From a virus, in the IMG/VR virus record IMGVR_UViG_3300031552_000001, positions 62,001 to 126,000 of that record: 64,000 nt of DNA, one strand, 5' to 3'. The notes under the pieces were generated by a model. That model had not been told where the DNA came from. It saw nothing but the letters and a program-made list of their open reading frames with translations, and did not search any database. This document shows, piece after piece, positions 1-64,000 of the stretch. The translations under genes and the position numbers were made by a program. How positions within the stretch are numbered: position 1 is the stretch's first letter; each line of letters opens with the position of its first letter.

Positions 1-189
1 ATGCTTACATGCAGAAGCGAGCTTGCTCAAATACTCATTGCTAAGGTTGGTCTCTACAGAAGGCTTGGCCAAAGGCTGCGACGTAATCGCCGCTCTCTTC
101 TCAACACTCCGGGAAGACTCGCTAGCAAGCTTCTCCTTAGTGTCGCCAAGCACCTGACGGACCATCTCGTTAACCGACATACTCATCAT
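1..189 (-). CDS. Partial virion-type protein (N-terminal 63 residues)
   Basis: Open from an ATG at 189 to the left edge, so the C-terminus lies outside the window. A Shine-Dalgarno (AAAGGAG) sits nine bases upstream of the ATG; a second in-frame ATG follows directly. The peptide begins MMSMSVNEMVRQVLGDTKEK and contains two copies of the K-x-A-S motif (EKLAS and SKLAS) that recurs in the neighbouring virion-type proteins. I do not recognise the family. It is the last visible gene of the leftward head-gene operon, so a virion role is inferred from context only. Confidence 0.7.
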   Translation of the reverse strand, partial: MMSMSVNEMVRQVLGDTKEKLASESSRSVEKRAAITSQPLAKPSVETNLSNEYLSKLASACKH

Positions 190-209
190 TTTGACGGTCT
201 CCTTTAGGT

Positions 210-479
210 TTACACGAGCGGCGGCGGCGTCGACTTTACAGCACCACCGATGCCGGTAGCCGCCATTGGCGCGTTTGAGTGAACCATGGTGTAGTTTGTT
301 GGCTGAGCTGGCTTAGGTTTCGGCAAAGAGTTCCCTTTACCGATACCAGAAGAGGGAAGTGGCTTGCCTATAACATTTCCGCCCATACCGCCTACTGCGG
401 GTTTAGTGAATTTCATCACATTGCCCTCGGCGATTTTTTGAAGCTCATCTGTAAAGGAAGCCAACATTCTCTCGTACAT
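210..479 (-). CDS. Small virion-associated protein with N-terminal FxDELxKIA tag
   Basis: An 89-residue protein starting MYERMLASFTDELQKIAEGN. An ATG at 515 would give a longer product, but that would overlap the upstream gene by 35 bases; the ATG at 479 begins one base after the upstream stop at 481. The rest is rich in Gly, Pro and Lys (for example GMGGNVIGKPLPSSGIGKGN) and looks unstructured. The N-terminal F-T-D-E-L-Q-K-I-A segment is a variant of a short motif found at the termini of four other proteins in this window. Function is unknown; a packaged or capsid-associated role is a guess from that tag and from the operon. Confidence 0.65.
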   Translation of the reverse strand: MYERMLASFTDELQKIAEGNVMKFTKPAVGGMGGNVIGKPLPSSGIGKGNSLPKPKPAQPTNYTMVHSNAPMAATGIGGAVKSTPPPLV

Positions 480-480
480 T

Positions 481-1194
481 TTAGCCCGCTCTCTTTGCCT
501 CCACTGCGGCCACATCTATGCCAGCGTTAGCCAACATCTCAGCGGCTCTTTGGTTCACGGCCGCTGCCAGCTTCTCTTCATCCGAAGAGCGCAGCAACCC
601 GTGCGCTTCGGCCCACGCCGCCGCACGTTTCTCGGCAAGAATGTCTATTGCGCTCTTCTTTCCTGGCGTGGAAGCGGCCTCCTTAACAACAGGGCTAGGC
701 CCGCCCTCACCGCTCTTGGCAGAAGCCTGCTTCTCTATCTTGCACTTTTCGTTCCAGAAGGCGTGTGCCATTTGCCTGCCCAAGTAATCTGCTTGAGCAA
801 CTTTCTCTTCGAAAGACTCCTCGCCTGAATTAGCGGTATCCAAAGCCTTGAGTTCAGCCAAAGCAGCCTCCTTCAAAGCCTCTTCCTCACCCTTCTCAAG
901 CTCTTTCTCCTCTTCTTTCTTCTCTTTTGCAGCAGATTCAGATTTCTCGTCGGCAATTCCCTCAAAGTCAGGTGCTTCGCCTGCGGCCTCTTTTACCAGA
1001 GCGCTATCTTTTCCAAAGATCTCTGCTGCAACTTTTACCACAGTGCTTCCATCAAGCTTGTCGATGTCCACACCTTCTGCCCTCAAAGCCTCGTCCAAAA
1101 GCTGGATTTCAGCCAACTTCTCTACGTCCGAAGAGTCGCGAGGGGCACCAATCGACTCTCGTGTACCGTACATTTCTGCCAAAAAAGCGTTCAT
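481..1194 (-). CDS. Highly charged Glu/Lys/Ala-rich virion protein (scaffold-like)
   Basis: A 237-residue protein with a good Shine-Dalgarno (AAGGAG, nine bases before the ATG). The central part (about residues 75-125) is an almost uninterrupted Glu/Lys/Ala stretch predicted to be helical or coiled coil. The C-terminal third is again Ala/Glu/Lys helical. It carries one K-x-A-S motif (EKQAS). High charge and low complexity next to the prohead-protease-like gene would fit a scaffold or internal head protein, but no family is recognised. The 89-base gap upstream holds the SD and perhaps a promoter. Confidence 0.7.
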   Translation of the reverse strand: MNAFLAEMYGTRESIGAPRDSSDVEKLAEIQLLDEALRAEGVDIDKLDGSTVVKVAAEIFGKDSALVKEAAGEAPDFEGIADEKSESAAKEKKEEEKELEKGEEEALKEAALAELKALDTANSGEESFEEKVAQADYLGRQMAHAFWNEKCKIEKQASAKSGEGGPSPVVKEAASTPGKKSAIDILAEKRAAAWAEAHGLLRSSDEEKLAAAVNQRAAEMLANAGIDVAAVEAKRAG

Positions 1195-1283
1195 GCTAAC
1201 TTCTCCTTGATGTGTTAGGTTTATCTCTCAGGCTTAATAGGCAAGTCACCAAGGATGAGCTGTCCTCTATGCCCCACGCCTGG

Positions 1284-4200
1284 CTACACTCCTCGAGCAA
1301 CATACTGCCCTCCCCGCCACATTTTATCCCCGGCGTCCAACGCACGGTCTACTACACCACGAGTTTTAGGGTCTCTAAGCAAAGCCCCCAGCCCGCTCAC
1401 TGCTGCCATTGAAGTAAGCCAAGGATGCTCTGCTACCAGTGAACCTAATAAACCGACATCTTCCCCTCGCGCCATCGACCGACGCTTGTGAGCCGAATAC
1501 AGTAAAGCTAAGGGCACGGACCCTAACACCAACGTTAGAGTTCTTCTGTCTAACCCTAAAGGAGACGCAGTCTTGCTAAACATATCTTCAGTGCTTAAAC
1601 CTAGAGTTCTGGCATGAAGCTCCGGATGGCTTACTATTGCTTTTGGTAATTCGCTTGCCAATTTCATGATCTCTTTTCTGTACCAAGTGTATGCGGATGC
1701 AATCTTGGAGAGAAGAGGAGAATCTACTTCGGAGGACGAATGGTGAGAAGCGGGCTTTGATGTAATAATCTTCCCTATTCGACGCCGCACAACCGGCCCC
1801 GTATATGACTTGTCTTCCAAAAAGGGCAGAAGCCTCTCGAGCAGGGTCTCATCAAATTGGGAAGAATCTAAAGGAGCACAAGGAGCTTCACTGCTGTCAT
1901 TTTGCGCAGCTACTGCTCCAGCATTATCTAACTTGTCTGCAAGGTCGCCCTTTCCTATATGCACCAAAATGATGCGCTGAAACTCCTCGGGCTTTAAAGC
2001 CATGCCCATTAAAGCAGGAGTGGCGAGACTCTTCTCTAACTCCGGGCACTCTCCCATCTGATTCAGTACGTCCTTTGGAAGAGAGGGTTCTGTTTGAGAA
2101 AGTATAGGGGAAACCCTGCCCACTGCTTTACTAGGCCCTATCCTCTTTACAATCTCAGCCCATTTCAGGTGGGACATTTTCGTCTCGTTCGACACCTTCA
2201 ATAATTCTTCGGGGCTCCACCCGTGATGGATAACTCGAGCTACCTTCACCGCAGCAATGTCTACAGAAGCTGTCTTGGCTTTAACGAGATCTCCAGAGTT
2301 TGACCTAATAACGTTCAGCTCCTTGCCGCTAGAAGAGTCCCTCCATGTTTTTTCTCTTCGTCTAGCCGAGCCTGCGCCAGCAAATAGCTCATCTAAATTG
2401 GCAGAAGCGACTTTCATAGTTCCGCCTTCCTCCGAAGCTACACTGAACTCGTCCTCCAAAATCAAATCGGCTACTTTATCTGACCAGATAGATGCTAACT
2501 TTTCACCGTGCGCCTCTTTCCGGACAACCGCTTTTTTGAATAACGGGTAGGCCATAACGGTCAATGACCTAAAAAATTTCGGATTGTCGTAATGAGCTAA
2601 ATAAGCAGCCTTTGCTTGCTCCGGAGTTTGGAACCCTAGCATCACTTTATCTTCATCATACTTGCCGGCCTTTCGACCATTAATAAAATTCTGGTGTACG
2701 ATATAGACGTTCTCGGGGTCCCAAGGGCCTACGTAAACGTCTAGCTTGTCTCCGTCTACTCCTCGAGTTCCCAGAATCTCCCCGTATGGAAGCTTCATAT
2801 GAGTCTTCCAGCCCTTACCTTCTCGAATATCACCAGGCCGGTTCTCTACATGAATAGTCAAACCTTTAAGTTTTATGGTCCCTGTAAAGGGAAATTCTTT
2901 TCGATTAGGTTTTGGAGGAGGGCCAATCTTGATGTTCTTTGCGCGCTTAAACGTTTCCTCTAAATCAGCAGAAGAGGTTTTCATGCGATTTGGGTGAATC
3001 GTTTCGTGGTCTAGTTCCTTATCAAACTTTTCTTTATCTATTTCCTTCTTAGCGCCTTTCAGTGCGGTAAGGCCGTCTGGTCCGTCCCCGTCTACCCCAA
3101 ATTCTACAGTACGAGAGCTGCCGTAACTACCTAACCTCTTCGTAGCTAAAAGAACCCTGTCCAAACTAGCTAATAAGTCAGGGTTCCCCTCAATGTGATA
3201 ATCCCTACGGTCTACTTCATAAGACCCTCCTTTAACAAACGCGCTATCAGATAATTCTGCGCGGGGGTCCGTACCTCCTTGAGCTTTTCGTAAGTAGTAG
3301 TCTACGGTTTCTCTACGGCGGCATACACTACCCGGGGGCTTAGGATTCTCGCCCCTACCACGCCTCAGATAAAAGTCCATTATTTGGCTTCTTCTATCTC
3401 GTATCGGTTGTTCTCTCGATGAGTCAACTCCAGCGGACTCTTCTTCGTCTAAAGTTCCTGCATTTGTTCTAAGTACTCCGTCTTCTATTGCTGTAGGGCT
3501 TTCCTGATTATCTGTACGCCCCATGATAAGGCGAGTGTCTGCTTCATCCATAGGGTCGATAGAGGCTGTCTTTACTTGGATGCGGCACCCACTTACACAT
3601 TCTTTGCAAGTACCGACTCCACAAGCTGCTTTGATCAACCCGATTCTATCCTCTTGTAGGTTGTACACCGTTTCTGCGTCTATTACGGATTGAGGAACAT
3701 AAGAGCCAGACGCTAGCTTACACATCACCTTTGCTGTTTTATCTGCTCCAATAAATACAAAACTAATATCAAAGAACCTCGGATGAGGGTTAATGACGGA
3801 TATTCTTCTACCGTCGTCCAATATTTTACCTAAACCAATATTCTTTACGCAGCTACAGTAGTCTTCTCTAGTTTTAGACTTGTGCCCACAAATCGAACAA
3901 ACGTCGTACGGAATTCGCGTACCCATACTTACATCAGGAAACTCGCCAGCAAGGATCCTATCAACAACGTCTTGCGCACCATTCTGAAGAGCCAGCGCCT
4001 TATCGATTAGAACTACCAACTCCACCCTATGCATCTTAGCGTTCCAACAAGCCACTGCTACTGTGCCGAACGCTCGATTAGGATCTTTGTTTTGGTGATG
4101 CTTAAAAGGAAGCGCGTTAAGAAATGTCCAGTACCCGTATGGAGGTATAGGTTTACCTGTAAAATCGTCTATAGGATGAGACTGCCCGCTATGTAGTCTG

Positions 4201-4451
4201 CAATCATGAACAAGGGAGGCTTCCGGAAAGTCGTCCCCGTTCACATTAGCTCCATAATATTCAGACGCCCCTAACGCGTTTACCAAAACCGCTAGCTTAT
4301 TAGGGTCTTTTTGATAGCCGTTTAACCATTCCTGTACGGGGGGCATAAGATGCTTAGCCTCTTTAACCATAGTAATCTGTGGCTCAAAGAGGCAAACCAA
4401 AGGCTCCCCGTCAGGGGCAGTGCCTTTGAAAGTTGCTAGCTTAGTGATCAT
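1284..4451 (-). CDS. Prohead-protease-like domain fused to phage inorganic-pyrophosphatase-like domain
   Basis: A 1,055-residue multidomain virion protein. Residues about 1-250 resemble the phage head-maturation protease type: a N-x-N-G-D-D-F segment, KHHQNKDPNRAFGTV with a candidate catalytic His, then EFPDVSMGTRIPYDVCSICG, whose Ser in VSMG is the candidate nucleophile, followed by paired Cys (CSICG, YCSC) that could bind zinc. Residues about 490-650 match the pyrophosphatase-like domain seen in phage head polyproteins (GTRGVDGDKLDVYVGP). The C-terminus has hydrophobic segments. Eight K-x-A-S motifs are spread along the chain. The ATG overlaps the upstream stop by one base (TAATG). The assignment rests on motifs, so the protease call is moderate and the pyrophosphatase-like call stronger. 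Confidence 0.65.
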   Translation of the reverse strand: MITKLATFKGTAPDGEPLVCLFEPQITMVKEAKHLMPPVQEWLNGYQKDPNKLAVLVNALGASEYYGANVNGDDFPEASLVHDCRLHSGQSHPIDDFTGKPIPPYGYWTFLNALPFKHHQNKDPNRAFGTVAVACWNAKMHRVELVVLIDKALALQNGAQDVVDRILAGEFPDVSMGTRIPYDVCSICGHKSKTREDYCSCVKNIGLGKILDDGRRISVINPHPRFFDISFVFIGADKTAKVMCKLASGSYVPQSVIDAETVYNLQEDRIGLIKAACGVGTCKECVSGCRIQVKTASIDPMDEADTRLIMGRTDNQESPTAIEDGVLRTNAGTLDEEESAGVDSSREQPIRDRRSQIMDFYLRRGRGENPKPPGSVCRRRETVDYYLRKAQGGTDPRAELSDSAFVKGGSYEVDRRDYHIEGNPDLLASLDRVLLATKRLGSYGSSRTVEFGVDGDGPDGLTALKGAKKEIDKEKFDKELDHETIHPNRMKTSSADLEETFKRAKNIKIGPPPKPNRKEFPFTGTIKLKGLTIHVENRPGDIREGKGWKTHMKLPYGEILGTRGVDGDKLDVYVGPWDPENVYIVHQNFINGRKAGKYDEDKVMLGFQTPEQAKAAYLAHYDNPKFFRSLTVMAYPLFKKAVVRKEAHGEKLASIWSDKVADLILEDEFSVASEEGGTMKVASANLDELFAGAGSARRREKTWRDSSSGKELNVIRSNSGDLVKAKTASVDIAAVKVARVIHHGWSPEELLKVSNETKMSHLKWAEIVKRIGPSKAVGRVSPILSQTEPSLPKDVLNQMGECPELEKSLATPALMGMALKPEEFQRIILVHIGKGDLADKLDNAGAVAAQNDSSEAPCAPLDSSQFDETLLERLLPFLEDKSYTGPVVRRRIGKIITSKPASHHSSSEVDSPLLSKIASAYTWYRKEIMKLASELPKAIVSHPELHARTLGLSTEDMFSKTASPLGLDRRTLTLVLGSVPLALLYSAHKRRSMARGEDVGLLGSLVAEHPWLTSMAAVSGLGALLRDPKTRGVVDRALDAGDKMWRGGQYVARGV

Positions 4452-5218
4452 TAGCCTAGTCTTGGGTCATCCGCGGGCACAGCCTCTGAACCTTCCCAGA
4501 ACTGCGCCTTGTTTTTTGCTGCTTCGTATTCCTTCTCGGCAGTTTCCATGTTCTTTTGAGCTGTAAGAACTTGGAGGTTGCTAAGCGAATTTGGGCCCCC
4601 AATAGAATCGCTGCCAGAGGGCACAGATCCCATTGGAACCTTACTCATAAAAAATTCCTTACCGCTTCTACGCTTATTGGCGTCTGTAAGCTGCTTGTGC
4701 GCACCTACCAAATTGCTAACTGTGCCTATGTCGACCCTTTCTTGATCTAAGATATTCTTCACAAAAGTTCCTGCCACTAGCGGGTCTTCGGCATATGCCG
4801 GGTTGAATCTGTAAAGAGTATTAAATGCGTCCTCCACCGCCCCTGGATCTGCGTCGGAAAGATGGGGATTTTTGTCTATCATAGTTTCGAATGACTTCGC
4901 CTTGTGGACCTTATTTTTAACTGCGTCCACTAACTTGCCTGAATAGTCAGTAGCGGTGCCTATCAACGCGCCCAGCCCAACGGAGCCTGCCAGCAAAGGG
5001 GCAACGTCATGAGCCTGTGCGTAAGCTCTCTCAAAAAATCCGGCTTCAGGGCCCAGCCCCTTCACTAAATTTTTCCACCCCAGTTTTTCTGCTGCTTCTT
5101 TTCTGAATTGAGAGTCGCTTTCGTATTTGGAAAGAAAAGAACTTACGTTTTTTCCAATCCTCTCAACTTGCTCTTCAGTAAGAAGACCTTCGGCAGCCAA
5201 CTTTTCGATCAAGTTCAC
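4451..5218 (-). CDS. Hypothetical virion protein
   Basis: A 255-residue protein. I chose the GTG at 5218 because TAGGAG lies a few bases upstream; an ATG at 5281 would overlap the preceding gene by 55 bases with no better site. The N-terminus (VNLIEKLAAEGLLTEEQVER) is helical, followed by a Gly/Ala-rich hydrophobic patch (VAPLLAGSVGLGALIG) that could be membrane-interacting. The C-terminal third is helical and charged. It is translationally coupled to the protease/pyrophosphatase-like gene (TAATG overlap). I do not recognise a family; operon context suggests a head or neck component. Confidence 0.7.
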   Translation of the reverse strand: MNLIEKLAAEGLLTEEQVERIGKNVSSFLSKYESDSQFRKEAAEKLGWKNLVKGLGPEAGFFERAYAQAHDVAPLLAGSVGLGALIGTATDYSGKLVDAVKNKVHKAKSFETMIDKNPHLSDADPGAVEDAFNTLYRFNPAYAEDPLVAGTFVKNILDQERVDIGTVSNLVGAHKQLTDANKRRSGKEFFMSKVPMGSVPSGSDSIGGPNSLSNLQVLTAQKNMETAEKEYEAAKNKAQFWEGSEAVPADDPRLG

Positions 5219-5226
5219 GTTTGCTC

Positions 5227-5484
5227 CTACTGAAATTTTGGGATTGAAGGCACTGCTCGAGCATTTGCTGCTTGGAGCCACGGTTGGGTAAGCCCGGCTT
5301 GCGAATTCCTAACCCCCTGAGATACTATCGGTGCCGCCGTAGCTGCTACCAACCCCGTACCGGCAAGCCCCTTCCAGTGTCTACCAGCAAATCCAAGCGT
5401 TTTTCTTCCAGCAAGCTGAAGAGCCTTACCTACAAACGCTTCCTTAGTAATCTTTTCCGCTACTCGGCTAGACCTAAGAAGCAT
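5227..5484 (-). CDS. Small basic hypothetical protein
   Basis: An 85-residue basic protein (MLLRSSRVAEKITKEAFVGK) with a central hydrophobic stretch (WKGLAGTGLVAATAAPIVSQ) long enough for one membrane segment. The ATG overlaps the end of the upstream 529-residue gene by 11 bases and has GAGGGG upstream. No family is recognised. It lies in a tightly coupled run of leftward virion genes. Its size and possible single transmembrane segment could fit a minor internal or injection protein, but nothing shows this. Confidence 0.6.
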   Translation of the reverse strand: MLLRSSRVAEKITKEAFVGKALQLAGRKTLGFAGRHWKGLAGTGLVAATAAPIVSQGVRNSQAGLTQPWLQAANARAVPSIPKFQ

Positions 5485-7063
5485 TGCGCAACCCCTCTTT
5501 TATTGCCTTATCCACCAAGTTGTATTGATTTTGGATGCGCCTATTTGTTTCAGAAAATACCGTATCGCCTTCCGCAAGTTTACACATCGAGGCATAGATC
5601 TTTGCTATAGGGTGATTCAAATTAGGCACTCGATAGCAGGCGGTTTTACAAATACCGTATTGAATAGAATCCGCCTCTGCCTTAATAAGATCCATCCCTT
5701 GCTTAGACAATTCACCGCAAAGTGAGGCAAAAGCCAATTTAACTTCCGATTCGTTTCCGTTCACTTCATGCATAAGATGAGCAACCTCGCCCAAATTGCC
5801 TCCATTCCACATATATTGGCTAACAGCCTTGTGAAGCTCTGCGGAAGCTTCCTTTTTCATCTCCTCATTCTTTGCAGAGGCGCTGAAGCACTCATCTAGC
5901 ATCTTAGCTAATTTCTGCCTGGTTCGAATAAGACTTCCATATGGATTAGCCCACGGATAATAGTCTCGCTTGGAAACTTCCTTCTTGATAGCTTCCAAGG
6001 AGTGAGCCTCCTGCGCAGCCTTTATAAGAAGTCCTGCATGAGGTCGGCGCGCCCTAATGTAGTCAAATGCCTGCTTCGTGAAAGAGCCCATTTTTATTCC
6101 TTCACCCCCTGGAGGGGCCGTTACAGCCCCCGCCGCGGGGGCAGGAATCTGTTCTTCGGGCATAGGAAGCTGCCCTGCCATGGCTTCTGGAGCAGCTTCC
6201 GCAGGAGCTCCCGCTACTCCAGCGTCAGGAGGAGGACCTTCTGGGGCAGGAGCAGGGACCGCCCCAGGTTGGCCTTGAGGATTCATTGCGTCTAGGGTTT
6301 GTTGCTGCACCTTCTGGAGTTCTTGTCTTTTTTTAGCGAGCTCTATTTCCCGTTGAATCTCTAACATCTGTTTATTGTAGCTGTCTCCGTCCTCGGCCGA
6401 CATAGGCTCTTCTTGAGGCATTGGCGCTGGTGCTTGGGGCATCATGCCCGGGGCTACATCAGCTTGTTTAGACTTTTCATCTCCCAAAACTCGGGAAAGA
6501 ACAGAAGAATAGTCATCCCCGTTAGCACTCGCGTGTTTTGAGGTAAGATCAAAAATACGGTCTAATACCAAGTCTCCACTTTCATTCTTAGAGCGCTGAG
6601 CACAAGCTACTTTCTCCAATCCAGGAGGCGCAAAATCAACGCCCAAAAATAGCTTAGATAGTGCAGCGTCGGCTTCCAAACCCGCCTGCCCTAACTTTAC
6701 AGAACCGCGGGCATAGTCGTCGGCCGCAGGACTCATAGTCTGGGGCCGAGCCCCGTTATTGATCTCCAATAAAATCTCACCCGGGTCCGCTACCGAAAAA
6801 TCAATATTCTTGTCTGAAGCATACTTCTCATTATCACTGAACAGTCTAGAAAACGTCTCTTGGTTCGCGAATTCGACAACTCTACGTACCTGATGGGTAG
6901 AAATACTGGGATGCTCCCTAGCAATTTTTACAATCGAGTCGTTTAGTGAGCTGCTCCCAGAGAGGTATTCCACCGCAGCCCGTCTTCCCAAGGACTGTAG
7001 GTCTGAAGGACTCAAAGCGGCGTAGGTACTTTTTGATTCTAGACCAAATGGAATGTCGCTCAT
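5474..7063 (-). CDS. Hypothetical virion protein with Pro/Ala/Gln-rich linker
   Basis: A 529-residue protein (MSDIPFGLESKSTYAALSPS) with GAGG six bases before the ATG. Residues about 1-200 are a helical region; about 205-320 form a Pro/Ala/Gln/Gly-rich linker, probably disordered; about 325-529 are helical again with several Cys. Three K-x-A-S motifs occur (EKYAS, SKHAS, KKEAS). It is just downstream of the terminase. The family is not recognised; a structural role is inferred from position, linker composition and the shared motif. Confidence 0.7.
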   Translation of the reverse strand: MSDIPFGLESKSTYAALSPSDLQSLGRRAAVEYLSGSSSLNDSIVKIAREHPSISTHQVRRVVEFANQETFSRLFSDNEKYASDKNIDFSVADPGEILLEINNGARPQTMSPAADDYARGSVKLGQAGLEADAALSKLFLGVDFAPPGLEKVACAQRSKNESGDLVLDRIFDLTSKHASANGDDYSSVLSRVLGDEKSKQADVAPGMMPQAPAPMPQEEPMSAEDGDSYNKQMLEIQREIELAKKRQELQKVQQQTLDAMNPQGQPGAVPAPAPEGPPPDAGVAGAPAEAAPEAMAGQLPMPEEQIPAPAAGAVTAPPGGEGIKMGSFTKQAFDYIRARRPHAGLLIKAAQEAHSLEAIKKEVSKRDYYPWANPYGSLIRTRQKLAKMLDECFSASAKNEEMKKEASAELHKAVSQYMWNGGNLGEVAHLMHEVNGNESEVKLAFASLCGELSKQGMDLIKAEADSIQYGICKTACYRVPNLNHPIAKIYASMCKLAEGDTVFSETNRRIQNQYNLVDKAIKEGLRNAS

Positions 7064-7123
7064 GTGTTACCTCGTAATGCACAAGTTAGTGGCGTTCGCC
7101 GCGGCTCAACCCTAACATGAGGC

Positions 7124-10100
7124 CTAATTCGTGGGAAGATTAGGGGATGACGTAATGTCAAGATCGTCCATGGTATCCTCATAGTCTTCCTCGCTCACCA
7201 ACCCATGCTCCCTCTGTATCTCTTTAGTGGGAAGAATAACGTCCGCTCGAGGTCTTATGTAAAAAGAGGCTAGAAAACCAAATACCATCGCGTGGAATGA
7301 GTCGTCGGTCCTCCCAGCAGCGCACTTGTAAATATTCATCCTAAGCCTATCATTGTACTCCGAAAATATGTTCAACATATCTATAGCAAAAGGCTCTTCG
7401 AATTCTTCCCACCGAGGAAACCAAAATACATTAGCCCTTTTTATTGCGTTAAAAACGTCTGACATCACCTCAGTGCGGTGGCATAAATGTCTCGGCACCC
7501 CCAGCTGGGCATCAAACTTTACCTTCTTCTTAACATTACCGACCCATTGGTATTTCTTCACCTTATCAGCTCCGAAATATCTAACAAGCTCGTCATTTGG
7601 CCAAAAACCCCCTCCGTAGTCTACTCCAATTTTTTGAACGTTAAATTCTCTAACTAGGTGTCGTATCTTCTTTATTTGCACTGCGGGCTCTGATTCTACA
7701 CCTTCAAATCTATGCCAATAGAACCAAGTGAATCTCTCAGGAGCAAACGGCAAATATCCTCCTAGGCAAACTACCGTGTAACTATTCTCGCCCGACCCCC
7801 AGTCAATTCCCATGAATATCGGATACTGACTGCTGTACTGCTTCACGTCTTTATAAAACTGCATGGACAACTCGTCCCAGCAGTTTCTTCTAACATCTCT
7901 TCGAGTAAGAGGTCTGGTGCCGGAATCATAACTTCTTCCAAGAACCTCATTGTAGAACTTAGCTCTGCTGTACACTCTCTGCTTGTTGAGTATGTCGTTC
8001 CAATCCATCCACGGAACCATAAGCTGAGGTATTCTAAATCCCTCAAATGGATTCTCAGTATTAGGATTGGGGTTAATTGCGCTCCAGCAGGCGTCGGGAT
8101 CGTCAGGTCGTATAAGCTTTCTACACCGGCTACAGATAAGACCGTCCGGGCCTATATTTTCCTCATCCAAAACATTCCAATGCCAGGAGCTTCTATTTTT
8201 TGGGGTTCCGTGTCTTTTACAAGGTACCACCCATTCGTTCTGCGTAGAGAACCTAGACCAGTAATACTCTATGGAGTTGTCTAAGGATTTAGGAGTTCCG
8301 GCGTAAATAAAATATTTGAATGATGAGTGAGACGCGCACTCCTCAATAACCGGCACGTTGTCGAGCAGAATGTCTTGGAATTCATCGATAACAACCAAGT
8401 CTGAAGGAATTCCACGAGTGTTATGCACTACTAGACCGTCTGCTACAAAGCAGCCAGATTCTTCCACGGTTAAATCATATACGTCATCCACTCCTTCTTC
8501 AAACACGCCCTTGACTCGGACCCACGACCGGGACGGGTCGCATAATCCTTTCAGATAAGAATCGTTCAGTTTATAAGCTATAGATAACAGTACTCTACGA
8601 CCAATACTGTCTTTGACGTTGCCTGGTCTAAGTTGAATTCTATATCTCGTCCAAGCAGAATGAGTGCTTAGGCCGTAATGCTCTTTTAAGTACCTCCTTA
8701 ACAACGCGTAAGATACAGGAATTCTGTCTTTGTCGTCTTTGCTTCTAGTAGTCTTAACCTCACATTTTCTAAAATGCCCAATAAGGTGTAAGAGCCTCTC
8801 TGTGGGGTACTTAGTCAAAGACAACGTGTAGCTTACTTTAGCCTTTTTTGTAGACGGCCTCTTGCGATAAATAGCGCTTCGAATGCCAAAATTCCATAGC
8901 ATCCTAGCCAAGCCCTCTATCAATTCCTTGGATGCACTAGAGTATCCAGCTCTAGCCCCTCCGTCGTCAGGGCTACACCAGCCATCCCCCCAAAATAATG
9001 CCCGTAAAAAAGCGATCTTCTCCGACTTAGGGGCAGACCATATGGCACGCGGTATCTTCTTATACTCCGCTTTTTTACCGAATTCCCCTAAGCTCCATAA
9101 AAGAGCCTTAGCTCCGTTAATGCCCTGTCCTCGACGGTCGGAGTACAGCCCTACATTCCAGCACGTTTTAAACCCCGGTCTAGAGTCCTCTACTCGAGAA
9201 CCTACAGACAGCCCCACCCTACGCGCTTTTACTTCAAACTCCCTCAAGTATTTCTTGTCAGAATTTGTAAACCTAACAGAGGACGGCTTGTTACACTCGC
9301 CTTCTGCTAACATGGCCCCTATGAGCCAAGCCATGTCCTCACCAACACTCAAAAAGGCGCACTCCTTGCCTGAATGGTGCGGGGCAGCTACAAAATCGCT
9401 TTTGAGGAGGTCTTCTGCATTTACCCAGCCTCGTTGCGTAAGAATAGGGTGGTCAAAGCTGCACATTAGTGGAACAGGATAGTCAGTCTCTACTCTGACT
9501 ATCCTTTTTCTTGCGCTTAAATGGGGGTTTGTAGCTGTAGCAATATAAGGCTTACCTTCTGTTGTCGAGGTAACGACCCGAACAGCCTTTCCTGCTTCTG
9601 CTAACTCCTTAATAGAGGCCAATGACCCGTCTGCTAAGTGTATTAGGCTGCTGCCATGCAAGCATCGGTCCGCGTTCAAAAATGCAAATCGAAGAGTTAT
9701 TTGTGAGTGGTTAATGAACCTCTTCTCAAACACATTTTTGAGGAGTCGATTATTGGTAGTTTGCTTCAAGAAAGGGGAAAGCTCTATAGGCTCAGCAATT
9801 CGGTCCCTACTGAACACTTTAGTTTGTTGGTTAGAGGGACTGACATAGAGCGCTCGAAAATAAGGGTTCATAAGCAAGTATGAAAGAGACACATTTCCCA
9901 GTAGCGTGCTGTTGTGCGCTACCAGCCCCTCAACGACAAAATTATGAGTATCACCTACCTCAAAGTCTACGCACTTGCAAATTCCTACTGGGGTGATCTC
10001 GACAACCCTGTCCCAATAAAGATCGGTGTCGGTGTGCGCAGCTAAAACATCCACCAACCCTTGATCGCATAATGAATCAGACCTAAAAAAACGAACATAC

Positions 10101-11479
10101 TCCAATAACTTGTTTCGAGTGGGCGGGTACTTTAATGTGCGGCGAAGCCCATCTTTATGCAAACTCTTGCGCCTATTTTCATGCCAGTTATCTTCCCCTC
10201 TAGAAGCTAAAATCTGTGCAATTAGTTTATTGATTTCTTTCGGGTACGTATCGCGATTATTACTAGAAGAGCCCGTAGGGGGTTTTACCTTCTCAGATTT
10301 TCCTAACGCCCCTATATCTTTCAGTAGGCGTGTGGCGCCCTTCTGAGTCTCTACGCGCAGTATATAAGCGAATTTTCTTTCCCCTCTTTTCTTATAAATA
10401 GACGGCCAGTTTTCTCGTATTTTGGAAGGTATACCGAACTTCCAAAGCAGGGACTGCACCTGTCTAACAAGAAGCTTGGACATAGAGCAGTATTCTAAGC
10501 TATACTTAGACCGGCTGTTTTTCTTAATGTGGCCGTCAGTAGACCAAAGACGATTTAAAAACAGTGATGTTTGCCGCATACTAAGGTCAAACACCCAAGG
10601 CGGGATAAATTTAGTGTAAGAGCTACAATCCAGAAGCCCGTCCTCTCTCATCCATCTATAAATCTCCCCAACATGAATTTTAACTATCTTGGAACTTCGA
10701 GTTGCGTAGTCATAAATTTTACTAGAACCCCCTACATTTTTAACGTCTGAAATAAATTCTGAAAGCCTCTCTCCCGGAGTTTGCGTAAAGCACACTCCGT
10801 CTGTAAGTCCGCCGTCTCCAATCAAATAGGCAGTTAGCCTTACCCTACTTTCGGGCATTGTAACTGAACCCGTAAAGTCCCCCCCTTGCCGCACAGCAGC
10901 TATTCTGTCTCCTACTCTTAATTGAGATCCCTCCGTCCAGCCGTCCCAGGTTCTCATAGGGTGGGTTAATGCTATCTCTAAGGTACGCCCTTGCCGAGTT
11001 TTTACTCTTACACAAGGCTTTGATACCCGTTTAGACACCCAACTAACGGTACCTGAAGACAGGTGTGCCCCGTCTAGCGACATTGTTACAAGAGAGTCTC
11101 CGATCTTCACGTCCCCTGCGGCAATCAACTCCCCGTTTGCTCGGCTACACAAGCTGGAGATAGGTACGCACTTCTCGACTTGCCTTCCAGCCATCAATAT
11201 TTTGCGCTTAGAAGACGAGTTGTATATAGCTCTAAGATACTCCCTGCCTTTAAAACTGAAGTTAACTAACCTACCCCCTGAAGGGATCTTAAACGCCCCC
11301 TCCACGAAAGCAGAGGGGACGGCCGTCAACGCCCCTTCTCTCGTAAAAGAACCTATATCTATCTCCTCGTTTGCTCTTTTCTCCTTAGCCGATAAAGGAT
11401 CGTACCTATAGTCTTCCTCAGTATCGTAGAGGGAACTCGGACGGACATCAGGATTATCGGATAAGGCTACACGCAGCAT
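7124..11479 (-). CDS. terL: Terminase large subunit (DNA-packaging ATPase/nuclease) precursor with two inteins
   Basis: The precursor is 1,451 residues; removing two inteins (420 and 415 residues) leaves 616, the usual TerL length. The protein pumps DNA into proheads and cuts concatemers. The Walker A motif GRQVEK/STLLGN is split by intein 1 right after the Lys. Intein 2 lies just before TRGIPSDLVVIDEFQD, which carries Walker B (VVIDE). The C-terminal RNase H-like nuclease shows three acidic motifs: GIDWGSG, GVDYGGG and TDDSFHAMVFGF. I chose the ATG at 11479, which has TTGGAGG eight bases upstream; an ATG at 11548 would run into the divergent gene. The small subunit is not recognised here. 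Confidence 0.93.
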   Translation of the reverse strand: MLRVALSDNPDVRPSSLYDTEEDYRYDPLSAKEKRANEEIDIGSFTREGALTAVPSAFVEGAFKIPSGGRLVNFSFKGREYLRAIYNSSSKRKILMAGRQVEKCVPISSLCSRANGELIAAGDVKIGDSLVTMSLDGAHLSSGTVSWVSKRVSKPCVRVKTRQGRTLEIALTHPMRTWDGWTEGSQLRVGDRIAAVRQGGDFTGSVTMPESRVRLTAYLIGDGGLTDGVCFTQTPGERLSEFISDVKNVGGSSKIYDYATRSSKIVKIHVGEIYRWMREDGLLDCSSYTKFIPPWVFDLSMRQTSLFLNRLWSTDGHIKKNSRSKYSLEYCSMSKLLVRQVQSLLWKFGIPSKIRENWPSIYKKRGERKFAYILRVETQKGATRLLKDIGALGKSEKVKPPTGSSSNNRDTYPKEINKLIAQILASRGEDNWHENRRKSLHKDGLRRTLKYPPTRNKLLEYVRFFRSDSLCDQGLVDVLAAHTDTDLYWDRVVEITPVGICKCVDFEVGDTHNFVVEGLVAHNSTLLGNVSLSYLLMNPYFRALYVSPSNQQTKVFSRDRIAEPIELSPFLKQTTNNRLLKNVFEKRFINHSQITLRFAFLNADRCLHGSSLIHLADGSLASIKELAEAGKAVRVVTSTTEGKPYIATATNPHLSARKRIVRVETDYPVPLMCSFDHPILTQRGWVNAEDLLKSDFVAAPHHSGKECAFLSVGEDMAWLIGAMLAEGECNKPSSVRFTNSDKKYLREFEVKARRVGLSVGSRVEDSRPGFKTCWNVGLYSDRRGQGINGAKALLWSLGEFGKKAEYKKIPRAIWSAPKSEKIAFLRALFWGDGWCSPDDGGARAGYSSASKELIEGLARMLWNFGIRSAIYRKRPSTKKAKVSYTLSLTKYPTERLLHLIGHFRKCEVKTTRSKDDKDRIPVSYALLRRYLKEHYGLSTHSAWTRYRIQLRPGNVKDSIGRRVLLSIAYKLNDSYLKGLCDPSRSWVRVKGVFEEGVDDVYDLTVEESGCFVADGLVVHNTRGIPSDLVVIDEFQDILLDNVPVIEECASHSSFKYFIYAGTPKSLDNSIEYYWSRFSTQNEWVVPCKRHGTPKNRSSWHWNVLDEENIGPDGLICSRCRKLIRPDDPDACWSAINPNPNTENPFEGFRIPQLMVPWMDWNDILNKQRVYSRAKFYNEVLGRSYDSGTRPLTRRDVRRNCWDELSMQFYKDVKQYSSQYPIFMGIDWGSGENSYTVVCLGGYLPFAPERFTWFYWHRFEGVESEPAVQIKKIRHLVREFNVQKIGVDYGGGFWPNDELVRYFGADKVKKYQWVGNVKKKVKFDAQLGVPRHLCHRTEVMSDVFNAIKRANVFWFPRWEEFEEPFAIDMLNIFSEYNDRLRMNIYKCAAGRTDDSFHAMVFGFLASFYIRPRADVILPTKEIQREHGLVSEEDYEDTMDDLDITSSPNLPTN
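8420..9664 (-). other. Intein 2 of TerL, upstream of Walker B, with LAGLIDADG endonuclease
   Basis: A 415-residue insertion starting CLHGSSLIHLADGS and ending GLVVHN before extein Thr. Block B is CSFDHPILT; the endonuclease motifs are AWLIGAMLAEGEC and AFLRALFWGDGWC. Exteins rejoin as FLNADR/TRGIPSDLVVIDE, immediately before Walker B. Intein 1 uses Ser+1 and this one Thr+1, and the two share little sequence, which suggests separate acquisitions rather than duplication. Confidence 0.92.
9911..11170 (-). other. Intein 1 of TerL, in Walker A, with LAGLIDADG endonuclease
   Basis: A 420-residue in-frame insertion beginning with Cys (CVPISSLCSR) and ending VAHN before extein Ser. Splicing block B is seen as LEIALTHPMRT and block F as HNFVVEGLVAHN. 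A LAGLIDADG-type homing endonuclease lies in the middle, with paired motifs LTAYLIGDGGL and LFLNRLWSTDGHI. The insertion splits the P-loop between the catalytic Lys and the following Ser, so the terminase cannot bind ATP until splicing is complete. Boundaries come from the Cys1 and Asn/Ser+1 rule and from continuity of the flanking terminase sequence. Confidence 0.92.
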
Positions 11480-11527
11480 TAAATAGTCCTCCAAGAAAAA
11501 AGAAGACCTCTCTGGTATAAGAGGGCC
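11480..11527. promoter_or_regulatory. Divergent intergenic region between terL and the RNase HII island
   Basis: Only 48 bases separate the terminase ATG (minus) from the plus-strand ATG at 11528. The plus side holds GGTATAAG (11514-11521) seven bases before the ATG. If this is a -10-like element, the mRNA would be nearly leaderless. A related GGTATAAG precedes the replication cluster (34742-34749). No good -35 is seen. The promoter call is speculative; the divergent arrangement itself is certain. Confidence 0.35.
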
Positions 11528-11893
11528 ATGACAACCTCCAAGAAACACCTAGCTAAAACCAGACTGCAATGGGTAGAGCATGCTCGACTAGGCATTCTCA
11601 GTGCTGTAGGGGAAGATGTCGTAAAACCCCAGTTTAGAGTATTCTCTACTGTAGATCCTCTTCGATTCATATTGAGCATTAACCTTACACTACCACTAGC
11701 AAAGAACACCAGGAAACCTCTGAGAGACTATATACGCGCATGGGCAGAAGAATTCGGCTGTGAAGTGCCTGTTATAGACATTCAAAACTCTAGAGTTCAA
11801 GCAGAGGTACTAACTAAAGAAAGAGTATGGAGTAGAGATGCAAAAGGTAAATTCACTAAGGGGGCAAGAAGGTTTGAACGCAGGCCTCGATGA
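11528..11893 (+). CDS. Small basic hypothetical protein
   Basis: A 121-residue protein rich in Arg and Lys (MTTSKKHLAKTRLQWVEHAR ... RRFERRPR). It is the first gene of a three-gene plus-strand island between two blocks of leftward genes. Its 3' end overlaps the RNase HII gene in another frame by 56 bases. The SD is weak (AGAGG very close to the ATG). I do not recognise a domain; the basic tail could bind nucleic acid. Confidence 0.6.
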   Translation: MTTSKKHLAKTRLQWVEHARLGILSAVGEDVVKPQFRVFSTVDPLRFILSINLTLPLAKNTRKPLRDYIRAWAEEFGCEVPVIDIQNSRVQAEVLTKERVWSRDAKGKFTKGARRFERRPR

Positions 11894-12491
11894 GTGCGGT
11901 ATGGGAGCCCTTTGCGGGCCCGTTACAGTTTGCGTTGCTGCCTTTCCGATAGGCCCATGCCCGGTAGAGGGCGTAGAAGACTCTAAGAAGCTGACATTCA
12001 AAAAGAGGATGGAGCTGGCGCCCGTTCTTATGAAGAAAGCGTCCTTCTTCAATATAGGATGGGCGCACCCCTCAGTAATAGATAAAGAGGGGCTGAGTGA
12101 GGCCTGGAGAAGAGCGAGTTTAGACGCCCTTGAGGGGCTCCCGAAAAACACCGACCTCCACATAGACGGGGTAAATACCATACAGGGGTATACGGGAGTG
12201 CAGACTGCGTACGTAGATGGAGACGACTTCATTTGGCAAATTTCCGCAGCCAGTGTGATAGCCAAAGCAGCTAGAGACTTAGAAATGATAGGAATGAGCC
12301 GATATTTTCCTCATTATAGATGGGAAAGAAACATGGGGTACGGCTCAGCAGCTCACATAGAGGCACTCATTAAGCTAGGCCCCAGCTTTTATCATCGAGG
12401 AAGGTACCTCGTCAAATTGTTTGAAAAGCATAAGGATAAAATAAACGTAGCTAAATGGGGTAAATGGATGGAATCCTGGATTCCGTACTGA
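11838..12491 (+). CDS. rnhB: Ribonuclease HII
   Basis: Cleaves RNA in RNA-DNA hybrids, including single embedded ribonucleotides and primers. Visible RNase HII motifs are GLDECGMGALCGPV (catalytic Asp-Glu), EDSKKL, HIDG, ISAASVIAKAARD (catalytic Asp), and NMGYGSAAHIEAL..GPSFYHR. The Gly-Arg/Lys-Gly of the first motif, which recognises the RNA-DNA junction, reads Gly-Met-Gly here. The length (217 residues) is normal. The start is the ATG at 11838 with GGAG five bases upstream; a TTG at 11874 would reduce overlap with the previous gene and begin closer to the conserved fold. A repair or primer-removal role alongside the phage PolA is inferred. Confidence 0.9.
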   Translation: MQKVNSLRGQEGLNAGLDECGMGALCGPVTVCVAAFPIGPCPVEGVEDSKKLTFKKRMELAPVLMKKASFFNIGWAHPSVIDKEGLSEAWRRASLDALEGLPKNTDLHIDGVNTIQGYTGVQTAYVDGDDFIWQISAASVIAKAARDLEMIGMSRYFPHYRWERNMGYGSAAHIEALIKLGPSFYHRGRYLVKLFEKHKDKINVAKWGKWMESWIPY

Positions 12492-12503
12492 AAGGCAAGA
12501 CAT

Positions 12504-12974
12504 ATGACTAAAACACAAGACGCCATATACGAGCTAGTTTCGGCACAGTCCGCTCTCAATACGCCAACCCCGTCCTCGTGCCCGTCAAATTATGTGGAAC
12601 ACGCGTACGGTCATATTTCTAACGCTTTACGCATACTAACAGCCGACGAGACTATGAAATTGTCGCGTTGGACAGTCTCCATTGGAACTGAGAGGTTGTT
12701 ACAAAAAACCAGTTGGTGCACATTAGACAAGTCAGGGGAACTCAGTATAGACTTACTAGCATTTATCCGCGCTTTCGGATACGAAATACCTGATAGCCAC
12801 AAAGAAACTGTCGTAGAGGAAGTCGGACATCGTGTACGCTCAAGACTGCCTTTCTTACGTACTAACGCTCCCCCTATAGACACCATTAGCGCTATCAAAG
12901 CCATAATACTCAGCGAATTGAGCCAACTGGAAAGAGAAGGCTATTTCTGCGAGATGATCTGCTTACGCACTTAG
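12504..12974 (+). CDS. Hypothetical protein
   Basis: A 156-residue protein with AAAGG upstream of the ATG, 12 bases after rnhB and probably cotranscribed with it. The N-terminal half is polar and helical; the middle (SGELSIDLLAFIRAFGYEIP) and C-terminus (ISAIKAIILSELSQLEREGY) are helical. No family or catalytic motif is recognised. It ends next to a small inverted repeat that separates it from the converging minus-strand gene. Confidence 0.6.
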   Translation: MTKTQDAIYELVSAQSALNTPTPSSCPSNYVEHAYGHISNALRILTADETMKLSRWTVSIGTERLLQKTSWCTLDKSGELSIDLLAFIRAFGYEIPDSHKETVVEEVGHRVRSRLPFLRTNAPPIDTISAIKAIILSELSQLEREGYFCEMICLRT

Positions 12975-12981
12975 CGTAAAG

Positions 12982-13001
12982 AGGATCATCTCCTTGATCC
13001 T
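12982..13001. terminator. Possible bidirectional hairpin between convergent genes
   Basis: A seven-base perfect inverted repeat, AGGATCA (12982-12988) and TGATCCT (12995-13001), sits in the 25-base gap between the plus island and the minus gene ending at 13000. A second stem (TTACGC/GCGTAA, 12963-12979) overlaps the plus stop codon. There is no T-tract, so termination activity is uncertain. Confidence 0.35.
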
Positions 13002-13194
13002 AGTGAAGAGCGGCTATTTTACTGAGTTCGTCTAGAAAAGACGACAGTACACTAGCGCTCTTCTCTACCTTTTCGGGGAGCTTCAAGCCCGTACTAGCAT
13101 TGTCCCAGTGTACTACGTCAGCGGGAGTAATGCCTGCTTTTCGCGCTCCAGCAGAGTGGAAGAATCTTCTTTGACGCTCACTTTTGTACGGCAT
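13000..13194 (-). CDS. Small conserved phage protein with C-terminal SFLDELSKIA tag
   Basis: A 64-residue protein starting MPYKSERQRRFFHSAGARKA, a pattern I recognise from many small uncharacterised phage proteins (MPFKSxAQRRxF, then VxHWDxxT and LPExV). It ends SSFLDELSKIAALH, a C-terminal copy of the F-x-D-E-L motif found at the N-terminus of three other proteins here. It lies five bases downstream of the ligase gene. Function is unknown. Confidence 0.8.
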   Translation of the reverse strand: MPYKSERQRRFFHSAGARKAGITPADVVHWDNASTGLKLPEKVEKSASVLSSFLDELSKIAALH

Positions 13195-13199
13195 ATTTC

Positions 13200-14756
13200 T
13201 TAACTCGTAGACATTGCCATATAGCGCAACTCATCCAAAAATGAGCAAGCCAGTTTTTGAAAGTATAGAGGCCCACAAAAATTCTTCCAAGCTGTTTTCT
13301 CTATCTCACCTTTTTCAAGATGCCATCCACTAAATCTTGGTTGAAAAAGAGCACCCCTGTCCTCAGTTCCGAAACGCTTTGTCGCCCTCACTTTTGCTAC
13401 TCTCCCAATATATTTGTTCTGGTTTTTCAGCATATCCTTGCCCATAGCGTGAGGAAAGCCCCCTACTTGTCCTACAATAGGCCCGTCTTCTGTCCAAGAG
13501 TAGCTTACAGAGCCGGCTCTATCGTGAGGCTCTCCCGTTTTTCCACTTACGGCAGGGTGTATTTTCCTTACATAGACATCAAAATCCGGAATGATTTTTG
13601 CTTTTGTTGGGGCGCTAGAAGACTGCTGTTCCACAAGGACTACGCCCTCTCTTGTAAGGGGGTACTTGCCTGTTATTATGCTTTTAAGAAGGGAGGATTT
13701 ATCTTTGGGTGTTAATGCCATTTTCGGCATCCAAAGGTCTTTAATTTTTTCTTCTACCTCTTTAAGGATCTTTAACTTCTCCACAAAAGGTGCGTCCACT
13801 ACAGATTTACCCTTATGTCTTACAACGTCGAAAGGGAACGCATGTAAGGTCGCATCCAGCTCTTTTTGTTTATCTCTACTTTCCCATACCTTCGTATTGA
13901 GAAGGCCCCCTATCACCTCTGACGGCAATGCCTTCCCTTTAGAGTCTAACGCTATAGTTTCTCCTCGAAGTATAGTTTTATCCAATTCCTTAGGAACTTT
14001 GTCCTTCAGCAGCTCTGTCAGTTTATGCGTGTGTTCAATAAGGCCGGTCGGGGTCAGCTTTCCTACTCTATAGGAGAATACTCTTGGAGCGCGCCCGGCC
14101 TTCAAGTCTATTATAGAATGAGCCCCATCAAGCTTAGGCATCATAATCTGGTCAGTTCTATTTGGGTCTACTTTGTCAATGTCTACTTCTTTATAACTGG
14201 CCTTACCAGAAGGTATATCCGGCCTACGTTCTCTAGTAACTGTCTTGTTGTGTATGAACCACCTTCCAGCGTCATCTCTGCGGATAGAAAATTCTTCAGG
14301 GTGCCTTTTGTCGTATAGGTTAAATCTAAGCTTAGTTCCAGGTGAGTCATCAGGCGCCGCATGATAAACGTCGGCTTTTGTTCGCCGGCCTTTCTCTACG
14401 ACCCCCTTTCCGTATTCGGTAGATATACGACCCAAAAAATCCATATACGGAATAGTATGGTCGTAGGTGGGCACCAATAAAGAAGACTGGCCGGGCTTTG
14501 GGAGCTCTTTTCGTCTTGGTAATACAAAAGAGTGAGCAACGCCGGTCTCGGGGTTGCCTAAGCGTAAGTCTACATGCGGGCCGGCTCTTTCTGCTAAATG
14601 GGGGTGAGCGGACATCTCCCAAACTTCTGGTTTTACCACCTTAGGCAGAGCAGTCACCTTTCGTTTAGGCACTCCAGGACCTAAACCACCGTCTTGATAG
14701 TAACGACTTTCCCTTTTCGTAACCCTCGCTGCTATCTTCTCCAGACGGCTAAGCAT
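13200..14756 (-). CDS. LigD-like 3'-phosphoesterase fused to ATP-dependent DNA ligase
   Basis: A 518-residue enzyme predicted to clean 3' ends and seal DNA nicks. Residues about 50-190 match the LigD phosphoesterase module: PHVDLRL (His, Asp, Arg ligands), YDHTIPY (His and Tyr), and EYGKGVVEKG. Residues about 205-390 are a nucleotidyltransferase: KLDGAHS (motif I, adenylated Lys), ILRGETIALD (III), REGVVLVEQ (IV), and AKIIPDFDVYVRKI (V). An OB domain follows, with a motif VI-like GALFQPRFSGWHLEK. It ends CSFLDELRYMAMSTS, resembling the terminal tag of neighbouring virion proteins. Its position in a structural operon, not in the replication cluster, is odd and raises the possibility of packaging in the particle. 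Confidence 0.85.
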   Translation of the reverse strand: MLSRLEKIAARVTKRESRYYQDGGLGPGVPKRKVTALPKVVKPEVWEMSAHPHLAERAGPHVDLRLGNPETGVAHSFVLPRRKELPKPGQSSLLVPTYDHTIPYMDFLGRISTEYGKGVVEKGRRTKADVYHAAPDDSPGTKLRFNLYDKRHPEEFSIRRDDAGRWFIHNKTVTRERRPDIPSGKASYKEVDIDKVDPNRTDQIMMPKLDGAHSIIDLKAGRAPRVFSYRVGKLTPTGLIEHTHKLTELLKDKVPKELDKTILRGETIALDSKGKALPSEVIGGLLNTKVWESRDKQKELDATLHAFPFDVVRHKGKSVVDAPFVEKLKILKEVEEKIKDLWMPKMALTPKDKSSLLKSIITGKYPLTREGVVLVEQQSSSAPTKAKIIPDFDVYVRKIHPAVSGKTGEPHDRAGSVSYSWTEDGPIVGQVGGFPHAMGKDMLKNQNKYIGRVAKVRATKRFGTEDRGALFQPRFSGWHLEKGEIEKTAWKNFCGPLYFQKLACSFLDELRYMAMSTS

Positions 14757-14765
14757 ACAGACGCC

Positions 14766-15320
14766 TTACTCAGTTTCAGTAACCAAGAGATGATTAAGCG
14801 GTTCGCATGCTTTCCTAACGAACTTCTCTATGCCTACCAAAATAGCGGTATTTTTTGCCCTCTGGAACTGAACTACATAAGCCCCTAGTTCGGGCACTAG
14901 TTCTACAGCCGCGTCGCCGACCCACATGGCATCCACGGCATCTTTAATGAGTTGTTTTATATTTTCAGGAAAAGAAAGTGCAGAAGCTTCTTCAGATCTT
15001 CCAGGTGTGTAAACTAGCCCGGTGTGCCCACAATAGCCGCAGGCCTTTACCTCTCTGTTAGACACATCAACTACCGCTCCGCAATTTTTGCATTGAGGCT
15101 CATAGTGACCCTCTACCCACTTATCTTCTACGCCCGCCCTAGGAAACAAATGTAAAAGAACGTCATCTTCCTTAATCGTGTACTCAACAAAAAGCCGAGG
15201 TAGGTCAGTTATTTTTTCCAAAATTACGGGAGAGGCCGTCATAGGACGAGTACTCGCCGATACTTCAGATAAAGCATCCTTGGTATCGTAATACCACTCA
15301 GGCATCACCATTCCCGGCAT
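14766..15320 (-). CDS. Zinc-ribbon protein, probably virion-associated
   Basis: A 184-residue protein. I chose the ATG at 15320 because AGGAAGG precedes it; ATGs at 15311 and 15305 are alternatives, and one at 15365 would overlap the upstream gene by 68 bases. Residues about 75-105 contain CKNCGAVVDV and ACGYCGH, a four-Cys zinc ribbon. The remainder is mixed alpha/beta with no recognised domain. It overlaps the upstream gene's end, so the two are probably translationally coupled. Confidence 0.7.
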   Translation of the reverse strand: MPGMVMPEWYYDTKDALSEVSASTRPMTASPVILEKITDLPRLFVEYTIKEDDVLLHLFPRAGVEDKWVEGHYEPQCKNCGAVVDVSNREVKACGYCGHTGLVYTPGRSEEASALSFPENIKQLIKDAVDAMWVGDAAVELVPELGAYVVQFQRAKNTAILVGIEKFVRKACEPLNHLLVTETE

Positions 15321-16206
15321 CGCCTTCCTCACTTTCTTCGCGGAATTCACCTTCATCTGTTCCATCTCCGCTGTAAGAGCCAGAAGGCCCTACTAAATCG
15401 GAAATGGCAGGTATGGCTTCGTCTTTATGCGCCATTATCCAATGTCGCACTTCTTTGAGTTGCTCTTCATAGCCGCCACCCTCACCATAAAGAATATCGT
15501 ACAGAGATCGCAGCTCCCTACACAAAGCTGTGAGGGTTTTTACATTTCCATACCCATCAGCCTTGTACGCTAAGTGTTGTATTCTAAAAGAAATCTGTCG
15601 ATGGGAGTCTCTCAACGACTGTTTGTAATCATATTTTGGGTTCAAACCAGCTCTGAACAATGCTTGCTGCTCGCCACACAGCAACGGGGCCATGTAGTCG
15701 TCGTACGCCAAGTGATTACCAAGAAACAAATCCCACTCTACTCTAGTAAGGTTTCTCCTTCTCCAAAAATAGTGCTCGTAATAAATAATCATGCTCTCTG
15801 TAAGAGATTCAGATAGCCTATATTTCCTGCTCAACTTATCGGCGATTACGCTGTACGGAACATCCCCCATTAGAAGAATATGGAGGTCGTGCTGGTAGCT
15901 TTTATCCCCGTGCTCCCCGAATATATCAGTAAGCACTCTTTTCATCGGAGCGTCTGGGCGCCAAATAGTATATATACGCTCCTGCTTCATGAACTGAATT
16001 GTAGGAGCATGCCTTGCGTTATTAAAAAGGAAGTCAGGCGGAGCTTGAAAGGTTTCTAACAAGGTCTCCCAGCTTTCATCGCGAATGCTCATAAGCCCTA
16101 GATTGCGTAGAGTAGTGTTTATAGTGTCTAATGTAGGGGTTTTTTCTGGATCCCCCCAAGAAGACGCAAGAAGATACCGAATATAATACTCACTAGGGTG
16201 TCTCAA
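15298..16206 (-). CDS. Hypothetical structural-module protein
   Basis: A 302-residue, mainly helical protein rich in aromatic and charged residues, with a Gly/Glu/Asp-rich disordered tail (SGDGTDEGEFREESEEGDAG). The start is TTG at 16206 with GAGG six bases upstream; no better in-frame start is nearby. The family is not recognised. It is flanked by the 670-residue unknown protein and the zinc-ribbon protein in the same operon. Confidence 0.65.
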   Translation of the reverse strand: MRHPSEYYIRYLLASSWGDPEKTPTLDTINTTLRNLGLMSIRDESWETLLETFQAPPDFLFNNARHAPTIQFMKQERIYTIWRPDAPMKRVLTDIFGEHGDKSYQHDLHILLMGDVPYSVIADKLSRKYRLSESLTESMIIYYEHYFWRRRNLTRVEWDLFLGNHLAYDDYMAPLLCGEQQALFRAGLNPKYDYKQSLRDSHRQISFRIQHLAYKADGYGNVKTLTALCRELRSLYDILYGEGGGYEEQLKEVRHWIMAHKDEAIPAISDLVGPSGSYSGDGTDEGEFREESEEGDAGNGDA

Positions 16207-16231
16207 AGCTCGCCTCTATTCTGGTTCAGAG

Positions 16232-18244
16232 TTAATTAGAAAAACTCAGCTCTTTTTGCTGAAGAGACTGTAAACCTAAAATTACGTCTTCCAACGCCGC
16301 AAGCATTCGCTCTACGGCAACTTCTGGGACCTCTTTAAGGCCAATCCTAACCGCTAACAAAAGCTCGGCTAATTTAGACGACGCGGCTTGCAGCGCAGGC
16401 AATAGGTCAACGAAAGTAGAGACGTTTTCAGCGTTTAGAAACCCCAAACCCAAGATCTTGTCCGCTGTAAGCGCATCATCCAGTACAGTAGCTTCCTTAG
16501 CTAAAAAGTAATTGTAAATAGGGGGGTTTAGCTCCGACAGTTCCTTTTTTAGCTCTCCTCTGATGGAAGCTAGCTTCTCTCCTACAGAACCCAACACCTT
16601 GAGGCCCCCTACTGAAACTCTCTCCCCGCGTTGGGCTCTATCCAAAGCAGTTTTACAAAACGTCGGCTCCATGCCCAACGCTACCCCTAAGAACATCGCA
16701 TCTTTTCTGTTGACGAATTTGGTGTAGTCCGAGGCAACTTTAGCAATCGCGGGCCCTCTGAACGTAAATATGTCTGCGGTATCGCCTACTATATCCACCG
16801 TGCCAAGCTTGTTATCGAACGCGAGTTTCGAAAACATAGTAGGGTCAGAAACGAGCTCCGTTTTACCTCTCAGGGGCATCCAGTTTAAGAAATTGGGGAG
16901 CACCCACTCCGATTCCCCCATCTGTACTGGCTTGGCTAGTCCTTCTCCAAAAGAAAACGTTACTTGACCCCCTAGCTCTGTTTCCGCCAAGAAACGAACC
17001 CCTGTTGGGGACTGCATTGAGCTGATTACCGTCATCGGAACAAAAGCTTTTGCCGTACCGTGGTCTATGTAATAAAGAGTGCCGTACCCTTTTGGTATCC
17101 CTTTTGGTATATCAGTGGACTTACCGGCTACCTCACCCGCAATTGTTTCCTGAACAGCGTACTGGGACCCATTGGTGAATAGCGACAGAGGAAGTACCTG
17201 CAAATCCAATGTCATGATCTTTGGAAACACCCACCCTATAAGAGTGTTGCCGGTGCTATCTTGCACTTTCCAAATACCAAACGAATCGGCGGCCTTCACC
17301 TCTTCAGCTTCTAAGGTTTGCTTCACAGGAGCGTCAGGACTTACTGTAACAGAGCCGTCACTTTCCAGCCGTTCTTGCATGTCCTGATCACCCATCATGT
17401 CTTGGGCAACCGACATGGGCACCTCTTCCTGCTGAGGAGCAAACATGCCGTCCGTAGCCCACTTCACTAGCGCTCTGTTGGTTCCCAGCTTACTTAGCTG
17501 TACAACAGTAGGTTTAATATGATTGGCTACGAAAGAAGCTACTTTTTCTGGGTCTGAGGGCGATAGTCTAAGAGCAGAAGCAAACGCTGCCTTTACCCCT
17601 TCGTTTCCATTACGTACTGCCGCATTCATCGAAGGGTCTGATAATGCTTCTTTAAGTCTCGAAGCGTGACCTTCTTTAATACGCCCGTATAGCAACGGCA
17701 AAAGCGGAAGATTTTCAATTTCCTTTTGCGCACTTCCTACTTTCGCCCCTCCAGAACCAAAACCCCCAAACCCCGATCGAAGAGGGGGCTGCAAATCATT
17801 GACCAGAGAGGGGTCCATTGGTCGAAGCCTAGTAACGTCAAAAGCCTCTGGCCTCATAAGCATCTCTCGAAGTCGGCTCTCTGTTAGCCTGTAATACTTC
17901 TTACCACTAATAAAAATATCCAAAGGAGAGAGCATCTGCTCTTTTACGACAATAGGTATGTGCGCTTTGTCTAACCCGGACGTCTGCATTTCCTCTACAG
18001 TCATCGCCGTTTTAGGCCTAACCTCAATAGAGCCGAAAGCGTAGCCTCTCTCTTCATCTTGCTTGTCTATAAGTACATGTACTTCATACGTGCTCAGATA
18101 CGGAAGCTGCTTGTACGCCTCTTGAATAATCTCTTGGGGCCAGTTATCGACATTATCCCCTAATCTGGTAAGCATCCCAGCAAGCTTTTCAGTTCCCTCA
18201 AATTGGATAGGGGCGTCAAGGAACAGGGCTTCTTGTACAGACAT
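16232..18244 (-). CDS. Hypothetical large virion protein
   Basis: A 670-residue protein starting MSVQEALFLDAPIQFEGTEK. The ATG at 18244 has GAGGAG seven bases upstream and is preferred to the one at 18259, which overlaps the upstream gene. There is a Gly-rich hinge near residue 165 (GFGGFGSGGAK) and an acidic Met/Gln-rich linker near 285-305. Three K-x-A-S motifs (EKVAS, AKVAS, EKLAS) occur. The C-terminal 100 residues are strongly helical. No family is recognised. Its place next to the spike gene suggests a baseplate, tail or injected protein. Confidence 0.7.
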   Translation of the reverse strand: MSVQEALFLDAPIQFEGTEKLAGMLTRLGDNVDNWPQEIIQEAYKQLPYLSTYEVHVLIDKQDEERGYAFGSIEVRPKTAMTVEEMQTSGLDKAHIPIVVKEQMLSPLDIFISGKKYYRLTESRLREMLMRPEAFDVTRLRPMDPSLVNDLQPPLRSGFGGFGSGGAKVGSAQKEIENLPLLPLLYGRIKEGHASRLKEALSDPSMNAAVRNGNEGVKAAFASALRLSPSDPEKVASFVANHIKPTVVQLSKLGTNRALVKWATDGMFAPQQEEVPMSVAQDMMGDQDMQERLESDGSVTVSPDAPVKQTLEAEEVKAADSFGIWKVQDSTGNTLIGWVFPKIMTLDLQVLPLSLFTNGSQYAVQETIAGEVAGKSTDIPKGIPKGYGTLYYIDHGTAKAFVPMTVISSMQSPTGVRFLAETELGGQVTFSFGEGLAKPVQMGESEWVLPNFLNWMPLRGKTELVSDPTMFSKLAFDNKLGTVDIVGDTADIFTFRGPAIAKVASDYTKFVNRKDAMFLGVALGMEPTFCKTALDRAQRGERVSVGGLKVLGSVGEKLASIRGELKKELSELNPPIYNYFLAKEATVLDDALTADKILGLGFLNAENVSTFVDLLPALQAASSKLAELLLAVRIGLKEVPEVAVERMLAALEDVILGLQSLQQKELSFSN

Positions 18245-18255
18245 GGTATTTCTCC

Positions 18256-19431
18256 TCACTTCGAGAAAGTCGTAGTGGACAGCAGCTCAGCGAGCTGCCC
18301 GTTAAGAGACGCTAAAGCAGGCGCGGCTACAACAGGCGTTCCTGGAGCAGCGCAGGTAAAAGAGGATATTTGGGTTATCAAGCTGGTAAGAAAAGACACT
18401 AATTTATCCCCTTTGACGAAAGGAGACGTAGCTCCGTTACCGAGGTGTATTACTGGAGAGTCTAACTGAGCTTTAGTCGCACTTTTCAGAACGGCTTCCG
18501 TTTTTCCTTCTACTACTACCCGTGCGGACGTAGACCTTACAGCAGTCTCTTGCTGAGCTTCTGCCGTAAATGAGCTCCCTGCACTCAACTCTATAGAGCC
18601 GTCAGTGGCACCCATGACAATATCTCCCTCAGACACCGTCAGCCCCCAACTCTTTTTTACTTCCCATGCTATACTTCCTTCTTTGGAAATATCCATATGA
18701 GCTACTATAGCCGCGCCCTCTTCTCCAGACTCAAACACCTCCAACAGCAGTGTAGTAGCTTCGCTCTCCCCGTGGGAACCAATACTAAGCGTAGCAACAT
18801 GCCCTCGGTCGTTCCCTTTTTCCTTAACCTTCAAAGAAAATTTTGTTAAGGCCTCACCGTCCGTGGTCTGGTCATCTCTCTCTGTGCTCCACACGAGCTC
18901 TCCACCAAAGGTAAAAAGCTCATAGTTCTCACAAAAATCTCTAATGAAATTTCGAATAGGGACGTACATTCTTTGGGCTGTTGGAGTGGCCCCTATTTGT
19001 ACTACTCCCCCCCGTCTCAAAACTACAAAGTTCTCGTCTCTCGTTCGTAACATAATATCGCCGGGATTTAGGGTTTGTCTTCCTCCTCTAAAACCGTCAA
19101 AATCCATGTCATGAGCGGACTGAAAGCCTAAGACAAAAGGAGCAGCAAACCTGCCCCCGCTGGGGACACACACCCACACCATAGACCCTACTTCCGGTTG
19201 TGCGTAAACACCCTCTCCATTAGCGAAATGAAAATACGGGCTCATTACCTGTAAGTCAAAATACCTCTTATTTCCCAGTTCGCTAATGCAGTCTACACTC
19301 CAGCTCTCTATGTTAACGTTAATCACTCTACACGTTTCTATAGACGCTCCTCTCCATTCTGACTCTAATATGCTAACTGGTTGTGGAGGTCTGCCTGTAG
19401 GGCCTAAGTTATTTAAAGGGGTAGTTGGCAT
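18256..19431 (-). CDS. Baseplate/central spike protein (OB-fold plus beta-helix, gpV/gp5-like)
   Basis: A 391-residue protein. Residues about 45-105 form a gp5/gpV-type OB-fold (YFDLQVMSPYFHFANGEGVY, then PEVGSMVWVCVPSGGRFAAP). Residues about 115-330 are repetitive beta-strands typical of a trimeric beta-helix needle (MLRTRDENFVVLRRGGVVQI, SEGDIVMGATDGSIELSAGS). The C-terminus (HLGNGATSPFVKGDKLVSFL) resembles the end of such spike proteins. It would form the membrane-piercing tip of the tail tube, implying a contractile or comparable baseplate. It lies 19 bases downstream of the RNA polymerase gene. Confidence 0.75.
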   Translation of the reverse strand: MPTTPLNNLGPTGRPPQPVSILESEWRGASIETCRVINVNIESWSVDCISELGNKRYFDLQVMSPYFHFANGEGVYAQPEVGSMVWVCVPSGGRFAAPFVLGFQSAHDMDFDGFRGGRQTLNPGDIMLRTRDENFVVLRRGGVVQIGATPTAQRMYVPIRNFIRDFCENYELFTFGGELVWSTERDDQTTDGEALTKFSLKVKEKGNDRGHVATLSIGSHGESEATTLLLEVFESGEEGAAIVAHMDISKEGSIAWEVKKSWGLTVSEGDIVMGATDGSIELSAGSSFTAEAQQETAVRSTSARVVVEGKTEAVLKSATKAQLDSPVIHLGNGATSPFVKGDKLVSFLTSLITQISSFTCAAPGTPVVAAPALASLNGQLAELLSTTTFSK

Positions 19432-19450
19432 TGTATGGGGGCCTTTAGCT

Positions 19451-22400
19451 CTAATACGCCCAAGGGGTGTCAGAAGGCGGTTGACCGAATTCTTTTCCTA
19501 CAGCCATGCCGGGTATGGGGTGGGTACCGTGCAAAACAGACTTCCACCCTTTCGCTGCGGCATCCAGTATAGTGCTCTTCAAGCTCCTGCTTTGAAGTCT
19601 GGCAATCCAGTCAGTTTGTAGCTCCAACGGAAGCATGTTCACGCCCTGCAACACCGGCTTATACGTCACTTGTTTCTGCCCCGGCTTCAAGTTACGATTG
19701 AACGCCGCTATCTCCGAAGTAGCCGCATGATCTCCTCTAAGCAATGTGTCGTGATCTCCAGGGTCTACTACTTCGCTCAAATTAGTCATAGCCCTGACAA
19801 ACGTCTCCACATTACGTCTTCGAACAGGCCCCTCGTCTTTATATGCGTTCCAAATCTCGTCCGTTAGATACTGCTGCACAGTGTTTATATTAGTGCGCGC
19901 CAACATATCTCTTGGGTTTTTGGGGCCGTCAGAAAGAGCGTCCCCCGCCTTAACTTCTTGCCCCTTCTTTACGGATATTGACCTAGTTGCAGGCACATAG
20001 TGAGGCACGGCAGACTCTAAACTAGACGCCTTATTCGGAGACACCATGACTCTCCAGCCGCCTGCCGGGTCTTTCTCTATTTTCGACACTGACCCTTCTG
20101 TATCTGCTAAAGTAGCCGCCCCGGGAAGTTTTTTAGGCACGTTAAGCAACTGCTCCAGTCGATTAAATAGACTTGTAGCGCTAGTGCCTTTAGCTCCTAC
20201 AATTCCGCCGGTATGAAAAGAATTATGCGTGCGTATTTTATTAGCGCTAAACGCCCTACTTGCAGTAGACAAATCGTAAGTCCAACCGCTGTACTTTACT
20301 TCCCTTACAGACACCACTTTCGAATAATAAAGATCGGGATAAAGCTCTGGTCCCGCATATCTGCATAAAAAAGACCAAGCTTTTTTAAAAAGAGAAGTCA
20401 CTTTCTCAAAAACCCCAGGACTTTTAGAAGAAGACCACTCTCGAGTAATGCCTACGTATCTTCCATTGATTGCCCTTGTGTGAAAAGCAGCCTCTTGTTG
20501 TTCTTTATAAGCCTCTTTCGAAATCAGTGTGGTCCTTAAACACCCTGCGCAACTTACGAGCACCAAATCATACTTAGTGCTATTTCTATAGCCCCTAACA
20601 TCACGCACGGGTTCTGCGCATCCACAAAAACCACACTTGCCGGAGCCTGTTCTCGCCAACGTTGCGTGGTTGCCTTGCGCTATCAAGTAACTTCCGCTCT
20701 CCGTCCTCATTTCGTACATCGTATCGCAAGGCTCGTGCCTCTGTATTGTGTACACCGCGGTATATTCATACCCATCCCATACTTTTAGCCGCTCTGTAAC
20801 TTTTGTTTCCATCCCTCTATCTACAGAAACGTCGCTGTATACTTGATCCCAAAGAGATTTCAGAGTCAGTATAGATACCGCCCCGTCTGTAGTTTTTATG
20901 CGCACCTCAGAGTCTTCGGCTAAGCAGTTCATGGCTAACTGCGTTGCGGGCTCACCCAATGCCTGCGCAGCTATTACTCCGACGTTAGAGCCGGGAGAAT
21001 GTAGCTTTCCTTCTTCATTCAGACCGTAGCATTTGCTACATAAGCCCTTACCGTGAGCGCATTTTAGTGGAGATCTAACTTCCAGCTTAGTAATTTTGTT
21101 GTTTCTCAGCCGGCTCAGGAGATCGGGGGTCACTAAAGTACCTGCGGGCACTTTTCCTTTATCTATACCGGCCTTTACTCCCAAATCGATATCCTTAACA
21201 GTAAATCTGTCAAGAACGTCGTTGTTGTCTACGGGCAGAACCACGCCCTTAGTGGTGCCGCAATCATCATCCACTATCAGTTGATTCATAGCGGTATTCA
21301 CAAGATGTTTAGACATCTTACCGGGAGCCTGGGTACCCTGAACTCGGCCTATTGTGCCCATTCGAGCTCCGTGCATAGAGGCAAAGTAAGAGCCGATATC
21401 CAGCCCCTCTGAATAGGATTTAGGGATAGGGATCGGGACAGGTTCTCCCCTAGAATCGGCAACCAGCATAGGCGCCACAGTCATTTGCTTAAACTGAGAC
21501 CAACTGCCTCTAGCACCAGACTTCACCCAGTCGTACATTCTATTCTTGCTACGGTCTGCTCGTTTCTTGGCCACGCCGTGAATTTTATCTGCGGCAGAGG
21601 CATAAAGCTTTACGATCTCTTCCTTTCGTCTGATTGGACCATATGTCTTGGACCGTATTTTAGCTTCCTTGCCGGCAGCGTCTTTCAATACCTCATCTCG
21701 ATATTCACGGTCTGATAAGAAGTCATCTAGCCCAATAGACATCCCAGTAGCGTATTCGTTTCCGATATCCTTTAGCCGGTCAGCAACTACCCCAAAATCC
21801 TTCGGAGACTTCTTTGCAACTTCCGTAAGCAAAGAGTTCAAAGTCTTCTTATCGAGCATGAAAGAAGTGTCATTTAGTATCCTAGAGTCTCGAAGGTCTG
21901 TAGGTAAGGAGTGGTACAGCATAACTCTACCTACCGTAGTCTTTACGGGCCCTGCTGCTTTTTTGAACAGGGCGCCAAAGGGGTCTCCGTCCAACTCGTT
22001 TAGCTTAATAGGATCGGTAAGCCGAATACGGCCCTCCTTTACCGCTCTCGCGGCATCCGCCACAGAAGAGAAACGAACAGGATCCCTATCCTCTACTTCC
22101 GTAAGCTTATAAAGCCCCATCATTGATTCTTGAGTAGGCTTAGACATAAGGTAGCCGGTAGTAGGGCTAAACAAATTAAAGGAAGGCAGCATCTTTATCG
22201 CTTCCTTCACAGCCTTCTGACTCACAGGTACGAAAGCGCTCATTTTGTCACCGTCGAAGTCAGCGTTGAAACCCGAAGTGACTAACGGGTGGACTTGAAC
22301 AGCCTTTCCTTCAATAAGCCTAGGTCTAAATGCTTGTACTCCAAACTTATGTAAAACAGGGTCTCTCTTAATAATGATAGGACGTTCATCTACCACAACC

Positions 22401-25400
22401 TGCAAGGCATCCGCTGCCGCGGGATGGTTTTTCTTTACCATGTCTTGTGCATCCAGAGGCTTGTGCCCTAACTGCACTAAACGACGTATTACAAAAGGCT
22501 TATATAGCTCCGCCGCTGCTTTTCTTGGTAACCCTACTTCATCTAAACTAAGAGAAGGCTCAGGGGTGATAACTCCCCGCATAGACAGGTCTTGTCGCCT
22601 TCCTATGATTTTATCTTGGAAAAAACCCTCCTTAGGCTGCCCACCTTTCTCGCCAGACCCGGAGATAGTTTGCATTATAGCGTTTCTATGCTTGCCTTGA
22701 TGAACCCCTCCCGTAAGCATTACAGCTTTTAACCCGTCGTATAGAGCAGACTGAAGCTCTACTTTTTCTTCTGGGGGAAGTGCAGAATCGAACCCTTTCA
22801 GCTTCGAATTTACATGTCCTATGTGATTGTAAAGGCGGTTCACGTCATCGTACCGAATCACGCCATTATCCATAACTATGATAGGTCTGAAAACCGGAGG
22901 CAGCACCGGCAGATGCTTCATTGTGTACGCTTCAGAAGGGGACAAACCGGCCCTATCCAGGGCTCTTAGGTATTTAAGTTTTTTGTTGGCATCATTAAGC
23001 TTCGAAGCTCTAAGAGTAGGTAAACGATCTTCTATGTCTTTCTTCATCTTTTTTAGGTCTAGTGCTTTAACAGCGGCTACTATCGCTTGAGGGCCTGTCA
23101 TACCGTTTAGGCGCTCCCCTCCTGTAACTATGCGATTAAAGCTATTTTGGTTTAGACCAAGCAGAGAAGATATGGGCCCCTCAAATACAGGATTCGGCAT
23201 TCTTTCCGGAAGAGGAACATGCGACCATTTCGTACCGCGTACGCCGCCCGTAACTTTTGGATCAAATATACCTCCCACTTCCTCACGAGCATCCTTAGCC
23301 CACAACGCTCTACCCGCGTCAGCTAAGGCCCCATTGCTCATTTCTAAGACTTTTTTGTCGGTAAGGGGCTGTAGTATTAGGTTGTTACCCTCTTTGCTGA
23401 TATCTAGCCCCATTCCCTTGAGGTATCCTTCGAACTTTTTGAACACGAACGGCACTTTTGGGGTAGGCACTGAATCGCCTGCCTGTAGCTGAGTCCAAAA
23501 CTCATCGTTGAAATCCGACTTCAAGGTCTGCATTTCTCTGATGTTTTCTCTAGCGTTATGGGCCAGTAGGGCATACAGCCCCATTGCGTCCATAGTCTGT
23601 CCGCCTTTAGGTCCCCCACCGGAAGGAAGTAGGTTAGAGTCATACGCATCTCTAGATCGTACAGACAGCCCCTTATCGGCCGTATGGTGAAGCTTCAAAA
23701 TATATTGTGGGCCAGTAAGTACGTCAGGGAATTTTCTTCCCGTCTCGGGGTCATAGAGGTCCTCGGTGTCGCTCACGCCGTTCTTTTTCAGCTCATCTCT
23801 AAGATGGCGAGTGTAGTCTGTAATTTTCGGATCAAAATTATTGACGACGTAAGGCTTACCTTTTTTCTCAGCAAGCTTTGCAGCAGCAGTCTCCAACACT
23901 TGCCCCAAATTTATCCGGGTCGGGACCCCAGTCTGGTTTAGAAGCACCTCTACCGGCTTGCCTTCTTTTGTCTTAGGCATCTCGCTGTCTGGAATTACTC
24001 GAGTAACCACTCCCTTATTTCCATGACGACCAACTATCTTATCTCCCACGTCTGCGGGAACCTCGGCCCTAACATAGACGGTAGTGTTTTTTCCGTGTTT
24101 TGCTACCCTAGTGACTGTCCCGGGAACATCTTTGGTCCATCTAATCTCTCTAGGCTTCCACGGTCTAATAAGGCCTTTCGAAAATAGACCTAATTTCTGT
24201 TCGTCAGGAGTTACGTTTTCCTCCTTCAACACTCCAAATAGGATATCGTCTTTGTTTACAGTTTGTCCCTCTCTTATAATGGCGTCCTCATCCAGCTTAT
24301 CTGATTGCTCTTTCGTAACCTTACCGGCCATATAAGACATGAATTTCTTTTTATCTAACTGGATACTTTTTTCGGCCGTAACTTTTTCTCTAAATAAATG
24401 TTCGCTGTTTCCGCACCATCTAGGCTTCCCGTTCCTACGAACGTAAACGACTCCAGAGGGCACTGACACGCACCACACTTTAATAGGCTCTTTAAGTTTT
24501 GTAAGCTTGAGTTTAGAAAAATCAGAGGCATTAAGGTGAGGCGAGTGTTCCTCTCCAAGTATTGATACTCGGTAGGAATCTACCGTAGCGGTTACTACTT
24601 CTCCAGTAGACTTTGTAGAGGAATAGCCTGCTTTGCAGTGAATGGACCAATTAGCAGAGTACCCGCAGTGTAACGCTAACCGCTGCACATCGTCTCGTAG
24701 TCGAACACTAGAGGTAAAATATGACCCCTTCTTTTGCATAGAAAGTCCGCCGTCCCCTAAAAGCAGACCTTCCAAAAGTATGCGCGACTGCCTTTGGCTC
24801 AAAGACCAAACCCATTCTGGTAGGTACTTATCTACGGCTTTACCAAACTGACTAAGATAAGACGCCGCTTGCTTGCTAGACCAAAGCCAACGATCGCAGC
24901 TAGCCAAAGTCCCAAACCCTAACCGGGACGAAAGCTCTTTCAGAACTTTTTTTACTCTAGGCTTAAACTGCCGTATCGAGACCTTCGGGGACTTTTCGTT
25001 GCCCCCTCCTTTATAATCGCAGTGACCCTCTGCAATATACAACCCGAACAACAGGCACCAGTCGTCCATGTTTATAGAAAGTGGAGAGATTTCACGAGAA
25101 TTATATTCAGGACCATGGGGGTTACATTTTCTTATCGACGGCAACCTAAAGACATCTTGATCTGGGCCCGCATTCTCTGCTGTGCGAAGTAGTCTAACTC
25201 TTTTATTTAATAAAAGACTAGCTTCTACTTTTTCGAACACCTTCTTCTTAGACGGACTGACGTACAGTTTATGAGTAGGCGTAACGCAAATATCAAATTG
25301 ACGAGAGGAAGCCATCGCCATTGTGTCTGACAATCCATCATGAAACTCTATTATGCTTTGGTAAGACAGTTTTCCATCTTGAAGAGAAGCCACAAGGTCG

Positions 25401-27421
25401 GATTTTCTCAACTGATCCCTTGTTAACCACCCTCTGTTACTAAGAATCTCTGTACGGGCATCAAAACAGGTAAGTTTTTTAGCGGCCGTCTCAGACACCA
25501 CCACCCCGTCTTCGAAGTTCAACCCCTTCCACGGCATATAAGCCACTCTAAGATTCGTGCCCAGCGCCAGGGTGCCGTTCTTAGTAAAATTGATGTCAGC
25601 AACCACCTGCCCAGATGATACGTTGTCACCTACTTTAACCAAGGGGGTGCTGCTAAGAACACTTTTGTCGTCATTTAGAGGATAGTCATCGTACAGTTGA
25701 ACTTCTTTTTTCGACCCGTCTTTTGCCTTAACGATTATTGCATCTTTTTTAATCGACTCTACAACTCCATTAATGGGCGAGACGTGGCTTACAAAAGCAC
25801 CTAAACCCTGCTCAAAAGTGCGAGAGGGGCTATCACTTCTTGTCTGCACAAGAGGCTCCTCTCTGTCCTTTAGAGACACCGCCTGCTCTAATTGCCGAGA
25901 GGCGACCATAGTTCTATTGCCTTGGTTGTTTTGCAAAAACGGAATGATGTTTGCGGACAAGTCGAACATGCCTTTACTTGAAGCCAGTACGTAGTCTACG
26001 TCCTTTGGCTTCAGTACAGTCACCGTACCCTCCGAATCGGACACCTTCACAGAGTCCTTAACCGGCACGGGCTTACCCGCCTTCCATTCATATTGATCGG
26101 GGAATGCTAAATTAGACTTGAGAGCCTGATAGGGGTTTATGAACTCCCTTTTTCCAGTCTTCACGTTGAACACCGGAATTTTTAAGTCCTGGCCGTCCTT
26201 CACCACATGGGAAGCAAGCTGAAGTGTGACGCCGATGCGATCCGATTCTGGCGTATGGATTGGGTCCAAGAACCCTAAATGACTGGGGTTAATGGACTGA
26301 GCTTCTAGAGAAACCTCGTGGGTGGATTTGATCCCTCCCTCACCTGGAGCAAAAAGAGTAGTTCTACGATTACCTGAAATAAAACTTATAGGGTTGGTTT
26401 GAGTCGGTCTTTCAGACAGCACGGAACTTACAAAGAACTTGCGCAGGGGCTTACCAAAAACGTCGGGGTTGATAATGTCCCTAACTCGATCGTGCTTGTC
26501 TAACGTATTCCCTATCTTTCTTTTTACCCCTTTTTCTACCTGCCATTTCTCTAAACGCTCATTTATAAGGTCTTCCGCTGAGTAAAGATCCTTGAAGGAC
26601 AAGGAGTCTCTATCATCAGGCTCAACTTTTTGTTGAGACACCTGTAAGATTTTTTTGGAGCCCGCCAATAAAGACGCACCGTTGACTTTATCGTAGGGCT
26701 TCCCCAGTGTTAATTGGGTTGAGTCCGGGCGAAGCACCGTCTTATCAAACTCGCCTATAACTAACTTCTTAGCTTCTTCTACCGTTTCTGGATTAGAGCC
26801 TCTAACCGCTCTATAGAACTTTCTGAGAGCGTTCTCAGCATTTGTGCTCTTGTTAGCGCTCAGAATATCCTTTCCCCATGTTCTTTCTATGGAGTCGTCA
26901 TCTACCCCCATCGTCTTCAGAATAGGGTAAAGAGGTATTTGGGCCTCTCCATAGCGAAGGGTCATTTTTTGAGTTTTCGGACTGAAATCCATATCAAACG
27001 CCTTGCCCTTGGCTAGATTCCACTGAGAGGTGAGTTCTCCATTTCTTCGAATTCTGGTATAAACCCCCGACTTCATTCGAAATAGGTTATTTACCTGCCA
27101 CTCACTGCCATTGACGATATAGCTATAACGGCGAGTTATTTTTGGTAATTGAGCGACATTGACCACCTGTTTATCAACCACCTTACCTGTACTTTTATCC
27201 TTAAGCTCGAGTTCCGCGCGTATCGGAACAGTCCAGCTTCTGCCTTTTATTCTTGCGTCCTTTTGCTCTCGTATGTCGTCTATGTCCTTGTCGTCATCTA
27301 CCCACACCTTCTTTGCTACAAGAGTGTGCTGTTTTCCCTCGATAGGGAAATAATTCTGGATAGTACGAGCCGTTCTTTTTTTGAGACTCTCGAAAGCCTC
27401 TTCAGGAGAATAGTGCGCCAT
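19451..27421 (-). CDS. DNA-directed RNA polymerase, beta and beta' fused in one chain, with two inteins
   Basis: The 2,656-residue precursor becomes 2,067 residues after splicing. The beta part shows HLGFLDPIHTPESDRIGVTL, MPWKGLNFEDGVVVSE, VGDKIVGRHGNKGVVTRV and GVPTRINLGQVLETAA. The beta' part follows on the same chain with LPVLPPVFRPIIVMDNG, GRRQDLSMRGVI, the catalytic NADFDGDKM (three Mg-binding Asp), KCAHGKGLCSKCYG (C-terminal zinc site), AAQALGEPATQLAMN, and trigger-loop SFHTGG. The beta' N-terminal zinc ribbon appears deleted. Total size is about 680 residues below E. coli beta plus beta'. No alpha, omega or sigma gene is seen. The gene heads a leftward operon ending in the spike, so it may be a virion or late polymerase. 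Confidence 0.95.
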   Translation of the reverse strand: MAHYSPEEAFESLKKRTARTIQNYFPIEGKQHTLVAKKVWVDDDKDIDDIREQKDARIKGRSWTVPIRAELELKDKSTGKVVDKQVVNVAQLPKITRRYSYIVNGSEWQVNNLFRMKSGVYTRIRRNGELTSQWNLAKGKAFDMDFSPKTQKMTLRYGEAQIPLYPILKTMGVDDDSIERTWGKDILSANKSTNAENALRKFYRAVRGSNPETVEEAKKLVIGEFDKTVLRPDSTQLTLGKPYDKVNGASLLAGSKKILQVSQQKVEPDDRDSLSFKDLYSAEDLINERLEKWQVEKGVKRKIGNTLDKHDRVRDIINPDVFGKPLRKFFVSSVLSERPTQTNPISFISGNRRTTLFAPGEGGIKSTHEVSLEAQSINPSHLGFLDPIHTPESDRIGVTLQLASHVVKDGQDLKIPVFNVKTGKREFINPYQALKSNLAFPDQYEWKAGKPVPVKDSVKVSDSEGTVTVLKPKDVDYVLASSKGMFDLSANIIPFLQNNQGNRTMVASRQLEQAVSLKDREEPLVQTRSDSPSRTFEQGLGAFVSHVSPINGVVESIKKDAIIVKAKDGSKKEVQLYDDYPLNDDKSVLSSTPLVKVGDNVSSGQVVADINFTKNGTLALGTNLRVAYMPWKGLNFEDGVVVSETAAKKLTCFDARTEILSNRGWLTRDQLRKSDLVASLQDGKLSYQSIIEFHDGLSDTMAMASSRQFDICVTPTHKLYVSPSKKKVFEKVEASLLLNKRVRLLRTAENAGPDQDVFRLPSIRKCNPHGPEYNSREISPLSINMDDWCLLFGLYIAEGHCDYKGGGNEKSPKVSIRQFKPRVKKVLKELSSRLGFGTLASCDRWLWSSKQAASYLSQFGKAVDKYLPEWVWSLSQRQSRILLEGLLLGDGGLSMQKKGSYFTSSVRLRDDVQRLALHCGYSANWSIHCKAGYSSTKSTGEVVTATVDSYRVSILGEEHSPHLNASDFSKLKLTKLKEPIKVWCVSVPSGVVYVRRNGKPRWCGNSEHLFREKVTAEKSIQLDKKKFMSYMAGKVTKEQSDKLDEDAIIREGQTVNKDDILFGVLKEENVTPDEQKLGLFSKGLIRPWKPREIRWTKDVPGTVTRVAKHGKNTTVYVRAEVPADVGDKIVGRHGNKGVVTRVIPDSEMPKTKEGKPVEVLLNQTGVPTRINLGQVLETAAAKLAEKKGKPYVVNNFDPKITDYTRHLRDELKKNGVSDTEDLYDPETGRKFPDVLTGPQYILKLHHTADKGLSVRSRDAYDSNLLPSGGGPKGGQTMDAMGLYALLAHNARENIREMQTLKSDFNDEFWTQLQAGDSVPTPKVPFVFKKFEGYLKGMGLDISKEGNNLILQPLTDKKVLEMSNGALADAGRALWAKDAREEVGGIFDPKVTGGVRGTKWSHVPLPERMPNPVFEGPISSLLGLNQNSFNRIVTGGERLNGMTGPQAIVAAVKALDLKKMKKDIEDRLPTLRASKLNDANKKLKYLRALDRAGLSPSEAYTMKHLPVLPPVFRPIIVMDNGVIRYDDVNRLYNHIGHVNSKLKGFDSALPPEEKVELQSALYDGLKAVMLTGGVHQGKHRNAIMQTISGSGEKGGQPKEGFFQDKIIGRRQDLSMRGVITPEPSLSLDEVGLPRKAAAELYKPFVIRRLVQLGHKPLDAQDMVKKNHPAAADALQVVVDERPIIIKRDPVLHKFGVQAFRPRLIEGKAVQVHPLVTSGFNADFDGDKMSAFVPVSQKAVKEAIKMLPSFNLFSPTTGYLMSKPTQESMMGLYKLTEVEDRDPVRFSSVADAARAVKEGRIRLTDPIKLNELDGDPFGALFKKAAGPVKTTVGRVMLYHSLPTDLRDSRILNDTSFMLDKKTLNSLLTEVAKKSPKDFGVVADRLKDIGNEYATGMSIGLDDFLSDREYRDEVLKDAAGKEAKIRSKTYGPIRRKEEIVKLYASAADKIHGVAKKRADRSKNRMYDWVKSGARGSWSQFKQMTVAPMLVADSRGEPVPIPIPKSYSEGLDIGSYFASMHGARMGTIGRVQGTQAPGKMSKHLVNTAMNQLIVDDDCGTTKGVVLPVDNNDVLDRFTVKDIDLGVKAGIDKGKVPAGTLVTPDLLSRLRNNKITKLEVRSPLKCAHGKGLCSKCYGLNEEGKLHSPGSNVGVIAAQALGEPATQLAMNCLAEDSEVRIKTTDGAVSILTLKSLWDQVYSDVSVDRGMETKVTERLKVWDGYEYTAVYTIQRHEPCDTMYEMRTESGSYLIAQGNHATLARTGSGKCGFCGCAEPVRDVRGYRNSTKYDLVLVSCAGCLRTTLISKEAYKEQQEAAFHTRAINGRYVGITREWSSSKSPGVFEKVTSLFKKAWSFLCRYAGPELYPDLYYSKVVSVREVKYSGWTYDLSTASRAFSANKIRTHNSFHTGGIVGAKGTSATSLFNRLEQLLNVPKKLPGAATLADTEGSVSKIEKDPAGGWRVMVSPNKASSLESAVPHYVPATRSISVKKGQEVKAGDALSDGPKNPRDMLARTNINTVQQYLTDEIWNAYKDEGPVRRRNVETFVRAMTNLSEVVDPGDHDTLLRGDHAATSEIAAFNRNLKPGQKQVTYKPVLQGVNMLPLELQTDWIARLQSRSLKSTILDAAAKGWKSVLHGTHPIPGMAVGKEFGQPPSDTPWAY
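20222..20926 (-). other. Intein in beta' trigger loop, no LAGLIDADG, zinc-ribbon insert
   Basis: A 235-residue insertion beginning CLAEDSEVRIKTTDG and ending KIRTHN before extein Ser. Block B is LIAQGNHATLAR; block F is SGWTYDLSTASRAFSANKIR. No LAGLIDADG motif is visible. The middle instead holds KCGFCGC and SCAGC, a probable four-Cys zinc ribbon of unknown role, perhaps a relic of an HNH-type nuclease. Exteins rejoin as TQLAMN/SFHTGG, so the insertion lies next to the catalytic trigger-loop His. Confidence 0.88.
24407..25468 (-). other. Intein in RNA polymerase beta region, with LAGLIDADG endonuclease
   Basis: A 354-residue insertion beginning CFDARTEILSNRGWL and ending NGKPRWCGN before extein Ser. 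Block B is CVTPTHKLYVSP. Endonuclease motifs are WCLLFGLYIAEGHC and ILLEGLLLGDGGL. The penultimate residue is Gly, not the usual His, a variant seen in other inteins ending ..RNGKP..GN. The site follows FEDGVVVSETAAKKLT, next to the active-site FED motif of beta. Confidence 0.92.
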
Positions 27422-27586
27422 TTGTGCTCCCGCGCTGTCTTTAGCGATGCCTAACCGCCTGAGCGCTTCAGCATCCTACACCAGTAAAAGAGGTTCCAGC
27501 AACAACCCTTGGTGAGAATAAGCGAGCTACTTCGACATAAGAAGAGTGAAGAGGCAATAGTGCCCTTACGTACGGAGACTGAAAAA
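27422..27586. promoter_or_regulatory. Divergent upstream region of the RNA polymerase gene
   Basis: 165 bases lie between the RNA polymerase ATG (minus) and the plus-strand ATG at 27587. GGGAG sits before the polymerase start. GAATAAG (about 27515-27521) on the plus side resembles the ATAAG elements seen at other divergent junctions. No convincing -35/-10 pair is found on either strand. A promoter for each direction is expected from gene orientation. Confidence 0.4.
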
Positions 27587-27751
27587 ATGGAAGAAAAATC
27601 GTCGTGCGAGATGTTTAAACAAGATTTGGATTCGATGGTGGGGGGTACGTTTCCAACAGACACTACGTCTGACTCTACAGAAGACAGTAACCAAAACCCC
27701 GAAACTGAACCCACAAACGAGAGCAGTAACGAAAAGACAGTAAATGATTAA
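27587..27751 (+). CDS. Small acidic low-complexity protein
   Basis: A 54-residue protein from the ATG at 27587, with CGGAG nine bases upstream; a longer form from TTG at 27509 lacks an SD. The sequence is rich in Glu, Thr, Ser and Asn (TTSDSTEDSNQNPETEPTNE) and probably disordered. It overlaps the next small ORF by eight bases. Function is unknown. Confidence 0.5.
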   Translation: MEEKSSCEMFKQDLDSMVGGTFPTDTTSDSTEDSNQNPETEPTNESSNEKTVND

Positions 27752-27848
27752 GCTGTTTCTGCTTGGCTTACTCGCAGGCTTAATGTGGAGAATTTCCTAT
27801 GAACTCAAAAAAGCCCTTCATTCGTCCATCGATCAAGACGGAGAATAG
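27744..27848 (+). CDS. Possible 34-residue single-pass membrane peptide
   Basis: A short ORF, starting inside the stop region of the previous gene (ATGATTAA overlap). It begins MIKLFLLGLLAGLMWRISYE, one strong transmembrane segment followed by a charged tail. It overlaps the start of the next gene in another frame. The SD is weak, so expression would depend on coupling. Small membrane peptides are common in phages, but no specific role can be assigned. Confidence 0.35.
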   Translation: MIKLFLLGLLAGLMWRISYELKKALHSSIDQDGE

Positions 27849-28365
27849 CTCATCAGAAATACCACGAAGGGCCGCACCAAAAACTACAAAATCGATAAAT
27901 CTCGGCCCGTGCCTCCTATGTGGGGGCCTAGTTACAGGGCCAACTGCTATTCGACTAAAGCACGGCTGCGTATCAAATCGAAGAGGGATAGAATTCCTGC
28001 CACTACCATTTGACGACCAAACAATGGTTAAGTGGCTCTGTATCGGGTGCGCTCTGGATAACAACGTTGTCTCTGACGATGTTAGCGGGTTCTCTACCCT
28101 GTTAAACGGCCTAAAAAGCGACGGCCAGTGTTGCCTGTGTGGGCAAGTTATCGAACCCTACCCCCTAAAGGAGTGGTCTAGCGCAATACTGATAGAATTC
28201 GGAATGGCGGTTCAAAGTAATAAAGGGCCCTTTCATATTTTCCACCCCAGCAAGTCGGGCCATCTTCACTACTTCTGCCTGGATGACTTAAACCTGGAAC
28301 TGTGGAGGATAATAGAGAGAACAGACGAGCCTGATTACCAAAGGTATCTGCCGACATGCATATAG
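27799..28365 (+). CDS. Zinc-finger hypothetical protein
   Basis: A 188-residue protein; GTGGAG is eight bases before the ATG. It contains CLLCGG (residues about 38-43) and WLCIGC, a probable zinc site, and CCLCGQ near residue 110, paired with a later HYFC. The overall pattern suggests two treble-clef or ribbon domains. It begins a run of small plus-strand genes ending at a terminator. The family is not recognised; nucleic-acid or protein binding is a guess. Confidence 0.6.
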   Translation: MNSKKPFIRPSIKTENSSSEIPRRAAPKTTKSINLGPCLLCGGLVTGPTAIRLKHGCVSNRRGIEFLPLPFDDQTMVKWLCIGCALDNNVVSDDVSGFSTLLNGLKSDGQCCLCGQVIEPYPLKEWSSAILIEFGMAVQSNKGPFHIFHPSKSGHLHYFCLDDLNLELWRIIERTDEPDYQRYLPTCI

Positions 28366-28610
28366 GAAAATCCAAAGTGGTGCTGTGTGACCATTGCGGA
28401 AAGGCACTTACAGAGGAGGAAGCTGATAGTAGCACTCGCAACGGAAAGGTGCGCCACTTCTGCCGCGGTAATTGTATGAATGAATACTACCTCGAACAGC
28501 TAGGCAGTGAAGCTGAAAGACGCACCTACGAAAAGTACAGACACGAATACAACCTCATCTACAAGATGGTGTGCCCCGCCTGCAAATGGCGCTTAAAGAG
28601 ACTGCTATGA
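28356..28610 (+). CDS. Small zinc-finger protein
   Basis: An 84-residue protein with LCDHCGKAL and HFCRGNCMNEYY, a likely four-ligand zinc finger related to MYM/FCS-type and treble-clef fingers, plus a C-terminal CPACKWRLKRLL that may complete another site. The ATG overlaps the upstream stop by ten bases. SD AAAGG is eleven bases upstream. It may be a host-takeover or regulatory protein, but nothing specific supports that. Confidence 0.6.
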   Translation: MHIGKSKVVLCDHCGKALTEEEADSSTRNGKVRHFCRGNCMNEYYLEQLGSEAERRTYEKYRHEYNLIYKMVCPACKWRLKRLL

Positions 28611-28655
28611 TCCACCAAACGAGACTTCTATTTACAGCAAAGGAAGGATATTGCC

Positions 28656-28922
28656 ATGGTAGAGAAGATCTTAAATGCCCTCTTGGCCACAAGAAGAAGG
28701 GAACCTCAAACATTTGCCAGAATAATGAATTTCCTCGGCAAAGGAAGAGCGCCAATCGAATTTGATGCACCCGACATAGCAAGGCTTCCGTGGAAGGAAA
28801 CGTCTACTGGAAAATTTATCGTCCTCGTGAAAAACAAAAAGGTCGTCATGGCCTTAGGATGCCCGGAAGGAAAAAAGCCTTACGTTACGACGGTAGAATG
28901 CACAAACATCGTACCTCAATAA
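28656..28922 (+). CDS. Small hypothetical protein
   Basis: An 88-residue protein with a strong SD (AAGGAAGGA). The N-terminal part is helical and basic (LLATRRREPQTFARIMNFLG); the C-terminal part looks like beta-strands (GKFIVLVKNKKVVMALGCPE). No family is recognised. It is the last gene of the plus-strand island, 11 bases before a strong terminator stem. Confidence 0.6.
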   Translation: MVEKILNALLATRRREPQTFARIMNFLGKGRAPIEFDAPDIARLPWKETSTGKFIVLVKNKKVVMALGCPEGKKPYVTTVECTNIVPQ

Positions 28923-28932
28923 CATCAAACAG

Positions 28933-28956
28933 GAAAAAGCCTCTCGGGGCTTTTTC
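28933..28956. terminator. Bidirectional rho-independent terminator
   Basis: A nine-base perfect stem, GAAAAAGCC (28933-28941) and GGCTTTTTC (28948-28956), with a six-base loop. The A and T runs give a T-tract on each strand, so it can end both the plus island and the converging minus operon that stops at 28963. Confidence 0.85.
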
Positions 28957-28962
28957 TTAGCC

Positions 28963-29826
28963 CTACAAGGAAACAGTGGGCGTAGGTTTAGGCCCTAATG
29001 GAGCTGTAGGGACTCCACCTTCAATCAGAGGCATTCTAACAGGAGCGGGTGCTGCTCTGCGGGGGAGAGTTAAAGGGGCCCTAGCGGGAGCGGATTTAAT
29101 CTGAGATAAGGCTCGGCCCTTAGAACCGCCTCCTATAAGCCGATAAAGCTGTTCCTTATTTAGCCCTTGTTCAGACCTTCCTATCGCTTTTTTCATATAG
29201 GGAGTAAATTTACGCAGTCCCGATTCGGTTAAGTTAAGTACGTTACCGGCCATACCCCCCATACCCTCAGCCTCCCCTTTATGCATAGGAAGAACATCAA
29301 TAGCTTTTTCGCCTCGGATATTGGCCTTCCTAATGTCCTCTAATTGATAGCCCTTCGAAGCTCCAGCTCTTTGGAGCTCTTCTTTGATTGTAGCTTCTGC
29401 TCTACGTCCAGGCTCTCCTCCCGGTACGTATTCATGAAAAGTAGCCCGACCGCCTCTGCCTGTTCTTGCGAAGCCGTAAGTCTTAGCCAGCCTCGGAGAA
29501 TCTACGACCTTAGACATTTGTAGCTTGCGCCCTACCATCATAGGAGAAGCTATAGCGGAAGTGGGGTCATAGAGCTTACGAACCGCTACCCCATGCTCCG
29601 GGTGAGCTACCAAATCGGCTATTCCTTCGCTACCGCCTCCGAGGTGCTTGATGTGAGACCCCATAGCTGAGGGTTTCAACACTCCAGGGGTCTTTGCTAG
29701 TCGGCTAGCCTGCTCAAGCGCCCCACTGGTTCCTTTAGAGAACAGGTTCTTAATAAGACGGAAACCGGCTCTGGCTGAGATCTTCTCAAGCTCGTCTTTA
29801 AAAGCAAGTAAAGAAGTAGAATTCAT
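28963..29826 (-). CDS. Tagged virion-type protein with weak protein-kinase-like features
   Basis: A 287-residue protein starting MNSTSLLAFKDELEKISARA, an N-terminal copy of the F-x-D-E-L-x-K motif. Residues about 60-190 show a kinase-like order: a Gly-rich loop (LGGGSEGIA), GVAVRKLYD (possible VAIK-type Lys), hinge-like FHEYVPG, LEDIRKANIRG and KAIDVLP in the places of the catalytic D..N and DFG. The match is weak and could be coincidental or a degenerate kinase. The C-terminus is Pro/Ala-rich. The ATG overlaps the portal stop (ATGA), so it is coupled to the portal gene. Confidence 0.6.
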   Translation of the reverse strand: MNSTSLLAFKDELEKISARAGFRLIKNLFSKGTSGALEQASRLAKTPGVLKPSAMGSHIKHLGGGSEGIADLVAHPEHGVAVRKLYDPTSAIASPMMVGRKLQMSKVVDSPRLAKTYGFARTGRGGRATFHEYVPGGEPGRRAEATIKEELQRAGASKGYQLEDIRKANIRGEKAIDVLPMHKGEAEGMGGMAGNVLNLTESGLRKFTPYMKKAIGRSEQGLNKEQLYRLIGGGSKGRALSQIKSAPARAPLTLPRRAAPAPVRMPLIEGGVPTAPLGPKPTPTVSL

Positions 29827-31835
29827 GCCGCTGCAGCCTCGGGCCCTCTCATGGGAGGTTTCTGCTCAGGCATAGGCTGAGCCGCAGAGTTCACATTAGC
29901 CCCTCTAGACTGCTGCATAAGCTGCAATATCAACGAATAGAGTTGAGGATTACTGCTTCTCATCTGCATAAGGTGCTGCTGCTTCTCCTGCTCGGGTAGC
30001 TGATTCAGCCAACTCACTACCTTATTCGCTATATCAAGAACCCCAAGTTGGGAAGGTTGATTAGACACCAATTGAGATTCACCAGAAGCAGTAGGGGATT
30101 CCTCCTGACTCATCTCCATAGGAGGCACCTGACCCGCTTGATTCATCATCCCGGTTTGAGCGTTTATGGCAGCACCTTGCGCTATAGGGCTAGACATGCC
30201 AGGCTGACCTGCGGCCGCCATACCCCCCTCTTGCATCGCTCTTTGGTCTTTTGGATCCATAGGGGCTACTTGTTGCTCCATCAAAATTTTCTGCGCTCTA
30301 GTTTGATACTTGATTTGAACCAGTTGGGCCTCACCTTGAATGCCTGCCTGAGCCAAAGCTTGAGACCTTTGATTTTCGAGCACTCTCTTTTGCTCTACGG
30401 ATATTAGCTCAGATTCTTTGACTGCATCCCAGTCCATGTCCTCAAGTAAAGACTTGTCAGACAACTTACCCGCTTGATTCATTTGCAAAAATAGGGCGCT
30501 ACGCTGCAAATCATCCGCCATTTTGAACCGTTTGTAATGTACAGGTACGGTCTCCCACCCCATATACGCGCCTATATTTGGCAGGATAAAATCAGTAACC
30601 AACTGTTTATGTTGTGTCCTTTGATCTAAAAAATGATTCTCCAAAATTCTCAGAGATACGTTTGAACCGCTATAGCTCATTCCACCGAAGACGAACTCTA
30701 TCGGGACTCCCATGCCTGCAATAATATGCTCTGCCCATACGCGATATTCTTGTGCCAACATTAAGGCTCTTCCATCGCCGCCTAAAGTCTGTTGGCCTAC
30801 TGGAATAGGAAGTAGTGGGATGTAGTTGTTATCTAACCTCCATCGAATAATCTCCTGCTCTATTTTGTCTCGCCATTGTGTAAGATTAACAGACGAATAT
30901 ACAGAAGCATCTGGAGAGGAGGTCTGTGGAAACAGCAAGCGTAATGGGACGATATGTTCTACTGCAATGGCTTCTTGGGCCTTACGCAATATTTGGAGGT
31001 AGAAAGCGTCTTTGAGAACAGGAAGAACCATGGGCATCCCCCACCCCTTGTCCTTTTGGGCAATGGTAGGGCGCTTCATGTGGTAAATGTTATCCCGACT
31101 AAACAATAACGCTTTATTCTGACGAAGGGCCTCAATAAACACTTGAGGAGTGCGCTCTATGATATGCCGCTTAGCCATTCGGACATCATTCGCAAGCATA
31201 GGAGGGATAACGTAGTAGTATCTGCTCTCTCCCGTAGCCTCATTGTGCTGAATTGTGACGTACTCCGGGTTCCACCTAATTAAATGAATATCCCTTACTG
31301 ATCGAACGTAATGATCTCTGACCTGAAACTCTTGGTGGTGGTCGCATCTTTGACAGTTACCTACAAACTTGTAATCTCTAAAAGTGTACTTCTGTTTTTC
31401 TACCCTAGACCGATGCCCGCAACTCTTGCAAATGAGAAGCTTATGGAAAGGGAATGAAATAGATATGAACGCGTTACCGTAAGCTTGATAGTCAAGCCCT
31501 GCTTCCACTTCAAACTTCTTGAAGTTTAAAACTGACCCAAAACAATACTCCCATTGCTTACGAAGCGGCTCGTTTTCTGTATCAAAGACTAAGTCAGTTA
31601 TGGGGTATTCTGCCATTTTAGAACAGACGGCGTTGATAAGCGGGTTAGTTAAAAAGTAATACCTGCACCAACGCAACATCGTTTTAAACGACGACGGCAA
31701 ATACGTATGAGCTATATCAAAAAAAGGAGAAGGGTATCTAATGGCCCCCAGGGCTTCACTAGTTAACGACCGTCCAGTATTCCTAGAGAATCGCATACCG
31801 CCAGAAGGACCGAATGTTAGAGCATCTATGCTCAT
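29823..31835 (-). CDS. Portal protein with inserted zinc ribbon
   Basis: A 670-residue protein that would form the dodecameric DNA channel at the head vertex. Portal-like features include FLTNPLINAVCSKMAEYPIT near the N-terminus, YQAYGNAFISISF, the DIHLIRWNPEYVTI strand, GWGMPMVLPVLKDAFYLQIL, and the long C-terminal helix region. Residues about 135-172 contain CKSCGHR and GNCQRCDHH, a four-Cys zinc ribbon inserted in the wing domain. The last 150 residues are Gln/Met/Pro-rich and probably disordered. AAGG precedes the ATG. Confidence 0.8.
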   Translation of the reverse strand: MSIDALTFGPSGGMRFSRNTGRSLTSEALGAIRYPSPFFDIAHTYLPSSFKTMLRWCRYYFLTNPLINAVCSKMAEYPITDLVFDTENEPLRKQWEYCFGSVLNFKKFEVEAGLDYQAYGNAFISISFPFHKLLICKSCGHRSRVEKQKYTFRDYKFVGNCQRCDHHQEFQVRDHYVRSVRDIHLIRWNPEYVTIQHNEATGESRYYYVIPPMLANDVRMAKRHIIERTPQVFIEALRQNKALLFSRDNIYHMKRPTIAQKDKGWGMPMVLPVLKDAFYLQILRKAQEAIAVEHIVPLRLLFPQTSSPDASVYSSVNLTQWRDKIEQEIIRWRLDNNYIPLLPIPVGQQTLGGDGRALMLAQEYRVWAEHIIAGMGVPIEFVFGGMSYSGSNVSLRILENHFLDQRTQHKQLVTDFILPNIGAYMGWETVPVHYKRFKMADDLQRSALFLQMNQAGKLSDKSLLEDMDWDAVKESELISVEQKRVLENQRSQALAQAGIQGEAQLVQIKYQTRAQKILMEQQVAPMDPKDQRAMQEGGMAAAGQPGMSSPIAQGAAINAQTGMMNQAGQVPPMEMSQEESPTASGESQLVSNQPSQLGVLDIANKVVSWLNQLPEQEKQQHLMQMRSSNPQLYSLILQLMQQSRGANVNSAAQPMPEQKPPMRGPEAAAA

Positions 31836-31843
31836 AGACCACC

Positions 31844-32650
31844 TTACCCGTAGTATTTTTGAATAGTGTTCAGTTGCTCCACAGCTTCACTGGGCGACGG
31901 GGCTCCAACAGCCGTCCTTACGCTGGCCCCAGACCTGACTCTATCTAAAACTCTGCCTAAGCGAGAGCCTAAGCTGGTGGCTCCGTACCAGAGCCCCATT
32001 GCTGGCGCGATACCTAACCCGCTACCTAAAATCATTCCCCCAGCGCTACCTAGCTCCCCTATTCCCTTCTCTAAGGCCCCTCCTTCGCCTGTAGGAGTGG
32101 CCTTCTGCGCGTTCACAACACTTGGGATTCCCATGCCCGCAAAGCCTACGGTCATCCCTTTGCTACCTACAGGGAGATACTTCGTGAGGTTTCCAGCTCC
32201 TGTCCACCCTTTTCGTGATAACTCCTCAGCAACCGATCTAGCTTTACCCGCATTCGGAGAAGTGCCTAACAAGTGCTCCCCGCCCCCCAATAGTTTCTTA
32301 TATGCTCTAGGATTGGTGGTCTTTAAAGAAGTAGCGGCCTCACTGGCGCTTCCAAACCCCAAGGCCTTTGCTCGTTGCTCCATACCGTGTAAAGGGGTAG
32401 AAGCTTCCCAGCCCTCACGCAGCCCCTTTATTGGAGAAAAAGCCCGCCGAGCGCCTTCAGCCCCCCCTCTAAATAACCCATTTTTACCTCGACTAATTTT
32501 ACCAACCGCTTTTAAGGACAACCGTGTAGGGTTTCTTAACGCAGTTGTAGAAAGGTACTTTCCTATACGTCGAAGAATCTGCCCCTGCGCCAGTTTTTGC
32601 AGCTCTTCCGAAAACACATCAAACATAACTGGTGTTAAGGTTTCACCCAC
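31844..32650 (-). CDS. Tagged Gly/Ala-rich hypothetical virion protein
   Basis: A 268-residue protein. The GTG at 32650 has AGGAG nine bases upstream; the ATG at 32626 has none, so I prefer the GTG. Residues 9-20 (MFDVFSEELQKLAQ) carry the F-x-(D/E)-E-L-x-K-(L/I)-A tag. Then comes a basic helical region and a Gly-rich hydrophobic stretch (GSAGGMILGSGLGIAPAMGL) that may be membrane-active. It is located between the portal and a zinc-ribbon protein. No family is known; a capsid-packaged or injected protein is possible. Confidence 0.65.
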   Translation of the reverse strand: MGETLTPVMFDVFSEELQKLAQGQILRRIGKYLSTTALRNPTRLSLKAVGKISRGKNGLFRGGAEGARRAFSPIKGLREGWEASTPLHGMEQRAKALGFGSASEAATSLKTTNPRAYKKLLGGGEHLLGTSPNAGKARSVAEELSRKGWTGAGNLTKYLPVGSKGMTVGFAGMGIPSVVNAQKATPTGEGGALEKGIGELGSAGGMILGSGLGIAPAMGLWYGATSLGSRLGRVLDRVRSGASVRTAVGAPSPSEAVEQLNTIQKYYG

Positions 32651-33510
32651 GTTTTCAACTCCTCGAGCTGCTCTACAAGCTGCTTGTTCCGAAGCTGCAT
32701 ATATTCGTAAGCTACCATAAGCTTAGCCGCCTGGACGTCCTCCGTTATCGTTTCATCCAGATTTAAAGAGTCTACGCCCTTACTTTTCATTCCGAGAAAC
32801 TTTGCTTCTACCAGCTTGGGATCGTACCTGAGAAATTTTTCTATATCCCTACCCGCCTTATCTGGGACCTTGGGATTAGGTTTCATGTTAAGCGGGTGTT
32901 CGTCCGAAAATCTTGCGGTACAGAAGTCGCATCGCCCGTCGAGGTCATCGCTGTCGACGTTTCCGCAGACTTTGCACACATAGGAGGGTCGGGACAACTT
33001 TCCTTGGGCAAAATCCAATGGAGCCGGTAAGTAGGTGACCCCTTCGTCGAGTGCGCAGGCCGCAACATACCTTTGAGGCTCATCATTATAGACCTCTTTT
33101 CGGATAGTGTTAGCTATGTCTACTCCCGCCATTAGCTGCGACAGTGTACAGCGCTGCGCAATATCGAATCTGGGAATATTGTTATTGAGAGCCTGTATAA
33201 TTTTTTCGAAGATGTGCCATTCTTTCCAAAAGCCAACTGTAGACGTTAGCGTTCGTACAGCTTGTATCTTCTGCCAATTTTGCTCGCTTATGGAGGTAGC
33301 TTTAAACGTATCGAGAATTTCTTGCTTTAGCGTAGTGGGCTCCCATTCCATCCAAGACGCTCCGAACTTTTCCAAAAGCACCATTGTAAGCACTACAGGG
33401 TGCGCGTCATGAAAACTAAACAGTCGAATGATGGGCTCTAAGGAAGCCTGAACAGGAGCTGGAACTTTACTTACGTCCAGCCCCCATTTAACCATAGGAA
33501 CTGAATTCAT
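32635..33510 (-). CDS. Zinc-ribbon structural-module protein
   Basis: A 291-residue protein with GAGG seven bases before the ATG. It is helical throughout, with VCKVCGN and RCDFCTA around residues 178-200 forming a four-Cys zinc ribbon. The C-terminal helix (MQLRNKQLVEQLEELKTWVK) is amphipathic. It overlaps the following gene by 16 bases. Its position upstream of the portal suggests a head-neck component. The family is not recognised. Confidence 0.7.
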   Translation of the reverse strand: MNSVPMVKWGLDVSKVPAPVQASLEPIIRLFSFHDAHPVVLTMVLLEKFGASWMEWEPTTLKQEILDTFKATSISEQNWQKIQAVRTLTSTVGFWKEWHIFEKIIQALNNNIPRFDIAQRCTLSQLMAGVDIANTIRKEVYNDEPQRYVAACALDEGVTYLPAPLDFAQGKLSRPSYVCKVCGNVDSDDLDGRCDFCTARFSDEHPLNMKPNPKVPDKAGRDIEKFLRYDPKLVEAKFLGMKSKGVDSLNLDETITEDVQAAKLMVAYEYMQLRNKQLVEQLEELKTWVKP

Positions 33511-33519
33511 CTATTAACC

Positions 33520-34659
33520 TCAAACGATCTGTGCCACTTCACTTTGTTCAGGATGATCTGAGGCCATTCTGCATATGAGTTTCTTTTGGGGAGTCGGCAT
33601 AGAATCAAAAATGGCTACCGGGTTTTTCTGAAACTCCTTACACACATCCTCTGTAAATACTTTTTTTAGCTCACAAAGACGATTCTGGGCTAAGTCTGTA
33701 AGCTGTTCCGTAGTTACCCTATCATTACCCCCATCCCAAAGTACTTCGGCAGTTTTATTTATTCCAAAGGTAGAAGCCCATGGGTCTAGAACGTAGTTAT
33801 CCCAAAGGCGGTCGAGCCCCTCCTTCACATCGAACCTTCGAAGAGCCTCAGCGTACACATCAGGCTCTATAGAAGACCTCTTCTCAAAAAGTTCCTCTAA
33901 AAATAGCCGAGAATCCCCCTTAGGGTCACACGCTACCTTACGCATCTCTACAGCAGCTTTAAGATGGCCTTCGGAAGCCCACCCAACAGCGCCTAAGTCG
34001 GAAATCTCAGGGTCTAATGGATACCCCATAGAACAAGCTTTAGCAGCCAACTTCGTTGCGTATTGCCTCCGGATTTCGGGCTCCATTCGCTTCTTTTCGT
34101 CTTGGAAGTATTCCTCTGCTTTCTTTACAAGATCCCAGGAGTAGATAGGGTAGCAGTGACGACCGTCTGGTAAAACTACAGCGTAATCTTCAGACCGCCT
34201 CGATTGTGCCTGCTTTACTTTTATCTGCGGACGCTTACCTGTAATGTCTACCGCCCCTTTCCGCACAGACCCTACTTTATCTAATGACTTATCGCAGTTG
34301 GGGGCCAACATAGCCAGCTTCCGTAAAGCGGGCGGCCCCTCGATGCCGAATGCGGCACACTTAGAAGAAAGATTCCAGGCTGCTGTCTTTTGCGCTTCTT
34401 CAGGAAGCTTGTCTCCATGCTCCATGAAGTAAATAACTGACATTGCCGTCGTACCGGGATCGTGACAGGCAAACTTATGTAGAACATCCCCGCCATCAAT
34501 TGCTACAAGAGCAAAATCTGCGTGATCAAGCTTTTCTAGTGGTTTAATATCGGCCTCTTTGATAACACCAGGCAAAGAATCCGGTGTGGGGAACTTACTT
34601 TTTAGAGTATCTCCATGATCATCGTACCAGTCCAATACGACTCCGCTCATTCTTCCCAT
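33520..34659 (-). CDS. Hypothetical virion protein, first gene of the portal operon
   Basis: A 379-residue protein; AGGAG is seven bases upstream of the ATG, and a second ATG lies three codons in. The N-terminus is GVVLDWYDDHGDTLK; residues about 130-175 are basic with a beta-rich segment (YAVVLPDGRHCYPIYSWDLV). The rest is helical. It opens the minus-strand run through the portal. Family and role are unknown. Confidence 0.7.
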   Translation of the reverse strand: MGRMSGVVLDWYDDHGDTLKSKFPTPDSLPGVIKEADIKPLEKLDHADFALVAIDGGDVLHKFACHDPGTTAMSVIYFMEHGDKLPEEAQKTAAWNLSSKCAAFGIEGPPALRKLAMLAPNCDKSLDKVGSVRKGAVDITGKRPQIKVKQAQSRRSEDYAVVLPDGRHCYPIYSWDLVKKAEEYFQDEKKRMEPEIRRQYATKLAAKACSMGYPLDPEISDLGAVGWASEGHLKAAVEMRKVACDPKGDSRLFLEELFEKRSSIEPDVYAEALRRFDVKEGLDRLWDNYVLDPWASTFGINKTAEVLWDGGNDRVTTEQLTDLAQNRLCELKKVFTEDVCKEFQKNPVAIFDSMPTPQKKLICRMASDHPEQSEVAQIV

Positions 34660-34787
34660 AACAATCTCCTAAGCGAACACATGTTGCTTATTAGCTACAC
34701 AAATACAGGTTCGTAGCTACCGAAAAACTCGGAATTTCGTGGGTATAAGTATCCTGTACCTACGTTTAATTCCAAGGAGGTTTCTTT
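34660..34787. promoter_or_regulatory. Divergent control region of the replication cluster
   Basis: 128 bases separate the minus operon from the plus replication cluster. On the plus strand GGTATAAG (34742-34749) lies about 40 bases before the GTG at 34788; on the minus strand TAATAAG (34688-34694) lies about 30 bases before the start at 34659. No clear -35 elements are seen. A perfect AAGGAGG precedes the first plus gene. Confidence 0.45.
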
Positions 34788-35237
34788 GTGGATCACGAAT
34801 TGATATCTCAATGCATCAACGGGGAAAGACATCGAGACTGCGAATATTGCCACGAGCATCCGTCTAGAGGGGGCGAATGTTGCTTTGGTTCTAGGCATGA
34901 ATACGGAGACCCCGATTGTTATCAGTGCGCTCTTCAAGAAGACTGCGCTCGAGCAACGCACACACACGAACGCGAATACCCTTCTCGAAGGATAATATAC
35001 CCAAGTACCCCTTCGGCCAAGGCTATGGTTCGCAATACGCCCATGTATAAGCAAAAACTCTCCACAACGCCAAATAACTCGCCGTTGCTGCCGCAATCCT
35101 CATCTAGCGTAGATCCGATAGAAATTAACCCCAAACATGGGCTAGTGCAGCAATTCCTGCTAGTTGGGGCATGGGGAGCCATAGAGGGGTTCTTCTCCCT
35201 AGCGCTCGATTTTCTAAGAAAGAAGAGACCACAATAA
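34788..35237 (+). CDS. Cys/His-rich protein with C-terminal hydrophobic segment
   Basis: A 149-residue protein from a GTG with a perfect SD (AAGGAGG). The first 60 residues hold many Cys and His (CEYCHEH, GECCFG, DCYQCALQEDC) and should bind zinc. A Ser/Pro-rich linker follows, then a hydrophobic C-terminal segment (QFLLVGAWGAIEGFFSLALD) that may anchor it in a membrane. It is the first gene of the early cluster, where host-takeover proteins are often found. The family is not recognised. Confidence 0.6.
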   Translation: MDHELISQCINGERHRDCEYCHEHPSRGGECCFGSRHEYGDPDCYQCALQEDCARATHTHEREYPSRRIIYPSTPSAKAMVRNTPMYKQKLSTTPNNSPLLPQSSSSVDPIEINPKHGLVQQFLLVGAWGAIEGFFSLALDFLRKKRPQ

Positions 35238-35249
35238 CATACATAGATT

Positions 35250-35684
35250 ATGTGCGTAGAAACCAAACCAGCATTGTATGACTTCCGTAAGGCACTTATA
35301 AAGCTCCGTTCTGCGTCTCAATGGCACACCCCACAAGAGTTTAGTTATCAGGTGGGTCTGTACTTCAAAAGCTACAAGAGGATAGAAGAGGGAGGAGAGC
35401 TGCCAGCCAAAAGCACATTAGAAAGGATTTTTGCGAGGCTTAGGCCCTCTAAAGAAGTAGAAGCTAAAATATGGGAGTTATGGGCTAGAGCGAGACTAGA
35501 ACGAGACGGAGTTTATTTGCCAGAACCCTTTCCCTGTGAGTCTGACCTTGACGACGTTTCAGAAAAAATAAAGAGCGAGGTAATTTACATTCTTAAACAA
35601 GAAGGGGTTTACTTGAGGAAGACGGCGGAGAAGGTAATTCGTAATAGGATAGCTATGATTCTCAAGTCGATGCTCGGAGAGTAA
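35250..35684 (+). CDS. Putative helix-turn-helix regulator
   Basis: A 144-residue protein. Residues about 10-65 resemble an Xre-type HTH (FRKALIKLRSASQW, then FSYQVGLYFKSYKRIEEGGE and TLERIFARLRPS). The C-terminal half is helical and charged and may dimerise. No SD is evident before the ATG. As the second gene of the replication cluster it may act as a transcription regulator. The call rests on an HTH-like pattern only. Confidence 0.5.
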   Translation: MCVETKPALYDFRKALIKLRSASQWHTPQEFSYQVGLYFKSYKRIEEGGELPAKSTLERIFARLRPSKEVEAKIWELWARARLERDGVYLPEPFPCESDLDDVSEKIKSEVIYILKQEGVYLRKTAEKVIRNRIAMILKSMLGE

Positions 35685-35685
35685 C

Positions 35686-38049
35686 GTGACCTCTTACCGA
35701 TACTTAGTTAAGGACCCAGACAAGGCGTATATATCAAACAATCTGTGGCTCCCCAAAAAATCAATAAACCAGTCAGTAGTAAAAGCTGCCCTTACCTTCT
35801 CTCTCAATGATGAAGAAGTGGTAGTAGACGAGCTTACCGGGGAGGCCATAGGCACAAAAACAAAAACCTTACGATTATGGGACGAGACAGAGCGTCACAT
35901 TATCACCCCCAAAGAATTTATTTCTCCTAGCAACTACCCCAACTTCCCGTGTGAATTTGAACAAATACCTCCTCCAGATTTCGAACAGGTACGAATAGAT
36001 GATCGTATAGAGCTAAGAAATGAAGAGCAACAAAGAGCGTACGAGGCCCTGTTACAAGACGGAAACGGCACACTGCACGTAAGTTGCGGCAAAGGGAAAA
36101 CGGTAATCGCGCTAAAAGTTGCCGCCACCCTTAAAGTGCCCACTATTGTGATAGTAAACAGCACGGCCTTACTTGAGCAGTGGAAAGAGGAAATAACAAA
36201 ACACTTGGGAGTACAAAGCATAGGGGTTCTACAAGGGCAACTACAGGACTGGAAAGGGCGCCCTATCGTGTTGTCTATGGTTCACACTCTTTCAAATAGA
36301 AGAAAGATGTGGTCTTCGGACTTCAAGCGTTACTTCGGGTTAGCGATATACGATGAGTGCTTTACTTCTGACACTTTAATTGACGACACTCCCATACAAA
36401 AAATTAGGGTAGGTGATACTGTTAGCAGTTACTCTGAAGCAGATGAAAGCCTATGCCGAAAAAAAGTGCTGCGTGTATTCAAGAAAAAACCCTTCAAACT
36501 CATAAGAATACAAGCCGAAGGCAAAAACGTAATTTGCACCCCCAATCACCCTTTCTTGACTGAAAAAGGGTGGGCTAATGCGGAGAACTTGACATGCGGG
36601 TCTGTGGTGCTATGCGCCATAAAGCATCGAAGCTTTATAGGAAAGGAAGGAAGGCGTGACCCCTCCAAAAGTCATAGTCTCTGTTTGCAAAGAGTGCGGA
36701 ACTCAAACAGTAAAAACGGGAAAAGCTGGGTTAGAGCAAGTGAGAAGGGGCGCAGTGTACTGCTCCCGACAATGCGCTCAACGTCACCTACATCGGGAGA
36801 GATCAAAGAGGATGTCAGAAACAAATCGAAAATACGCCTCAGAGAGAATGAAAAAGAACAACCCGATGAAAAGAAAAGAAGTGCGCGAGAAAATGAAATC
36901 TACACTAAGGGCGATGGGGTGGAAGCCCCCTGTTCAAGGAGGGAACGGAAGAACTCCCCCGGCGGCTCAACAGCTTTTAGCTTGCGCCCTGGGCTGGCCC
37001 ATGGAAGTAGCTATTGGGATTCAAAACGCGAGGGCAAAGCACAGCGCGAATGTATACAAACTCGATATCGGGAACAGGGCGTTGAAGCTGGGAATAGAAG
37101 TAGACGGGTATTCCCATTGCTCCCTTACGAGAAAAAAGCAAGACAAGAAGAAAGAGAAAATCTTAGCTGGGTTAGGGTGGACAGTATTGAGATTCTCGAA
37201 CCGGGAAGTGACGGAACATTTGGCGGATTGTGTCCAGACGGTTTTGTCTACAATCTCGAAGTTGAAGATACGCACACCTACTTAGCCAATGGTTTTGTAG
37301 TTCATAATTGCCACCACATGTCAGCTCCTGTTTTTGTACTAAGTGCTGACATGTTTTACGGAAAAAGAATTTCCCTGACTGCTACTGCTTCCAGAACAGA
37401 TGGACTAGAGACCGTTTACCAGTATCATCTGGGCAGAGTGATTCACAAAAATTTGTCGCAAGACCTTATTCCTCATACAGTTTTTCATGTGCTTCACTGG
37501 AAAATGCCTCCTGAGCACAAAAAGCTGGTCATAGATCGGAATAAAGAAGTAAGTACCCCCCGAGTTAGGACTTACCTTGGAAAGCTAGAGTGGAGAAATA
37601 ACCTAATCTACGAATACCTGGCCCAAGATCTAAAAAACGGAAGAAGTATTTTGGTGCTGAGCCACAGCGTAGACCATGTGGAAGTATTGCATAACTACCT
37701 GAGTGCGGCCGGGGCAGGTATGATTGTAGGAAAAACCCCTCAAGAAAGCCGAATGGCTATTTTGAGAAATGGTAATCCCGTATTTGGTACTTTTCAGTTA
37801 GCTAGAGAGGGATTAAATAAGCCCTCTCTAGATACCCTGTATGTGGTCACCCCTTTCAATAACTCCAACGACCTGCAACAGGCTTGGGGGCGAATTCAAC
37901 GAAGACATGAGGGTAAAAAGGAGCCTCTAATCAGGGTTTTTGAAGACCGGGCGTTTCAATGCTGTTTTAGGTCTTGCCGAGGACTACGAAACGTTCTTAA
38001 GAAGTTCGGCTATCCGTACACGAAAGAGGAGTGGGTAAAGTATGAGTGA
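35686..38049 (+). CDS. SF2 helicase (UvsW/XPB-like) precursor with an intein in the DECH box
   Basis: A 787-residue precursor; 470 residues after splicing. It is predicted to unwind or anneal branched DNA or R-loops during replication and recombination. Motifs: VSCGKGKTVIAL (Walker A, residues about 132-143), AIYDE/CHHMS (motif II, DECH, split by the intein), SLTATASR (motif III), VLSHSVDHVEVL (IV), and QAWGRIQRRHEG (VI). The start is GTG with GGAG six bases upstream, directly after the HTH gene. It overlaps the next gene by eight bases. Confidence 0.9.
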   Translation: MTSYRYLVKDPDKAYISNNLWLPKKSINQSVVKAALTFSLNDEEVVVDELTGEAIGTKTKTLRLWDETERHIITPKEFISPSNYPNFPCEFEQIPPPDFEQVRIDDRIELRNEEQQRAYEALLQDGNGTLHVSCGKGKTVIALKVAATLKVPTIVIVNSTALLEQWKEEITKHLGVQSIGVLQGQLQDWKGRPIVLSMVHTLSNRRKMWSSDFKRYFGLAIYDECFTSDTLIDDTPIQKIRVGDTVSSYSEADESLCRKKVLRVFKKKPFKLIRIQAEGKNVICTPNHPFLTEKGWANAENLTCGSVVLCAIKHRSFIGKEGRRDPSKSHSLCLQRVRNSNSKNGKSWVRASEKGRSVLLPTMRSTSPTSGEIKEDVRNKSKIRLRENEKEQPDEKKRSARENEIYTKGDGVEAPCSRRERKNSPGGSTAFSLRPGLAHGSSYWDSKREGKAQRECIQTRYREQGVEAGNRSRRVFPLLPYEKKARQEERENLSWVRVDSIEILEPGSDGTFGGLCPDGFVYNLEVEDTHTYLANGFVVHNCHHMSAPVFVLSADMFYGKRISLTATASRTDGLETVYQYHLGRVIHKNLSQDLIPHTVFHVLHWKMPPEHKKLVIDRNKEVSTPRVRTYLGKLEWRNNLIYEYLAQDLKNGRSILVLSHSVDHVEVLHNYLSAAGAGMIVGKTPQESRMAILRNGNPVFGTFQLAREGLNKPSLDTLYVVTPFNNSNDLQQAWGRIQRRHEGKKEPLIRVFEDRAFQCCFRSCRGLRNVLKKFGYPYTKEEWVKYE
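36358..37308 (+). other. Intein in helicase motif II, hosting an out-of-frame endonuclease gene
   Basis: A 317-residue insertion starting CFTSDTLIDDTPIQ and ending GFVVHN before extein Cys. Block B is CTPNHPFLT; block F is VYNLEVEDTHTYLANGF. Between these, residues about 100-270 of the insert are low-complexity, Arg/Ser/Glu-rich and unlike any endonuclease in this frame. The same bases read in the next frame encode a homing endonuclease (36656-37285). The intein frame stays open through all of it. Confidence 0.92.
36656..37285 (+). CDS. Homing endonuclease (Vsr/DUF559-like, EDxHD type) nested out of frame in the intein
   Basis: A 209-residue protein from a GTG preceded by a strong purine-rich SD (GGAAGGAAGG). 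Residues about 10-45 have CKECG and YCSRQC (zinc finger). Residues about 67-85 (NNPMKRKEVREKMKST) resemble a NUMOD3 DNA-binding motif. The C-terminal nuclease shows LDIGNRALKLGIEVDGYSH, then KKQDKKKEKILAGLGWTVLR, the E..D-G-x-x-H plus D..K/R pattern of Vsr/EDxHD nucleases. It would cut an intein-free helicase allele and drive homing. Frame is +1 relative to the helicase. Its C-terminus overlaps the intein's own splicing block. Confidence 0.85.
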   Translation: MTPPKVIVSVCKECGTQTVKTGKAGLEQVRRGAVYCSRQCAQRHLHRERSKRMSETNRKYASERMKKNNPMKRKEVREKMKSTLRAMGWKPPVQGGNGRTPPAAQQLLACALGWPMEVAIGIQNARAKHSANVYKLDIGNRALKLGIEVDGYSHCSLTRKKQDKKKEKILAGLGWTVLRFSNREVTEHLADCVQTVLSTISKLKIRTPT

Positions 38050-38476
38050 CATTGATTGGACAAAACTTGTAGTAGTTACTGCATTGCACGGAGAGAAGTG
38101 TTTAGGGTGGCTACCAGAGGAGATAAAAGACCCAAAAGCTTACCTCGAAGAGAAGGTCACTAAAGGCGAGCCGATAGTCCTACACGAGGCCAGAAACCTC
38201 ATAGGGCAGGTTAGCCCTAGTTACGACCAATCCACGGGTAAACTTATGGGAATAGGAAGAATGATCCTTTTAACGCCGTTTGACGCGCTAATAGGACCGC
38301 TCCCTTCTCTCTTTCTGATTCCTTCCACTTGGTACTTTCCCGGAGAGTTTGAACACGTAAGGGCCAAAGTAGAAGGCCTATTGCGCCAAGCTGTAGAGTT
38401 TGAGACCAGTCTAGCTGCTGCTGAAGCCGGGATTATACGCCCCGTTTCTGGCATCGAACCTAGGGGGCTTCAGTGA
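38042..38476 (+). CDS. Hypothetical protein of the replication cluster
   Basis: A 144-residue protein with GAGGAG upstream, overlapping the helicase by eight bases. It has beta-strand-rich stretches (KLVVVTALHGEKCLGWLPEE, RMILLTPFDALIGPLPSLFL) and an Ala-rich C-terminus. It could be a small beta-barrel, but no family is recognised. The stop overlaps the GTG of the uracil-DNA glycosylase gene (GTGA). Confidence 0.6.
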   Translation: MSDIDWTKLVVVTALHGEKCLGWLPEEIKDPKAYLEEKVTKGEPIVLHEARNLIGQVSPSYDQSTGKLMGIGRMILLTPFDALIGPLPSLFLIPSTWYFPGEFEHVRAKVEGLLRQAVEFETSLAAAEAGIIRPVSGIEPRGLQ

Positions 38477-39252
38477 CCGAATCTTCTCTCGTTCCTTGGA
38501 CTCCTGAGTGGAAAGAGGAGAAGCTTTTTCATTTGTACGAACAATGGAAGCATTGCGATAGCTGCCCTATAAGCCAGGTAAGAAATAACATCGTATTTGG
38601 AATGGGCAATGCTGACGCCCGAATAATGTTCATCGGAGAGGCTCCTGGAGAAGAAGAAGACAAACAAGGGGAGCCTTTTTGCGGGGCGTCGGGTCAGCTA
38701 TTTAGGGCTTTGCTCGAGCAGGCGCGTATTTCTTGGAAAGACATCTACGTCACCAACGTTATCAGTTGTAGGCCTGTAGACGAAAATGGAAAGAACCGAG
38801 ACCCTTCCATAGCAGAGAGGAATGCATGCCTCCCTAGAGTACACGAGATAATTTACATTGTGGACCCCTGGTTCATAGTGCCTGTAGGTAAAATTGCCCT
38901 GAAGGCATTAGCCAAAGGAAGAGATTGGGGTATTCTAGAACACAGAAGTCGCGTGTTTAGCGCCCCTCATGCTTCTGCCAGATTGGTTGGCGACAGAAAT
39001 AGCGCAGAAATTCAAGGAAGAGTTTTTCCCCGTAAGGATACAGAAAAAAGGGTAGTTAACCTAGAGTACGACCTCATACCGATACTTCACCCAGCTTACC
39101 TTCTAAGAGAAGATAGCTATGACGAAAAGAAGAAGAGGTTTCCTTCGGACGGCATAACTCAAAAAACGTTCGAAGATCTAAAGAAGATTAAGAAGTATCT
39201 GCTGTCTCTTGAAGAGGAGTATACCTCAGTGCCGAGGTTCAACTTACCATAA
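38473..39252 (+). CDS. Uracil-DNA glycosylase, family 4-like
   Basis: Removes uracil from DNA in base-excision repair. The 259-residue protein shows [21 protein letters not shown] (active-site and uracil-binding motif), [12 protein letters not shown] and ILHPAYLLR (His-containing motif). Cys in CDSCP, SCRP and NACLP match the 4Fe-4S ligands of family 4. It is longer than a typical family-4 enzyme because of an insert around residues 160-195. GTG start, coupled to the previous gene. Confidence 0.88.
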
Positions 39253-39261
39253 GGTGAGACA

Positions 39262-39807
39262 ATGATCAGACCATCAATTAGAGTAGCCCCTAAACCTGTT
39301 AGAGAGCCTAAAGGCTTACCTAAACCCAAATCGAGGGTAAAAGAAGAAACCCCTGGACATGCCTTAGCTGAAAAAGCGGTAGAGGAGTTTGAAAATCAAA
39401 GAAGAGTGCTTTCTGAGATGAAAGAGGACTGGGCTGCTAACTTTCCAGAAGCTAATGAGGCCTATCAAGATATACTTCGACAAGAAGACGTTGTTATGGA
39501 GGCCCTTTCGGCCGCTAAAGTTCTAGTAGCTGAGATAAAAACCAGCATTGGAGAGTTCAAAGCAACCAGGAAGTTCGAAAAACCTCATTACGACAAAAAA
39601 GAAGTCAAAAACATTTTAGCTTCCCTAGAAAACAAAGTGGCTATCTTAGAGGATTTATTCGAAAGTGGAATCGTATCCTCAGTAGAGTTTGACCGCGAGG
39701 CCTCCCTTGCGTGGTTTGCACAACGTCCCTCTTATTCGGAGATATTCAAACCCGCGTTTACGGAAGAGAACGAAAAGTCTTGCGCGGTCTCTGTACCGAA
39801 AATTTGA
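39262..39807 (+). CDS. Hypothetical helical protein
   Basis: A 181-residue protein: a basic Pro/Lys-rich N-terminus (APKPVREPKGLPKPKSRVKE), then a long helical and probably coiled-coil region rich in Glu, Lys and Ala, then a short C-terminal tail. AAGG precedes the ATG. It could be a nucleic-acid-binding or adaptor protein of the replisome, but no family is recognised. Confidence 0.55.
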   Translation: MIRPSIRVAPKPVREPKGLPKPKSRVKEETPGHALAEKAVEEFENQRRVLSEMKEDWAANFPEANEAYQDILRQEDVVMEALSAAKVLVAEIKTSIGEFKATRKFEKPHYDKKEVKNILASLENKVAILEDLFESGIVSSVEFDREASLAWFAQRPSYSEIFKPAFTEENEKSCAVSVPKI

Positions 39808-39950
39808 GTCTTATGAAAAACAACATCTCTGAAGTCTTTGACGTTGGGATGTTGGACTGTGTGGTGCGTCACAGGAGCTGGAATATAGATCTGGGAAGCA
39901 CAAGAGCCACAAGAAACCAACACCTACACACATCTATACCGGAGAACATC

Positions 39951-40310
39951 ATGTCTGCATTAGAAGAACACCTAGGAGACGGTTTAGCGAAAGTAACCGT
40001 AGGGTGCGAACTAGCGCACAACAAAGAATTTGGGTGCAAAGCGCAATCCTTCGTCAGCGTGTCTGTAACTTGCGGAAATAACGAACACGACATTAACGCC
40101 GTGCATGGAATAGTCCAATCTCTAGCCCGACAACTAACGAATACCGACTTAGAGGCTATGAAGCTAGACCGAGATGCTCATATGACAGGCTCAGCAACTA
40201 CCGCACGGGTGTCTTCCCCCCCAGGAGGACGCGTGTCCTCTCCACCTAAAGCGCAGGGTCCTGCCCTTACGGCTAAAGCGGAAGTTAATAGACCTTCCTT
40301 CCGGAGGTGA
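39951..40310 (+). CDS. Small hypothetical protein
   Basis: A 119-residue protein. The ATG at 39951 has GGAG seven bases upstream; a longer in-frame form from 39813 lacks an SD. It is beta-rich in the middle (AKVTVGCELAHNKEFGCKAQ, SFVSVSVTCGNNEHD), with a basic Pro/Ser-rich tail. The preceding 143 bases carry no supported gene. The family is not recognised. Confidence 0.55.
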   Translation: MSALEEHLGDGLAKVTVGCELAHNKEFGCKAQSFVSVSVTCGNNEHDINAVHGIVQSLARQLTNTDLEAMKLDRDAHMTGSATTARVSSPPGGRVSSPPKAQGPALTAKAEVNRPSFRR

Positions 40311-40312
40311 CA

Positions 40313-40654
40313 ATGTACGTAAGAACGGATAGTGATCACACCGCAATAGATTCAATAGAGGCTGTTGAAGGTAGTTTCGAATACAGGCCAGGTATGCGCT
40401 CAGTGCCTTTAGTAGAGGTTACTATGATGTATGCCAATAGTGCTACTAAAGTCACGTATGGCACGTGCCCTGTTAACTCGTTCAGCCTTAAAACTTTAGA
40501 GGCTCTTCTGGAGTTTATCCGCTGTGCTGAGCAAGACTTTGGAGAAGCTGTGTTTCGGGGCGGAACACTTGGCGCCTCCGGCTCTATAGCATCTCAAGAA
40601 GGAGCTGAATCTAATGAAGGGCTGCCCAAAGGTCTAGGAGAGGGGGGCTCTTAA
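40313..40654 (+). CDS. Small hypothetical protein
   Basis: A 113-residue protein; the ATG at 40313 follows GGAGG at good spacing, and a GTG six bases earlier is a less likely start. Beta-strand-rich (PLVEVTMMYANSATKVTYGT), with a Gly/Glu/Ser C-terminal tail. The stop overlaps the DnaB-like helicase start (TAATG), so it is coupled to that gene. No domain is recognised. Confidence 0.55.
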   Translation: MYVRTDSDHTAIDSIEAVEGSFEYRPGMRSVPLVEVTMMYANSATKVTYGTCPVNSFSLKTLEALLEFIRCAEQDFGEAVFRGGTLGASGSIASQEGAESNEGLPKGLGEGGS

Positions 40655-42249
40655 TGGCTGCACTAGAAGACCGCGTGCTGACCAAAATACTCACTAGCAG
40701 ATCTTTAGAACTAGCCCTAAAAAGAGGATTAACAGAAGAACATTTCCTAAATCCAGAATCAAAAATCATATACAGGTTTCTACGACAACACTGGTTTGAC
40801 CCAAAGACTTGTGGAGAGCTCCCAACCATAGAAAGAGTTAGGCAAAGGTGGCCCGCCTTTACGCTTACGGCTACCACCATAATGGAAGAAGGGGGCCTGT
40901 CTACTCTCATAGATGACCTAAAAATGAAGTCGTTCGAATCCGACGCATGGGCCATGTCGGACTATTATCGAGAACTCCTCGATGAGGACCCGGTAAACGC
41001 TGTACGGGTAATGAAAAAACACTTCTTGGAAATGGAGGCTAAGCTAAATACTTCAAGTAACTACGAAGGTATGGGGCTGCAAAGCATACTAACTATGGCC
41101 AAGGAGCACTACAAAGGCGCTCAAAACGGCTCCATTTACGGAATACCTTGGCCATGGGAATGTTTGACCAATGACACTCTTGGTAAGCGAGCAGGGGATT
41201 TCACCGTATTTTACGGTAGAATGAAGTCTCTTAAAACTTGGGTCTTACTTTATTGCGCTATCGTAGACTACTTGTTCCACAACAAACGAGTGCTAATATG
41301 GTCCCGAGAAATGTCACCCGAGAAGCTGGGGCTGCGCGTCGCTTCTTTGCTGTCTGGAGTAGATTATCAGCTTTTTAAGAAAGGCCTGTTGCCTCCTAAA
41401 ATAAGAGACAGGTGCTTCCTTGCTTTAGAGTCTCTTGTAGCGGGCAGACCTCTTCACGACATTGGAAAGGGGGGCGATTTTTCTACTCGAGACCTTCGCA
41501 TACTATCTGGCAGACAGGCTCCCCACACTCTAGACGGGTTAAAGAAAGAAGTAGATGAGTTCGAGCCCCACGTTATTTACTTAGACAGCTTCTACCACTT
41601 GGACACGGAAAAGTCTTTAAAGACAAATCAAAGATGGCAGAGAGTGGCTGTAATAGCCGAAGACGTAAAGTCCTACGCTGAAACCGCTGGGCTACCCATA
41701 GTAGCAGTACACCAGGCCAACAGAGCGGGAGAGAAAACATACGGCAATACATTAGCAGACCTAGCAGATGCAGATGTTATTGCCCGAGAAGCGGACCTTA
41801 TCATTAGAATATTGAAGCCTCCAGGAGCTCCCCGAGAGCTTTACGAAGAAGAATACGAGGAAGAGATAGCTCGGCTTTTGAAGGCAAAAGCTAAACCTAA
41901 ACTCCCTGTTGGCGTTCGCCGTCCAAAACTCAGGCTAAGAGAAGAACATATGGAAGACGACATAATGCTAGACAGAATTGCGCAACATGCTGGGAATCCT
42001 AGAGTAGGAAGCGAGCTTGCTCTAGTAATGGGAGGAAACAGAGAAGGCACCTTAGAGGCTTTCATAATCAAAGCGATTCCTGCCTACAACTTTAGTTTGA
42101 TAACGGATTCTCCCGATATGAGTAGAATAAAAGACTGGGTAAAAGCCGACGATGCTAAAGACGACACGTCTGTCATAAAAGGCAAGAAAGATAAGCCCGC
42201 GGATACGGCAGCTTGGGGGAAGGCGCTGGCTGAATCAGGTATCAAATGA
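40654..42249 (+). CDS. DnaB-like replicative helicase
   Basis: A 531-residue ring helicase expected to unwind the fork 5' to 3'. The N-terminal part is helical (ALEDRVLTKILTSRSLELAL), as in DnaB. The RecA-like core has FYGRMKSLKTWVLL as Walker A, HVIYLDSFYHLD as Walker B and PIVAVHQANRAG as the sensor (H3-like). The P-loop reads G-R-M-K-S-L-K-T, with Leu where Gly normally precedes Lys. A charged insert occurs at residues about 390-435. It is coupled to the primase gene (ATGA overlap), matching a helicase-primase pair. Confidence 0.85.
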   Translation: MAALEDRVLTKILTSRSLELALKRGLTEEHFLNPESKIIYRFLRQHWFDPKTCGELPTIERVRQRWPAFTLTATTIMEEGGLSTLIDDLKMKSFESDAWAMSDYYRELLDEDPVNAVRVMKKHFLEMEAKLNTSSNYEGMGLQSILTMAKEHYKGAQNGSIYGIPWPWECLTNDTLGKRAGDFTVFYGRMKSLKTWVLLYCAIVDYLFHNKRVLIWSREMSPEKLGLRVASLLSGVDYQLFKKGLLPPKIRDRCFLALESLVAGRPLHDIGKGGDFSTRDLRILSGRQAPHTLDGLKKEVDEFEPHVIYLDSFYHLDTEKSLKTNQRWQRVAVIAEDVKSYAETAGLPIVAVHQANRAGEKTYGNTLADLADADVIAREADLIIRILKPPGAPRELYEEEYEEEIARLLKAKAKPKLPVGVRRPKLRLREEHMEDDIMLDRIAQHAGNPRVGSELALVMGGNREGTLEAFIIKAIPAYNFSLITDSPDMSRIKDWVKADDAKDDTSVIKGKKDKPADTAAWGKALAESGIK

Positions 42250-43304
42250 GTGTTTTGGGTTTAGCTGATTCTATCGCCCAACAATACTTAAGAAGAGTAA
42301 GGATAAAGAGCGAATTCATTTCTGCTGTATGCCCCTTTCATAAAGAAGGCACAGAATCACATCCGTCCTTTTGGGTTAATCGACAAACAGGTCATTGGGG
42401 TTGCTTTACCTGCGAGGCTCATGGAGGGGGTCTTAAATGGCTACTCAAAGACCTGGGCGTAGGCACTGCGGGCTTTGCAGAAAGGCTGAAAGAGGCAGAA
42501 AAGCAGGCAAGCAAGACCGCCGATCTAGAAAAAAGCCGAACCAGAAGGAAAAATAAGAAGTCTTTTGCAGGAGAGTATACACTGCCAGACGCGCTTTTGG
42601 GGGTATTTGATTTCCTTCCTTTAGACTTAGTGGATGCTGGCTTCGACAAAAAAATCCTTAAAGAATATGACGTCGGATACGACCGTAGAAATAACCGCAT
42701 CACTTTCCCCATAAGGGATCTGTTTGGGAACCTTGTAGGTATCTCAGGCAGAGCTACTTTGATAGGGGACGAGCCGAAGTACCTAGTCTATAACGGCAAG
42801 AGGGTGCTTGACGGAAAAGAAACCATGGGGGAGCTTGGAGAATGGTACCCGGAGTATAGCAATGAGAGTGTACGAGATAACTTATGGGGTATGGATAAGC
42901 GCTACAACGCGCTTCTAAATAACGAGAGCGGAGAAGAGTACCTGATAGTAGTCGAAGGATATAAAGCGGCTTTATGGTTAATACAGCATAGGTGGATAAA
43001 TACAGTGGCTCTTATGGGGTCTAGAATGTCTCCGTGCCAAGAAAGAATAATACGGAAGCTAGGTGTGCCCGTTTTCGTATTGCTGGACAATAACCTCCCT
43101 GGAAGAGAAGGAAGCCGAAATATATGTCAGAGGCTCGCAGTAAGTACCTTTCCAGTGTATGAGGTTCGTTACGATCGGGACTGTGAAAGCAGTACCCAAC
43201 CAGATGACCTTGACGAAGAGGAAATCACAAAGGCGCTCAACAGTGCAATCAGAGTTGGAGGAAGAAGCTATGCAAGAACAAGAAAAAAGCACTCAACAGT
43301 ATGA
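42246..43304 (+). CDS. DnaG-type primase with zinc ribbon and TOPRIM domain
   Basis: Makes RNA primers at the fork. Residues about 28-60 form a CHC2-like zinc finger (CPFHKEGTESHPSFWV, GCFTCEAHGGG). The TOPRIM domain is at about 230-315: YLIVVEGYKAAL (catalytic Glu), VALMGSRMSP, and VFVLLDNNLPGREG in place of the D-x-D motif, where the second Asp is Asn. At 352 residues it is short; the C-terminal helicase-binding domain is missing or very small. It overlaps the helicase start and the next gene. Confidence 0.85.
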   Translation: MSVLGLADSIAQQYLRRVRIKSEFISAVCPFHKEGTESHPSFWVNRQTGHWGCFTCEAHGGGLKWLLKDLGVGTAGFAERLKEAEKQASKTADLEKSRTRRKNKKSFAGEYTLPDALLGVFDFLPLDLVDAGFDKKILKEYDVGYDRRNNRITFPIRDLFGNLVGISGRATLIGDEPKYLVYNGKRVLDGKETMGELGEWYPEYSNESVRDNLWGMDKRYNALLNNESGEEYLIVVEGYKAALWLIQHRWINTVALMGSRMSPCQERIIRKLGVPVFVLLDNNLPGREGSRNICQRLAVSTFPVYEVRYDRDCESSTQPDDLDEEEITKALNSAIRVGGRSYARTRKKHSTV

Positions 43305-44472
43305 TTCATGGGACGATGATCTTAGAGAGCATCAACAATCCCAACACAAACCTGGCGGGAAAAAATACGGGTTCTTCTGGAAGCTTTCAGAAACCCCCGT
43401 TAAATTTCACCCCGTGCTACCAGAACCGCTCTACACTCACCCCACAAGCGGGAGGAAACACCCCTTCCGAACAGGATTTCGGCACTTTGTTCCTGGAAGA
43501 GGGAAAGCGTCCGGTACTTATGTGGAATGCGCATACGAACGGGACAAAACTTCTCCGTGTGTCGTACACGCCTATGCATATCCTGAACTGTATAATCTTA
43601 CTAACGTGAAAAGAGACGCAGCACTCGCAGATTGTAAAGCAAACCCGTACTTCGCTATTGGCGGTTTCGTAGAAGAAGAATTTCACCTTGTCGTAGAAAA
43701 AGAAAACGGTAAAGAATATAATAGGCGGGTTTTATGTACAGGTAGAGGGTGTGAAGAATGTCAAAAAGGCAGCCTTATAGTTTTTGGCAAAAAGGGTTTT
43801 TTGGAGATGAGCCCTAGCCAGTGGCAACAGTCGCTTCACCCATGCAACAAGCAAATAGAAAATAGCTTTTGCGCCTGCGGAGGAGACTTATTCGTATCGT
43901 GCTTCTGCTGCACAAATTGCGGGAAGGTAATTTTGGACGTTAGCCTCGCCTGCGACCGATGCAACGGCCAGAACCTGTCAATAGATGTAGAAAGCAAGCA
44001 AGTAACCTGCATGGATTGCCAACGAAGCTGGTCTGCCCTGTACACAGAACACAAGCAGATTTACGAAGAGAGCCTAGACGTTCATAAATGCAAGGATTGC
44101 GGGCATGAGGGGTTCTTACGAGCCGAGAGGTTCTGTTCACAAGAGGGATGCAAAGGCTTCCCTATGTCTATTTTCGATGCTCAGATAACGCTGCATAAAA
44201 GTGGCGAGAAGACAAGTACTAAAGTGTTTGTGGACACGTACTCTATTCAGCCATTAGACGAAAGATTGTTCCTTCCTGAATTTCAAGGCAATGACGAAAT
44301 AGCGTCCAAAATAGTGGAAGCACATAAGAAGGCCTTGAATCTAGAGTACCTGCTTCAGCCAAAAAACATCGAAGACCAGTGTCATGATTTAGGACGACCA
44401 AACCCGTTTACGTCCCAATCAAGGGCTCAAAGCTTTGCTCGTTACGACGGCGAAGGTTCGTCTGGAACGTAG
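43270..44472 (+). CDS. Multi-zinc-ribbon protein, candidate single-strand DNA-binding protein
   Basis: A 400-residue protein from the ATG at 43270, which has GGAGG nine bases upstream; a longer frame from 43159 lacks this and lies inside primase. It holds at least five Cys pairs or clusters: CTGRGCEEC, CACGGDLFVSCFCCTNCG, CDRCNG, CMDC, CKDCG and CSQEGC. The N-terminal region (ANPYFAIGGFVEEEFHLVVE) is beta-rich. The location between primase and polymerase would suit a phage SSB, but I see no diagnostic motif. It might also be a transcription or replication accessory. Confidence 0.65.
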   Translation: MQEQEKSTQQYDSWDDDLREHQQSQHKPGGKKYGFFWKLSETPVKFHPVLPEPLYTHPTSGRKHPFRTGFRHFVPGRGKASGTYVECAYERDKTSPCVVHAYAYPELYNLTNVKRDAALADCKANPYFAIGGFVEEEFHLVVEKENGKEYNRRVLCTGRGCEECQKGSLIVFGKKGFLEMSPSQWQQSLHPCNKQIENSFCACGGDLFVSCFCCTNCGKVILDVSLACDRCNGQNLSIDVESKQVTCMDCQRSWSALYTEHKQIYEESLDVHKCKDCGHEGFLRAERFCSQEGCKGFPMSIFDAQITLHKSGEKTSTKVFVDTYSIQPLDERLFLPEFQGNDEIASKIVEAHKKALNLEYLLQPKNIEDQCHDLGRPNPFTSQSRAQSFARYDGEGSSGT

Positions 44473-44473
44473 C

Positions 44474-44761
44474 ATGGGTTGGACCAAGCATCCTGGGACG
44501 GTTAATTCTTACAGGAACGCTAGGTCGCAGGCATACGCCGACATCAAAAAGTTATCGAAGCGCCTTCGAGTAGAGCTGGAAGATCCCAGCGACATTCACG
44601 GAGCCGAGCTTTACTCGTTGGCGTATGCTTTGCATAGCGAGCTAAGAAGGTTTGTCTGGTTTAGGCGGGCAGTTGGAGGGCACGAATGGGTAGATACTCG
44701 CCCTTTTGTGAATCTTTTACTGGAATCGTTTCCACAATTCAAATGGAGCGTGCATGTTTAA
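44474..44761 (+). CDS. Small hypothetical protein upstream of DNA polymerase
   Basis: A 95-residue protein from the ATG at 44474, just after the preceding stop; a TTG at 44435 is in frame but overlaps. It is helical and basic (YADIKKLSKRLRVELEDPSD, LRRFVWFRRAVGGHEW). The end overlaps the polymerase start by eight bases. No domain is recognised. Confidence 0.6.
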   Translation: MGWTKHPGTVNSYRNARSQAYADIKKLSKRLRVELEDPSDIHGAELYSLAYALHSELRRFVWFRRAVGGHEWVDTRPFVNLLLESFPQFKWSVHV

Positions 44762-47078
44762 ACTTGTTCCTCCTCCTGTATACATAGATACCGACGAAAG
44801 GGCTCAGGATCTTCTTCATACGTCGTTGAGGAAAGTAAAAGAAGAGCCCAAAAGCCTCATTGGTTTTGATACTGAAACTCACGGTAAGAAGATTCCCATC
44901 AAAATGGGCACGAAATGCCCTTTAGACTGGATGTCGGATACCGTAACCTTCTGGTCTTTGTCCTTTAGATACAGAGGCGAGCCTTTCCGTTTTTGTATAC
45001 TAGGAGAATACCTACAGTACTTCTCAAGTCTACTAGAGAACCCTGAAGCGTGGCTTGCCTGCTGGAACGCTAAATACGACGCCCACGTGTCATACAACAG
45101 CGGCATAAATATTTGGAACGCAAACGTAATCGACGGCTTAGCGCTAGCAGGACTTCACGACGAGAACAAAAAGCAAAGGGGTTTAAAGGTCTGCGCACGA
45201 GATTGGGCAGGCTTGTCCATGACGAAATATCAGGACCTCTTTCCAAACAGAGATAAATTCGGAAGGAAAATAAAGGAATTCGAAACCTCATTGTTAGACC
45301 TAGTAGAAGACGGGTACGCTGAGCAGGTAGCTGATTACGCATCCTACGACGCGTTTTGCCATTTAGAAACAGTTGAGTGGGTAATCGCTCGTCTTCAAAA
45401 TACCCTCATAGACGCTGATTATAGTTTGTGGGATTACTACTTGAGCATGGAGAAGGACGTCACCGAAGTTCTGTGGAGGATGGAACGTCGAGGCCTCTAC
45501 ATGGACTTAGACTATCTGAGGTCTCAAGTGCCTCTTATAGACGAAGAGATGCTGAAGATAGAGTCGGACATTAACAATGCAGCTAACGGCGTGATCAACA
45601 TAGGTTCTCCTGTTCAGCTTACCAAGTTTTTCTTTGGCAGCGAGATTGATGGAGGGCTAAATCTAACTCCCATAAAAATGACAAAAGGCGATAAGCCTTC
45701 TGTAGATAAAGAAGTGTTAGAGCTATTATCTAGTTCAGGTTATGACGTTGCTAAGAAAATTTTGCGGCACCGACATCTAGCTAAAACAAAAAGCACCTAC
45801 TTAACTTCTTTGATAGCGTTAGCCGAGCACTACGGGGACTGTCGCATCCACCCCAACTTCAACCAGTTTGGAGCTGCCACAGGTAGGTTTTCTACCGATT
45901 CCCCGAATAGTCAGAACTTTCCGAGGCCTGACAATGACGAATTTGGTATCCGAAAGGCTTTCATAGCTCCTCCAGGGCATAAACTGATTGTAGCTGACTA
46001 CGAACAGCTTGAAATGAGAATTATGGCTCATATGTCTGGGGACAGGTCTATGATTCAAGCCATACTGGAAGGCAAAGACTTGCACTCATTCACTGTGTCT
46101 AGAATGGTCCCTAACGTTACATATGAAGAAGTAGACGAAGCAAAAAACCAAAAGGATAAAGACAAGTCGGCCATGACAGGCGAGCAAAAACACCTGCTGC
46201 AAGCACGACAAGACAATAAAGCCATCGGTTTCGGTATTATCTACGGAGCAGGCCCGCCCAGAATAGCTCAAGCAATAGAAATCCCAGAAGAAGATATCGA
46301 GAAACGTATAAAGAGACTGACTGCTGAAGAACTGACGGCCTCTAGTGTCGACATAAAGAGGAAGAGGACTCTTAGCGGCAGAATAGAAAGAGCCATTCAA
46401 AATAATCCGCTGTTGACTCCAGAAAAAGCCACGGTCTTAGTGGCACGTCAGTCCATAGCGGCAGAAAAAATACAGGCGTACTTCGATACCTTTCCTGGTG
46501 TCTATGAGTACATGAAAGCCGTCCCTGAAGAATGTAGACAAACAATGGAATGGTCAGAAGCCTTCCACGGGGAAGCGTCCAAGCCAAAAGGTAGACCAAA
46601 AGGCTCTAATGGCGACCTTATAGATGACGGAGTCGAATACGACTGGGACATGGATTATTGGATTCCAGGTCAAACAGAAAAGCTTACCAGAACAGGTCAT
46701 TTGAAGAAGTTCGGGTATGTAAAAACCCTGTGCGGGCGATACCGGCGCTTAGAGGATATCAACCATACCAACTACCGATTCAAGTCTGAAGCAGAAAGGC
46801 AGGCAGTGAATACTACGATTCAAGGCTCTGCCGCTGACATCACTAAAGCGGCAATGCTAAGGATAGAAAAGAACCCTGAACTAAACCTTATGGGGGTGCA
46901 GCTACTTAATCAAATACACGACGAGTTAGTGCTACAAGTCCCAGAAGAAAATGCCGAAAGAGCTCTGCCTATAGTGAAAGAGTGCATGGAGCATCCATTC
47001 TCAAAGGGGAAAGAGGCTTTGGTAGTCCCTATTCCTTCCGACGCAAAAATAGTCAATTCGTGGGCAGAGGCGAAGTAG
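44754..47078 (+). CDS. DNA polymerase, family A (PolA/T7-like) with 3'-5' exonuclease
   Basis: A 774-residue replicative polymerase. Exonuclease motifs: GFDTETHG (Exo I), CWNAKYDAHV (II) and DYASYDAFCHLE (III), all with their acidic residues, so proofreading is expected. Polymerase motifs: LIVADYEQLEMRIMAH (A, catalytic Asp), RQDNKAIGFGIIYG (B; the usual Asn-Phe-Gly reads Gly-Phe-Gly), and NQIHDELVLQVP (C, catalytic Asp). No 5' nuclease domain. GGAG is five bases before the ATG. Confidence 0.95.
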   Translation: MFKLVPPPVYIDTDERAQDLLHTSLRKVKEEPKSLIGFDTETHGKKIPIKMGTKCPLDWMSDTVTFWSLSFRYRGEPFRFCILGEYLQYFSSLLENPEAWLACWNAKYDAHVSYNSGINIWNANVIDGLALAGLHDENKKQRGLKVCARDWAGLSMTKYQDLFPNRDKFGRKIKEFETSLLDLVEDGYAEQVADYASYDAFCHLETVEWVIARLQNTLIDADYSLWDYYLSMEKDVTEVLWRMERRGLYMDLDYLRSQVPLIDEEMLKIESDINNAANGVINIGSPVQLTKFFFGSEIDGGLNLTPIKMTKGDKPSVDKEVLELLSSSGYDVAKKILRHRHLAKTKSTYLTSLIALAEHYGDCRIHPNFNQFGAATGRFSTDSPNSQNFPRPDNDEFGIRKAFIAPPGHKLIVADYEQLEMRIMAHMSGDRSMIQAILEGKDLHSFTVSRMVPNVTYEEVDEAKNQKDKDKSAMTGEQKHLLQARQDNKAIGFGIIYGAGPPRIAQAIEIPEEDIEKRIKRLTAEELTASSVDIKRKRTLSGRIERAIQNNPLLTPEKATVLVARQSIAAEKIQAYFDTFPGVYEYMKAVPEECRQTMEWSEAFHGEASKPKGRPKGSNGDLIDDGVEYDWDMDYWIPGQTEKLTRTGHLKKFGYVKTLCGRYRRLEDINHTNYRFKSEAERQAVNTTIQGSAADITKAAMLRIEKNPELNLMGVQLLNQIHDELVLQVPEENAERALPIVKECMEHPFSKGKEALVVPIPSDAKIVNSWAEAK

Positions 47079-47080
47079 CT

Positions 47081-47347
47081 GTGACCATCACGGATATTAT
47101 CAATGCCGTTTCTTCGCGGCTAGATGTAGACCGAAAACTCACTGCCGGATTCGTATTTGAGGTCGTAAATGAGACGATACAGGCTCTTGAATCCGGCAAG
47201 TCAGTTAAGATCAAAGGGCTGGGCACTTTTACGTGGAAGCCGGTATCAAAACGCTCTGGAACTGGGGTTCGGTCGGGAACTTATGTGCCAGAAGGAAAAA
47301 AGTTGAAGTTCGTTCCAGCTAAAAAATTCAGAAGTAGAAGACCATAA
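47081..47347 (+). CDS. HU/IHF-like DNA-bending protein
   Basis: An 88-residue protein from a GTG at 47081, two bases after the polymerase stop; an earlier ATG at 46982 would run inside polA. The pattern fits HU: VTITDIINAVSSRLDVDRKL, FVFEVVNETIQALESGKSVK, IKGLGTFTWKPVSKRSG, and a basic arm and tail. It binds and bends DNA and probably aids replication or genome folding. No SD with ideal spacing is seen, so coupling to polA is likely. Confidence 0.88.
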   Translation: MTITDIINAVSSRLDVDRKLTAGFVFEVVNETIQALESGKSVKIKGLGTFTWKPVSKRSGTGVRSGTYVPEGKKLKFVPAKKFRSRRP

Positions 47348-47369
47348 CTCTACACAGGAGGCTAGCATC

Positions 47370-47633
47370 ATGCCGAAAGACTGCGACAAAAAAGTACTTG
47401 TTGAGGTTTTGATATGCCCCGCTCACGGGGTTACGGCTCTTGCCATTAACCACAATATAACGACGTCTTCAAAGTGCTGCGTCCTGTGGGACGTGCAAGA
47501 CAGCTTTGTCGTAACAGCAGAAAACGTAAAAAACGCACTAAAAGATAAGGTGTCGCAGAAAGACATTACATTTTCAACAAAAGCGGCCGCGGAGCGTAAA
47601 TGTGGCTCAAAAACTAAAAAGAAACGAGGGTAA
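47370..47633 (+). CDS. Small hypothetical protein
   Basis: An 87-residue protein with a strong AGGAGG eight bases before the ATG. It has several Cys (CPAHGV, SKCCVLWDV) and a basic C-terminal tail (KCGSKTKKKRG). No family is recognised. Its stop lies just before the next start, within that gene's SD region. Confidence 0.6.
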   Translation: MPKDCDKKVLVEVLICPAHGVTALAINHNITTSSKCCVLWDVQDSFVVTAENVKNALKDKVSQKDITFSTKAAAERKCGSKTKKKRG

Positions 47634-47634
47634 A

Positions 47635-48258
47635 ATGACTACTGATCTACAAAAAACATACTATGTTCATGCCTACGTTGGAGAAACAGGAGGACGAGCA
47701 ACGTTAGCTCTCACCCCCACCAGAAAATTTGCCACAGCTGGGGCGCCACCCACTACTGAAGTCGCTACTTTAACACCCCAGGCGTTTATGGCCACGGCAG
47801 CTTGGTGTAACCCAAACGATAGGTTTAGGTTTTGCAAAGCAAAAGGCAGAAAAATAGCTACAGGCCGTATGAACAAAAACAAGAAAGCTATACTCGTTGG
47901 AAGCTTCAACGGGACTCTTACTAGGAAAATTTTGCTGGATGCGCTTTCCTCCTTATCAGACGTTATGCAAGGAGATGAACGAGGAGCCCACTGGGAAGGA
48001 GTGCCTCGGTGGGCGCGAAATCAAACTCTGCACTTAGAAACCCCTAACAAAGAAGGAGCTACCATGAACAAATACGGGGTTGAGCTGGACGACTCTAAAG
48101 TCGATGACCTTCAAACAAAAACGGCGTCTGGGGACGGTAAGAAAAGATGTGCTTGTGGTAACGAGCTAGACGATGGAGGGGCGTGCCCGTTCCACGGTAC
48201 AGAGCCCCTGGAAAAAGCGTCTGCTGTTTCTCCTTGCAAGGATTGCGATAAGGAGTAG
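47635..48258 (+). CDS. Hypothetical protein with C-terminal zinc domain and internal start
   Basis: A 207-residue protein; GAGGG is five bases before the ATG. Residues about 1-140 are beta-rich and not recognised. The last 65 residues (from the in-frame ATG at 48064) look like a separate small phage protein: MNKYGVELDDSKVDDLQTKT, CACGNELDDGG, CPFHGTEPLEKA, a likely zinc site. AAGGAG sits six bases before that internal ATG, so a short product may also be made. One K-x-A-S (TKTAS) is present. Confidence 0.65.
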   Translation: MTTDLQKTYYVHAYVGETGGRATLALTPTRKFATAGAPPTTEVATLTPQAFMATAAWCNPNDRFRFCKAKGRKIATGRMNKNKKAILVGSFNGTLTRKILLDALSSLSDVMQGDERGAHWEGVPRWARNQTLHLETPNKEGATMNKYGVELDDSKVDDLQTKTASGDGKKRCACGNELDDGGACPFHGTEPLEKASAVSPCKDCDKE

Positions 48259-48260
48259 CT

Positions 48261-49583
48261 ATGATTCAAAAAGCTAAAAAGGGGGCGACTCCGCCCCCTA
48301 AGGGCAAATCGATCTCTTCATCTAAACGCCCCTCTAAAGTAGACAAAGGGGGTGATCGCCCCCTAAGCGCTTCAGAAAAAGTGCAAGCATACGTTAAGTC
48401 CGTTAGCGTGAACCCTAGATACAAAGGGAAAGTGCAGGTTAGATTAGCCAAAGATTACAAAACACCCTTTAACTTACGCAGGCCTACCGGACTGCTGTCT
48501 CTAGACTTAGCCCTTGGTGGGGGTTTTCCTGCCGGCGGGTGTTCTCAAGTATACGGGGCTCGATCTTCTGGAAAAACGCACATATGCTTCTGTGTAGCTG
48601 GGCAGATACAAAAACACTACGGAAACAACTCGGTTATCTTAATCGCCATGAGCGAAATGAGGTCAGACGTAGGTTTCGCTCGAATGTCCGGGGTGTGTGT
48701 CAGGTATTCAGACTATGAAATAGAGGAATACGACAAGATACGAAAAAACAAAGGACTACCTCCTTTCACTAGCGAAGAAAGGGCGGATTTACAAAAACAA
48801 ATAGGCGAGGTAATTTTTACTGGAGGAAACACGGGAGGGGACGTTCTTGATGGCACGTTAGAAGCGCTAGATCGTATGGGAAACGTGTGCCAACTAGTTA
48901 TTGTAGACTCGTTGGGCTCTCTTCTTACACCAGACCAGGAGGCGAAATCCGTAAGTGACAAGCATTACGGGGGGAGCTCTGGGTTACTGACCATATGGCA
49001 AAACAAGCTACAGCCTAAATTTGTCAATGACCTCCCTGACGGTACCATGCTCGAGACTACTATTCTCGGCATCAATCAAGTGCGTGCCCTTATCGGCAGT
49101 CCTATGCCCAACAGCACCAGGCCCGCCGCAGGCGCGAAATCATGGGAACACGCTCAACTAACTAATGTAGAGCTCAAAACGTCTGAGCCGTTATGGGCAG
49201 ATACTAAGCACAATGAACAAAGCGGCAAAGTTATAAAGTGGGGAGTCAAAAAGGGTAAGGCGGGTACACATGATGGAGCAAAGGGGGAGTTTGATTGGTA
49301 CTATTTTCCTCATCACGACCCTGTGTTCTGGAAAGACGTAGTCGAGAACAGCGTATCCTATGGGGCAGATAAGATCTCCGATCTCATCAACGTCTGTAAG
49401 AAGCTAGGAGTCATAGAGATGGGCGGGCCCTGGAGGTATATAAAAGACGATGCAGGAAACTTACTGGTCCGTACTCAAGGCGACGAGCCTCTTGTAGAGC
49501 GCGTACTAGAAGACCCAGAATTAGAGGCTAGACTCCGGGAATCCTGCTTAAAATCATCAGGCTTAACAGTAAGGTACAAGTAA
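48261..49583 (+). CDS. RecA/UvsX-like recombinase
   Basis: A 440-residue strand-exchange protein. The RecA core shows TGLLSLDLALGGGFPAGGCS, Walker A GARSSGKTH (usually GPESSGKT), LVIVDSLGSLLT (Walker B), and TILGINQVRALIG. The basic Pro/Lys/Ser N-terminal 45 residues are an unusual extension. It is in the recombination part of the cluster with two nucleases and a resolvase. AAGGAG lies before the ATG. Confidence 0.9.
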   Translation: MIQKAKKGATPPPKGKSISSSKRPSKVDKGGDRPLSASEKVQAYVKSVSVNPRYKGKVQVRLAKDYKTPFNLRRPTGLLSLDLALGGGFPAGGCSQVYGARSSGKTHICFCVAGQIQKHYGNNSVILIAMSEMRSDVGFARMSGVCVRYSDYEIEEYDKIRKNKGLPPFTSEERADLQKQIGEVIFTGGNTGGDVLDGTLEALDRMGNVCQLVIVDSLGSLLTPDQEAKSVSDKHYGGSSGLLTIWQNKLQPKFVNDLPDGTMLETTILGINQVRALIGSPMPNSTRPAAGAKSWEHAQLTNVELKTSEPLWADTKHNEQSGKVIKWGVKKGKAGTHDGAKGEFDWYYFPHHDPVFWKDVVENSVSYGADKISDLINVCKKLGVIEMGGPWRYIKDDAGNLLVRTQGDEPLVERVLEDPELEARLRESCLKSSGLTVRYK

Positions 49584-50068
49584 TGCGCATACTATGCCCT
49601 GTCTGCGGGGACATAACAAAATCGGTTAACCGAGACTGCTTTAAGAAGCTACTCTCTACGGGTATTACTCCCAAATGCCCGTTTTGTAATGAAGAAGCTC
49701 GCAGGGAATACACCAAGAGGGGCATTACTGACAGCCAAAAAAGAAGCAGAAACCAAGAAAAGAGAGTAGCCAGAAGAGAAGGGGGGAGGAGGCAGCCTTG
49801 CTCAGGCGCAATGGACGGATTTGAGGGGGACGTTAGGCGAGTAGGTAAGTTTCGAGGAGAGTGCAAATTTACTAGGGCCGCATCGTATAGGCTAAAATTA
49901 GAAGATTTGAAAAAGATAGAGCATCAAGCTTGTGGCTCGGAACTGCCAGTCTTTGACCTTGAATTTCAGTCAGAATCTCCTGCTAAACGGTATGTCGTGT
50001 TGCCTGAGTGGGTTTATGAAACCCTGATGGTTGAATCTGGAAGGCGAGACTCTTCTGAAGGAGGTTAA
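49583..50068 (+). CDS. PD-(D/E)XK nuclease, resolvase-like, with zinc ribbon
   Basis: A 161-residue protein. The N-terminus has CPVCGD and CPFCNEE (zinc ribbon). The core pattern GGRRQPCSGAMDGFEGDV then GECKFTRAASYRL fits the small phage PD-(D/E)XK nucleases (Asp of GDV, Glu and Lys of ECK). It probably cuts branched DNA or processes ends. The ATG overlaps the recA-like stop (TAATG). Confidence 0.75.
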   Translation: MRILCPVCGDITKSVNRDCFKKLLSTGITPKCPFCNEEARREYTKRGITDSQKRSRNQEKRVARREGGRRQPCSGAMDGFEGDVRRVGKFRGECKFTRAASYRLKLEDLKKIEHQACGSELPVFDLEFQSESPAKRYVVLPEWVYETLMVESGRRDSSEGG

Positions 50069-50069
50069 A

Positions 50070-50885
50070 TTGTTAGAATCTATACGAACAATAGATGACC
50101 TTACTCGAGCGCTGAAGGGAGATGGCTTTGATATAGTACAGCATTACCTTAACCAAGTAACTGTACAGGCGGATATAGAGGACTACCTGCTCTGGCTGTA
50201 CGATAATGAGGTAACCACTGACATAGTAGCTAAGTTAAGAAGAGAAAGAACCCGCGCTTTAGGGATCCATCCCTCCTCGGCGTCCAAAGTAGGTGTGTGT
50301 CTTCTAAAGCTCTACTATGAATGCACCCACGAGGTTCCTCCGGGATCGGCGTACAACCAGAAGTCTCAACTCACTTGGGATATAGGCACACTTCTTCATG
50401 AGACGTGCCAACAATGGTTTCGTGATATGTATGGGGACCAGTTTCAAAGTGAAGTAAGTCTAAAAAATGACGACGGCACTATCTGTAGCCATACCGATGG
50501 TATTTTCTCCTTTACGTATTACAAGTTCATCTTAGAGATAAAATCGATAAAAGAAGGAGGAAACTACGGATGGGAAAAGGTGCAGTCGAAACCGCAAGTA
50601 GACCATGTTCGACAAGCCCACTTCTATATGAAGCTCAGCAATACCCCTTATGCGCTAGTGCTGTACCTCAATAAAAACGCCGGAGAGTTCAAGGAGCATG
50701 CGGTATACTTCAACCAATCAATATGGGATGACCTTCAAAACAATGTAATAGACCCCGTTGTATCCGCCGCGTACAAAAAAGGACCACGCGTTCCGGCCAA
50801 GCCTGGTTGGCATTGTAAGTGGTGCGCGTTTCAGCACGGATGTCCTGAAAAGAGAAGAGGAACTGTTGATCATGCAAAATGGTGA
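50070..50885 (+). CDS. Cas4/RecB-like exonuclease with Fe-S cysteines
   Basis: A 271-residue protein from a TTG at 50070, with a strong AAGGAGG five bases upstream. It shows ASKVGVCLLKLYYECT (first Cys), GTLLHETCQ (His motif), CSHTDGIFSF (Asp), FILEIKSI (Glu-x-Lys) and WHCKWCAFQHGCP (three Cys). This is the Cas4/AddB-type PD-(D/E)XK fold with an iron-sulfur cluster. It is likely a 5'-3' exonuclease making single strands for the RecA-like protein. Confidence 0.85.
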   Translation: MLESIRTIDDLTRALKGDGFDIVQHYLNQVTVQADIEDYLLWLYDNEVTTDIVAKLRRERTRALGIHPSSASKVGVCLLKLYYECTHEVPPGSAYNQKSQLTWDIGTLLHETCQQWFRDMYGDQFQSEVSLKNDDGTICSHTDGIFSFTYYKFILEIKSIKEGGNYGWEKVQSKPQVDHVRQAHFYMKLSNTPYALVLYLNKNAGEFKEHAVYFNQSIWDDLQNNVIDPVVSAAYKKGPRVPAKPGWHCKWCAFQHGCPEKRRGTVDHAKW

Positions 50886-51618
50886 ACCTAACGACGCCTT
50901 TCTCACAGATGAGAACGAAGGTATAAGTGCTTATACCTTCGCTGATAGGGTAACAGCCCGAATTCAAAAGTTGGGGGTAGGTAACTACGAAAGACCGAGG
51001 CTTGAAGAAGATCACGAGGGGGTGATCCTTCATCTGAAGCGCGGGGACTATTTTGATGGCCGCCTTCCTATAATCATCAGGAAACTGACTTTAGATCAGC
51101 TCTCTGCTCTATATTCCCTGTACTCTAACTGGTTCGGCTATATCACCACTCAGTTCATGATGATTGCTGCCGAACGGTCTGAGGCTACCTGCCAAAAAGA
51201 GTTTTTGATAAACCATCTTAAAAACCACTACAGGACCCCCTATGCGGGGAAGAAGCTACCTGAAACGGCGGTAACAGACGCAGCAAAGACGGACAAGCGT
51301 TACGTTTTAGCGAACGCTAGGTACGAAGAGCTCACGGCTATTTACAACATGCTGGAGGCTATGAAAGAAGTAGCCAACCAAGACATGAAGGTAATTAGTC
51401 GAGAGGTGACTATACAGCAAGAGAAGGCCAGAAAAGACTTGCTATTACACGGATTCGGAAATCGCGGAAAAGACTATTCGGACTTTCAAAACGCGGTCTC
51501 TGATACAGAGTGGGGGGCCCAGAAGGAGCATCATGGTTCAACGCCCGGCACTACGTCTAAGAAACCAGGAAGGGTTTACCCCAAGCCAGAAATCAAACGG
51601 CCAAGAGCCCTTCGATAG
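50872..51618 (+). CDS. Hypothetical helical protein of the recombination cluster
   Basis: A 248-residue protein from the ATG at 50872, overlapping the nuclease gene by 14 bases. The N-terminus is acidic; the middle is a long helical region (LTLDQLSALYSLYSNWFGYI, LTAIYNMLEAMKEVANQDMK), reminiscent of helical recombination mediators. The basic tail is unstructured. No family is recognised, so a mediator or loader role is only a guess. Confidence 0.6.
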   Translation: MQNGEPNDAFLTDENEGISAYTFADRVTARIQKLGVGNYERPRLEEDHEGVILHLKRGDYFDGRLPIIIRKLTLDQLSALYSLYSNWFGYITTQFMMIAAERSEATCQKEFLINHLKNHYRTPYAGKKLPETAVTDAAKTDKRYVLANARYEELTAIYNMLEAMKEVANQDMKVISREVTIQQEKARKDLLLHGFGNRGKDYSDFQNAVSDTEWGAQKEHHGSTPGTTSKKPGRVYPKPEIKRPRALR

Positions 51619-52159
51619 TCTCACGTTGGTTACAGACCTCCCTCCTTCAGTAAACGCATTGTATCAACATCGAAGGGGCGGAAAACTAGCCCTTACGGAA
51701 ACGGCCTATCGATTTAGAGAGTCCGTAAAAGCAGTAGTTACTACCAATTTAGCTAAAGTACTCACCTTTCCTACGGGTCCAGAAGTTATATACAGATTTG
51801 ACATTACCCTTTACTTCGAGCAGTTAGAGAACCCTGGCTGGTTTGAGTTTTGGGAGCGAGATGTTTTCTATCAAAAGGACTCTAAGGACGGAAAGCATAA
51901 GAAAGGGAGTCTAAAATACAAGAAGGGGGAAAGGAAAGCAGTAAGTCGATATAAGCAAATCGATTACGACAATCGCATTAAGTTTTTGCAGGATTGTGTA
52001 TCGAAATCGATAGGTATACCTAATGACTCACAAATCTTTGTAGGGCACCAAGAAAAAAGGGAAGACCCGCGCGACCCAAGAGCGGAAGTTACTGTAACGG
52101 TAGAGAAGGACCCTTCTCGATTCTTTCACGAAAGGAGAGGTGATGGCTTCCGCCCCTGA
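51533..52159 (+). CDS. RusA-like Holliday-junction resolvase
   Basis: A 208-residue protein; AAGGAG is four to five bases before the ATG although the gene overlaps its neighbour by 86 bases. RusA features: LPPSVNALYQHRRGGKLALT near residue 35, KQIDYDNRIKFLQDCVSKSI with the paired catalytic Asp and Lys, and GIPNDSQIFVGHQEKRED with the third Asp. It would resolve four-way junctions before packaging. It is longer than E. coli RusA because of an N-terminal extension and an insert near residues 110-130. Confidence 0.85.
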   Translation: MVQRPALRLRNQEGFTPSQKSNGQEPFDSLTLVTDLPPSVNALYQHRRGGKLALTETAYRFRESVKAVVTTNLAKVLTFPTGPEVIYRFDITLYFEQLENPGWFEFWERDVFYQKDSKDGKHKKGSLKYKKGERKAVSRYKQIDYDNRIKFLQDCVSKSIGIPNDSQIFVGHQEKREDPRDPRAEVTVTVEKDPSRFFHERRGDGFRP

Positions 52160-52478
52160 CATAACCCTAGATTTAACAGAATTGAATCATACTGAGTTGG
52201 TTTTACTGGCCAAGTGGTGTGGGCTACCTGCTTCCCGAGGCATTCCCCGAGAAGTAATAATCGAGTCTCTTGAAACATTTCAGCCTATAAGCGCGGCTAT
52301 CCCGTTTGATGAAAAAAGGCGCTGCTTATCCACATGGATAACCAGAAACTGGAGCATAGTACGGATGCAGGTGCCAAAAAAGGTATGCCCGCGATGTGAT
52401 TTGTGCAAAGACCTTCAAATACTAGATTGCTACACGGTGAATGAGGACCTAATAAAGCCCAAACGGCCGAGGAGATAA
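52143..52478 (+). CDS. Small hypothetical protein with CxxC motifs
   Basis: A 111-residue protein from the ATG at 52143 with AAAGGAG upstream. The N-terminal half is helical (LTELNHTELVLLAKWCGLPA) with a SAP-like flavour. The C-terminal half contains CPRCDLCKDLQ, a possible zinc site. The next gene starts immediately after its stop. Confidence 0.6.
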   Translation: MASAPDITLDLTELNHTELVLLAKWCGLPASRGIPREVIIESLETFQPISAAIPFDEKRRCLSTWITRNWSIVRMQVPKKVCPRCDLCKDLQILDCYTVNEDLIKPKRPRR

Positions 52479-53819
52479 ATGGTAGGCCAGTGTCGTCAGT
52501 GCAAACATTTGTTGGGGTGCCCTCTTTTACTCGGAAGTAATAAGGTATTTGACGAAACCCTACTTCTCAATGAAGAGGACCCGCCGTGTAGTAGCTTTGA
52601 GGAGGTAGTAGGGGCTCGAGAAAAAAACGTTAGGGAGTGGTGCTACGCTTCTTTTGGCTTGGGCTACCTCAGAGCATTACACGGTCTTCCAGAACTAATG
52701 ATGGAGGGTTTAAGACAAGGAGAAAAGGACGAACAGATGTATGAGAACATACCCGATTTTTCAGACCCCATTCTACTTAGAGAAGGGATGACTGCTGTAG
52801 ATAGAGAGGAAGTTCTTAGGTACCAAACAGATGAAAACGGGCAAGTCATAATAGAAAAAGACTCCGAAGGAGTAGAGCATAAGCTAGCTAGGCCTGAATA
52901 CCACATAAAGGCCTACGCCTGCGACCCTGATAGACCCATAGGATTGGAAAAAGAAGTTGCTTGGGCGTGGAATATCAATCAAATAATTGACCACATCCTA
53001 AAGCGTGAGGCAGAACTAGGCCTCGTAGTTAAAGTGAGAAAGTCGGCTAAGAAGCCGGCAAATCAACCACAAGAAAGTGAGAAAAGCATGGCCGGAAGAG
53101 AAGTACGTACAACCATTCGAAGGGGGCCTCCAAGCTCAACGCCTCAAGCTCCTGCTCCTTCCACGCAAGCCCCGGTACAGCAAGCTCCGGCATCGGTACA
53201 GGCTCCTGCCCCTAGAGCCAATCCTCGCCCTCCTGCCGCTTCGGCTCAAGGTCCTAGGCCGATGCCTAGACCCGCCCCAGCTGCTTCAGGGGGTAGAGTG
53301 GCCAATCCTCCTACAAGAAGGTCTCCTACACCTTCGGCGGGTCCTGCTAGAGCTCCGGCTCCTTCAGCCCCTCCGTCGGGAGGATCTGTAGCTACCCAAG
53401 GCCCCGGCATATCAGAAGAGTCGCTGGTTGCTTTGGTGGAGCAGTGTGTTGCTAAAACTCTAGACATTAGAGTCAAGGATATTCTAGAAAAGGCCCAAAA
53501 GAACTACGACCTTACGGCATCCTGCTGCGAAAAAATCCTGGACGCCATTACCATCGTCCATGATATCGCAGGACAAACAGGCGGTACGTTCCAAATTAAA
53601 AGGGTAGACGCGGAAAACAACTACCTCGTGAAGCCTGACGGAACTTTTGAGATGGAAGCTCCTCAACTGTTTCCTCATCCTTCAAAAGTGTTCGCCTACG
53701 TTGAGGGGTCTGCTTACGACCCCGAAAACATGCAAGCGGTAGACGCTGACCTGCCCCAAGAGTATTACGACGACACAGCCGCCCCAGGAGGTGAATACGC
53801 CCAAGAGGGGGAAGCTTAG
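52479..53819 (+). CDS. Hypothetical protein with Pro/Ala-rich linker, last large gene of the cluster
   Basis: A 446-residue protein; GAGGAG lies five bases before the ATG. The N-terminus has CRQCKHLLGCP (possible zinc or Fe-S ligand set). The middle (residues about 205-310) is an extended Pro/Ala/Ser-rich disordered linker. The C-terminal 130 residues are helical then beta-rich and acidic. No family is recognised. It may be a modular scaffold or replication accessory. Confidence 0.65.
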   Translation: MVGQCRQCKHLLGCPLLLGSNKVFDETLLLNEEDPPCSSFEEVVGAREKNVREWCYASFGLGYLRALHGLPELMMEGLRQGEKDEQMYENIPDFSDPILLREGMTAVDREEVLRYQTDENGQVIIEKDSEGVEHKLARPEYHIKAYACDPDRPIGLEKEVAWAWNINQIIDHILKREAELGLVVKVRKSAKKPANQPQESEKSMAGREVRTTIRRGPPSSTPQAPAPSTQAPVQQAPASVQAPAPRANPRPPAASAQGPRPMPRPAPAASGGRVANPPTRRSPTPSAGPARAPAPSAPPSGGSVATQGPGISEESLVALVEQCVAKTLDIRVKDILEKAQKNYDLTASCCEKILDAITIVHDIAGQTGGTFQIKRVDAENNYLVKPDGTFEMEAPQLFPHPSKVFAYVEGSAYDPENMQAVDADLPQEYYDDTAAPGGEYAQEGEA

Positions 53820-53878
53820 AGGCAACGGCCTATGCGTCGTTGCCTTCAGTAACTATTTCTACTGACTCCCTAGCGAGT

Positions 53879-53998
53879 ATGTCGTTAGAAGAGCTTCAGA
53901 ATTTTGCGTCTAAGGTAGGAGTTGGATACTTCGATCTCGGACAAGAGGCTCTCCTCGAAAAGATAATACTGTCGGGAGAGCCAGTCTTACCCTATTAA
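53879..53998 (+). CDS. Possible 39-residue small ORF
   Basis: A short ORF between the last plus-strand gene and its terminator: MSLEELQNFASKVGVGYFDL and a short tail. It has no SD. The reading frame is open further upstream to 53795 without an ATG, so it could instead begin at a TTG (53840) or be made by frameshifting from the upstream gene. Coding status is uncertain. Confidence 0.35.
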   Translation: MSLEELQNFASKVGVGYFDLGQEALLEKIILSGEPVLPY

Positions 53999-54000
53999 CA

Positions 54001-54028
54001 GAAGCCCGCATAAAGCGGGCTTCTTTTT
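54001..54028 (+). terminator. Rho-independent terminator of the replication cluster
   Basis: A nine-base GC-rich stem, GAAGCCCGC (54001-54009) and GCGGGCTTC (54015-54023), loop ATAAA, followed by five Ts. It ends the plus cluster just before the converging minus cassette. Confidence 0.92.
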
Positions 54029-54034
54029 AGCTAT

Positions 54035-54475
54035 TTACTTTTTTGATAGAGAGACAAAGTACAAAGCCGTCCCCGCTATCCCCACTACTACTCCACCGCC
54101 AGCTACGAAATAGGGCCAAGTAGGACCACCGGCGCCGTCTATCGCCCTCTTTTCTGCTTCGTGCCAGTTCTTCTCTGTCCTTTTAAGCCTAGCATTCACT
54201 GTTGCATTATCATTCTTCAGTGCAGTGATTACTAAGTCTAACTGAGTTACTTGCTTCGCGCAGCTTTCCTCTAGCTTTTTGAAGTCCTCTACTTGCTGCG
54301 TCAACGCCCACAACTCGTCATCCATACGCAATAGTTTTTTGTACTCTTCAAACGTGTAGTATCTGACTTCTTCCTTATTAGGTAGCTTTAGAGAAGTGCC
54401 CGGAGGCATATAGTGGAGCTCCACCGTAAGTGGATCTGCCAATAGACTCATAGATAGTAATACCGCAGTTAACAT
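54035..54475 (-). CDS. Membrane protein with signal segment, coiled coil and C-terminal TM (spanin-like)
   Basis: A 146-residue protein starting MLTAVLLSMSLLADPLTVEL, a signal peptide or anchor without a lipobox Cys. Residues about 55-110 form a coiled coil (LWALTQQVEDFKKLEESCAK). Residues about 120-142 form a TM segment (FVAGGGVVVGIAGTALYFVS). The topology recalls spanins that bridge inner and outer membranes at lysis, but a lysis role is inferred. The ATG directly follows the upstream stop (TAAATG), with AGGAGG upstream. Confidence 0.65.
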   Translation of the reverse strand: MLTAVLLSMSLLADPLTVELHYMPPGTSLKLPNKEEVRYYTFEEYKKLLRMDDELWALTQQVEDFKKLEESCAKQVTQLDLVITALKNDNATVNARLKRTEKNWHEAEKRAIDGAGGPTWPYFVAGGGVVVGIAGTALYFVSLSKK

Positions 54476-54919
54476 TTAGCCCCTCCTTCCGTTCACCACT
54501 GTAAGCTCTTTCCAGCCCGCCACTTTGGCTAAGAGGCGAGCTCTCTCCTTCATTTCAGCCTCATTAGCTGCCAGCCTGTCTTTTATGTTTGCAATGTCAA
54601 CGGACAAACTACTGACAGCTTTCATTGCGGACTCTCTATCTACCTTATTTTTTGCAAGCTCCGCGTCTTCTGCTAGTCGAGCTTTCTCCTCCTCTTGAAC
54701 CCTAAGCTCGTATTCTAACTGAGCAGACTTCCGTTTTGCCATTACGGCTCTCCAGCCCAATAGAGCGAAGCCGATAGAAATAACCGCAGTGATGACTATG
54801 TAAACGACAAAGGAAGACCCCTTCGAGCCCTCCTCCGCCGTCTTCTTTGCTGCCTTATCAGCTAAGCTCAGCAATACCTTTTCGAGCCCTCCTGGCTCGT
54901 TGGATTTTTCTTCAGCCAC
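54476..54919 (-). CDS. Membrane protein with coiled coil (inner-membrane spanin-like)
   Basis: A 147-residue protein; GTG at 54919 has GGAAG upstream and fits better than the TTG at 54943. One TM segment (VVYIVITAVISIGFALLGW) is followed by a long charged coiled coil (residues about 65-135). This resembles i-spanin architecture but could be any single-pass coiled-coil protein. It is the middle gene of a three-gene membrane cassette. Confidence 0.6.
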   Translation of the reverse strand: MAEEKSNEPGGLEKVLLSLADKAAKKTAEEGSKGSSFVVYIVITAVISIGFALLGWRAVMAKRKSAQLEYELRVQEEEKARLAEDAELAKNKVDRESAMKAVSSLSVDIANIKDRLAANEAEMKERARLLAKVAGWKELTVVNGRRG

Positions 54920-55418
54920 GTGCTTCTTCCGTTTTGTCGACAACCTTAGAGTCGGAAGTATATTCGTGGATTGCTACAGATAGCGGGCCAGATAGGAGGA
55001 TAGTAAGGGCATCTACCCAACTCAGTCCAAACGCCAGATTAGATACAAGAGCCGCGGCAGAGCCTAAGCCTATCGTGCTGTACTTAAGGATTCGCTTGCC
55101 GTCCTGAGATTTGAACCAAGACAAGTTCTTAGCCAGCACTTTAAGTAAGCTAAGCAGCAGCTTAAATACCGCCGCAAGAAGCAACGCCACTAGTAGGCTA
55201 GTCGGTCGATCGTCGTTCTCTCGGTTTGCAATATCTTTGGCCGCGGAAACCACAGACGCCCCATCTTTCACAACGTCAGTGGGGGTAGCGTCGGCTTCCA
55301 CTACAGCGGTAGTTTCCGCAGCGTCTACCTTACCGTCCTGATTCGTATCCAAAGACTCTTGAGAAAAAGCCGCAGTAGGTGCAAGAACCAAACAAAACGT
55401 CAATAATAGGTGTTTCAT
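54912..55418 (-). CDS. Membrane protein with signal peptide and EF-hand-like loop (holin candidate)
   Basis: A 168-residue protein from the ATG at 55418, with AAAGGAG five bases upstream. A clear signal peptide (MKHLLLTFCLVLAPTAAFSQ) is followed by DTNQDGKVDAAE, a dockerin/EF-hand-type calcium loop, then two or three hydrophobic segments (SLLVALLLAAVFKLLLSLLK, IGLGSAAALVSNLAFGLSWV). It is first in the cassette. A holin or membrane-remodelling role is possible, but the calcium loop is unusual for a holin. Confidence 0.6.
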   Translation of the reverse strand: MKHLLLTFCLVLAPTAAFSQESLDTNQDGKVDAAETTAVVEADATPTDVVKDGASVVSAAKDIANRENDDRPTSLLVALLLAAVFKLLLSLLKVLAKNLSWFKSQDGKRILKYSTIGLGSAAALVSNLAFGLSWVDALTILLSGPLSVAIHEYTSDSKVVDKTEEARG

Positions 55419-55566
55419 AACCACTCCTTTTGAGAAACAGTACCCCTATTTAGTACACCCCCTGATGTCCGGTCTCAAGTGCTATAAACCTGCAATTTTG
55501 GCATACTTCATGGGATAAGAAAAATGGAGAACAAGACGATGTTCTTCGTTTCCTGGAGGAACCCAC
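55419..55566. promoter_or_regulatory. Divergent region between the membrane cassette and the lipoprotein gene
   Basis: 148 bases separate the two genes. TATAAA (55483-55488) and GGGATAAG (55512-55519) lie upstream of the plus gene. The latter resembles the ATAAG elements at other divergent junctions. GGAGG precedes the lipoprotein ATG. No -35 match is convincing. Confidence 0.4.
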
Positions 55567-56448
55567 ATGAAGCGTATAACTCTTATTCTTGCAGCAGTTT
55601 TGGCTAGTTGCGGCACAGCCAATGTTCGCAGTTTTCCATGTTCGATCGAAGACAACGAAGATGGAAGCTACACCCTTTCCTGCTCTAACGGCACAAGCGT
55701 CACCGTCTCCAATGGCAAAGACGGTAAAGACGGAGAGTCTTGCTCAGTGTCCGAGCCCGAAGCTGGTACGAAGCTCATCTCGTGTACAGACGGGACGTCC
55801 GTTTCAGTGCATGACGGCGAGCAGGGTCAGACAGGCTACTCGTGCTCAGTGGTGGACAATGGCAACGGCACATCCACTGTTGGGTGCGAAGATGGTACCA
55901 GCGCTACCGTAAAAGACGGTGAGCTGTGTGAAGTGACACCGAACGGCGATGGCACAAATGTTATTGTCAGTTGCCCAAATGATTACATCGTAGAGGGGTC
56001 TGCTATAATAGAAGGCGACGTAGACATACGAGACTCGGTAACATTGGCCCTTATCAAAAACTACAGCCGCATTACGGGCGACCTATACATAGCTAACATC
56101 ACAAATATCTCACTTCCAAATTTGGTCGAGGTTGGAGGCGCCCTGTCAATCAGCTATAGCGAAATCGTTGAAACCATAGATCTACCGGCCCTAGTTTCCG
56201 TAGCAAAAGACCCAAACGGCTCTGGAGTCACTGGTTTGAGAATAGGGGGCAATACCAAATTACGATCCGTCAACCTAAACTCCCTAGAAGAAGTGGGAGG
56301 GGCGGACTTGCCCACAATGCCACTGGAAGTCAGAATACAAGACAATCCTCAATTGCCGTCATGTTGGGCTGACGCCCTCTTGGCGCAAATAACAACCGTC
56401 GGGGACGTTTATCAATCAGGTAACGACGATACAGCAACCTGCGACTAG
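55567..56448 (+). CDS. Cys-rich repeat lipoprotein (cargo gene)
   Basis: A 293-residue secreted lipoprotein: the signal MKRITLILAAVLASC ends in a lipobox with Cys15. Residues about 25-140 hold four imperfect repeats, each with a Cys pair and a D-G-T-S-V/A-T/S-V-x-x-G core. The C-terminal half (ITGDLYIANITNISLPNLVE, SVNLNSLEEVGGADL) resembles receptor-L/leucine-rich repeats. I have seen similar repeats in myxobacterial and related proteins. It stands alone between two opposite operons, with its own SD and terminator, like a phage moron. A cell-surface role, perhaps blocking superinfection, is a guess. Confidence 0.8.
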   Translation: MKRITLILAAVLASCGTANVRSFPCSIEDNEDGSYTLSCSNGTSVTVSNGKDGKDGESCSVSEPEAGTKLISCTDGTSVSVHDGEQGQTGYSCSVVDNGNGTSTVGCEDGTSATVKDGELCEVTPNGDGTNVIVSCPNDYIVEGSAIIEGDVDIRDSVTLALIKNYSRITGDLYIANITNISLPNLVEVGGALSISYSEIVETIDLPALVSVAKDPNGSGVTGLRIGGNTKLRSVNLNSLEEVGGADLPTMPLEVRIQDNPQLPSCWADALLAQITTVGDVYQSGNDDTATCD

Positions 56449-56455
56449 AATATCT

Positions 56456-56478
56456 GGAGCCCTAATTGGGCTCCTTTT
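56456..56478 (+). terminator. Rho-independent terminator of the lipoprotein gene
   Basis: A seven-base stem, GGAGCCC (56456-56462) and GGGCTCC (56468-56474), loop TAATT, then TTTT. It sits seven bases after the lipoprotein stop. Confidence 0.88.
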
Positions 56479-56482
56479 AGCT

Positions 56483-56749
56483 CTAAATAGCGTAATTCAA
56501 CTCAATTTCTAAATCTACCCCTCCAGTATGCCACTCTAGCTGAAGTCCTCCTTTTACTGTAGGTACGATAGTAGGCTCCGGAACTCCTGTATCAAGTAGT
56601 GCAGATATAAGAAATACGGCTTGCTCCGCTACAATAGGGTTGACTCGGGCCGCTCCGTACGAGTCCCAATTGCTATCCAACTCAAGAAGCTCGTTTATTC
56701 GGCGAGTTACAGCATCTAAACGCCCGCTCTGCTTTGAAGGCGGCTCCAT
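56483..56749 (-). CDS. Small conserved protein (NWDSYGA type)
   Basis: An 88-residue protein with INELLELDSNWDSYGAARVN and PTVKGGLQLEWHTGGVDLEI, a pattern I recognise from small uncharacterised bacterial and phage proteins. No catalytic function is known to me. The SD is weak. It lies at the end of the fibre operon. Confidence 0.7.
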   Translation of the reverse strand: MEPPSKQSGRLDAVTRRINELLELDSNWDSYGAARVNPIVAEQAVFLISALLDTGVPEPTIVPTVKGGLQLEWHTGGVDLEIELNYAI

Positions 56750-56768
56750 TGCTTCAAGAACGCCTATC

Positions 56769-57098
56769 CTAAAATTCAGCTAGAGCTTCCTTATTTGATA
56801 GAGACTCATCTTCAAATTTTAAAGACAGCAACTCATCTGCGTAAGCATTGGCCGCGCCTTGATGATTCTCTATCTGTAGCTGTAGAGACCTAAGGCGCGC
56901 TTCTGCTTGAGTTATCTGATTTCTCAAAGCCTGAACGTCTTTAATAGACTGTTGGGCTGCATCAGACTCTTTTTTTAGCTTCCCCAACAACCTCCGTTCG
57001 TTCTTCTCCAATGAATCGGGGTCTTCAGTTAGCTTTTTTATGCTATCGCTGAGGTAGGCTTGAAATTTTTCCGGGTTAGGTCTTTTCTGGTCTGACAT
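56769..57098 (-). CDS. Small coiled-coil protein downstream of the tail fibre
   Basis: A 109-residue, highly charged helical protein (RRLLGKLKKESDAAQQSIKD, LRNQITQAEARLRSLQLQIE). GGAG is five bases before the ATG. It is directly downstream of the fibre gene, where fibre-assembly chaperones are often encoded, but there is no sequence match to support that. Confidence 0.65.
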   Translation of the reverse strand: MSDQKRPNPEKFQAYLSDSIKKLTEDPDSLEKNERRLLGKLKKESDAAQQSIKDVQALRNQITQAEARLRSLQLQIENHQGAANAYADELLSLKFEDESLSNKEALAEF

Positions 57099-57108
57099 GT
57101 AATCTCCG

Positions 57109-60100
57109 TCAATTAGTTTCTAGCAAGTCTAGCCGTTTTTTTAACTCTTGAATTTCTCGTTCTTTTTGAAACAGATGCAAGTACAAATCTTCTATTTTCT
57201 CGACTGCAAACAGCACCTGATCGAACAGGCCCATTGGTTTTTTTAAATGAGAGTTAGGTAAGCTCCATACCTTCTTTGCATAATCCTCTAGTTCTTCCAA
57301 GCTCATAAATTGGTATAGGGCCGCTTTGTCACTTTTATACTTTTCAACTTTACCTGTAAACGCCTTTTCAAAAACGTAGTCAGGCCAGATTTGAGATCCT
57401 CCATTTAGATAAATGTTCGTAGCCACATTTATAGTGCCGGAGCCCATATCCCCGCTTCCAGGGTTACCGACTACAATGCCGTCGGAAGACACTCTAACAG
57501 TTCCGCCATCTGTATAAACAGCATAGTTGGTAGTGGCTCCTGATGCCCCTACTCTTAGACCGTAAGCCGTAGTGGCTATCGTAGCGCCTAATCCGGCATC
57601 AACATTGCAAACTATTCCGTAAGCTGAAGATAGCGAACTAGAACTTCGACCAGTAACACCTAAAGATACAGACAGCCCGGTAAGTACAGACATACTTACA
57701 GCGGAAGTTCCAGCAGGGGTCCAATTATTGGTAAAATAAGCTCCGATTTGATCCCCTATACTACCCTCACCGCTAGTAGCATCATGGTTTGCGCGGAACC
57801 CGACTATACTGCTGGTTTCATTCGCCGGAACAGAAGTATCAACGGTAAAAAATCCAGTACTTCCAGTGTGCGCGTTGTCATTATAAGTATGGGAGAAACT
57901 CCAAGGATGCTCTGCCAACGTATCACTGCTGTCTGAGCTGAAAGAACATCCGTGCGCGTAAAACCTATCCCAAAGATAAGAAGAACTTCCAAGGTCTAAT
58001 ACGTCTGTTACTGCTGGGCTGAGTTCATCGGCAGTAAGCTTCAATTTGGCAACACTTCCTACATACCACTCCCATTGATTGCTCGCTGCAACGTAAGTTT
58101 CATAATCTCCCGTGTCCCACTGAATTAATGGATTAGTGGCGTCTCTTTTTATCTGAAATGCGATAGACGGCGTGCCACTTATAAGCATATTTAGGGCTAC
58201 GTCGCCTGAAGAAGTAAGAGGGGCGGAAAATCCCTCTACCCCAGTGACTAAATCGCCAAACCTGACATCTCCGTCATTCGTATAGATAGCGTAATCAGTC
58301 GTACCACCTGTAATGTTGTCTACATACAGACCTGCGTGGGTGCCGCTTTCGTTTGCAAATGTTCCGTCAGTAAGACGAAGAATGCTATGAAGGCCTGTAT
58401 TGTTAACAGCAGTAGATTTCTGAAAACGAAGCCACACAGCAGATGCGTTGAATGCGGCCGCCCCTGTATGAGCCATATCGTAATCAAGCGTCAAACCTGC
58501 TGAGCCCGTAGGAGTCGCGCCATTCTCAGAAAGAGTAAACGAGGCTCCTAGCCCTAACGTAGTGCTGTCTAGAGAGTCAGAAACTTCCGAAATGATTCTG
58601 TCGCCAAACCTCACCAAACCTGCATTGGTGTAGATGGCGTAATTGTTTCCACTTCCTGCAGGGTCTCCAGGTATTCCCGTACCTGCATAAAGGATGTCCT
58701 CTATGAGAATACCAATATGGTCCCCTATGATTCTTGTGGAGCTCGCCGTTTGATGGTTGACGTGCACGCCCGTAAGCGCAGTAATGTAGTCGTATCCAGC
58801 ATAGTCGGTGCCGTCTCCACTAAGGTCTCCAGAGAGCTCCAGAAACGTAATGCCCGAGCCCCAGAAGCCTTTTGATGCCGACGTAGCTGACCAATCGCAG
58901 TTTAGCTTCAGCAAAGTTACGCCGTCATAGCCATCGACTGCTGCGCCTGGGACGTTGTTGACAAACGAGAGCTCGTTCATCGCCATTCCTACGTTTCCAG
59001 GGTCCGTAGTAAAGTTGAACTCTAGCTTTTGACCAGTCCATACGCTCGAGTCAGAACTGCCCCACAACTTGTACCTATCTGTTGCGTCTACAAACAAATC
59101 GATGAGAGCGTGAGTAGAGTCGAAAGAATCGTGGTTGGTAATATGCCCAAGGGCGGTGACGGCTAATTTCTTGACGTCGTTAACATCCCTGACAGATATA
59201 AGTTCATGAGGGTCAGTTAGGGTGGCACTTGATGAATCTGCTGTGCTGCGCAGATACATTCTTGTTTCTGCTGTGGAGTAGCCCCACATGTTAATAGTAT
59301 CTGGACGGATGTCTTTATGCCTACCCCATGACCTGGTGTCGTCAGCAGAACTACCCGTCTTCTCGGCATCGTCATACGAGTAGTGCTCCTCATTCAATCT
59401 AGAATCAATGTGCTCTAGGTTAATACGATAATCGCCATAGAGCACATCATCTATTGAAGTGACAGAGGGGCCCCATATCCGTAAAACAGCTCTAGCAACC
59501 GTATCGTCGGCCTCTTGATTGAAACGAACGTCGCTCTGGAATATTGCGGGGTTATTATCCGTAGCTTCTCTAAAAGTAGTCCCTTTGAGATACACTACTT
59601 CAAAAACCTCTCCCACATCGGGGAGGGCGTCCGAGTCCGTACTAGGAAACCGGAGGAAGGGGTTCAATATGAAATCACCATCCGTTGATATTGTCAACGT
59701 GCCTATAGAGCCGCCCGTAGTGGCAGGATTTAGTATAGCCGAGCCCCAATCAGAGGCGATCACTTGAATGGTCTCAGGGTCTATAACCTTGTCTACTCGA
59801 TACGTGCCGTTATTGTTGAACGGTGAGTCGATAGTAGAACTAGCCCAAGTAACAAGGTCTCCTACCTGCAATGCGGGCGATGCAGTAAAGTCTTCTCCTG
59901 CGCATACAATACGATTGCCTAACTCTATTCTGGTAGGTACTATCGAAGAGCGCTTCGCTACAGGAGTATTCTCCAAACGAGGAGTACCCGCTGTAGCAGT
60001 CGTTACGTTCTCGAAAACACCGTCCACTACGACTTTGGTGGCAGTCCTTTCACATACCTCAAAGGCTATACCCGAATCGGTGATGGCTATCACGTCTCCT

Positions 60101-61131
60101 GTAGCAGGGTCGATATTCTCTATTGCCGCCTCGCTACTGGCCCCTAACCCTCCTCGAATCTCTACAATCTTGAGAGGCTTACCGTTAAGGACAGCCGCCC
60201 CTCCTGTAAAGGCACTACTGACAAGATAATAGGCTCCAGCTTCGTATGTAGCCTCAGAGAGGGCGTTAAACGCGGCAGAGGTACAGATCTGCTTGCCGGA
60301 CCCGTCTGTGGCTGTAGAGAACGTCCCTGTCACACCAGTCACGTCCGGAACATACAGGACCTTTGTGAGTTCCCTACCTTCGGAATCCAAAATAGAGAAG
60401 AACTTCTGGAGCTCCGCTACGCTAGGTGTTGAAGTCCTTCCAGCGTAGGCTAACAGATCGCCGCTAAGTTGTATGCCGTGTACGGCTCCCGGCACGGAGT
60501 AAGAGGCCACATCGAAGCTGTCTCTAGAGGCCACTCTCTTCTTACTTAGCTGACCCTCGTTCCTGTCATTGTTAATAGCTAACGAGGCAAGAGCTCTATT
60601 GAATACCCTAGCTTCGAAGCTCTCCCCCTCTGCCATCGCCATCTGGCCTGGAGTGGCCACTTGGCGATCAGGGTCCACGTGTTGAGCTTGAGTTAAGTCT
60701 CCGGCGTACGCTTCTGTTTCAGGAAACAGACCCAAGTTCAGCAAAACGTCGGTAGGGCTAGAAGAGGGGTCCGTCTCGATTTTTAGATAGCTAGTATCTC
60801 CGGCAGTGGGGCTCTGCAATTTCAGAAAACCGTTGTCATTATAAGCAACGGTTACCCCCGCGCCCGAGTTAATCTGACTGATTACCTCACTCAACGGGAG
60901 GGTGCTAGCGTAGCTAAAGCTAATCGTATGCGGCGTGCTGTCTACGTTCAACAAAAAAGAACGGCCGTCAAGATCGTATCCGGCAGCAGTTTCCCTCTGA
61001 ATTCCTAAGATCGTGGCGTTTTCTCTTATCGTTCTTGGCAAAAGAACCGGCTGCCCAGCCACTACGGAGGGAAGGATAGGCCATGACCCAATAAAAGAGC
61101 CTGCGTTAGCGTGTCGCCCTTGAAAAGACAT
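57109..61131 (-). CDS. Long tail fibre / receptor-binding protein
   Basis: A 1,340-residue protein from the ATG at 61131 with AGGAGG five bases upstream. The N-terminal 600 residues are beta-rich. Residues about 730-1230 contain at least three imperfect repeats of a beta-helical unit ending in strands such as NYAIYTNAGLVRFGDRI, DYAIYTNDGDVRFGDLV and NYAVYTDGGTVRVSSDG. The C-terminus (YVFEKAFTGK, FMSLEELEDYAKKVWSLPNS, then a coiled coil) resembles the S74/fibre-tip region of bacterial and phage fibres. It would be the host-binding fibre. Confidence 0.85.
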   Translation of the reverse strand: MSFQGRHANAGSFIGSWPILPSVVAGQPVLLPRTIRENATILGIQRETAAGYDLDGRSFLLNVDSTPHTISFSYASTLPLSEVISQINSGAGVTVAYNDNGFLKLQSPTAGDTSYLKIETDPSSSPTDVLLNLGLFPETEAYAGDLTQAQHVDPDRQVATPGQMAMAEGESFEARVFNRALASLAINNDRNEGQLSKKRVASRDSFDVASYSVPGAVHGIQLSGDLLAYAGRTSTPSVAELQKFFSILDSEGRELTKVLYVPDVTGVTGTFSTATDGSGKQICTSAAFNALSEATYEAGAYYLVSSAFTGGAAVLNGKPLKIVEIRGGLGASSEAAIENIDPATGDVIAITDSGIAFEVCERTATKVVVDGVFENVTTATAGTPRLENTPVAKRSSIVPTRIELGNRIVCAGEDFTASPALQVGDLVTWASSTIDSPFNNNGTYRVDKVIDPETIQVIASDWGSAILNPATTGGSIGTLTISTDGDFILNPFLRFPSTDSDALPDVGEVFEVVYLKGTTFREATDNNPAIFQSDVRFNQEADDTVARAVLRIWGPSVTSIDDVLYGDYRINLEHIDSRLNEEHYSYDDAEKTGSSADDTRSWGRHKDIRPDTINMWGYSTAETRMYLRSTADSSSATLTDPHELISVRDVNDVKKLAVTALGHITNHDSFDSTHALIDLFVDATDRYKLWGSSDSSVWTGQKLEFNFTTDPGNVGMAMNELSFVNNVPGAAVDGYDGVTLLKLNCDWSATSASKGFWGSGITFLELSGDLSGDGTDYAGYDYITALTGVHVNHQTASSTRIIGDHIGILIEDILYAGTGIPGDPAGSGNNYAIYTNAGLVRFGDRIISEVSDSLDSTTLGLGASFTLSENGATPTGSAGLTLDYDMAHTGAAAFNASAVWLRFQKSTAVNNTGLHSILRLTDGTFANESGTHAGLYVDNITGGTTDYAIYTNDGDVRFGDLVTGVEGFSAPLTSSGDVALNMLISGTPSIAFQIKRDATNPLIQWDTGDYETYVAASNQWEWYVGSVAKLKLTADELSPAVTDVLDLGSSSYLWDRFYAHGCSFSSDSSDTLAEHPWSFSHTYNDNAHTGSTGFFTVDTSVPANETSSIVGFRANHDATSGEGSIGDQIGAYFTNNWTPAGTSAVSMSVLTGLSVSLGVTGRSSSSLSSAYGIVCNVDAGLGATIATTAYGLRVGASGATTNYAVYTDGGTVRVSSDGIVVGNPGSGDMGSGTINVATNIYLNGGSQIWPDYVFEKAFTGKVEKYKSDKAALYQFMSLEELEDYAKKVWSLPNSHLKKPMGLFDQVLFAVEKIEDLYLHLFQKEREIQELKKRLDLLETN

Positions 61132-61140
61132 CACAACCTC

Positions 61141-61740
61141 CTACTCAAAGCGTAAATCCCATCTCAGCTCGAGGGTAAAGTCCGACGTTTTTGTCATACC
61201 ACCAAAAGCCTTGTAAGCCACAGGGGCATTCGTAGCTATAGCTGGATTAAGAACTGTCTCCACCACCCCGGGAGTATACGCGTTGTCTTCATACCCATCA
61301 TTAGGGTTTCCTGGAGTGGCCGGATTCACATCAGCGAATAGACCGGCTTCTGATATGGTTACGGGAATTCCGGCTATCGTTATCTCTGACAAAGAAAACT
61401 CTTTTATAAAACGAACAGAGGAGGTAGTGGGAAACTCCACACTTTGAATTTCCGCAAGGTAGTAAGAGGAGGTAGCGAGAAGAGAAGAATTCAGGGAAGC
61501 TACTGTAGGAGCTTCTAACTGAGCTCCGCTACCTAAACCCACCCAGCGTATTCTTCGTTGCGTATATGGCACATCATTCGTGCCGAGCGTTTTCCATGTC
61601 ACCAGCTTACTTAACCAGTTACGGCCTGTGACAGTAAAGACGTTATGCCCTTCTCGTCTAGAGCCTGGGACTAGCTTTCCTCCACAGCGCAGCAGTGCGC
61701 TGAAATTTCCGATTACCTGTATGTTGGAGAACGTTCGCAT
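61141..61740 (-). CDS. Tail/fibre-associated protein, paralogue A
   Basis: A 199-residue protein; GAGG is five bases before the ATG at 61740 (ATG at 61770 would overlap the upstream gene). It is beta-rich. It shares a line-by-line pattern with the next upstream gene: GHNV.T, L..LV.W.T, DVPYTQRR.R.VG.G.G and a C-terminal FTLE..W.L.F. It is probably a duplicated fibre-attachment or collar component; no named family is recognised. Confidence 0.7.
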   Translation of the reverse strand: MRTFSNIQVIGNFSALLRCGGKLVPGSRREGHNVFTVTGRNWLSKLVTWKTLGTNDVPYTQRRIRWVGLGSGAQLEAPTVASLNSSLLATSSYYLAEIQSVEFPTTSSVRFIKEFSLSEITIAGIPVTISEAGLFADVNPATPGNPNDGYEDNAYTPGVVETVLNPAIATNAPVAYKAFGGMTKTSDFTLELRWDLRFE

Positions 61741-61747
61741 GGCCACC

Positions 61748-62281
61748 TCAAAACACCAATTCCCACTCAATTTCCAACGTGAATCCGTTGAATTTCAATA
61801 AGGGATCGAATTTTTTATAGAATGCCGGTGTGTTAGTAGGAGAAGATACAGAAAGCACTCCTCCAGGAGAAGAATCGAAATACAACCCCACCTCTGAAAT
61901 CTTAATAGCCAACACTCCGTACGGCGCCTGCACCTCAGAGGAGGTAAATTCCGCTTTTACTTTTACAGAAGTAGACGAGGGGAAAACATTCAATGAAGGA
62001 CTGAGCTCTTTTAAATATACCCCAGAAGAAATTTGAAGAGGGGAAGCCAGGGCTACAACGTTTTTATCTTCTGGTTGAGAGCCGTTTCCAACACCTACGT
62101 ATCTAGCTCTACGCTGAGTATAAGGAACGTCTGGGTCCGAAATAGTATTCCAAGCCACCAAGCTGGTTAATAGGTCTGCTCCGTCTGTAGTCATAACATT
62201 ATGCCCAGAGCGAACGGAATCCGGAACCACTCTACCGGAGAGGTCTCTCATGAATATCTTAACGTTGTTTTTTACACTCAC
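61748..62281 (-). CDS. Tail/fibre-associated protein, paralogue B
   Basis: A 177-residue protein from GTG at 62281 with GGAG six bases upstream, coupled to the upstream stop (GTGA). It is the tandem paralogue of the 61141-61740 gene, sharing DVPYTQRRARYVGVGNGSQ and the C-terminal GFTLEIEWEL. It lacks the 20-residue loop near residue 150 of the other copy. Function as for its paralogue. Confidence 0.7.
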   Translation of the reverse strand: MSVKNNVKIFMRDLSGRVVPDSVRSGHNVMTTDGADLLTSLVAWNTISDPDVPYTQRRARYVGVGNGSQPEDKNVVALASPLQISSGVYLKELSPSLNVFPSSTSVKVKAEFTSSEVQAPYGVLAIKISEVGLYFDSSPGGVLSVSSPTNTPAFYKKFDPLLKFNGFTLEIEWELVF

Positions 62282-64000
62282 GGCTTTCTCCGAAACGCGA
62301 TGAAGTCGTAGTAATTGGCATCCGGAGTCACCATTGTTTCCAGGACAGTGATCGTTGAGGGGTCAGTAAATGTCAGCTCTCTATCATGGTTCGGTTCTGT
62401 GCCAGCAGCACCGATAAGCCTGAGCTTATCCCCTTTTTCAAAACCAAGCTTGTAGGTAGCAGCATCCGCGGGCCCTTCAAATAAATAAGGAATGTGGGCG
62501 TAAGAAGGATGAAGCTGAAGAGTGTTAGAGCTTGTGACTTGTAACTTGTTATTGATTATAGGCCTGGACACCATAACAAAGAACTCGGCATCTGAGGGAC
62601 TAGGGTTCTCTAGGCTTCCATAAAAATCTCTCCCGTATGGAGCTCTTAGGAAATCGATCTTTTGGCCTCCGGGTGAGGGCTCTGATGTCGTACTTACGCT
62701 ATCAATTTTGACTCTGCCGCTATTGATATACTCGGTAATGAGAAATTTTCCGTCATTGGACGGATCGTTCGAATCACTCACGTTTACGGTTAAGCCTACC
62801 ATACCAGGAGTAAACACGTCTCTCCACTCAGAGGAAAGCCCTATGCCGTAAGCTGTGCCGTATCCCGCCTCCATGATATAACCGGCAGGAGATGCGCTAT
62901 AGTAAAAACGCATCCGCTCCATCCTACGCTTATGGAGAAACGGCCTAACCACTCTGAATCTTTGCCCCGAAGCAGAAGTTAACGCAAGTTCAGAACCGTC
63001 TGTGTTTCTCAACAAGACTCGGTCTTCTTCAAGGTAAGGAGCAACGGGCTTTTCTAACCAATCTACCCCTGTCTCGAGAACTGCGCTAGGGTGCCATACC
63101 TTAACAACATACGTAGAGTTGTACGCTACGATTCTATAAATTCCCGCGTTTAATCCCCCAACAAACTCTAGCTCCCTACCAATAGAAGAGGGGGACATCC
63201 CCGACAGACCTCCTATAGTGGAAACACCGGAAACAGGGGTGTTAACTGCGGCAGTTGACCCCCCTCTCACTATAGAATCTATCAAATACTCCCCTTTGTT
63301 TACTCCGTCCTCTATACAAAGAAAATCCCCCACCCTAACATGGTTCCTCAAAAATCCAGCCAGGGAGGACTGCACGATATCGGTGCCGTCTGTTACTAAG
63401 TCCGTCTCCCAAAGTACAGTAGGGTTTTCTCTCCTTAAAATGCAGCAGGCAAGCCCAGACCCGTACTGAAACGCAGTCGCATCTAGCGCAGTTTTTGCGA
63501 GCTCGGCCGTTACGTACTGATCGGGGTCTACAGAACACGCAACCCACCCTAGCTTTAGAGTGTTGGCGTCTATCACCTCTTCTATTTCATACATCCCCGG
63601 AGTCGTAGAAGACGATCCCGCCTGTCCAGGCAAAATTGCTAAAATATCGCCCTCTTGGGGAGGTAATCGCCCTTCGTCAAAAGTAGGAAACCCACTAGTT
63701 GCATCGTGTTTTCTTGGACGTATGTAGTCCACATCCCACCCAGTTACGGAAGTAGCATGAACGTCTCCACTAACGTTTACAGTCTCCACGTCAGTTAAAA
63801 GCTGCGGCGTTCTAGTCCCAAAAGGATACGACCCTACGTTCCATAAAACACTACCTTGATGATTGAGATCGTTCGCCCTAGCCGTAGCTTCTAAACCCCA
63901 AGGGTTGTCATAGAATTTCAATGTACTGCCGATACCAAGAGCTTCAGTAACCACTACGTCGTCTGAAAGCTCCAGCAAAGCCGCGCTAATAATATTGACG
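62278..64000 (-). CDS. Partial large beta-rich virion protein (baseplate/fibre module)
   Basis: At least 573 residues, open to the right edge without a usable start, so the N-terminus lies outside the window (the internal TTG at 63978 has no SD). It is beta-rich throughout with repeated 'G-x-Y-x-I-x-x-V' segments (GMYEIEEVIDANTLKLGWVA, GIYRIVAYNSTYVVKVWHPS). These are typical of tail adhesion or baseplate proteins. The stop overlaps the GTG of the next gene. Confidence 0.7.
   Translation of the reverse strand, partial: VNIISAALLELSDDVVVTEALGIGSTLKFYDNPWGLEATARANDLNHQGSVLWNVGSYPFGTRTPQLLTDVETVNVSGDVHATSVTGWDVDYIRPRKHDATSGFPTFDEGRLPPQEGDILAILPGQAGSSSTTPGMYEIEEVIDANTLKLGWVACSVDPDQYVTAELAKTALDATAFQYGSGLACCILRRENPTVLWETDLVTDGTDIVQSSLAGFLRNHVRVGDFLCIEDGVNKGEYLIDSIVRGGSTAAVNTPVSGVSTIGGLSGMSPSSIGRELEFVGGLNAGIYRIVAYNSTYVVKVWHPSAVLETGVDWLEKPVAPYLEEDRVLLRNTDGSELALTSASGQRFRVVRPFLHKRRMERMRFYYSASPAGYIMEAGYGTAYGIGLSSEWRDVFTPGMVGLTVNVSDSNDPSNDGKFLITEYINSGRVKIDSVSTTSEPSPGGQKIDFLRAPYGRDFYGSLENPSPSDAEFFVMVSRPIINNKLQVTSSNTLQLHPSYAHIPYLFEGPADAATYKLGFEKGDKLRLIGAAGTEPNHDRELTFTDPSTITVLETMVTPDANYYDFIAFRRKP

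What the first reader, a model, noticed from the sequence alone, without database searches (positions are those of the whole stretch)
13200..14756. LigD-type phosphoesterase plus ligase fusion in a phage structural operon
All residues expected for the LigD phosphoesterase module (His, Asp, Arg in PHVDLRL; His and Tyr in DHTIPY) and the ligase motifs I to VI are visible in one 518-residue chain. It lacks the LigD polymerase and Ku is not seen. It sits with virion genes and carries a terminal tag, away from the replication cluster. This could be a packaged end-healing enzyme that repairs nicks in injected DNA.
Basis: partly seen in the sequence, partly recalled or inferred. Interest (0 to 1): 0.78.

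Follow-up and report, generated by a model that had tools for sequence, protein, structure and literature searches.

The report
Tagged end-healing DNA ligase in phages
A large uncultivated phage encodes a DNA-repair enzyme that joins a broken-end cleaner to a DNA ligase, and the gene sits among virion genes and ends in a short tag shared by many unrelated late proteins of this phage lineage, which suggests, but does not prove, that the enzyme travels inside the virus particle to mend the injected DNA.

Summary
In detail: window 13200-14756, minus strand, is a 518-residue protein with a LigD-type 3'-phosphoesterase (PE) domain followed by an ATP-dependent DNA ligase domain, without LigD polymerase; no Ku and no second ligase was found in the 192-kb record. 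I found eight relatives in IMG/VR (44-73% identical; one partial), four more distant ones in other viruses of the same lineage, and none in the phage collection or in bacterial genomes by the scans run. All six PE catalytic residues are invariant in every member that spans the PE domain; residues that P. aeruginosa LigD needs only for 3'-phosphatase activity are lost. A good AlphaFold model (pLDDT 87) has the ligase fold of T4 ligase. The 'terminal tag' is real and more widespread than noted: AFxDELxKIA occurs on about 99 mostly unrelated proteins, nearly all on the late strand, in this lineage; every complete close homologue carries one after the ligase, and where PE and ligase are split each half has its own. 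Two tagged families have homologues in phage Arash, both detected in Arash virions by published mass spectrometry. Packaging is therefore plausible but unproven. The window's own tag is degenerate (FLDELRYMA).

The parts
13200..14756 (-). PE-ligase gene, 518 aa
14247..14627 (-). 3'-phosphoesterase domain, about residues 44-170; catalytic core H53, H61, D63, R65, H100, Y104 (S76 structural)
   Evidence: residue roles from PMC8656161
13596..14192 (-). nucleotidyltransferase domain of the ligase, about residues 189-387: K208-L-D210-G, E266, E370, K385, K387
13308..13586 (-). OB-fold part of the ligase, about residues 391-483, diverged motif VI (FSGWHLEK)
13215..13241 (-). C-terminal tag, residues 506-514, FLDELRYMA (degenerate copy of FxDELxKIA)
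13000..13194 (-). 64-aa gene just downstream: MPYKSE domain plus canonical tag FLDELSKIA at its C-terminus; in relatives this gene carries a DnaJ-like domain or an SNF2 helicase
11838..12491 (+). RNase HII gene, convergent with the ligase operon, conserved in seven relatives with the ligase
14766..15365 (-). 199-aa gene upstream, syntenic in relatives, function unknown
15298..16206 (-). 302-aa gene, syntenic in relatives
16232..18259 (-). 675-aa late-strand protein, syntenic in relatives
18256..19431 (-). baseplate/spike-like protein (Phage_base_V, weak)
19451..27421 (-). fused RNA polymerase beta/beta' (2656 aa, intein signals); homologue of Arash Gp206/Gp216, which are among the most detected Arash virion proteins
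28963..29826 (-). 287-aa protein with N-terminal tag FKDELEKIS, next to portal
29823..31835 (-). portal protein, about 31-33% identical to Arash/Vibrio phage D69 portal
210..515 (-). 101-aa protein with N-terminal tag FTDELQKIA

Best explanation
A LigD-derived PE-ligase made with the late (virion) genes of an Arash-like phage. The PE domain trims blocked 3' ends, most likely 3'-terminal ribonucleosides, and the ligase seals the cleaned nick. Its C-terminal tag is one copy of a lineage-wide address label that loads late proteins into the assembling particle, much as the T4 capsid targeting sequence does; the enzyme is then delivered with the genome and the virion RNA polymerase and mends nicks in injected DNA before phage transcription and replication. 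Shown: domain composition, catalytic residues, ligase fold, synteny, tag recurrence, tag on each half when the protein is split, published virion detection of homologues of two other tagged proteins. Inferred: late expression, packaging, delivery, enzymatic activity and substrate.
For: Domains and residues; model pLDDT 87.3; T4 ligase-DNA complex 6dt1 Z 17.6, rmsd 3.7 over 273 aa. Synteny portal-RNAP-baseplate-675-302-199-PE-LIG-TerL kept in relatives. Tag: 6 proteins in this record against 0.065 expected from shuffles; 27 of 30 records match the tag DNA pattern and none matches the reversed control; 90 of 95 tags in 23 records lie on the portal's strand (counted by me). All seven complete close homologues, this one included, have one tag after the ligase; in one virus PE and ligase are separate genes, each with a tag, the PE one as ALIDELEKIS. 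The tagged SNF2 helicase of L075 is 39% identical to Arash Gp217 (38 unique peptides in virions), which lacks the tag; a tagged 175-aa protein matches Arash Gp96 (15 peptides). That kind of helicase is the gene after PE-LIG in L102 and is fused to PE-LIG in L015.
Against: No virion proteome exists for any tagged phage that I could find; Arash itself has neither tag nor PE-LIG. Arash's MS list is broad (116 of 252 proteins, including replication enzymes), so two of two is weak statistics. The window's own tag is degenerate (Y for K, M for I). It is the only ligase found in the record, so it may simply serve replication. Motif I and VI arginines are replaced by His, and two distant members have lost the motif III Glu, so ligase activity is not certain.
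Confidence: 0.5

Rival explanations
1. Ordinary intracellular phage ligase: PE-LIG is the phage's only ligase and seals nicks in replicating or pre-packaging DNA inside the infected cell; the tag binds a replication, scaffold or packaging complex but does not lead into the particle.
For: No other ATP or NAD ligase in the 192-kb record; RNase HII gene conserved next door; Arash and D69 keep a plain ligase in the replication cluster.
Against: Here and in relatives the gene lies in the late virion operon, not in the replication cluster; the same tag sits on many unrelated late-strand proteins, including homologues of virion-detected ones.
Confidence: 0.33
2. The tag region is mainly a prohead-protease or maturation signal (cleavage near LxKIA), and proteins carry it because they are processed in the head.
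For: K-x-A is enriched only in a handful of late proteins, often as [LIMF]xK[LTV]AS, and the tag contains LxKIA; a head maturation protease match exists in 1284-4451.
Against: The residue after KIA is variable; internal tags would cut the fusion proteins apart; no cleavage data.
Confidence: 0.1
3. A Ku-free end-joining enzyme that circularises or rejoins the linear phage genome after entry (NHEJ-like).
For: PE and LIG modules are those of LigD.
Against: No POL domain, which mediates the Ku-LigD interaction (PMC7719229), and no Ku.
Confidence: 0.04
4. Catalytically decayed structural protein that uses the old fold as a virion part.
For: His for Arg in motifs I and VI; in two distant members motif III Glu and the Gly of KxDG are gone.
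Against: PE core invariant in all members and the ligase Lys, Asp, Glu, Lys set intact in this protein.
Confidence: 0.03

Closest known systems
Bacterial DNA ligase D (LigD), PE and LIG modules
   Same: Same order PE then LIG, same six PE catalytic residues, same ligase core
   Different: No polymerase domain, no Ku in the record, two-residue insertion between the metal-binding histidines, lost Glu21/Glu82 equivalents, Arg to His in motifs I and VI, C-terminal tag; about 20% identity to sampled bacterial LigDs
Phage ATP-dependent DNA ligases (T4 gp30; PHROG 114; Arash Gp177)
   Same: Ligase fold, T4 ligase-DNA complex Z 17.6
   Different: Arash and D69 have no PE domain match and their ligase gene lies in the replication cluster
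T4 capsid targeting sequence (about 10 N-terminal residues; loads internal proteins and is then removed; PMC7697877)
   Same: Short portable motif on unrelated proteins; mostly N-terminal
   Different: Other sequence; also C-terminal and internal; encapsidation and cleavage not shown
Salmonella phage Arash (PMC10585845) and Vibrio phage D69
   Same: Related portal, multisubunit RNA polymerase and some head proteins; Arash virions contain the polymerase, an SNF2-type helicase and a DNA ligase detected by two peptides
   Different: No PE-LIG and no tag

Membership tests
LigD (bacterial NHEJ ligase D) | PE and LIG modules in one chain | tested here: met
LigD (bacterial NHEJ ligase D) | POL (AEP primase/polymerase) domain in the chain | tested here: not met
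   518 aa are accounted for by PE, LIG and tag; Pfam scan shows no POL
LigD (bacterial NHEJ ligase D) | Ku partner encoded | tested here: not met
   no PF02735 match in this record or six relatives' records; host unknown and records may be fragments
LigD 3'-phosphoesterase domain family (PF13298) | Six catalytic residues (His42, His48, Asp50, Arg52, His84, Tyr88 of P. aeruginosa LigD) | tested here: met
   H53, H61, D63, R65, H100, Y104, invariant in the eight aligned phage members and in four distant ones
LigD 3'-phosphoesterase domain family (PF13298) | Pfam gathering score | tested here: inconclusive
   23.1 bits against 31.1 for this copy; over the cut-off in six records of the lineage
LigD 3'-phosphoesterase domain family (PF13298) | PE beta-barrel fold | tested here: inconclusive
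   beta-rich model for residues 44-170, mostly pLDDT around 90, but the fold search list was filled by ligases
LigD 3'-phosphoesterase domain family (PF13298) | Residues specific for 3'-phosphatase activity (Glu21, Glu82) | tested here: not met
   L37 and Y98 in their columns
ATP-dependent DNA ligase (PF01068) | Nucleotidyltransferase motifs I, III, IV, V | tested here: met
   E=6.4e-10, over cut-off; K208, D210, E266, E370, K385, K387
ATP-dependent DNA ligase (PF01068) | Canonical motif VI (RxDK) | tested here: not met
   HLEK in this protein, His in all aligned close members
T4-type capsid targeting sequence | Directs proteins into the prohead and is cleaved off | not testable with these tools
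   needs virion proteomics or reporter encapsidation
T4-type capsid targeting sequence | Located at the N-terminus | tested here: inconclusive
   74 of 99 N-terminal, 4 C-terminal, 21 internal; some internal hits are probably chance

The most novel reading that the evidence does not exclude
A whole uncultivated phage lineage uses one portable motif, AFxDELxKIA, placed at either end or inside a protein, as an address label that loads many unrelated enzymes (PE-ligase, SNF2 helicase, DnaJ-like and others) into the virion; PE-LIG is the repair part of this cargo and heals the incoming genome.
Probability: 0.45. Interest if true: 0.85.

Novelty: new variant of a known kind. Interest (0 to 1): 0.7.

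Why it matters
If true, phages carry a LigD-type end-healing ligase in the particle, so incoming DNA could be repaired before any phage gene is expressed. The tag would let the injected cargo of this lineage be read straight from sequence and would be a new packaging label besides the T4 sequence. Both claims are directly testable by virion proteomics and reporter fusion.

Tried and rejected
Ku-dependent end joining: no Ku, no POL. Near relative in bacterial genomes: the genome-contig scan with the family alignment found none; the second scan served only to fetch canonical LigDs. PE in cultured phages: tblastn of this protein and of one bacterial PE-LIG found only ligase-part matches in 50,697 records; distant PE could be missed. 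First AlphaFold run with five sequences failed (pLDDT 47). Active-site distances could not be measured: no coordinate file reaches the Python box. PE fold by structure search: not decided. A common N-terminal label in Arash virion proteins: none seen by eye. First tag scan used a spacing one residue short, replaced. Absence of PE-LIG in G006 is not informative: its contig ends in that gene neighbourhood. Defence-gene library: no hit for PE-LIG. Literature: no paper found on a phage LigD phosphoesterase, none with the string DELEKIA.

Full report
OBSERVATION. The ORF is real and lies on the minus strand: 14756 down to 13200, 518 aa. Pfam finds the ATP ligase domain (6.4e-10) and the LigD 3'-phosphoesterase domain (8.7e-5; below the curated cut-off for this copy). 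NCBIfam's PRK09632 LigD model aligns through both domains in order. A family search gave relatives L002, L013, L014, L015, L101, L102 (59-73% identical), L104 (44%) and a partial L103 in IMG/VR. Other viruses of the lineage hold PE proteins found with PF13298: G010, G016 and G018 carry PE-LIG at 36-40% identity, and G023 has PE and ligase as separate genes.

CATALYTIC RESIDUES. I fetched 80 loci with a LigD pattern from genome contigs and aligned 42 bacterial PE-LIG stretches with eight phage ones. The review PMC8656161 states the roles in P. aeruginosa LigD: His42, His48, Asp50 hold manganese; Arg52, His84, Tyr88 hold the phosphate; Glu21 and Glu82, with two N-terminal residues, are needed for the 3'-phosphatase but not for ribonucleoside removal. 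The first six are H53, H61, D63, R65, H100, Y104 here and invariant in all rows. Glu82 and Glu21 are not kept (Y98, L37). Inference: 3'-ribonucleoside removal is the safer prediction. In the ligase, K208, D210, G211, E266, E370, K385 and K387 are kept; the Arg of KxDGxR and of RxDK are both His. In G010 and G016 the motif III Glu and the Gly of KxDG are lost, so the PE core is better conserved than the ligase core.

STRUCTURE. With the 50-sequence alignment AlphaFold2 gave mean pLDDT 87.3, pTM 0.78. Best solved matches are DNA ligases; T4 ligase on DNA aligns over 273 residues at 3.7 A, Z 17.6, and mycobacterial LigD's ligase domain scores Z 17.5 with a large rmsd, presumably because its two domains are placed differently. 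The PE fold was not tested by that list.

SURROUNDINGS. Order on the minus strand, in transcription direction: portal, a tagged protein, fused RNA polymerase beta/beta', baseplate-like, 675, 302, 199 aa, PE-LIG, 64 aa; then RNase HII (convergent, 11838-12491) and the large terminase further on. The same order is kept across relatives. The replication genes lie on the plus strand at 35-54 kb (read by eye). The portal and the polymerase are related to those of Salmonella phage Arash and Vibrio phage D69. In Arash the polymerase beta subunit is the most detected virion protein (PMC10585845). The record holds no other ATP ligase, no NAD ligase and no Ku.

THE TAG. F-x-D-E-L-x-K-I-A (with small variation) occurs in six proteins of this record against 0.065 expected from shuffled proteins. 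A scan of IMG/VR for the tag shortly after an ATG-N start gave 69 stretches, many from contigs of 120-210 kb, some with three or more tagged neighbours. Of 25 such records that I chose, 21 hold an Arash-type portal. Across 30 records the tag pattern is found in 27 and the reversed control pattern in none (most records were chosen by the tag, so presence is by selection, but strand and number are not). Ninety of 95 tags lie on the portal's strand; in this record 47% of genes are on that strand. There are 99 distinct tagged proteins in 48 similarity clusters; the tag is N-terminal in 74. All seven complete close homologues of PE-LIG, this one included, carry exactly one tag after the ligase, 6 to 574 residues on. 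This protein's copy, FLDELRYMA, departs from the consensus at K and I. In G023 the separate PE and the separate ligase each have a tag (ALIDELEKIS and FVDELEKIA).

CARGO-LIKE VARIATION. Behind the ligase the homologues carry different additions: an SNF2 helicase (L015), a DnaJ-like domain (L002), unassigned domains (L013, L014, L102). The next gene begins with the same MPxKSE domain and carries the DnaJ-like domain in L013, the SNF2 helicase in L102, and only the tag here. The helicase of L075 has an N-terminal tag and is 39% identical to Arash Gp217, seen in virions with 38 unique peptides; the homology begins just behind the tag. A tagged protein of L002 matches Arash Gp96, 15 peptides. These are the only two Arash proteins that the tagged set hits. 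The Arash list covers 116 of 252 proteins, so this is suggestive only.

MECHANISM. Best reading: late-made, tag-loaded, delivered with the genome, trims 3' ends and seals nicks (0.5). Shown are domains, residues, ligase fold, synteny and tag statistics; inferred are expression time, packaging, delivery and activity. Main rival: the phage's general ligase acting inside the cell (0.33). The T4 capsid targeting sequence is the closest known analogue in working (about 10 N-terminal residues, removed after packaging; PMC7697877); membership in that kind is untested.

NOVELTY. No PE domain turned up in the phage collection with two queries, nor a relative in genome contigs; a LigD review and an NHEJ survey held here do not mention phages. 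The enzyme is a new variant of LigD's PE-LIG pair; the tag is, as far as I could search, undescribed.

Noticed in passing
window 19451-27421 minus: RNA polymerase beta and beta' are one 2656-aa reading frame with intein and LAGLIDADG signals; relatives have shorter fused frames, while Arash and D69 have two genes.
   Followed up: partly
window 7124-11548 minus: Large terminase reading frame of 1474 aa appears interrupted by intein-like stretches; several relatives have about 600 aa.
   Followed up: no
window 1284-4451, 5474-7063, 16232-18259, 33520-34659 minus and record 52-62 kb: The tripeptide K-x-A is enriched only in a few late proteins, often as [LIMF]xK[LTV]AS; it resembles the end of the tag and could be a maturation-protease site.
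   Followed up: partly
window 11838-12491 plus: RNase HII is conserved next to PE-LIG in eight other viruses; with PE this could form a ribonucleotide-removal set.
   Followed up: partly
L002 7940-8467: Tagged 175-aa protein, homologue of virion-detected Arash Gp96, looks by eye like an ADP-ribosyltransferase (HGT motif); no Pfam match.
   Followed up: partly
L233 4847-6277 and L234 3778-5217: Distant PE-LIG members whose ligase has lost the motif III Glu and the Gly of KxDG while the PE core is intact.
   Followed up: partly
L231, L232, L104: In three viruses the PE-LIG gene lies next to a sigma-factor-like gene (by Pfam in L104, by eye in the others); Arash virions contain a sigma factor.
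   Followed up: partly
L014 10631-11542: Extension behind the tag looks by eye like a papain-like (NlpC/YiiX-type) peptidase; no Pfam match.
   Followed up: no

Follow-up and report, generated by a model that had tools for sequence, protein, structure and literature searches.

A single open reading frame in the window (the whole 64,000-nucleotide stretch of phage DNA that was analysed, part of a record, G000, of 192,137 bp) encodes a bacterial-type RNA polymerase in which beta and beta' follow one another in one chain interrupted by two inteins (Table 1). This architecture is widespread in IMG/VR and is no lone oddity, and our trees place the family as sister to the phages that carry separate beta' and beta genes. 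On balance, we consider it probable that the gene product is an intein-spliced, virion-carried, sigma-directed single-chain polymerase. The parts of this reading differ in strength. Judged from its sequence, the protein is almost certainly a catalytic polymerase and very probably a single chain after splicing; carriage in the virion, argued by analogy with a relative, is likely, and direction by a phage-encoded sigma is likely to the same degree. Splicing, activity, packaging and injection in the window phage, as well as the pairing of core and sigma, are what we infer from the observations below.

Table 1. Features of the polymerase gene and its surroundings (window coordinates, except where the whole record G000 is named; residues are those of the unspliced precursor).
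Feature	Position	Strand	Residues	Description
Gene directly downstream, 391 aa	18256..19431	-		Match to Arash gp238 (virion protein)
Beta-beta' RNA polymerase precursor gene	19451..27421	-		2,656 aa including both inteins; 2,067 aa when spliced
Extein 3	19451..20221	-	2401-2656 + stop	Beta' C-terminal part
Intein 2	20222..20926	-	2166-2400	235 aa; C...HN/S ends; Cys-rich insert
Extein 2	20927..24406	-	1006-2165	Beta C-terminal part, joint, beta' to start of trigger-loop motif
NADFDGD	22247..22267	-	1719-1725	Beta' catalytic motif
Place of zinc-ribbon deletion	23225..23266	-	1386-1399	Beta' N-terminus
GDKIVGRHGNKG	24011..24046	-	1126-1137	Beta catalytic-barrel lysine motif; conserved in tree rows
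Intein 1	24407..25468	-	652-1005	354 aa; C...N/S ends; LAGLIDADG-type endonuclease match
Extein 1	25469..27421	-	1-651	Beta N-terminal part; ends shortly past NFEDG motif
287-aa gene between portal and polymerase	28963..29826	-		Place of Arash gp205, by position only
Portal protein gene, upstream	29823..31835	-		Match to Arash gp204, E=5e-213
Sigma-like protein, 264 aa	G000:144813-145601	-		Outside the window; Sigma70_r3 and phrog_351 matches

The polymerase frame opens with ATG and runs through its 2,656 codons without an internal stop. Pfam profiles match it in the order Rpb2_2, Rpb2_3 and Rpb2_6 (beta) and then Rpb1_1, Rpb1_2, Rpb1_3 and Rpb1_5 (beta'), with LAGLIDADG_3 and Intein_splicing domains also matched, and the catalytic motifs NADFDGD and GDK...GRHGNKG are both unbroken. 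A first-pass annotation, made from the nucleotide sequence, had described bacterial-type beta followed by beta' on one frame and a spliced length of 2,067 residues; the domain order and motifs bear out the former, and our intein boundaries give exactly the latter (for scale, RpoB and RpoC of Salmonella have 1,342 and 1,407 aa). A phmmer comparison with bacterial beta' in solved structures reached E=1.7e-119 at best, and the best 60 matches listed are RNA polymerase chains aligned to the beta' part. The equivalog models of the bacterial subunits were matched below their cut-offs, TIGR02013 (RpoB) at 350 bits against 801 and TIGR02386 (RpoC) at 531 against 963. Structure prediction of the spliced chain, which had been proposed earlier, was carried through for extein 2, so that the model covers residues 1006-2165 only (mean pLDDT 80.4, pTM 0.62); in a fold search, its top matches were bacterial beta' chains (E=5.1e-52). 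The two best matches among predicted viral proteins have 1,127 and 1,192 aa, equal to the beta' lengths of Rhizobium phage RHph_Y65 and Vibrio phage Va2, and are named here by length alone. Footprinting of the region upstream of the gene gave no clear promoter motif. The exteins share 79.6% amino acid identity with a homologue, L004, at a pS of 0.87 (synonymous sites saturated) and a pN of 0.13, which indicates strong purifying selection. A chance or frameshift artefact was ruled out by this selection, by the stop-free frame and by homologues that lack the inteins.

In those inteinless homologues, L004 (2,058 aa) and L006, neither insert is present exactly at the insertion sites of the window chain, and L004 continues uninterrupted across both, which fixes both intein boundaries exactly. 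Each insert begins with Cys, ends with Asn, is followed by Ser and matches intein domains, as expected of Hint/DOD inteins, with intein 1 terminating in GN instead of HN. In beta, intein 1 follows closely on the NFEDG motif. Intein 2 sits in GEPATQLAMN/SFHTGG (the slash marks the junction), a site that we take to be the trigger loop and that reads GEPGTQLTMRTFHIGG in the bacterial counterpart. Inserts of more than 80 aa occur in 19 of 83 family loci at about eight sites, most with intein-like ends, and one of these sites falls inside the NADFDGD motif. Intein-like inserts within NADFDGD and at several other sites were seen in L034, L036, L054, L062, L063 and L083, among others. The recurrence of inteins in the same enzyme, at several sites in catalytic motifs, suggests a testable idea, that polymerase activity could be controlled by splicing. 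Elsewhere in the window, the terminase large-subunit frame (7124-11548, minus strand, 1,474 aa) contains two further inteins, matched at residues 112-547 and 629-1051, and part of this frame resembles intein 1 of the polymerase.

At the joint, beta reaches its normal end and beta' starts almost directly afterwards. The beta' N-terminal zinc ribbon, which the first-pass annotation had already reported missing at this place, was detected by a regular expression in 0 of 71 family members versus 70 of 71 bacterial rows, and alignments agree that it has been cleanly deleted from beta' of the family. Among loci with separate chains the same expression undercounts, detecting the ribbon in 21 of 47 although all five separate-chain alignment rows have it. 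Beta' of the window chain retains its second zinc site (detected in 43 of 71 family members), and the alignment shows that the clamp coiled-coil region is retained too. A further reduction concerns the flap tip of beta: among 12 bacteria, this segment spans 33 to 34 residues in ten and 133 and 145 in the remaining two, versus 21 residues in all six cut rows and in 21 of the 28 single-chain rows, the other seven of which have 22 to 29. Sigma region 2 docks on the clamp coiled coil and sigma region 4 on the flap tip.

The first-pass annotation had implied that such a fusion is rare, which the size of the family contradicts. A scan of IMG/VR returned 177 related stretches, and the best 80 of these 177 resolved into 79 distinct loci. 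Among 71 relatives recovered with both ends, a set that takes in the window sequence and three isolate records and in which near-copies are counted, 53 encode a single chain, and the other 18 share a cut at one conserved position within beta'. The cut type keeps the beta-beta' joint and includes Salmonella phage Arash and Vibrio phages D69 and D181. A second scan, started from a separate-chain phage, gave 47 loci with separate genes and 33 with a single chain among the best 80 of at least 500, two of the 33 being contigs already present in the first scan. The gene order in the separate-chain phages is beta' and then beta. We looked for a split intein or an intron that would join the pieces of the cut type and saw neither in L058, whose two pieces are separated by a DNA-ligase-like gene, nor in Arash, where nine annotated genes separate them. 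The RNA polymerase block of the window also has a gene (13200-14756, minus strand) for an ATP-dependent DNA ligase whose N-terminus resembles a LigD-type phosphoesterase, and the gene between the pieces in L058 looks similar. The first RNA polymerase gene of Vibrio phage D181 is interrupted by a group I intron (L304 1594-1874, plus strand; Rfam, 100.7 bits), after which a homing endonuclease gene follows. Apart from the family, a 36.9-kb contig carries an unrelated-looking single-chain beta-beta' of 2,196 aa (L299 2167-9497, plus strand); the protein encoded after it is alpha-like, matching RNA_pol_L and RNA_pol_A_bac. In the tree, L299 belongs to none of the main phage groups, and it may represent a fusion that arose independently and is accompanied by an alpha of its own.

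The main tree of beta plus beta' comprised 62 rows and 1,735 columns (LG+C20+F+G4, short search) and carries SH-aLRT support only. Support was 100 for the bacteria, 99 for the separate-chain phages and 100 for the single-chain and cut phages taken together (L299 excluded), and the two phage groups were joined at 99. The trees were built without archaea, eukaryotes, Helicobacter and Wolbachia and contain long branches (Carin-5, L290 and L299). The comparison of phage polymerases with Helicobacter and Wolbachia fusions that had been called for earlier was therefore made only in part by phylogeny: phages stand apart from bacteria in the tree, and the two fused bacterial forms were compared through model scores. 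Within the family, L278, L281, L293 and L298 branch first (100), and the cut clade is nested within single-chain rows, which suggests that the single chain is likely the ancestral state and that the cut arose once. A first tree of 77 rows, ahead of which 11 rows judged redundant had been removed, recovered the single-chain rows as one clade (98) because those four basal members were absent from it. An approximately unbiased test rejected monophyly of all single-chain rows (p=9.5e-5, under LG+G4, with 21 of the 62 rows dropped and the group defined post hoc from the tree). Since separate-chain phages have beta' before beta, the fusion would not have arisen by simple joining of genes in that order, and the bacterial order of beta and then beta' would fit its origin better.

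The polymerase gene lies among virion genes. Its order is that of Arash, with the portal gene, one other gene and then the polymerase. The first-pass annotation had placed it beside the spike gene, and this is borne out by the downstream neighbour, whose Arash counterpart gp238 adjoins gp239, annotated as the PAAR spike tip. Further window genes match Arash gp219-gp222. When 18 window genes were compared with the available Arash stretches, six matched and six did not, while for the other six the pool contained no family members. The same annotation had described the polymerase as being without alpha, omega or sigma. For the first two this stands in the whole record: the alpha dimerisation domain was matched in 0 of 16 family records, G000 included (the control being positive in 13 of 14 named genomes), and omega in 0 of 11, again including G000 (control positive in 14 of 14). 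For sigma it does not, as the 264-aa sigma-like gene lies outside the window. Its Arash match falls on gp10, and a search with this protein found matches in 15 of 16 family records, G000 included; the sixteenth, of 133 kb, has a Sigma70_r2 match of its own. No Sigma70_r2 match was found in G000. An 87-aa frame with a Sigma70_r4 match (L085 1465-1728, plus strand, corresponding to G000 around 162606-162701, outside the window) may be a minimal or truncated second sigma.

We propose that the precursor would be translated whole and that both inteins would then be excised, leaving a single-chain core of 2,067 residues with both catalytic barrels. Alpha and omega serve to assemble beta and beta' in bacterial RNA polymerase, and the covalent joint could take over part of this work. 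With the coiled coil kept and the flap-tip segment lost, the small phage sigma would direct the core and guide it to phage promoters. Encoded in the virion-structure block, the polymerase would be packaged, injected with the DNA and start phage transcription. Several points count against this account. The evidence from Arash concerns a cut version that is about 31-32% identical, so that the argument for virion location spans a wide divergence; the missing flap tip puts in question how sigma region 4 is held; the sigma of the window phage has no Sigma70_r2 match; and only six of the 18 window genes compared match the available Arash stretches. A bolder version, which we regard as possible but doubtful, is a two-protein holoenzyme of the 2,067-residue chain and the small sigma that is carried in the virion, needs no host subunit to start phage transcription and is silenced before splicing by the intein in the trigger loop. 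We hold equally tentatively that such an enzyme would dispense with alpha, omega, zinc ribbon and flap tip altogether.

The proteome of the Arash virion bears on where the polymerase acts. According to the portions of that report available to us, Gp206 gave 3,516 spectra, the most of all proteins including the major capsid protein, Gp216 gave 1,210 and the sigma Gp10 gave 467, and the authors name early transcription or carry-over of lysate-abundant proteins as options (PMC10585845). On the latter option, the polymerase would be made during infection for middle or late phage genes and would merely stick to virion preparations, and this agrees with the presence of further non-structural enzymes, ribonucleotide reductase among them, on that list of virion proteins (PMC10585845). 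The rank of Gp206 above every other virion protein and the place of the gene between portal and spike-type genes both speak for packaging instead, and we judge a purely non-virion polymerase unlikely. The lack of an alpha or omega match in the genome and the bacterial-like coiled coil would also suit a hybrid enzyme, in which the single chain recruits alpha, omega or sigma from the host. Such a hybrid appears improbable to us, given that a phage sigma is encoded and widely retained and that the joint would lessen the need for alpha.

Loss of the zinc ribbon and flap tip and the intein load across the family could alternatively mark a decayed or non-catalytic remnant, which might serve as a structural protein or act as a decoy of the host enzyme. 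Unbroken catalytic motifs, strong purifying selection and a full chain that is open in 53 of 71 relatives leave this reading very little room. Recent capture of a host's fused rpoBC gene, which the first-pass annotation had put forward as the finding that would undo its own view, would explain the bacterial order of beta and beta' and the recognisable bacterial motifs. Identity to bacterial loci is at most 32% among the best 80 of at least 595, however, and no two-gene locus among these 80 shows a fusion. The phage chains form a clade separate from bacteria (in the tree without Helicobacter and Wolbachia), and scores fall far below the cut-offs of the fused-family models: the window chain reaches 584 bits against a cut-off of 5,372 for NCBIfam NF007172 and 578 against 4,632 for NF011417. 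We therefore regard recent capture as close to negligible. Under the preferred reading, an intein-spliced, virion-carried and sigma-directed single chain, this phage clade appears to solve assembly by fusing beta and beta' and shedding zinc ribbon and flap tip while keeping sigma. If so, it would offer a minimal single-gene, sigma-directed core that is directly accessible to expression and testing, and would serve as a natural experiment on what the cellular enzyme can do without.

Two fused beta/beta' models, NF007172 and NF011417, which we take to represent the Helicobacter and Wolbachia forms, resemble the window polymerase in that a single chain comprises beta followed by beta'. They differ in length, at about 2,890 and 2,839 positions, and the phage chain has neither the zinc ribbon nor an encoded alpha. 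Among phage enzymes, the virion and nonvirion RNA polymerases of phiKZ-like phages are likewise phage-encoded beta/beta' homologues with a virion version, but in the available parts of the sources they consist of four or five chains with no sigma found (PMC7598289 and PMC7824862), whereas the window polymerase is one chain. The polymerases of crAss-like phages (gp66), YonO and P23-45 combine both barrels in one chain, and some are virion enzymes (PMC10770324 and PMC7481178, as far as these were accessible). They are too divergent for cellular subunit profiles, as described in the accessible part of PMC7481178, whereas the window chain matches bacterial profiles strongly. None of these chains is named among the PDB fold-search matches listed, and they are otherwise set apart by their descriptions.

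The closest published set besides the isolates is mReC, comprising 97 contigs with beta and beta' (Weinheimer and Aylward, PMC7481178). In the portion of that paper available, these tailed phages encode bacterial-like subunits that have NADxDGD and stand apart from cellular RNA polymerases, as in the window family; capsids were detected in 8 of the 97 contigs, all eight PF07068 (Gp23-like); and the words "fused," "fusion" and "single protein" are used for crAssphage only, with "intein" and "split" absent from that portion. Two separate subunits are not named there as a defining trait, and metagenome 3300017989 is given as the source of mReC1 and mReC3. We found two contigs from this metagenome, tied to mReC by the metagenome number alone; both have two chains with beta' before beta and a zinc ribbon, in contrast to the single ribbon-less chain of the window, and neither has a PF07068 match. 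This capsid profile was matched in 0 of 16 family records (G000 included) and 0 of 8 further ones, compared with 4 of 4 named separate-chain phages (one scoring under the curated threshold) and 4 of the 8 separate-chain records. Filing the window polymerase as mReC was dropped because this capsid signature is absent while the positive controls matched. The published mReC lineage is probably the separate-chain sister group, a tie made through the metagenome number, and single-chain members may be present among the 97.

Later work from the same group, in the part of the text at hand, assigns multi-subunit RNA polymerases to Chimalliviridae and Straboviridae (PMC11835377), and the single-chain form is not described in the corresponding parts of the jumbo-phage RNA polymerase reviews (PMC7598289, PMC7824862 and PMC13282480) or of the P23-45 paper (PMC10770324). 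As far as the open-licence literature was searched, the architecture of this single-chain, zinc-ribbon-less, intein-bearing clade is undescribed, and the catalytic family itself is known. The nearest known relatives are Gp206 and Gp216 of Arash and their counterparts in Vibrio phages D69, D148 and D181, which are homologous to the window chain from end to end at about 30-32% identity and belong to the same clade, with the same beta-beta' joint, the missing zinc ribbon, a portal gene upstream and a sigma homologue. Theirs are cut inside beta' (about 1,525 plus 606 aa), with other genes between the pieces, whereas the window polymerase is one frame. The pieces carry the annotations "beta" and "beta'," and the odd "beta" of Arash is explained as a fragment of a chain that probably used to be intact. 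Phages with bacterial-type RNA polymerases include, next to the separate-chain lineage, this second one.

What the first reader, a model, noticed from the sequence alone, without database searches (positions are those of the whole stretch)
36358..37308. Intein carrying a homing-endonuclease gene in a different reading frame (dual coding)
The helicase intein has normal splicing blocks (Cys1, CTPNHPFLT, VVHN/C), but its centre is meaningless in the helicase frame. The same bases in the +1 frame encode a 209-residue Vsr/EDxHD-type endonuclease (36656-37285) with its own strong SD and GTG. Near 37165-37210 both readings are conserved-looking: LAGLGWTVLRFSNR (nuclease) and SWVRVDSIEILEPG (intein block). 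Usually an intein endonuclease is an in-frame domain of the intein. A free-standing, out-of-frame, separately translated one that shares bases with the splicing domain would be a new arrangement for a composite mobile element. Frames, SD and motifs are seen in the sequence; the homing activity and novelty are inferred.
Basis: partly seen in the sequence, partly recalled or inferred. Interest (0 to 1): 0.95.

Follow-up and report, generated by a model that had tools for sequence, protein, structure and literature searches.

The report
Nuclease gene overprinted inside phage intein
A self-splicing segment (intein) in a phage helicase hides, in the same DNA but a shifted reading frame, a complete gene for its predicted mobility enzyme, a homing-type endonuclease; the layout is conserved in about 80 distinct phages and bacteria, so one stretch of DNA is under selection in two frames at once.

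Summary
The 951-nt intein (36358-37308) lies in the DExH box of an SF2 helicase. It carries in its +1 frame an intact 209-aa zinc-finger/DUF559 (EDxHD/Vsr-like) endonuclease gene (36656-37285). I found 85 non-redundant relatives of the nuclease. In 79 it sits inside an intein, always in this same frame. In those 79 the intein frame has no stop codon across the nuclease, against 918 expected from synonymous recoding; the third frame has 1278. The nuclease frame evolves like a gene, and its start codon often has a Shine-Dalgarno. AlphaFold gives a folded nuclease in one frame, and in the other a Hint domain with a ~170-residue disordered loop; about 43 codons are folded in both. phi673/phi674 and CP-T1/138 are near-identical with/without-intein pairs. 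Three relatives are split-intein "fractured genes" and three are free-standing genes. The kept frame is the one that can always be cleared of stops by synonymous changes. Closest known: fractured genes (Dassa 2009), I-Bth0305I, and the ShiLan out-of-frame HNH, which is not an intein. A 2025 preprint on non-canonical actinophage inteins could not be read. Splicing, cleavage and nuclease translation are untested.

The parts
35686..38049 (+). SF2 (ResIII/XPB-like) DNA helicase gene interrupted by the intein; spliced exteins = 35686-36357 + 37309-38046
   Evidence: PF04851 E=7e-14, Helicase_C 4.5e-7, phrog_16 2.5e-39
36358..37308 (+). Intein, 317 aa: Cys1, block B CTPNHPFLT, C-terminal VVHN, Cys+1; inserted after DE of the DExH box (YDE^C...N^CHH)
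   Evidence: PF14890 E=4.8e-15, TIGR01443; A5 model pLDDT ~97 for residues 1-90 and ~270-317
36358..36627 (+). N-terminal part of the Hint splicing domain (intein residues 1-90), no overlap with the nuclease ORF
   Evidence: AlphaFold model of A5
36628..37146 (+). Intein-frame filler (residues ~91-263): disordered loop, the intein-frame reading of nuclease DNA
   Evidence: pLDDT ~45-50; stop-free in all 79 nested homologues
36639..36655 (+). Shine-Dalgarno-like purine tract (AGGAAAGGAAGGAAGGC) before the GTG start
   Evidence: sequence; SD enrichment across homologues
36656..37285 (+). Endonuclease gene in the +1 frame: C4 zinc finger, helical TNRKYAS.RM..NNPM linker, EDxHD/Vsr-like DUF559 nuclease (E148, D150, H154, D163, GWxVLRFxN), 209 aa
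   Evidence: DUF559 8e-11; model pLDDT 93.9; Foldseek to 3HRL and 3R3P, prob 1.00; 85 homologous loci
37156..37282 (+). Dual-coded segment of about 43 codons: C-terminal Hint strands (intein ~267-309) and nuclease strand/helices (167-209)
   Evidence: both frames modelled; pLDDT above 90 in both apart from the nuclease's last block, 76; lowered third-position rate in the C-terminal region of homologues; coordinates

Best explanation
This is a composite mobile element: a splicing-competent intein whose homing-type endonuclease is not an in-frame domain but a separate gene printed on the same DNA in the +1 frame. Proposed mechanism: (1) the helicase mRNA is read straight through, the intein excises itself through its Hint domain, and the ~170 intein-frame residues over the nuclease gene are a tolerated unstructured loop; (2) ribosomes start internally at the SD+GTG (ATG in most relatives) and make the nuclease as a free protein that ends inside intein block F; (3) the nuclease cuts intein-free helicase alleles in phages sharing the cell, and repair copies the intein with its hidden gene. 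Steps 1-3 are inferred; the two conserved frames, selection on them, the folds, translation signals and with/without alleles are shown. The intein frame stays open because each of its stops begins at a nuclease wobble T, always removable by T->C. Loss of that openness would give a split-intein fractured gene.
For: Profiles for both frames. 79 of 85 non-redundant loci nested in an intein, all in the same frame; 0 intein-frame stops observed against 918 expected, third frame 1278 against 932. Wobble T before AA/AG/GA: 0 in nested nucleases, T/(T+C) 0.48 in the exteins, 0.71 in the six non-nested loci. No dipeptide forces a stop in the intein frame; MK/MN/MT/MI/MM force one in the other frame in 77 of 79. 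Substitution rate at nuclease positions 1/2/3 is 0.107/0.074/0.257 in the core; third-position rate falls to 0.10-0.13 in the C-terminal overlap. SD of at least 5 nt at the start codon chosen without SD knowledge in 31 of 78, background 2.6% (background); a nuclease-frame stop lies within 20 codons upstream of the zinc finger in 51 of 78, which disfavours frameshift fusion. Models: nuclease pLDDT 93.9 with I-Bth0305I fold match; Hint folded with a disordered middle. Mobility: phi673/phi674 98% flanks with 909 nt replacing 3 nt, CP-T1/138 97/96% flanks, 1.088/1.285; HEN-less mini-intein in K458.
Against: No direct evidence of nuclease translation, DNA cleavage or protein splicing. SD is not detectable at about half of the predicted starts under the strict test (39 of 78 with at least 4 nt). 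The with/without pairs show mobility of the whole intein, not that this nuclease causes it. The zero-stop set was defined after removing six loci with stops (three fractured, three free-standing), though the two sets are sharply bimodal (0 against 9-29).
Confidence: 0.82

Rival explanations
1. The nuclease is not made by internal initiation but as an intein-nuclease fusion through programmed +1 frameshifting of helicase ribosomes.
For: Same +1 offset in every locus; an SD-like tract can also stimulate frameshifting; SD is weak or absent at some predicted starts.
Against: In 51 of 78 loci a nuclease-frame stop lies within 20 codons upstream of the zinc finger, leaving little room to shift; SD+ATG enrichment at the predicted start; free-standing and fractured relatives have ordinary starts.
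Confidence: 0.1
2. The nuclease is a non-functional passenger: an old insertion kept open only by recent common ancestry.
For: Homing endonucleases often decay after fixation (homing-cycle model, PMC1654191 abstract).
Against: All 85 homologues keep an intact nuclease frame at 32-75% identity, with conserved catalytic and zinc residues and third-position-biased substitution.
Confidence: 0.05
3. Frameshift or assembly error: the nuclease is really in frame with the intein.
For: Conventional intein endonucleases are in-frame domains (PMC3943268); the same window has one in ORF 7124-11548.
Against: 79 independent loci with the same offset, including isolated, completely sequenced phages phi673, CP-T1 and MR14; the nuclease overlaps the folded Hint C-terminal part, so one frame cannot encode both.
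Confidence: 0.01
4. The intein frame is a dead by-product and the interrupted helicase is inactive; only the nuclease is selected.
For: The middle of the intein frame is predicted disordered.
Against: Zero stops against 918 expected in that frame; splice blocks (Cys1, block B, HN, Cys/Ser+1) in essentially all nested loci whose contig reaches the junction; substitution in the C-extein typical of a gene.
Confidence: 0.02

Closest known systems
Fractured genes: split inteins with a free-standing EDxHD homing endonuclease gene between the halves (Dassa et al. 2009, NAR 37:2560; title, paper not held, details from memory)
   Same: EDxHD/Vsr-like nuclease as its own ORF located between intein N and C halves; three relatives here (L059, L075, L081) have exactly that layout
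   Different: Here the intein is one continuous ORF reading through the nuclease gene in another frame; nothing is split and the same nucleotides are coding twice
I-Bth0305I, EDxHD homing endonuclease of a mobile intron (Taylor et al. 2011; PDB 3R3P)
   Same: Predicted catalytic fold (Foldseek prob 1.00) and profile match E=0.0085
   Different: Intron-encoded, not intein-encoded; low sequence identity
ShiLan domain and Pacc40 insertion: out-of-frame HNH endonuclease in actinophage methylases (PMC11855218)
   Same: Endonuclease hidden out of frame inside a host gene that stays open; GTG start; sporadic distribution
   Different: HNH family, methylase host, no splicing element found and no recognisable SD; here a bona fide intein, another nuclease family, SDs present in many members, and overlap with a folded splicing domain
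Canonical bifunctional inteins with in-frame LAGLIDADG or HNH domains
   Same: Hint splicing domain plus endonuclease at the usual position between blocks B and F
   Different: Endonuclease is a separate protein in another frame; a canonical LAGLIDADG intein lies in the same window (7124-11548)
Gosselin et al. 2025 bioRxiv 'Actinobacteriophage Inteins ... Non-Canonical Architecture' and Gorbalenya 1998 'Non-canonical inteins'
   Same: Both are cited for overlapping reading frames by PMC11855218, so they may describe overlapping-frame endonucleases in inteins
   Different: Neither could be read; whether they cover this EDxHD/helicase group is unknown

Membership tests
Intein (Hint protein-splicing element) | N-terminal Cys/Ser, block B TxxH, C-terminal HN followed by Cys/Ser/Thr | tested here: met
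   Cys1, CTPNHPFLT, VVHN^C; PF14890 4.8e-15, TIGR01443 3.8e-8; Hint fold pLDDT ~97
Intein (Hint protein-splicing element) | Precise, in-frame insertion into a conserved host motif with uninterrupted homologous alleles | tested here: met
   phi673/phi674, CP-T1/138 and 1.088/1.285 alleles at the DExH box
Intein (Hint protein-splicing element) | Actual protein splicing | not testable with these tools
   needs expression of the precursor
EDxHD / Vsr-like homing endonuclease | EDxHD catalytic residues in a Vsr-like fold | tested here: met
   E148, D150, H154, D163 near-invariant or invariant; DUF559 in 60 of 60 members; best folds 3HRL, 3R3P, and 1VSR lower
EDxHD / Vsr-like homing endonuclease | Site-specific cleavage of the element-free allele | not testable with these tools
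   needs purified protein
Canonical bifunctional intein | Endonuclease domain in frame with the splicing domain | tested here: not met
   nuclease is +1 in the window and in all 79 nested loci
Fractured gene with split intein | Host/intein reading frame interrupted so that the halves are separate ORFs | tested here: not met
   continuous 787-aa ORF in the window; met only by relatives L059, L075, L081
ShiLan-type non-splicing out-of-frame HNH insertion | HNH nuclease and no splicing element | tested here: not met
   nuclease is DUF559/EDxHD; the insertion is an intein

The most novel reading that the evidence does not exclude
These overprinted inteins are a stable class of composite selfish element: one stretch of DNA encodes two folded proteins, a splicing domain and its mobility nuclease, in two frames, kept compatible by the wobble-T rule, so that mobility no longer depends on splicing. 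The same family spans free-standing, nested and fractured states, making it the likely route from ordinary mini-inteins to split-intein fractured genes.
Probability: 0.45. Interest if true: 0.9.

Novelty: new variant of a known kind. Interest (0 to 1): 0.8.

Why it matters
Textbook inteins carry their homing endonuclease in frame, so nuclease and splicing domain are made together. Here the mobility enzyme is an independent gene overprinted on the intein, overlooked in the annotated records examined: all 40 phage records with a hit list a single gene under it. It gives about 80 natural replicates of long same-strand dual coding in prokaryotes, with a simple codon rule that explains the frame used. 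It also links mini-inteins, free-standing endonucleases and split-intein fractured genes within one family, which makes the origin of natural split inteins directly testable.

Tried and rejected
Sequencing or assembly frameshift (rejected: 79 replicated loci). Nuclease pseudogene (rejected: all 85 ORFs intact; the single stops flagged in some matches lie at the C-terminal end). Frameshift fusion (disfavoured). Chance open frame (rejected by recoding simulation). The search for related loci with the whole helicase gave no confirmed relatives; the plasmid search gave only generic DUF559 proteins. Tree: the two fractured sequences included form one supported pair (SH-aLRT 99), but the tree is unrooted and its deep forks are weak, so the direction of change between nested and fractured is not established.

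Full report
The feature. The window is part of a 192-kb virus record. Within a replication module (DnaB-like helicase, primase, DNA polymerase A and RecA-like genes nearby) the ORF 35686-38049 encodes an SF2 helicase interrupted at its DExH box by a 317-aa intein, 36358-37308 (YDE^C...N^CHH). The intein frame matches Pfam Intein_splicing (4.8e-15) and the NCBIfam C-terminal intein model. In the +1 frame, 36656-37285, lies a 209-aa ORF that matches DUF559 (8.1e-11), with a zinc finger (C11, C14, C36, C40) and conserved E148, D150, H154, D163 and GWxVLRFxN.

Replication in other genomes. A tblastn search of phage records with the nuclease found 40 records with 42-45% identity; the annotation listed under each hit is a single gene, mostly a helicase. 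A profile search gave 112 viral and 45 genome hits. After reduction to 85 non-redundant loci, 79 have the nuclease nested in an intein, in every case in the same frame relative to the intein. The insertion is always at the Walker-B/DExH motif: SF2 and SNF2-like helicases and DnaX-like clamp-loader genes. Three loci are fractured genes with separate intein halves (L059, L075, L081) and three have a free-standing gene: L061, L065 and L093, the last two beside a helicase.

Both frames are real. Across the 79 nested loci the intein frame has 0 stops over the nuclease; recoding the same proteins with each gene's own codon usage predicts 918. The third frame has 1278 (932 expected), so the openness is specific. 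The six non-nested loci show a T/(T+C) of 0.71 before AA/AG/GA, where the nested genes have no T at all. In 13 independent pairs the nuclease core substitutes at positions 1/2/3 at 0.107/0.074/0.257, a coding pattern in the nuclease frame. In the last 42 codons, which overlap the folded end of the splicing domain, the third-position rate falls to 0.10-0.13, against 0.405 in the extein.

Why this frame. In the intein frame every stop must begin with the nuclease's third base T, and NNT to NNC is always synonymous; no dipeptide forces a stop there. The alternative frame is blocked by Met followed by Ile, Lys, Met, Asn or Thr, present in 77 of 79 nucleases.

Structures. AlphaFold on family alignments gives the nuclease at mean pLDDT 93.9, with best solved matches 3HRL and the homing endonuclease I-Bth0305I 3R3P (probability 1.00, E 0.004-0.011; profile match to 3R3P E=0.0085). 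The intein frame gives a Hint domain at about 97 for residues 1-90 and about 270-317, with a disordered middle at about 45-50. From about 37156 to 37282, 43 codons are modelled as folded in both proteins (coordinates). Across loci the nuclease overlaps the last 54 intein residues by a median of 46 codons, and its stop codon falls inside the intein in nearly all loci.

Translation. The start codon nearest upstream of the zinc finger, chosen without SD information, is ATG in 65 of 78 and has an SD of at least 5 nt in 31 of 78, against a background of 2.6% (background). In 51 of 78 loci a nuclease-frame stop lies within 20 codons upstream of the zinc finger, which disfavours frameshift fusion. 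Independent initiation is the simplest reading but is not shown.

Mobility. Corynebacterium phages phi673 and phi674 are 98% identical on both sides; phi673 has 909 nt where phi674 has 3 (a Val codon), and the invaded allele gains Cys+1. CP-T1 against 138 (97/96% flanks) and 1.088 against 1.285 show the same. K458 has a mini-intein without the nuclease at the same site. These show that the whole element moves; that this nuclease drives it is inferred.

Place among known things. The nuclease belongs by fold and catalytic residues to the EDxHD/Vsr-like group, and the element is by sequence an intein, but it fails the definition of a canonical bifunctional intein (nuclease not in frame) and of a fractured gene (ORF not split). 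The closest published arrangement is the ShiLan out-of-frame HNH insertion, which has no splicing element (PMC11855218). That paper cites a 2025 preprint on non-canonical actinophage inteins and a 1998 paper on non-canonical inteins in connection with overlapping frames. Neither could be read, so priority for the bare idea is uncertain. I found no held paper describing this group.

Verdict. Observation confirmed; interpretation supported at the level of sequence, selection, fold and distribution; biochemistry untested.

Noticed in passing
window 7124-11548 (-): A terminase-large-subunit ORF (1474 aa; phrog_675 E=2.6e-46) carries conventional intein sequence with in-frame LAGLIDADG and two Intein_splicing stretches, so the same genome holds the canonical arrangement.
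   Followed up: partly
L138 (Vibrio phage K458) 3001-6380: HEN-less mini-intein at the same helicase site, with a GIY-YIG-like (T5orf172) gene immediately downstream of the helicase.
   Followed up: partly
L093 2896-4964: A free-standing copy of the nuclease lies directly upstream of an uninterrupted helicase (DESHH), a possible collaborative-homing or ancestral state.
   Followed up: no
L065 2989-5084: Free-standing nuclease upstream of a helicase whose reading frame is broken exactly at the DE site, as if by imprecise loss of an intein or an escape mutation.
   Followed up: no
L003, L004, L005, L008, L025, L034, L039, L048: In several loci the nuclease's SD (GAGGT) is built from the intein codons for Asp/Glu-Val (DDEVL) just after block B.
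   Followed up: partly
L105 2379-4337, L066 2253-4214: Related overprinted inteins occur in DnaX-like clamp-loader genes at the equivalent Walker-B site, one of them on a Bacteroides MAG contig.
   Followed up: partly
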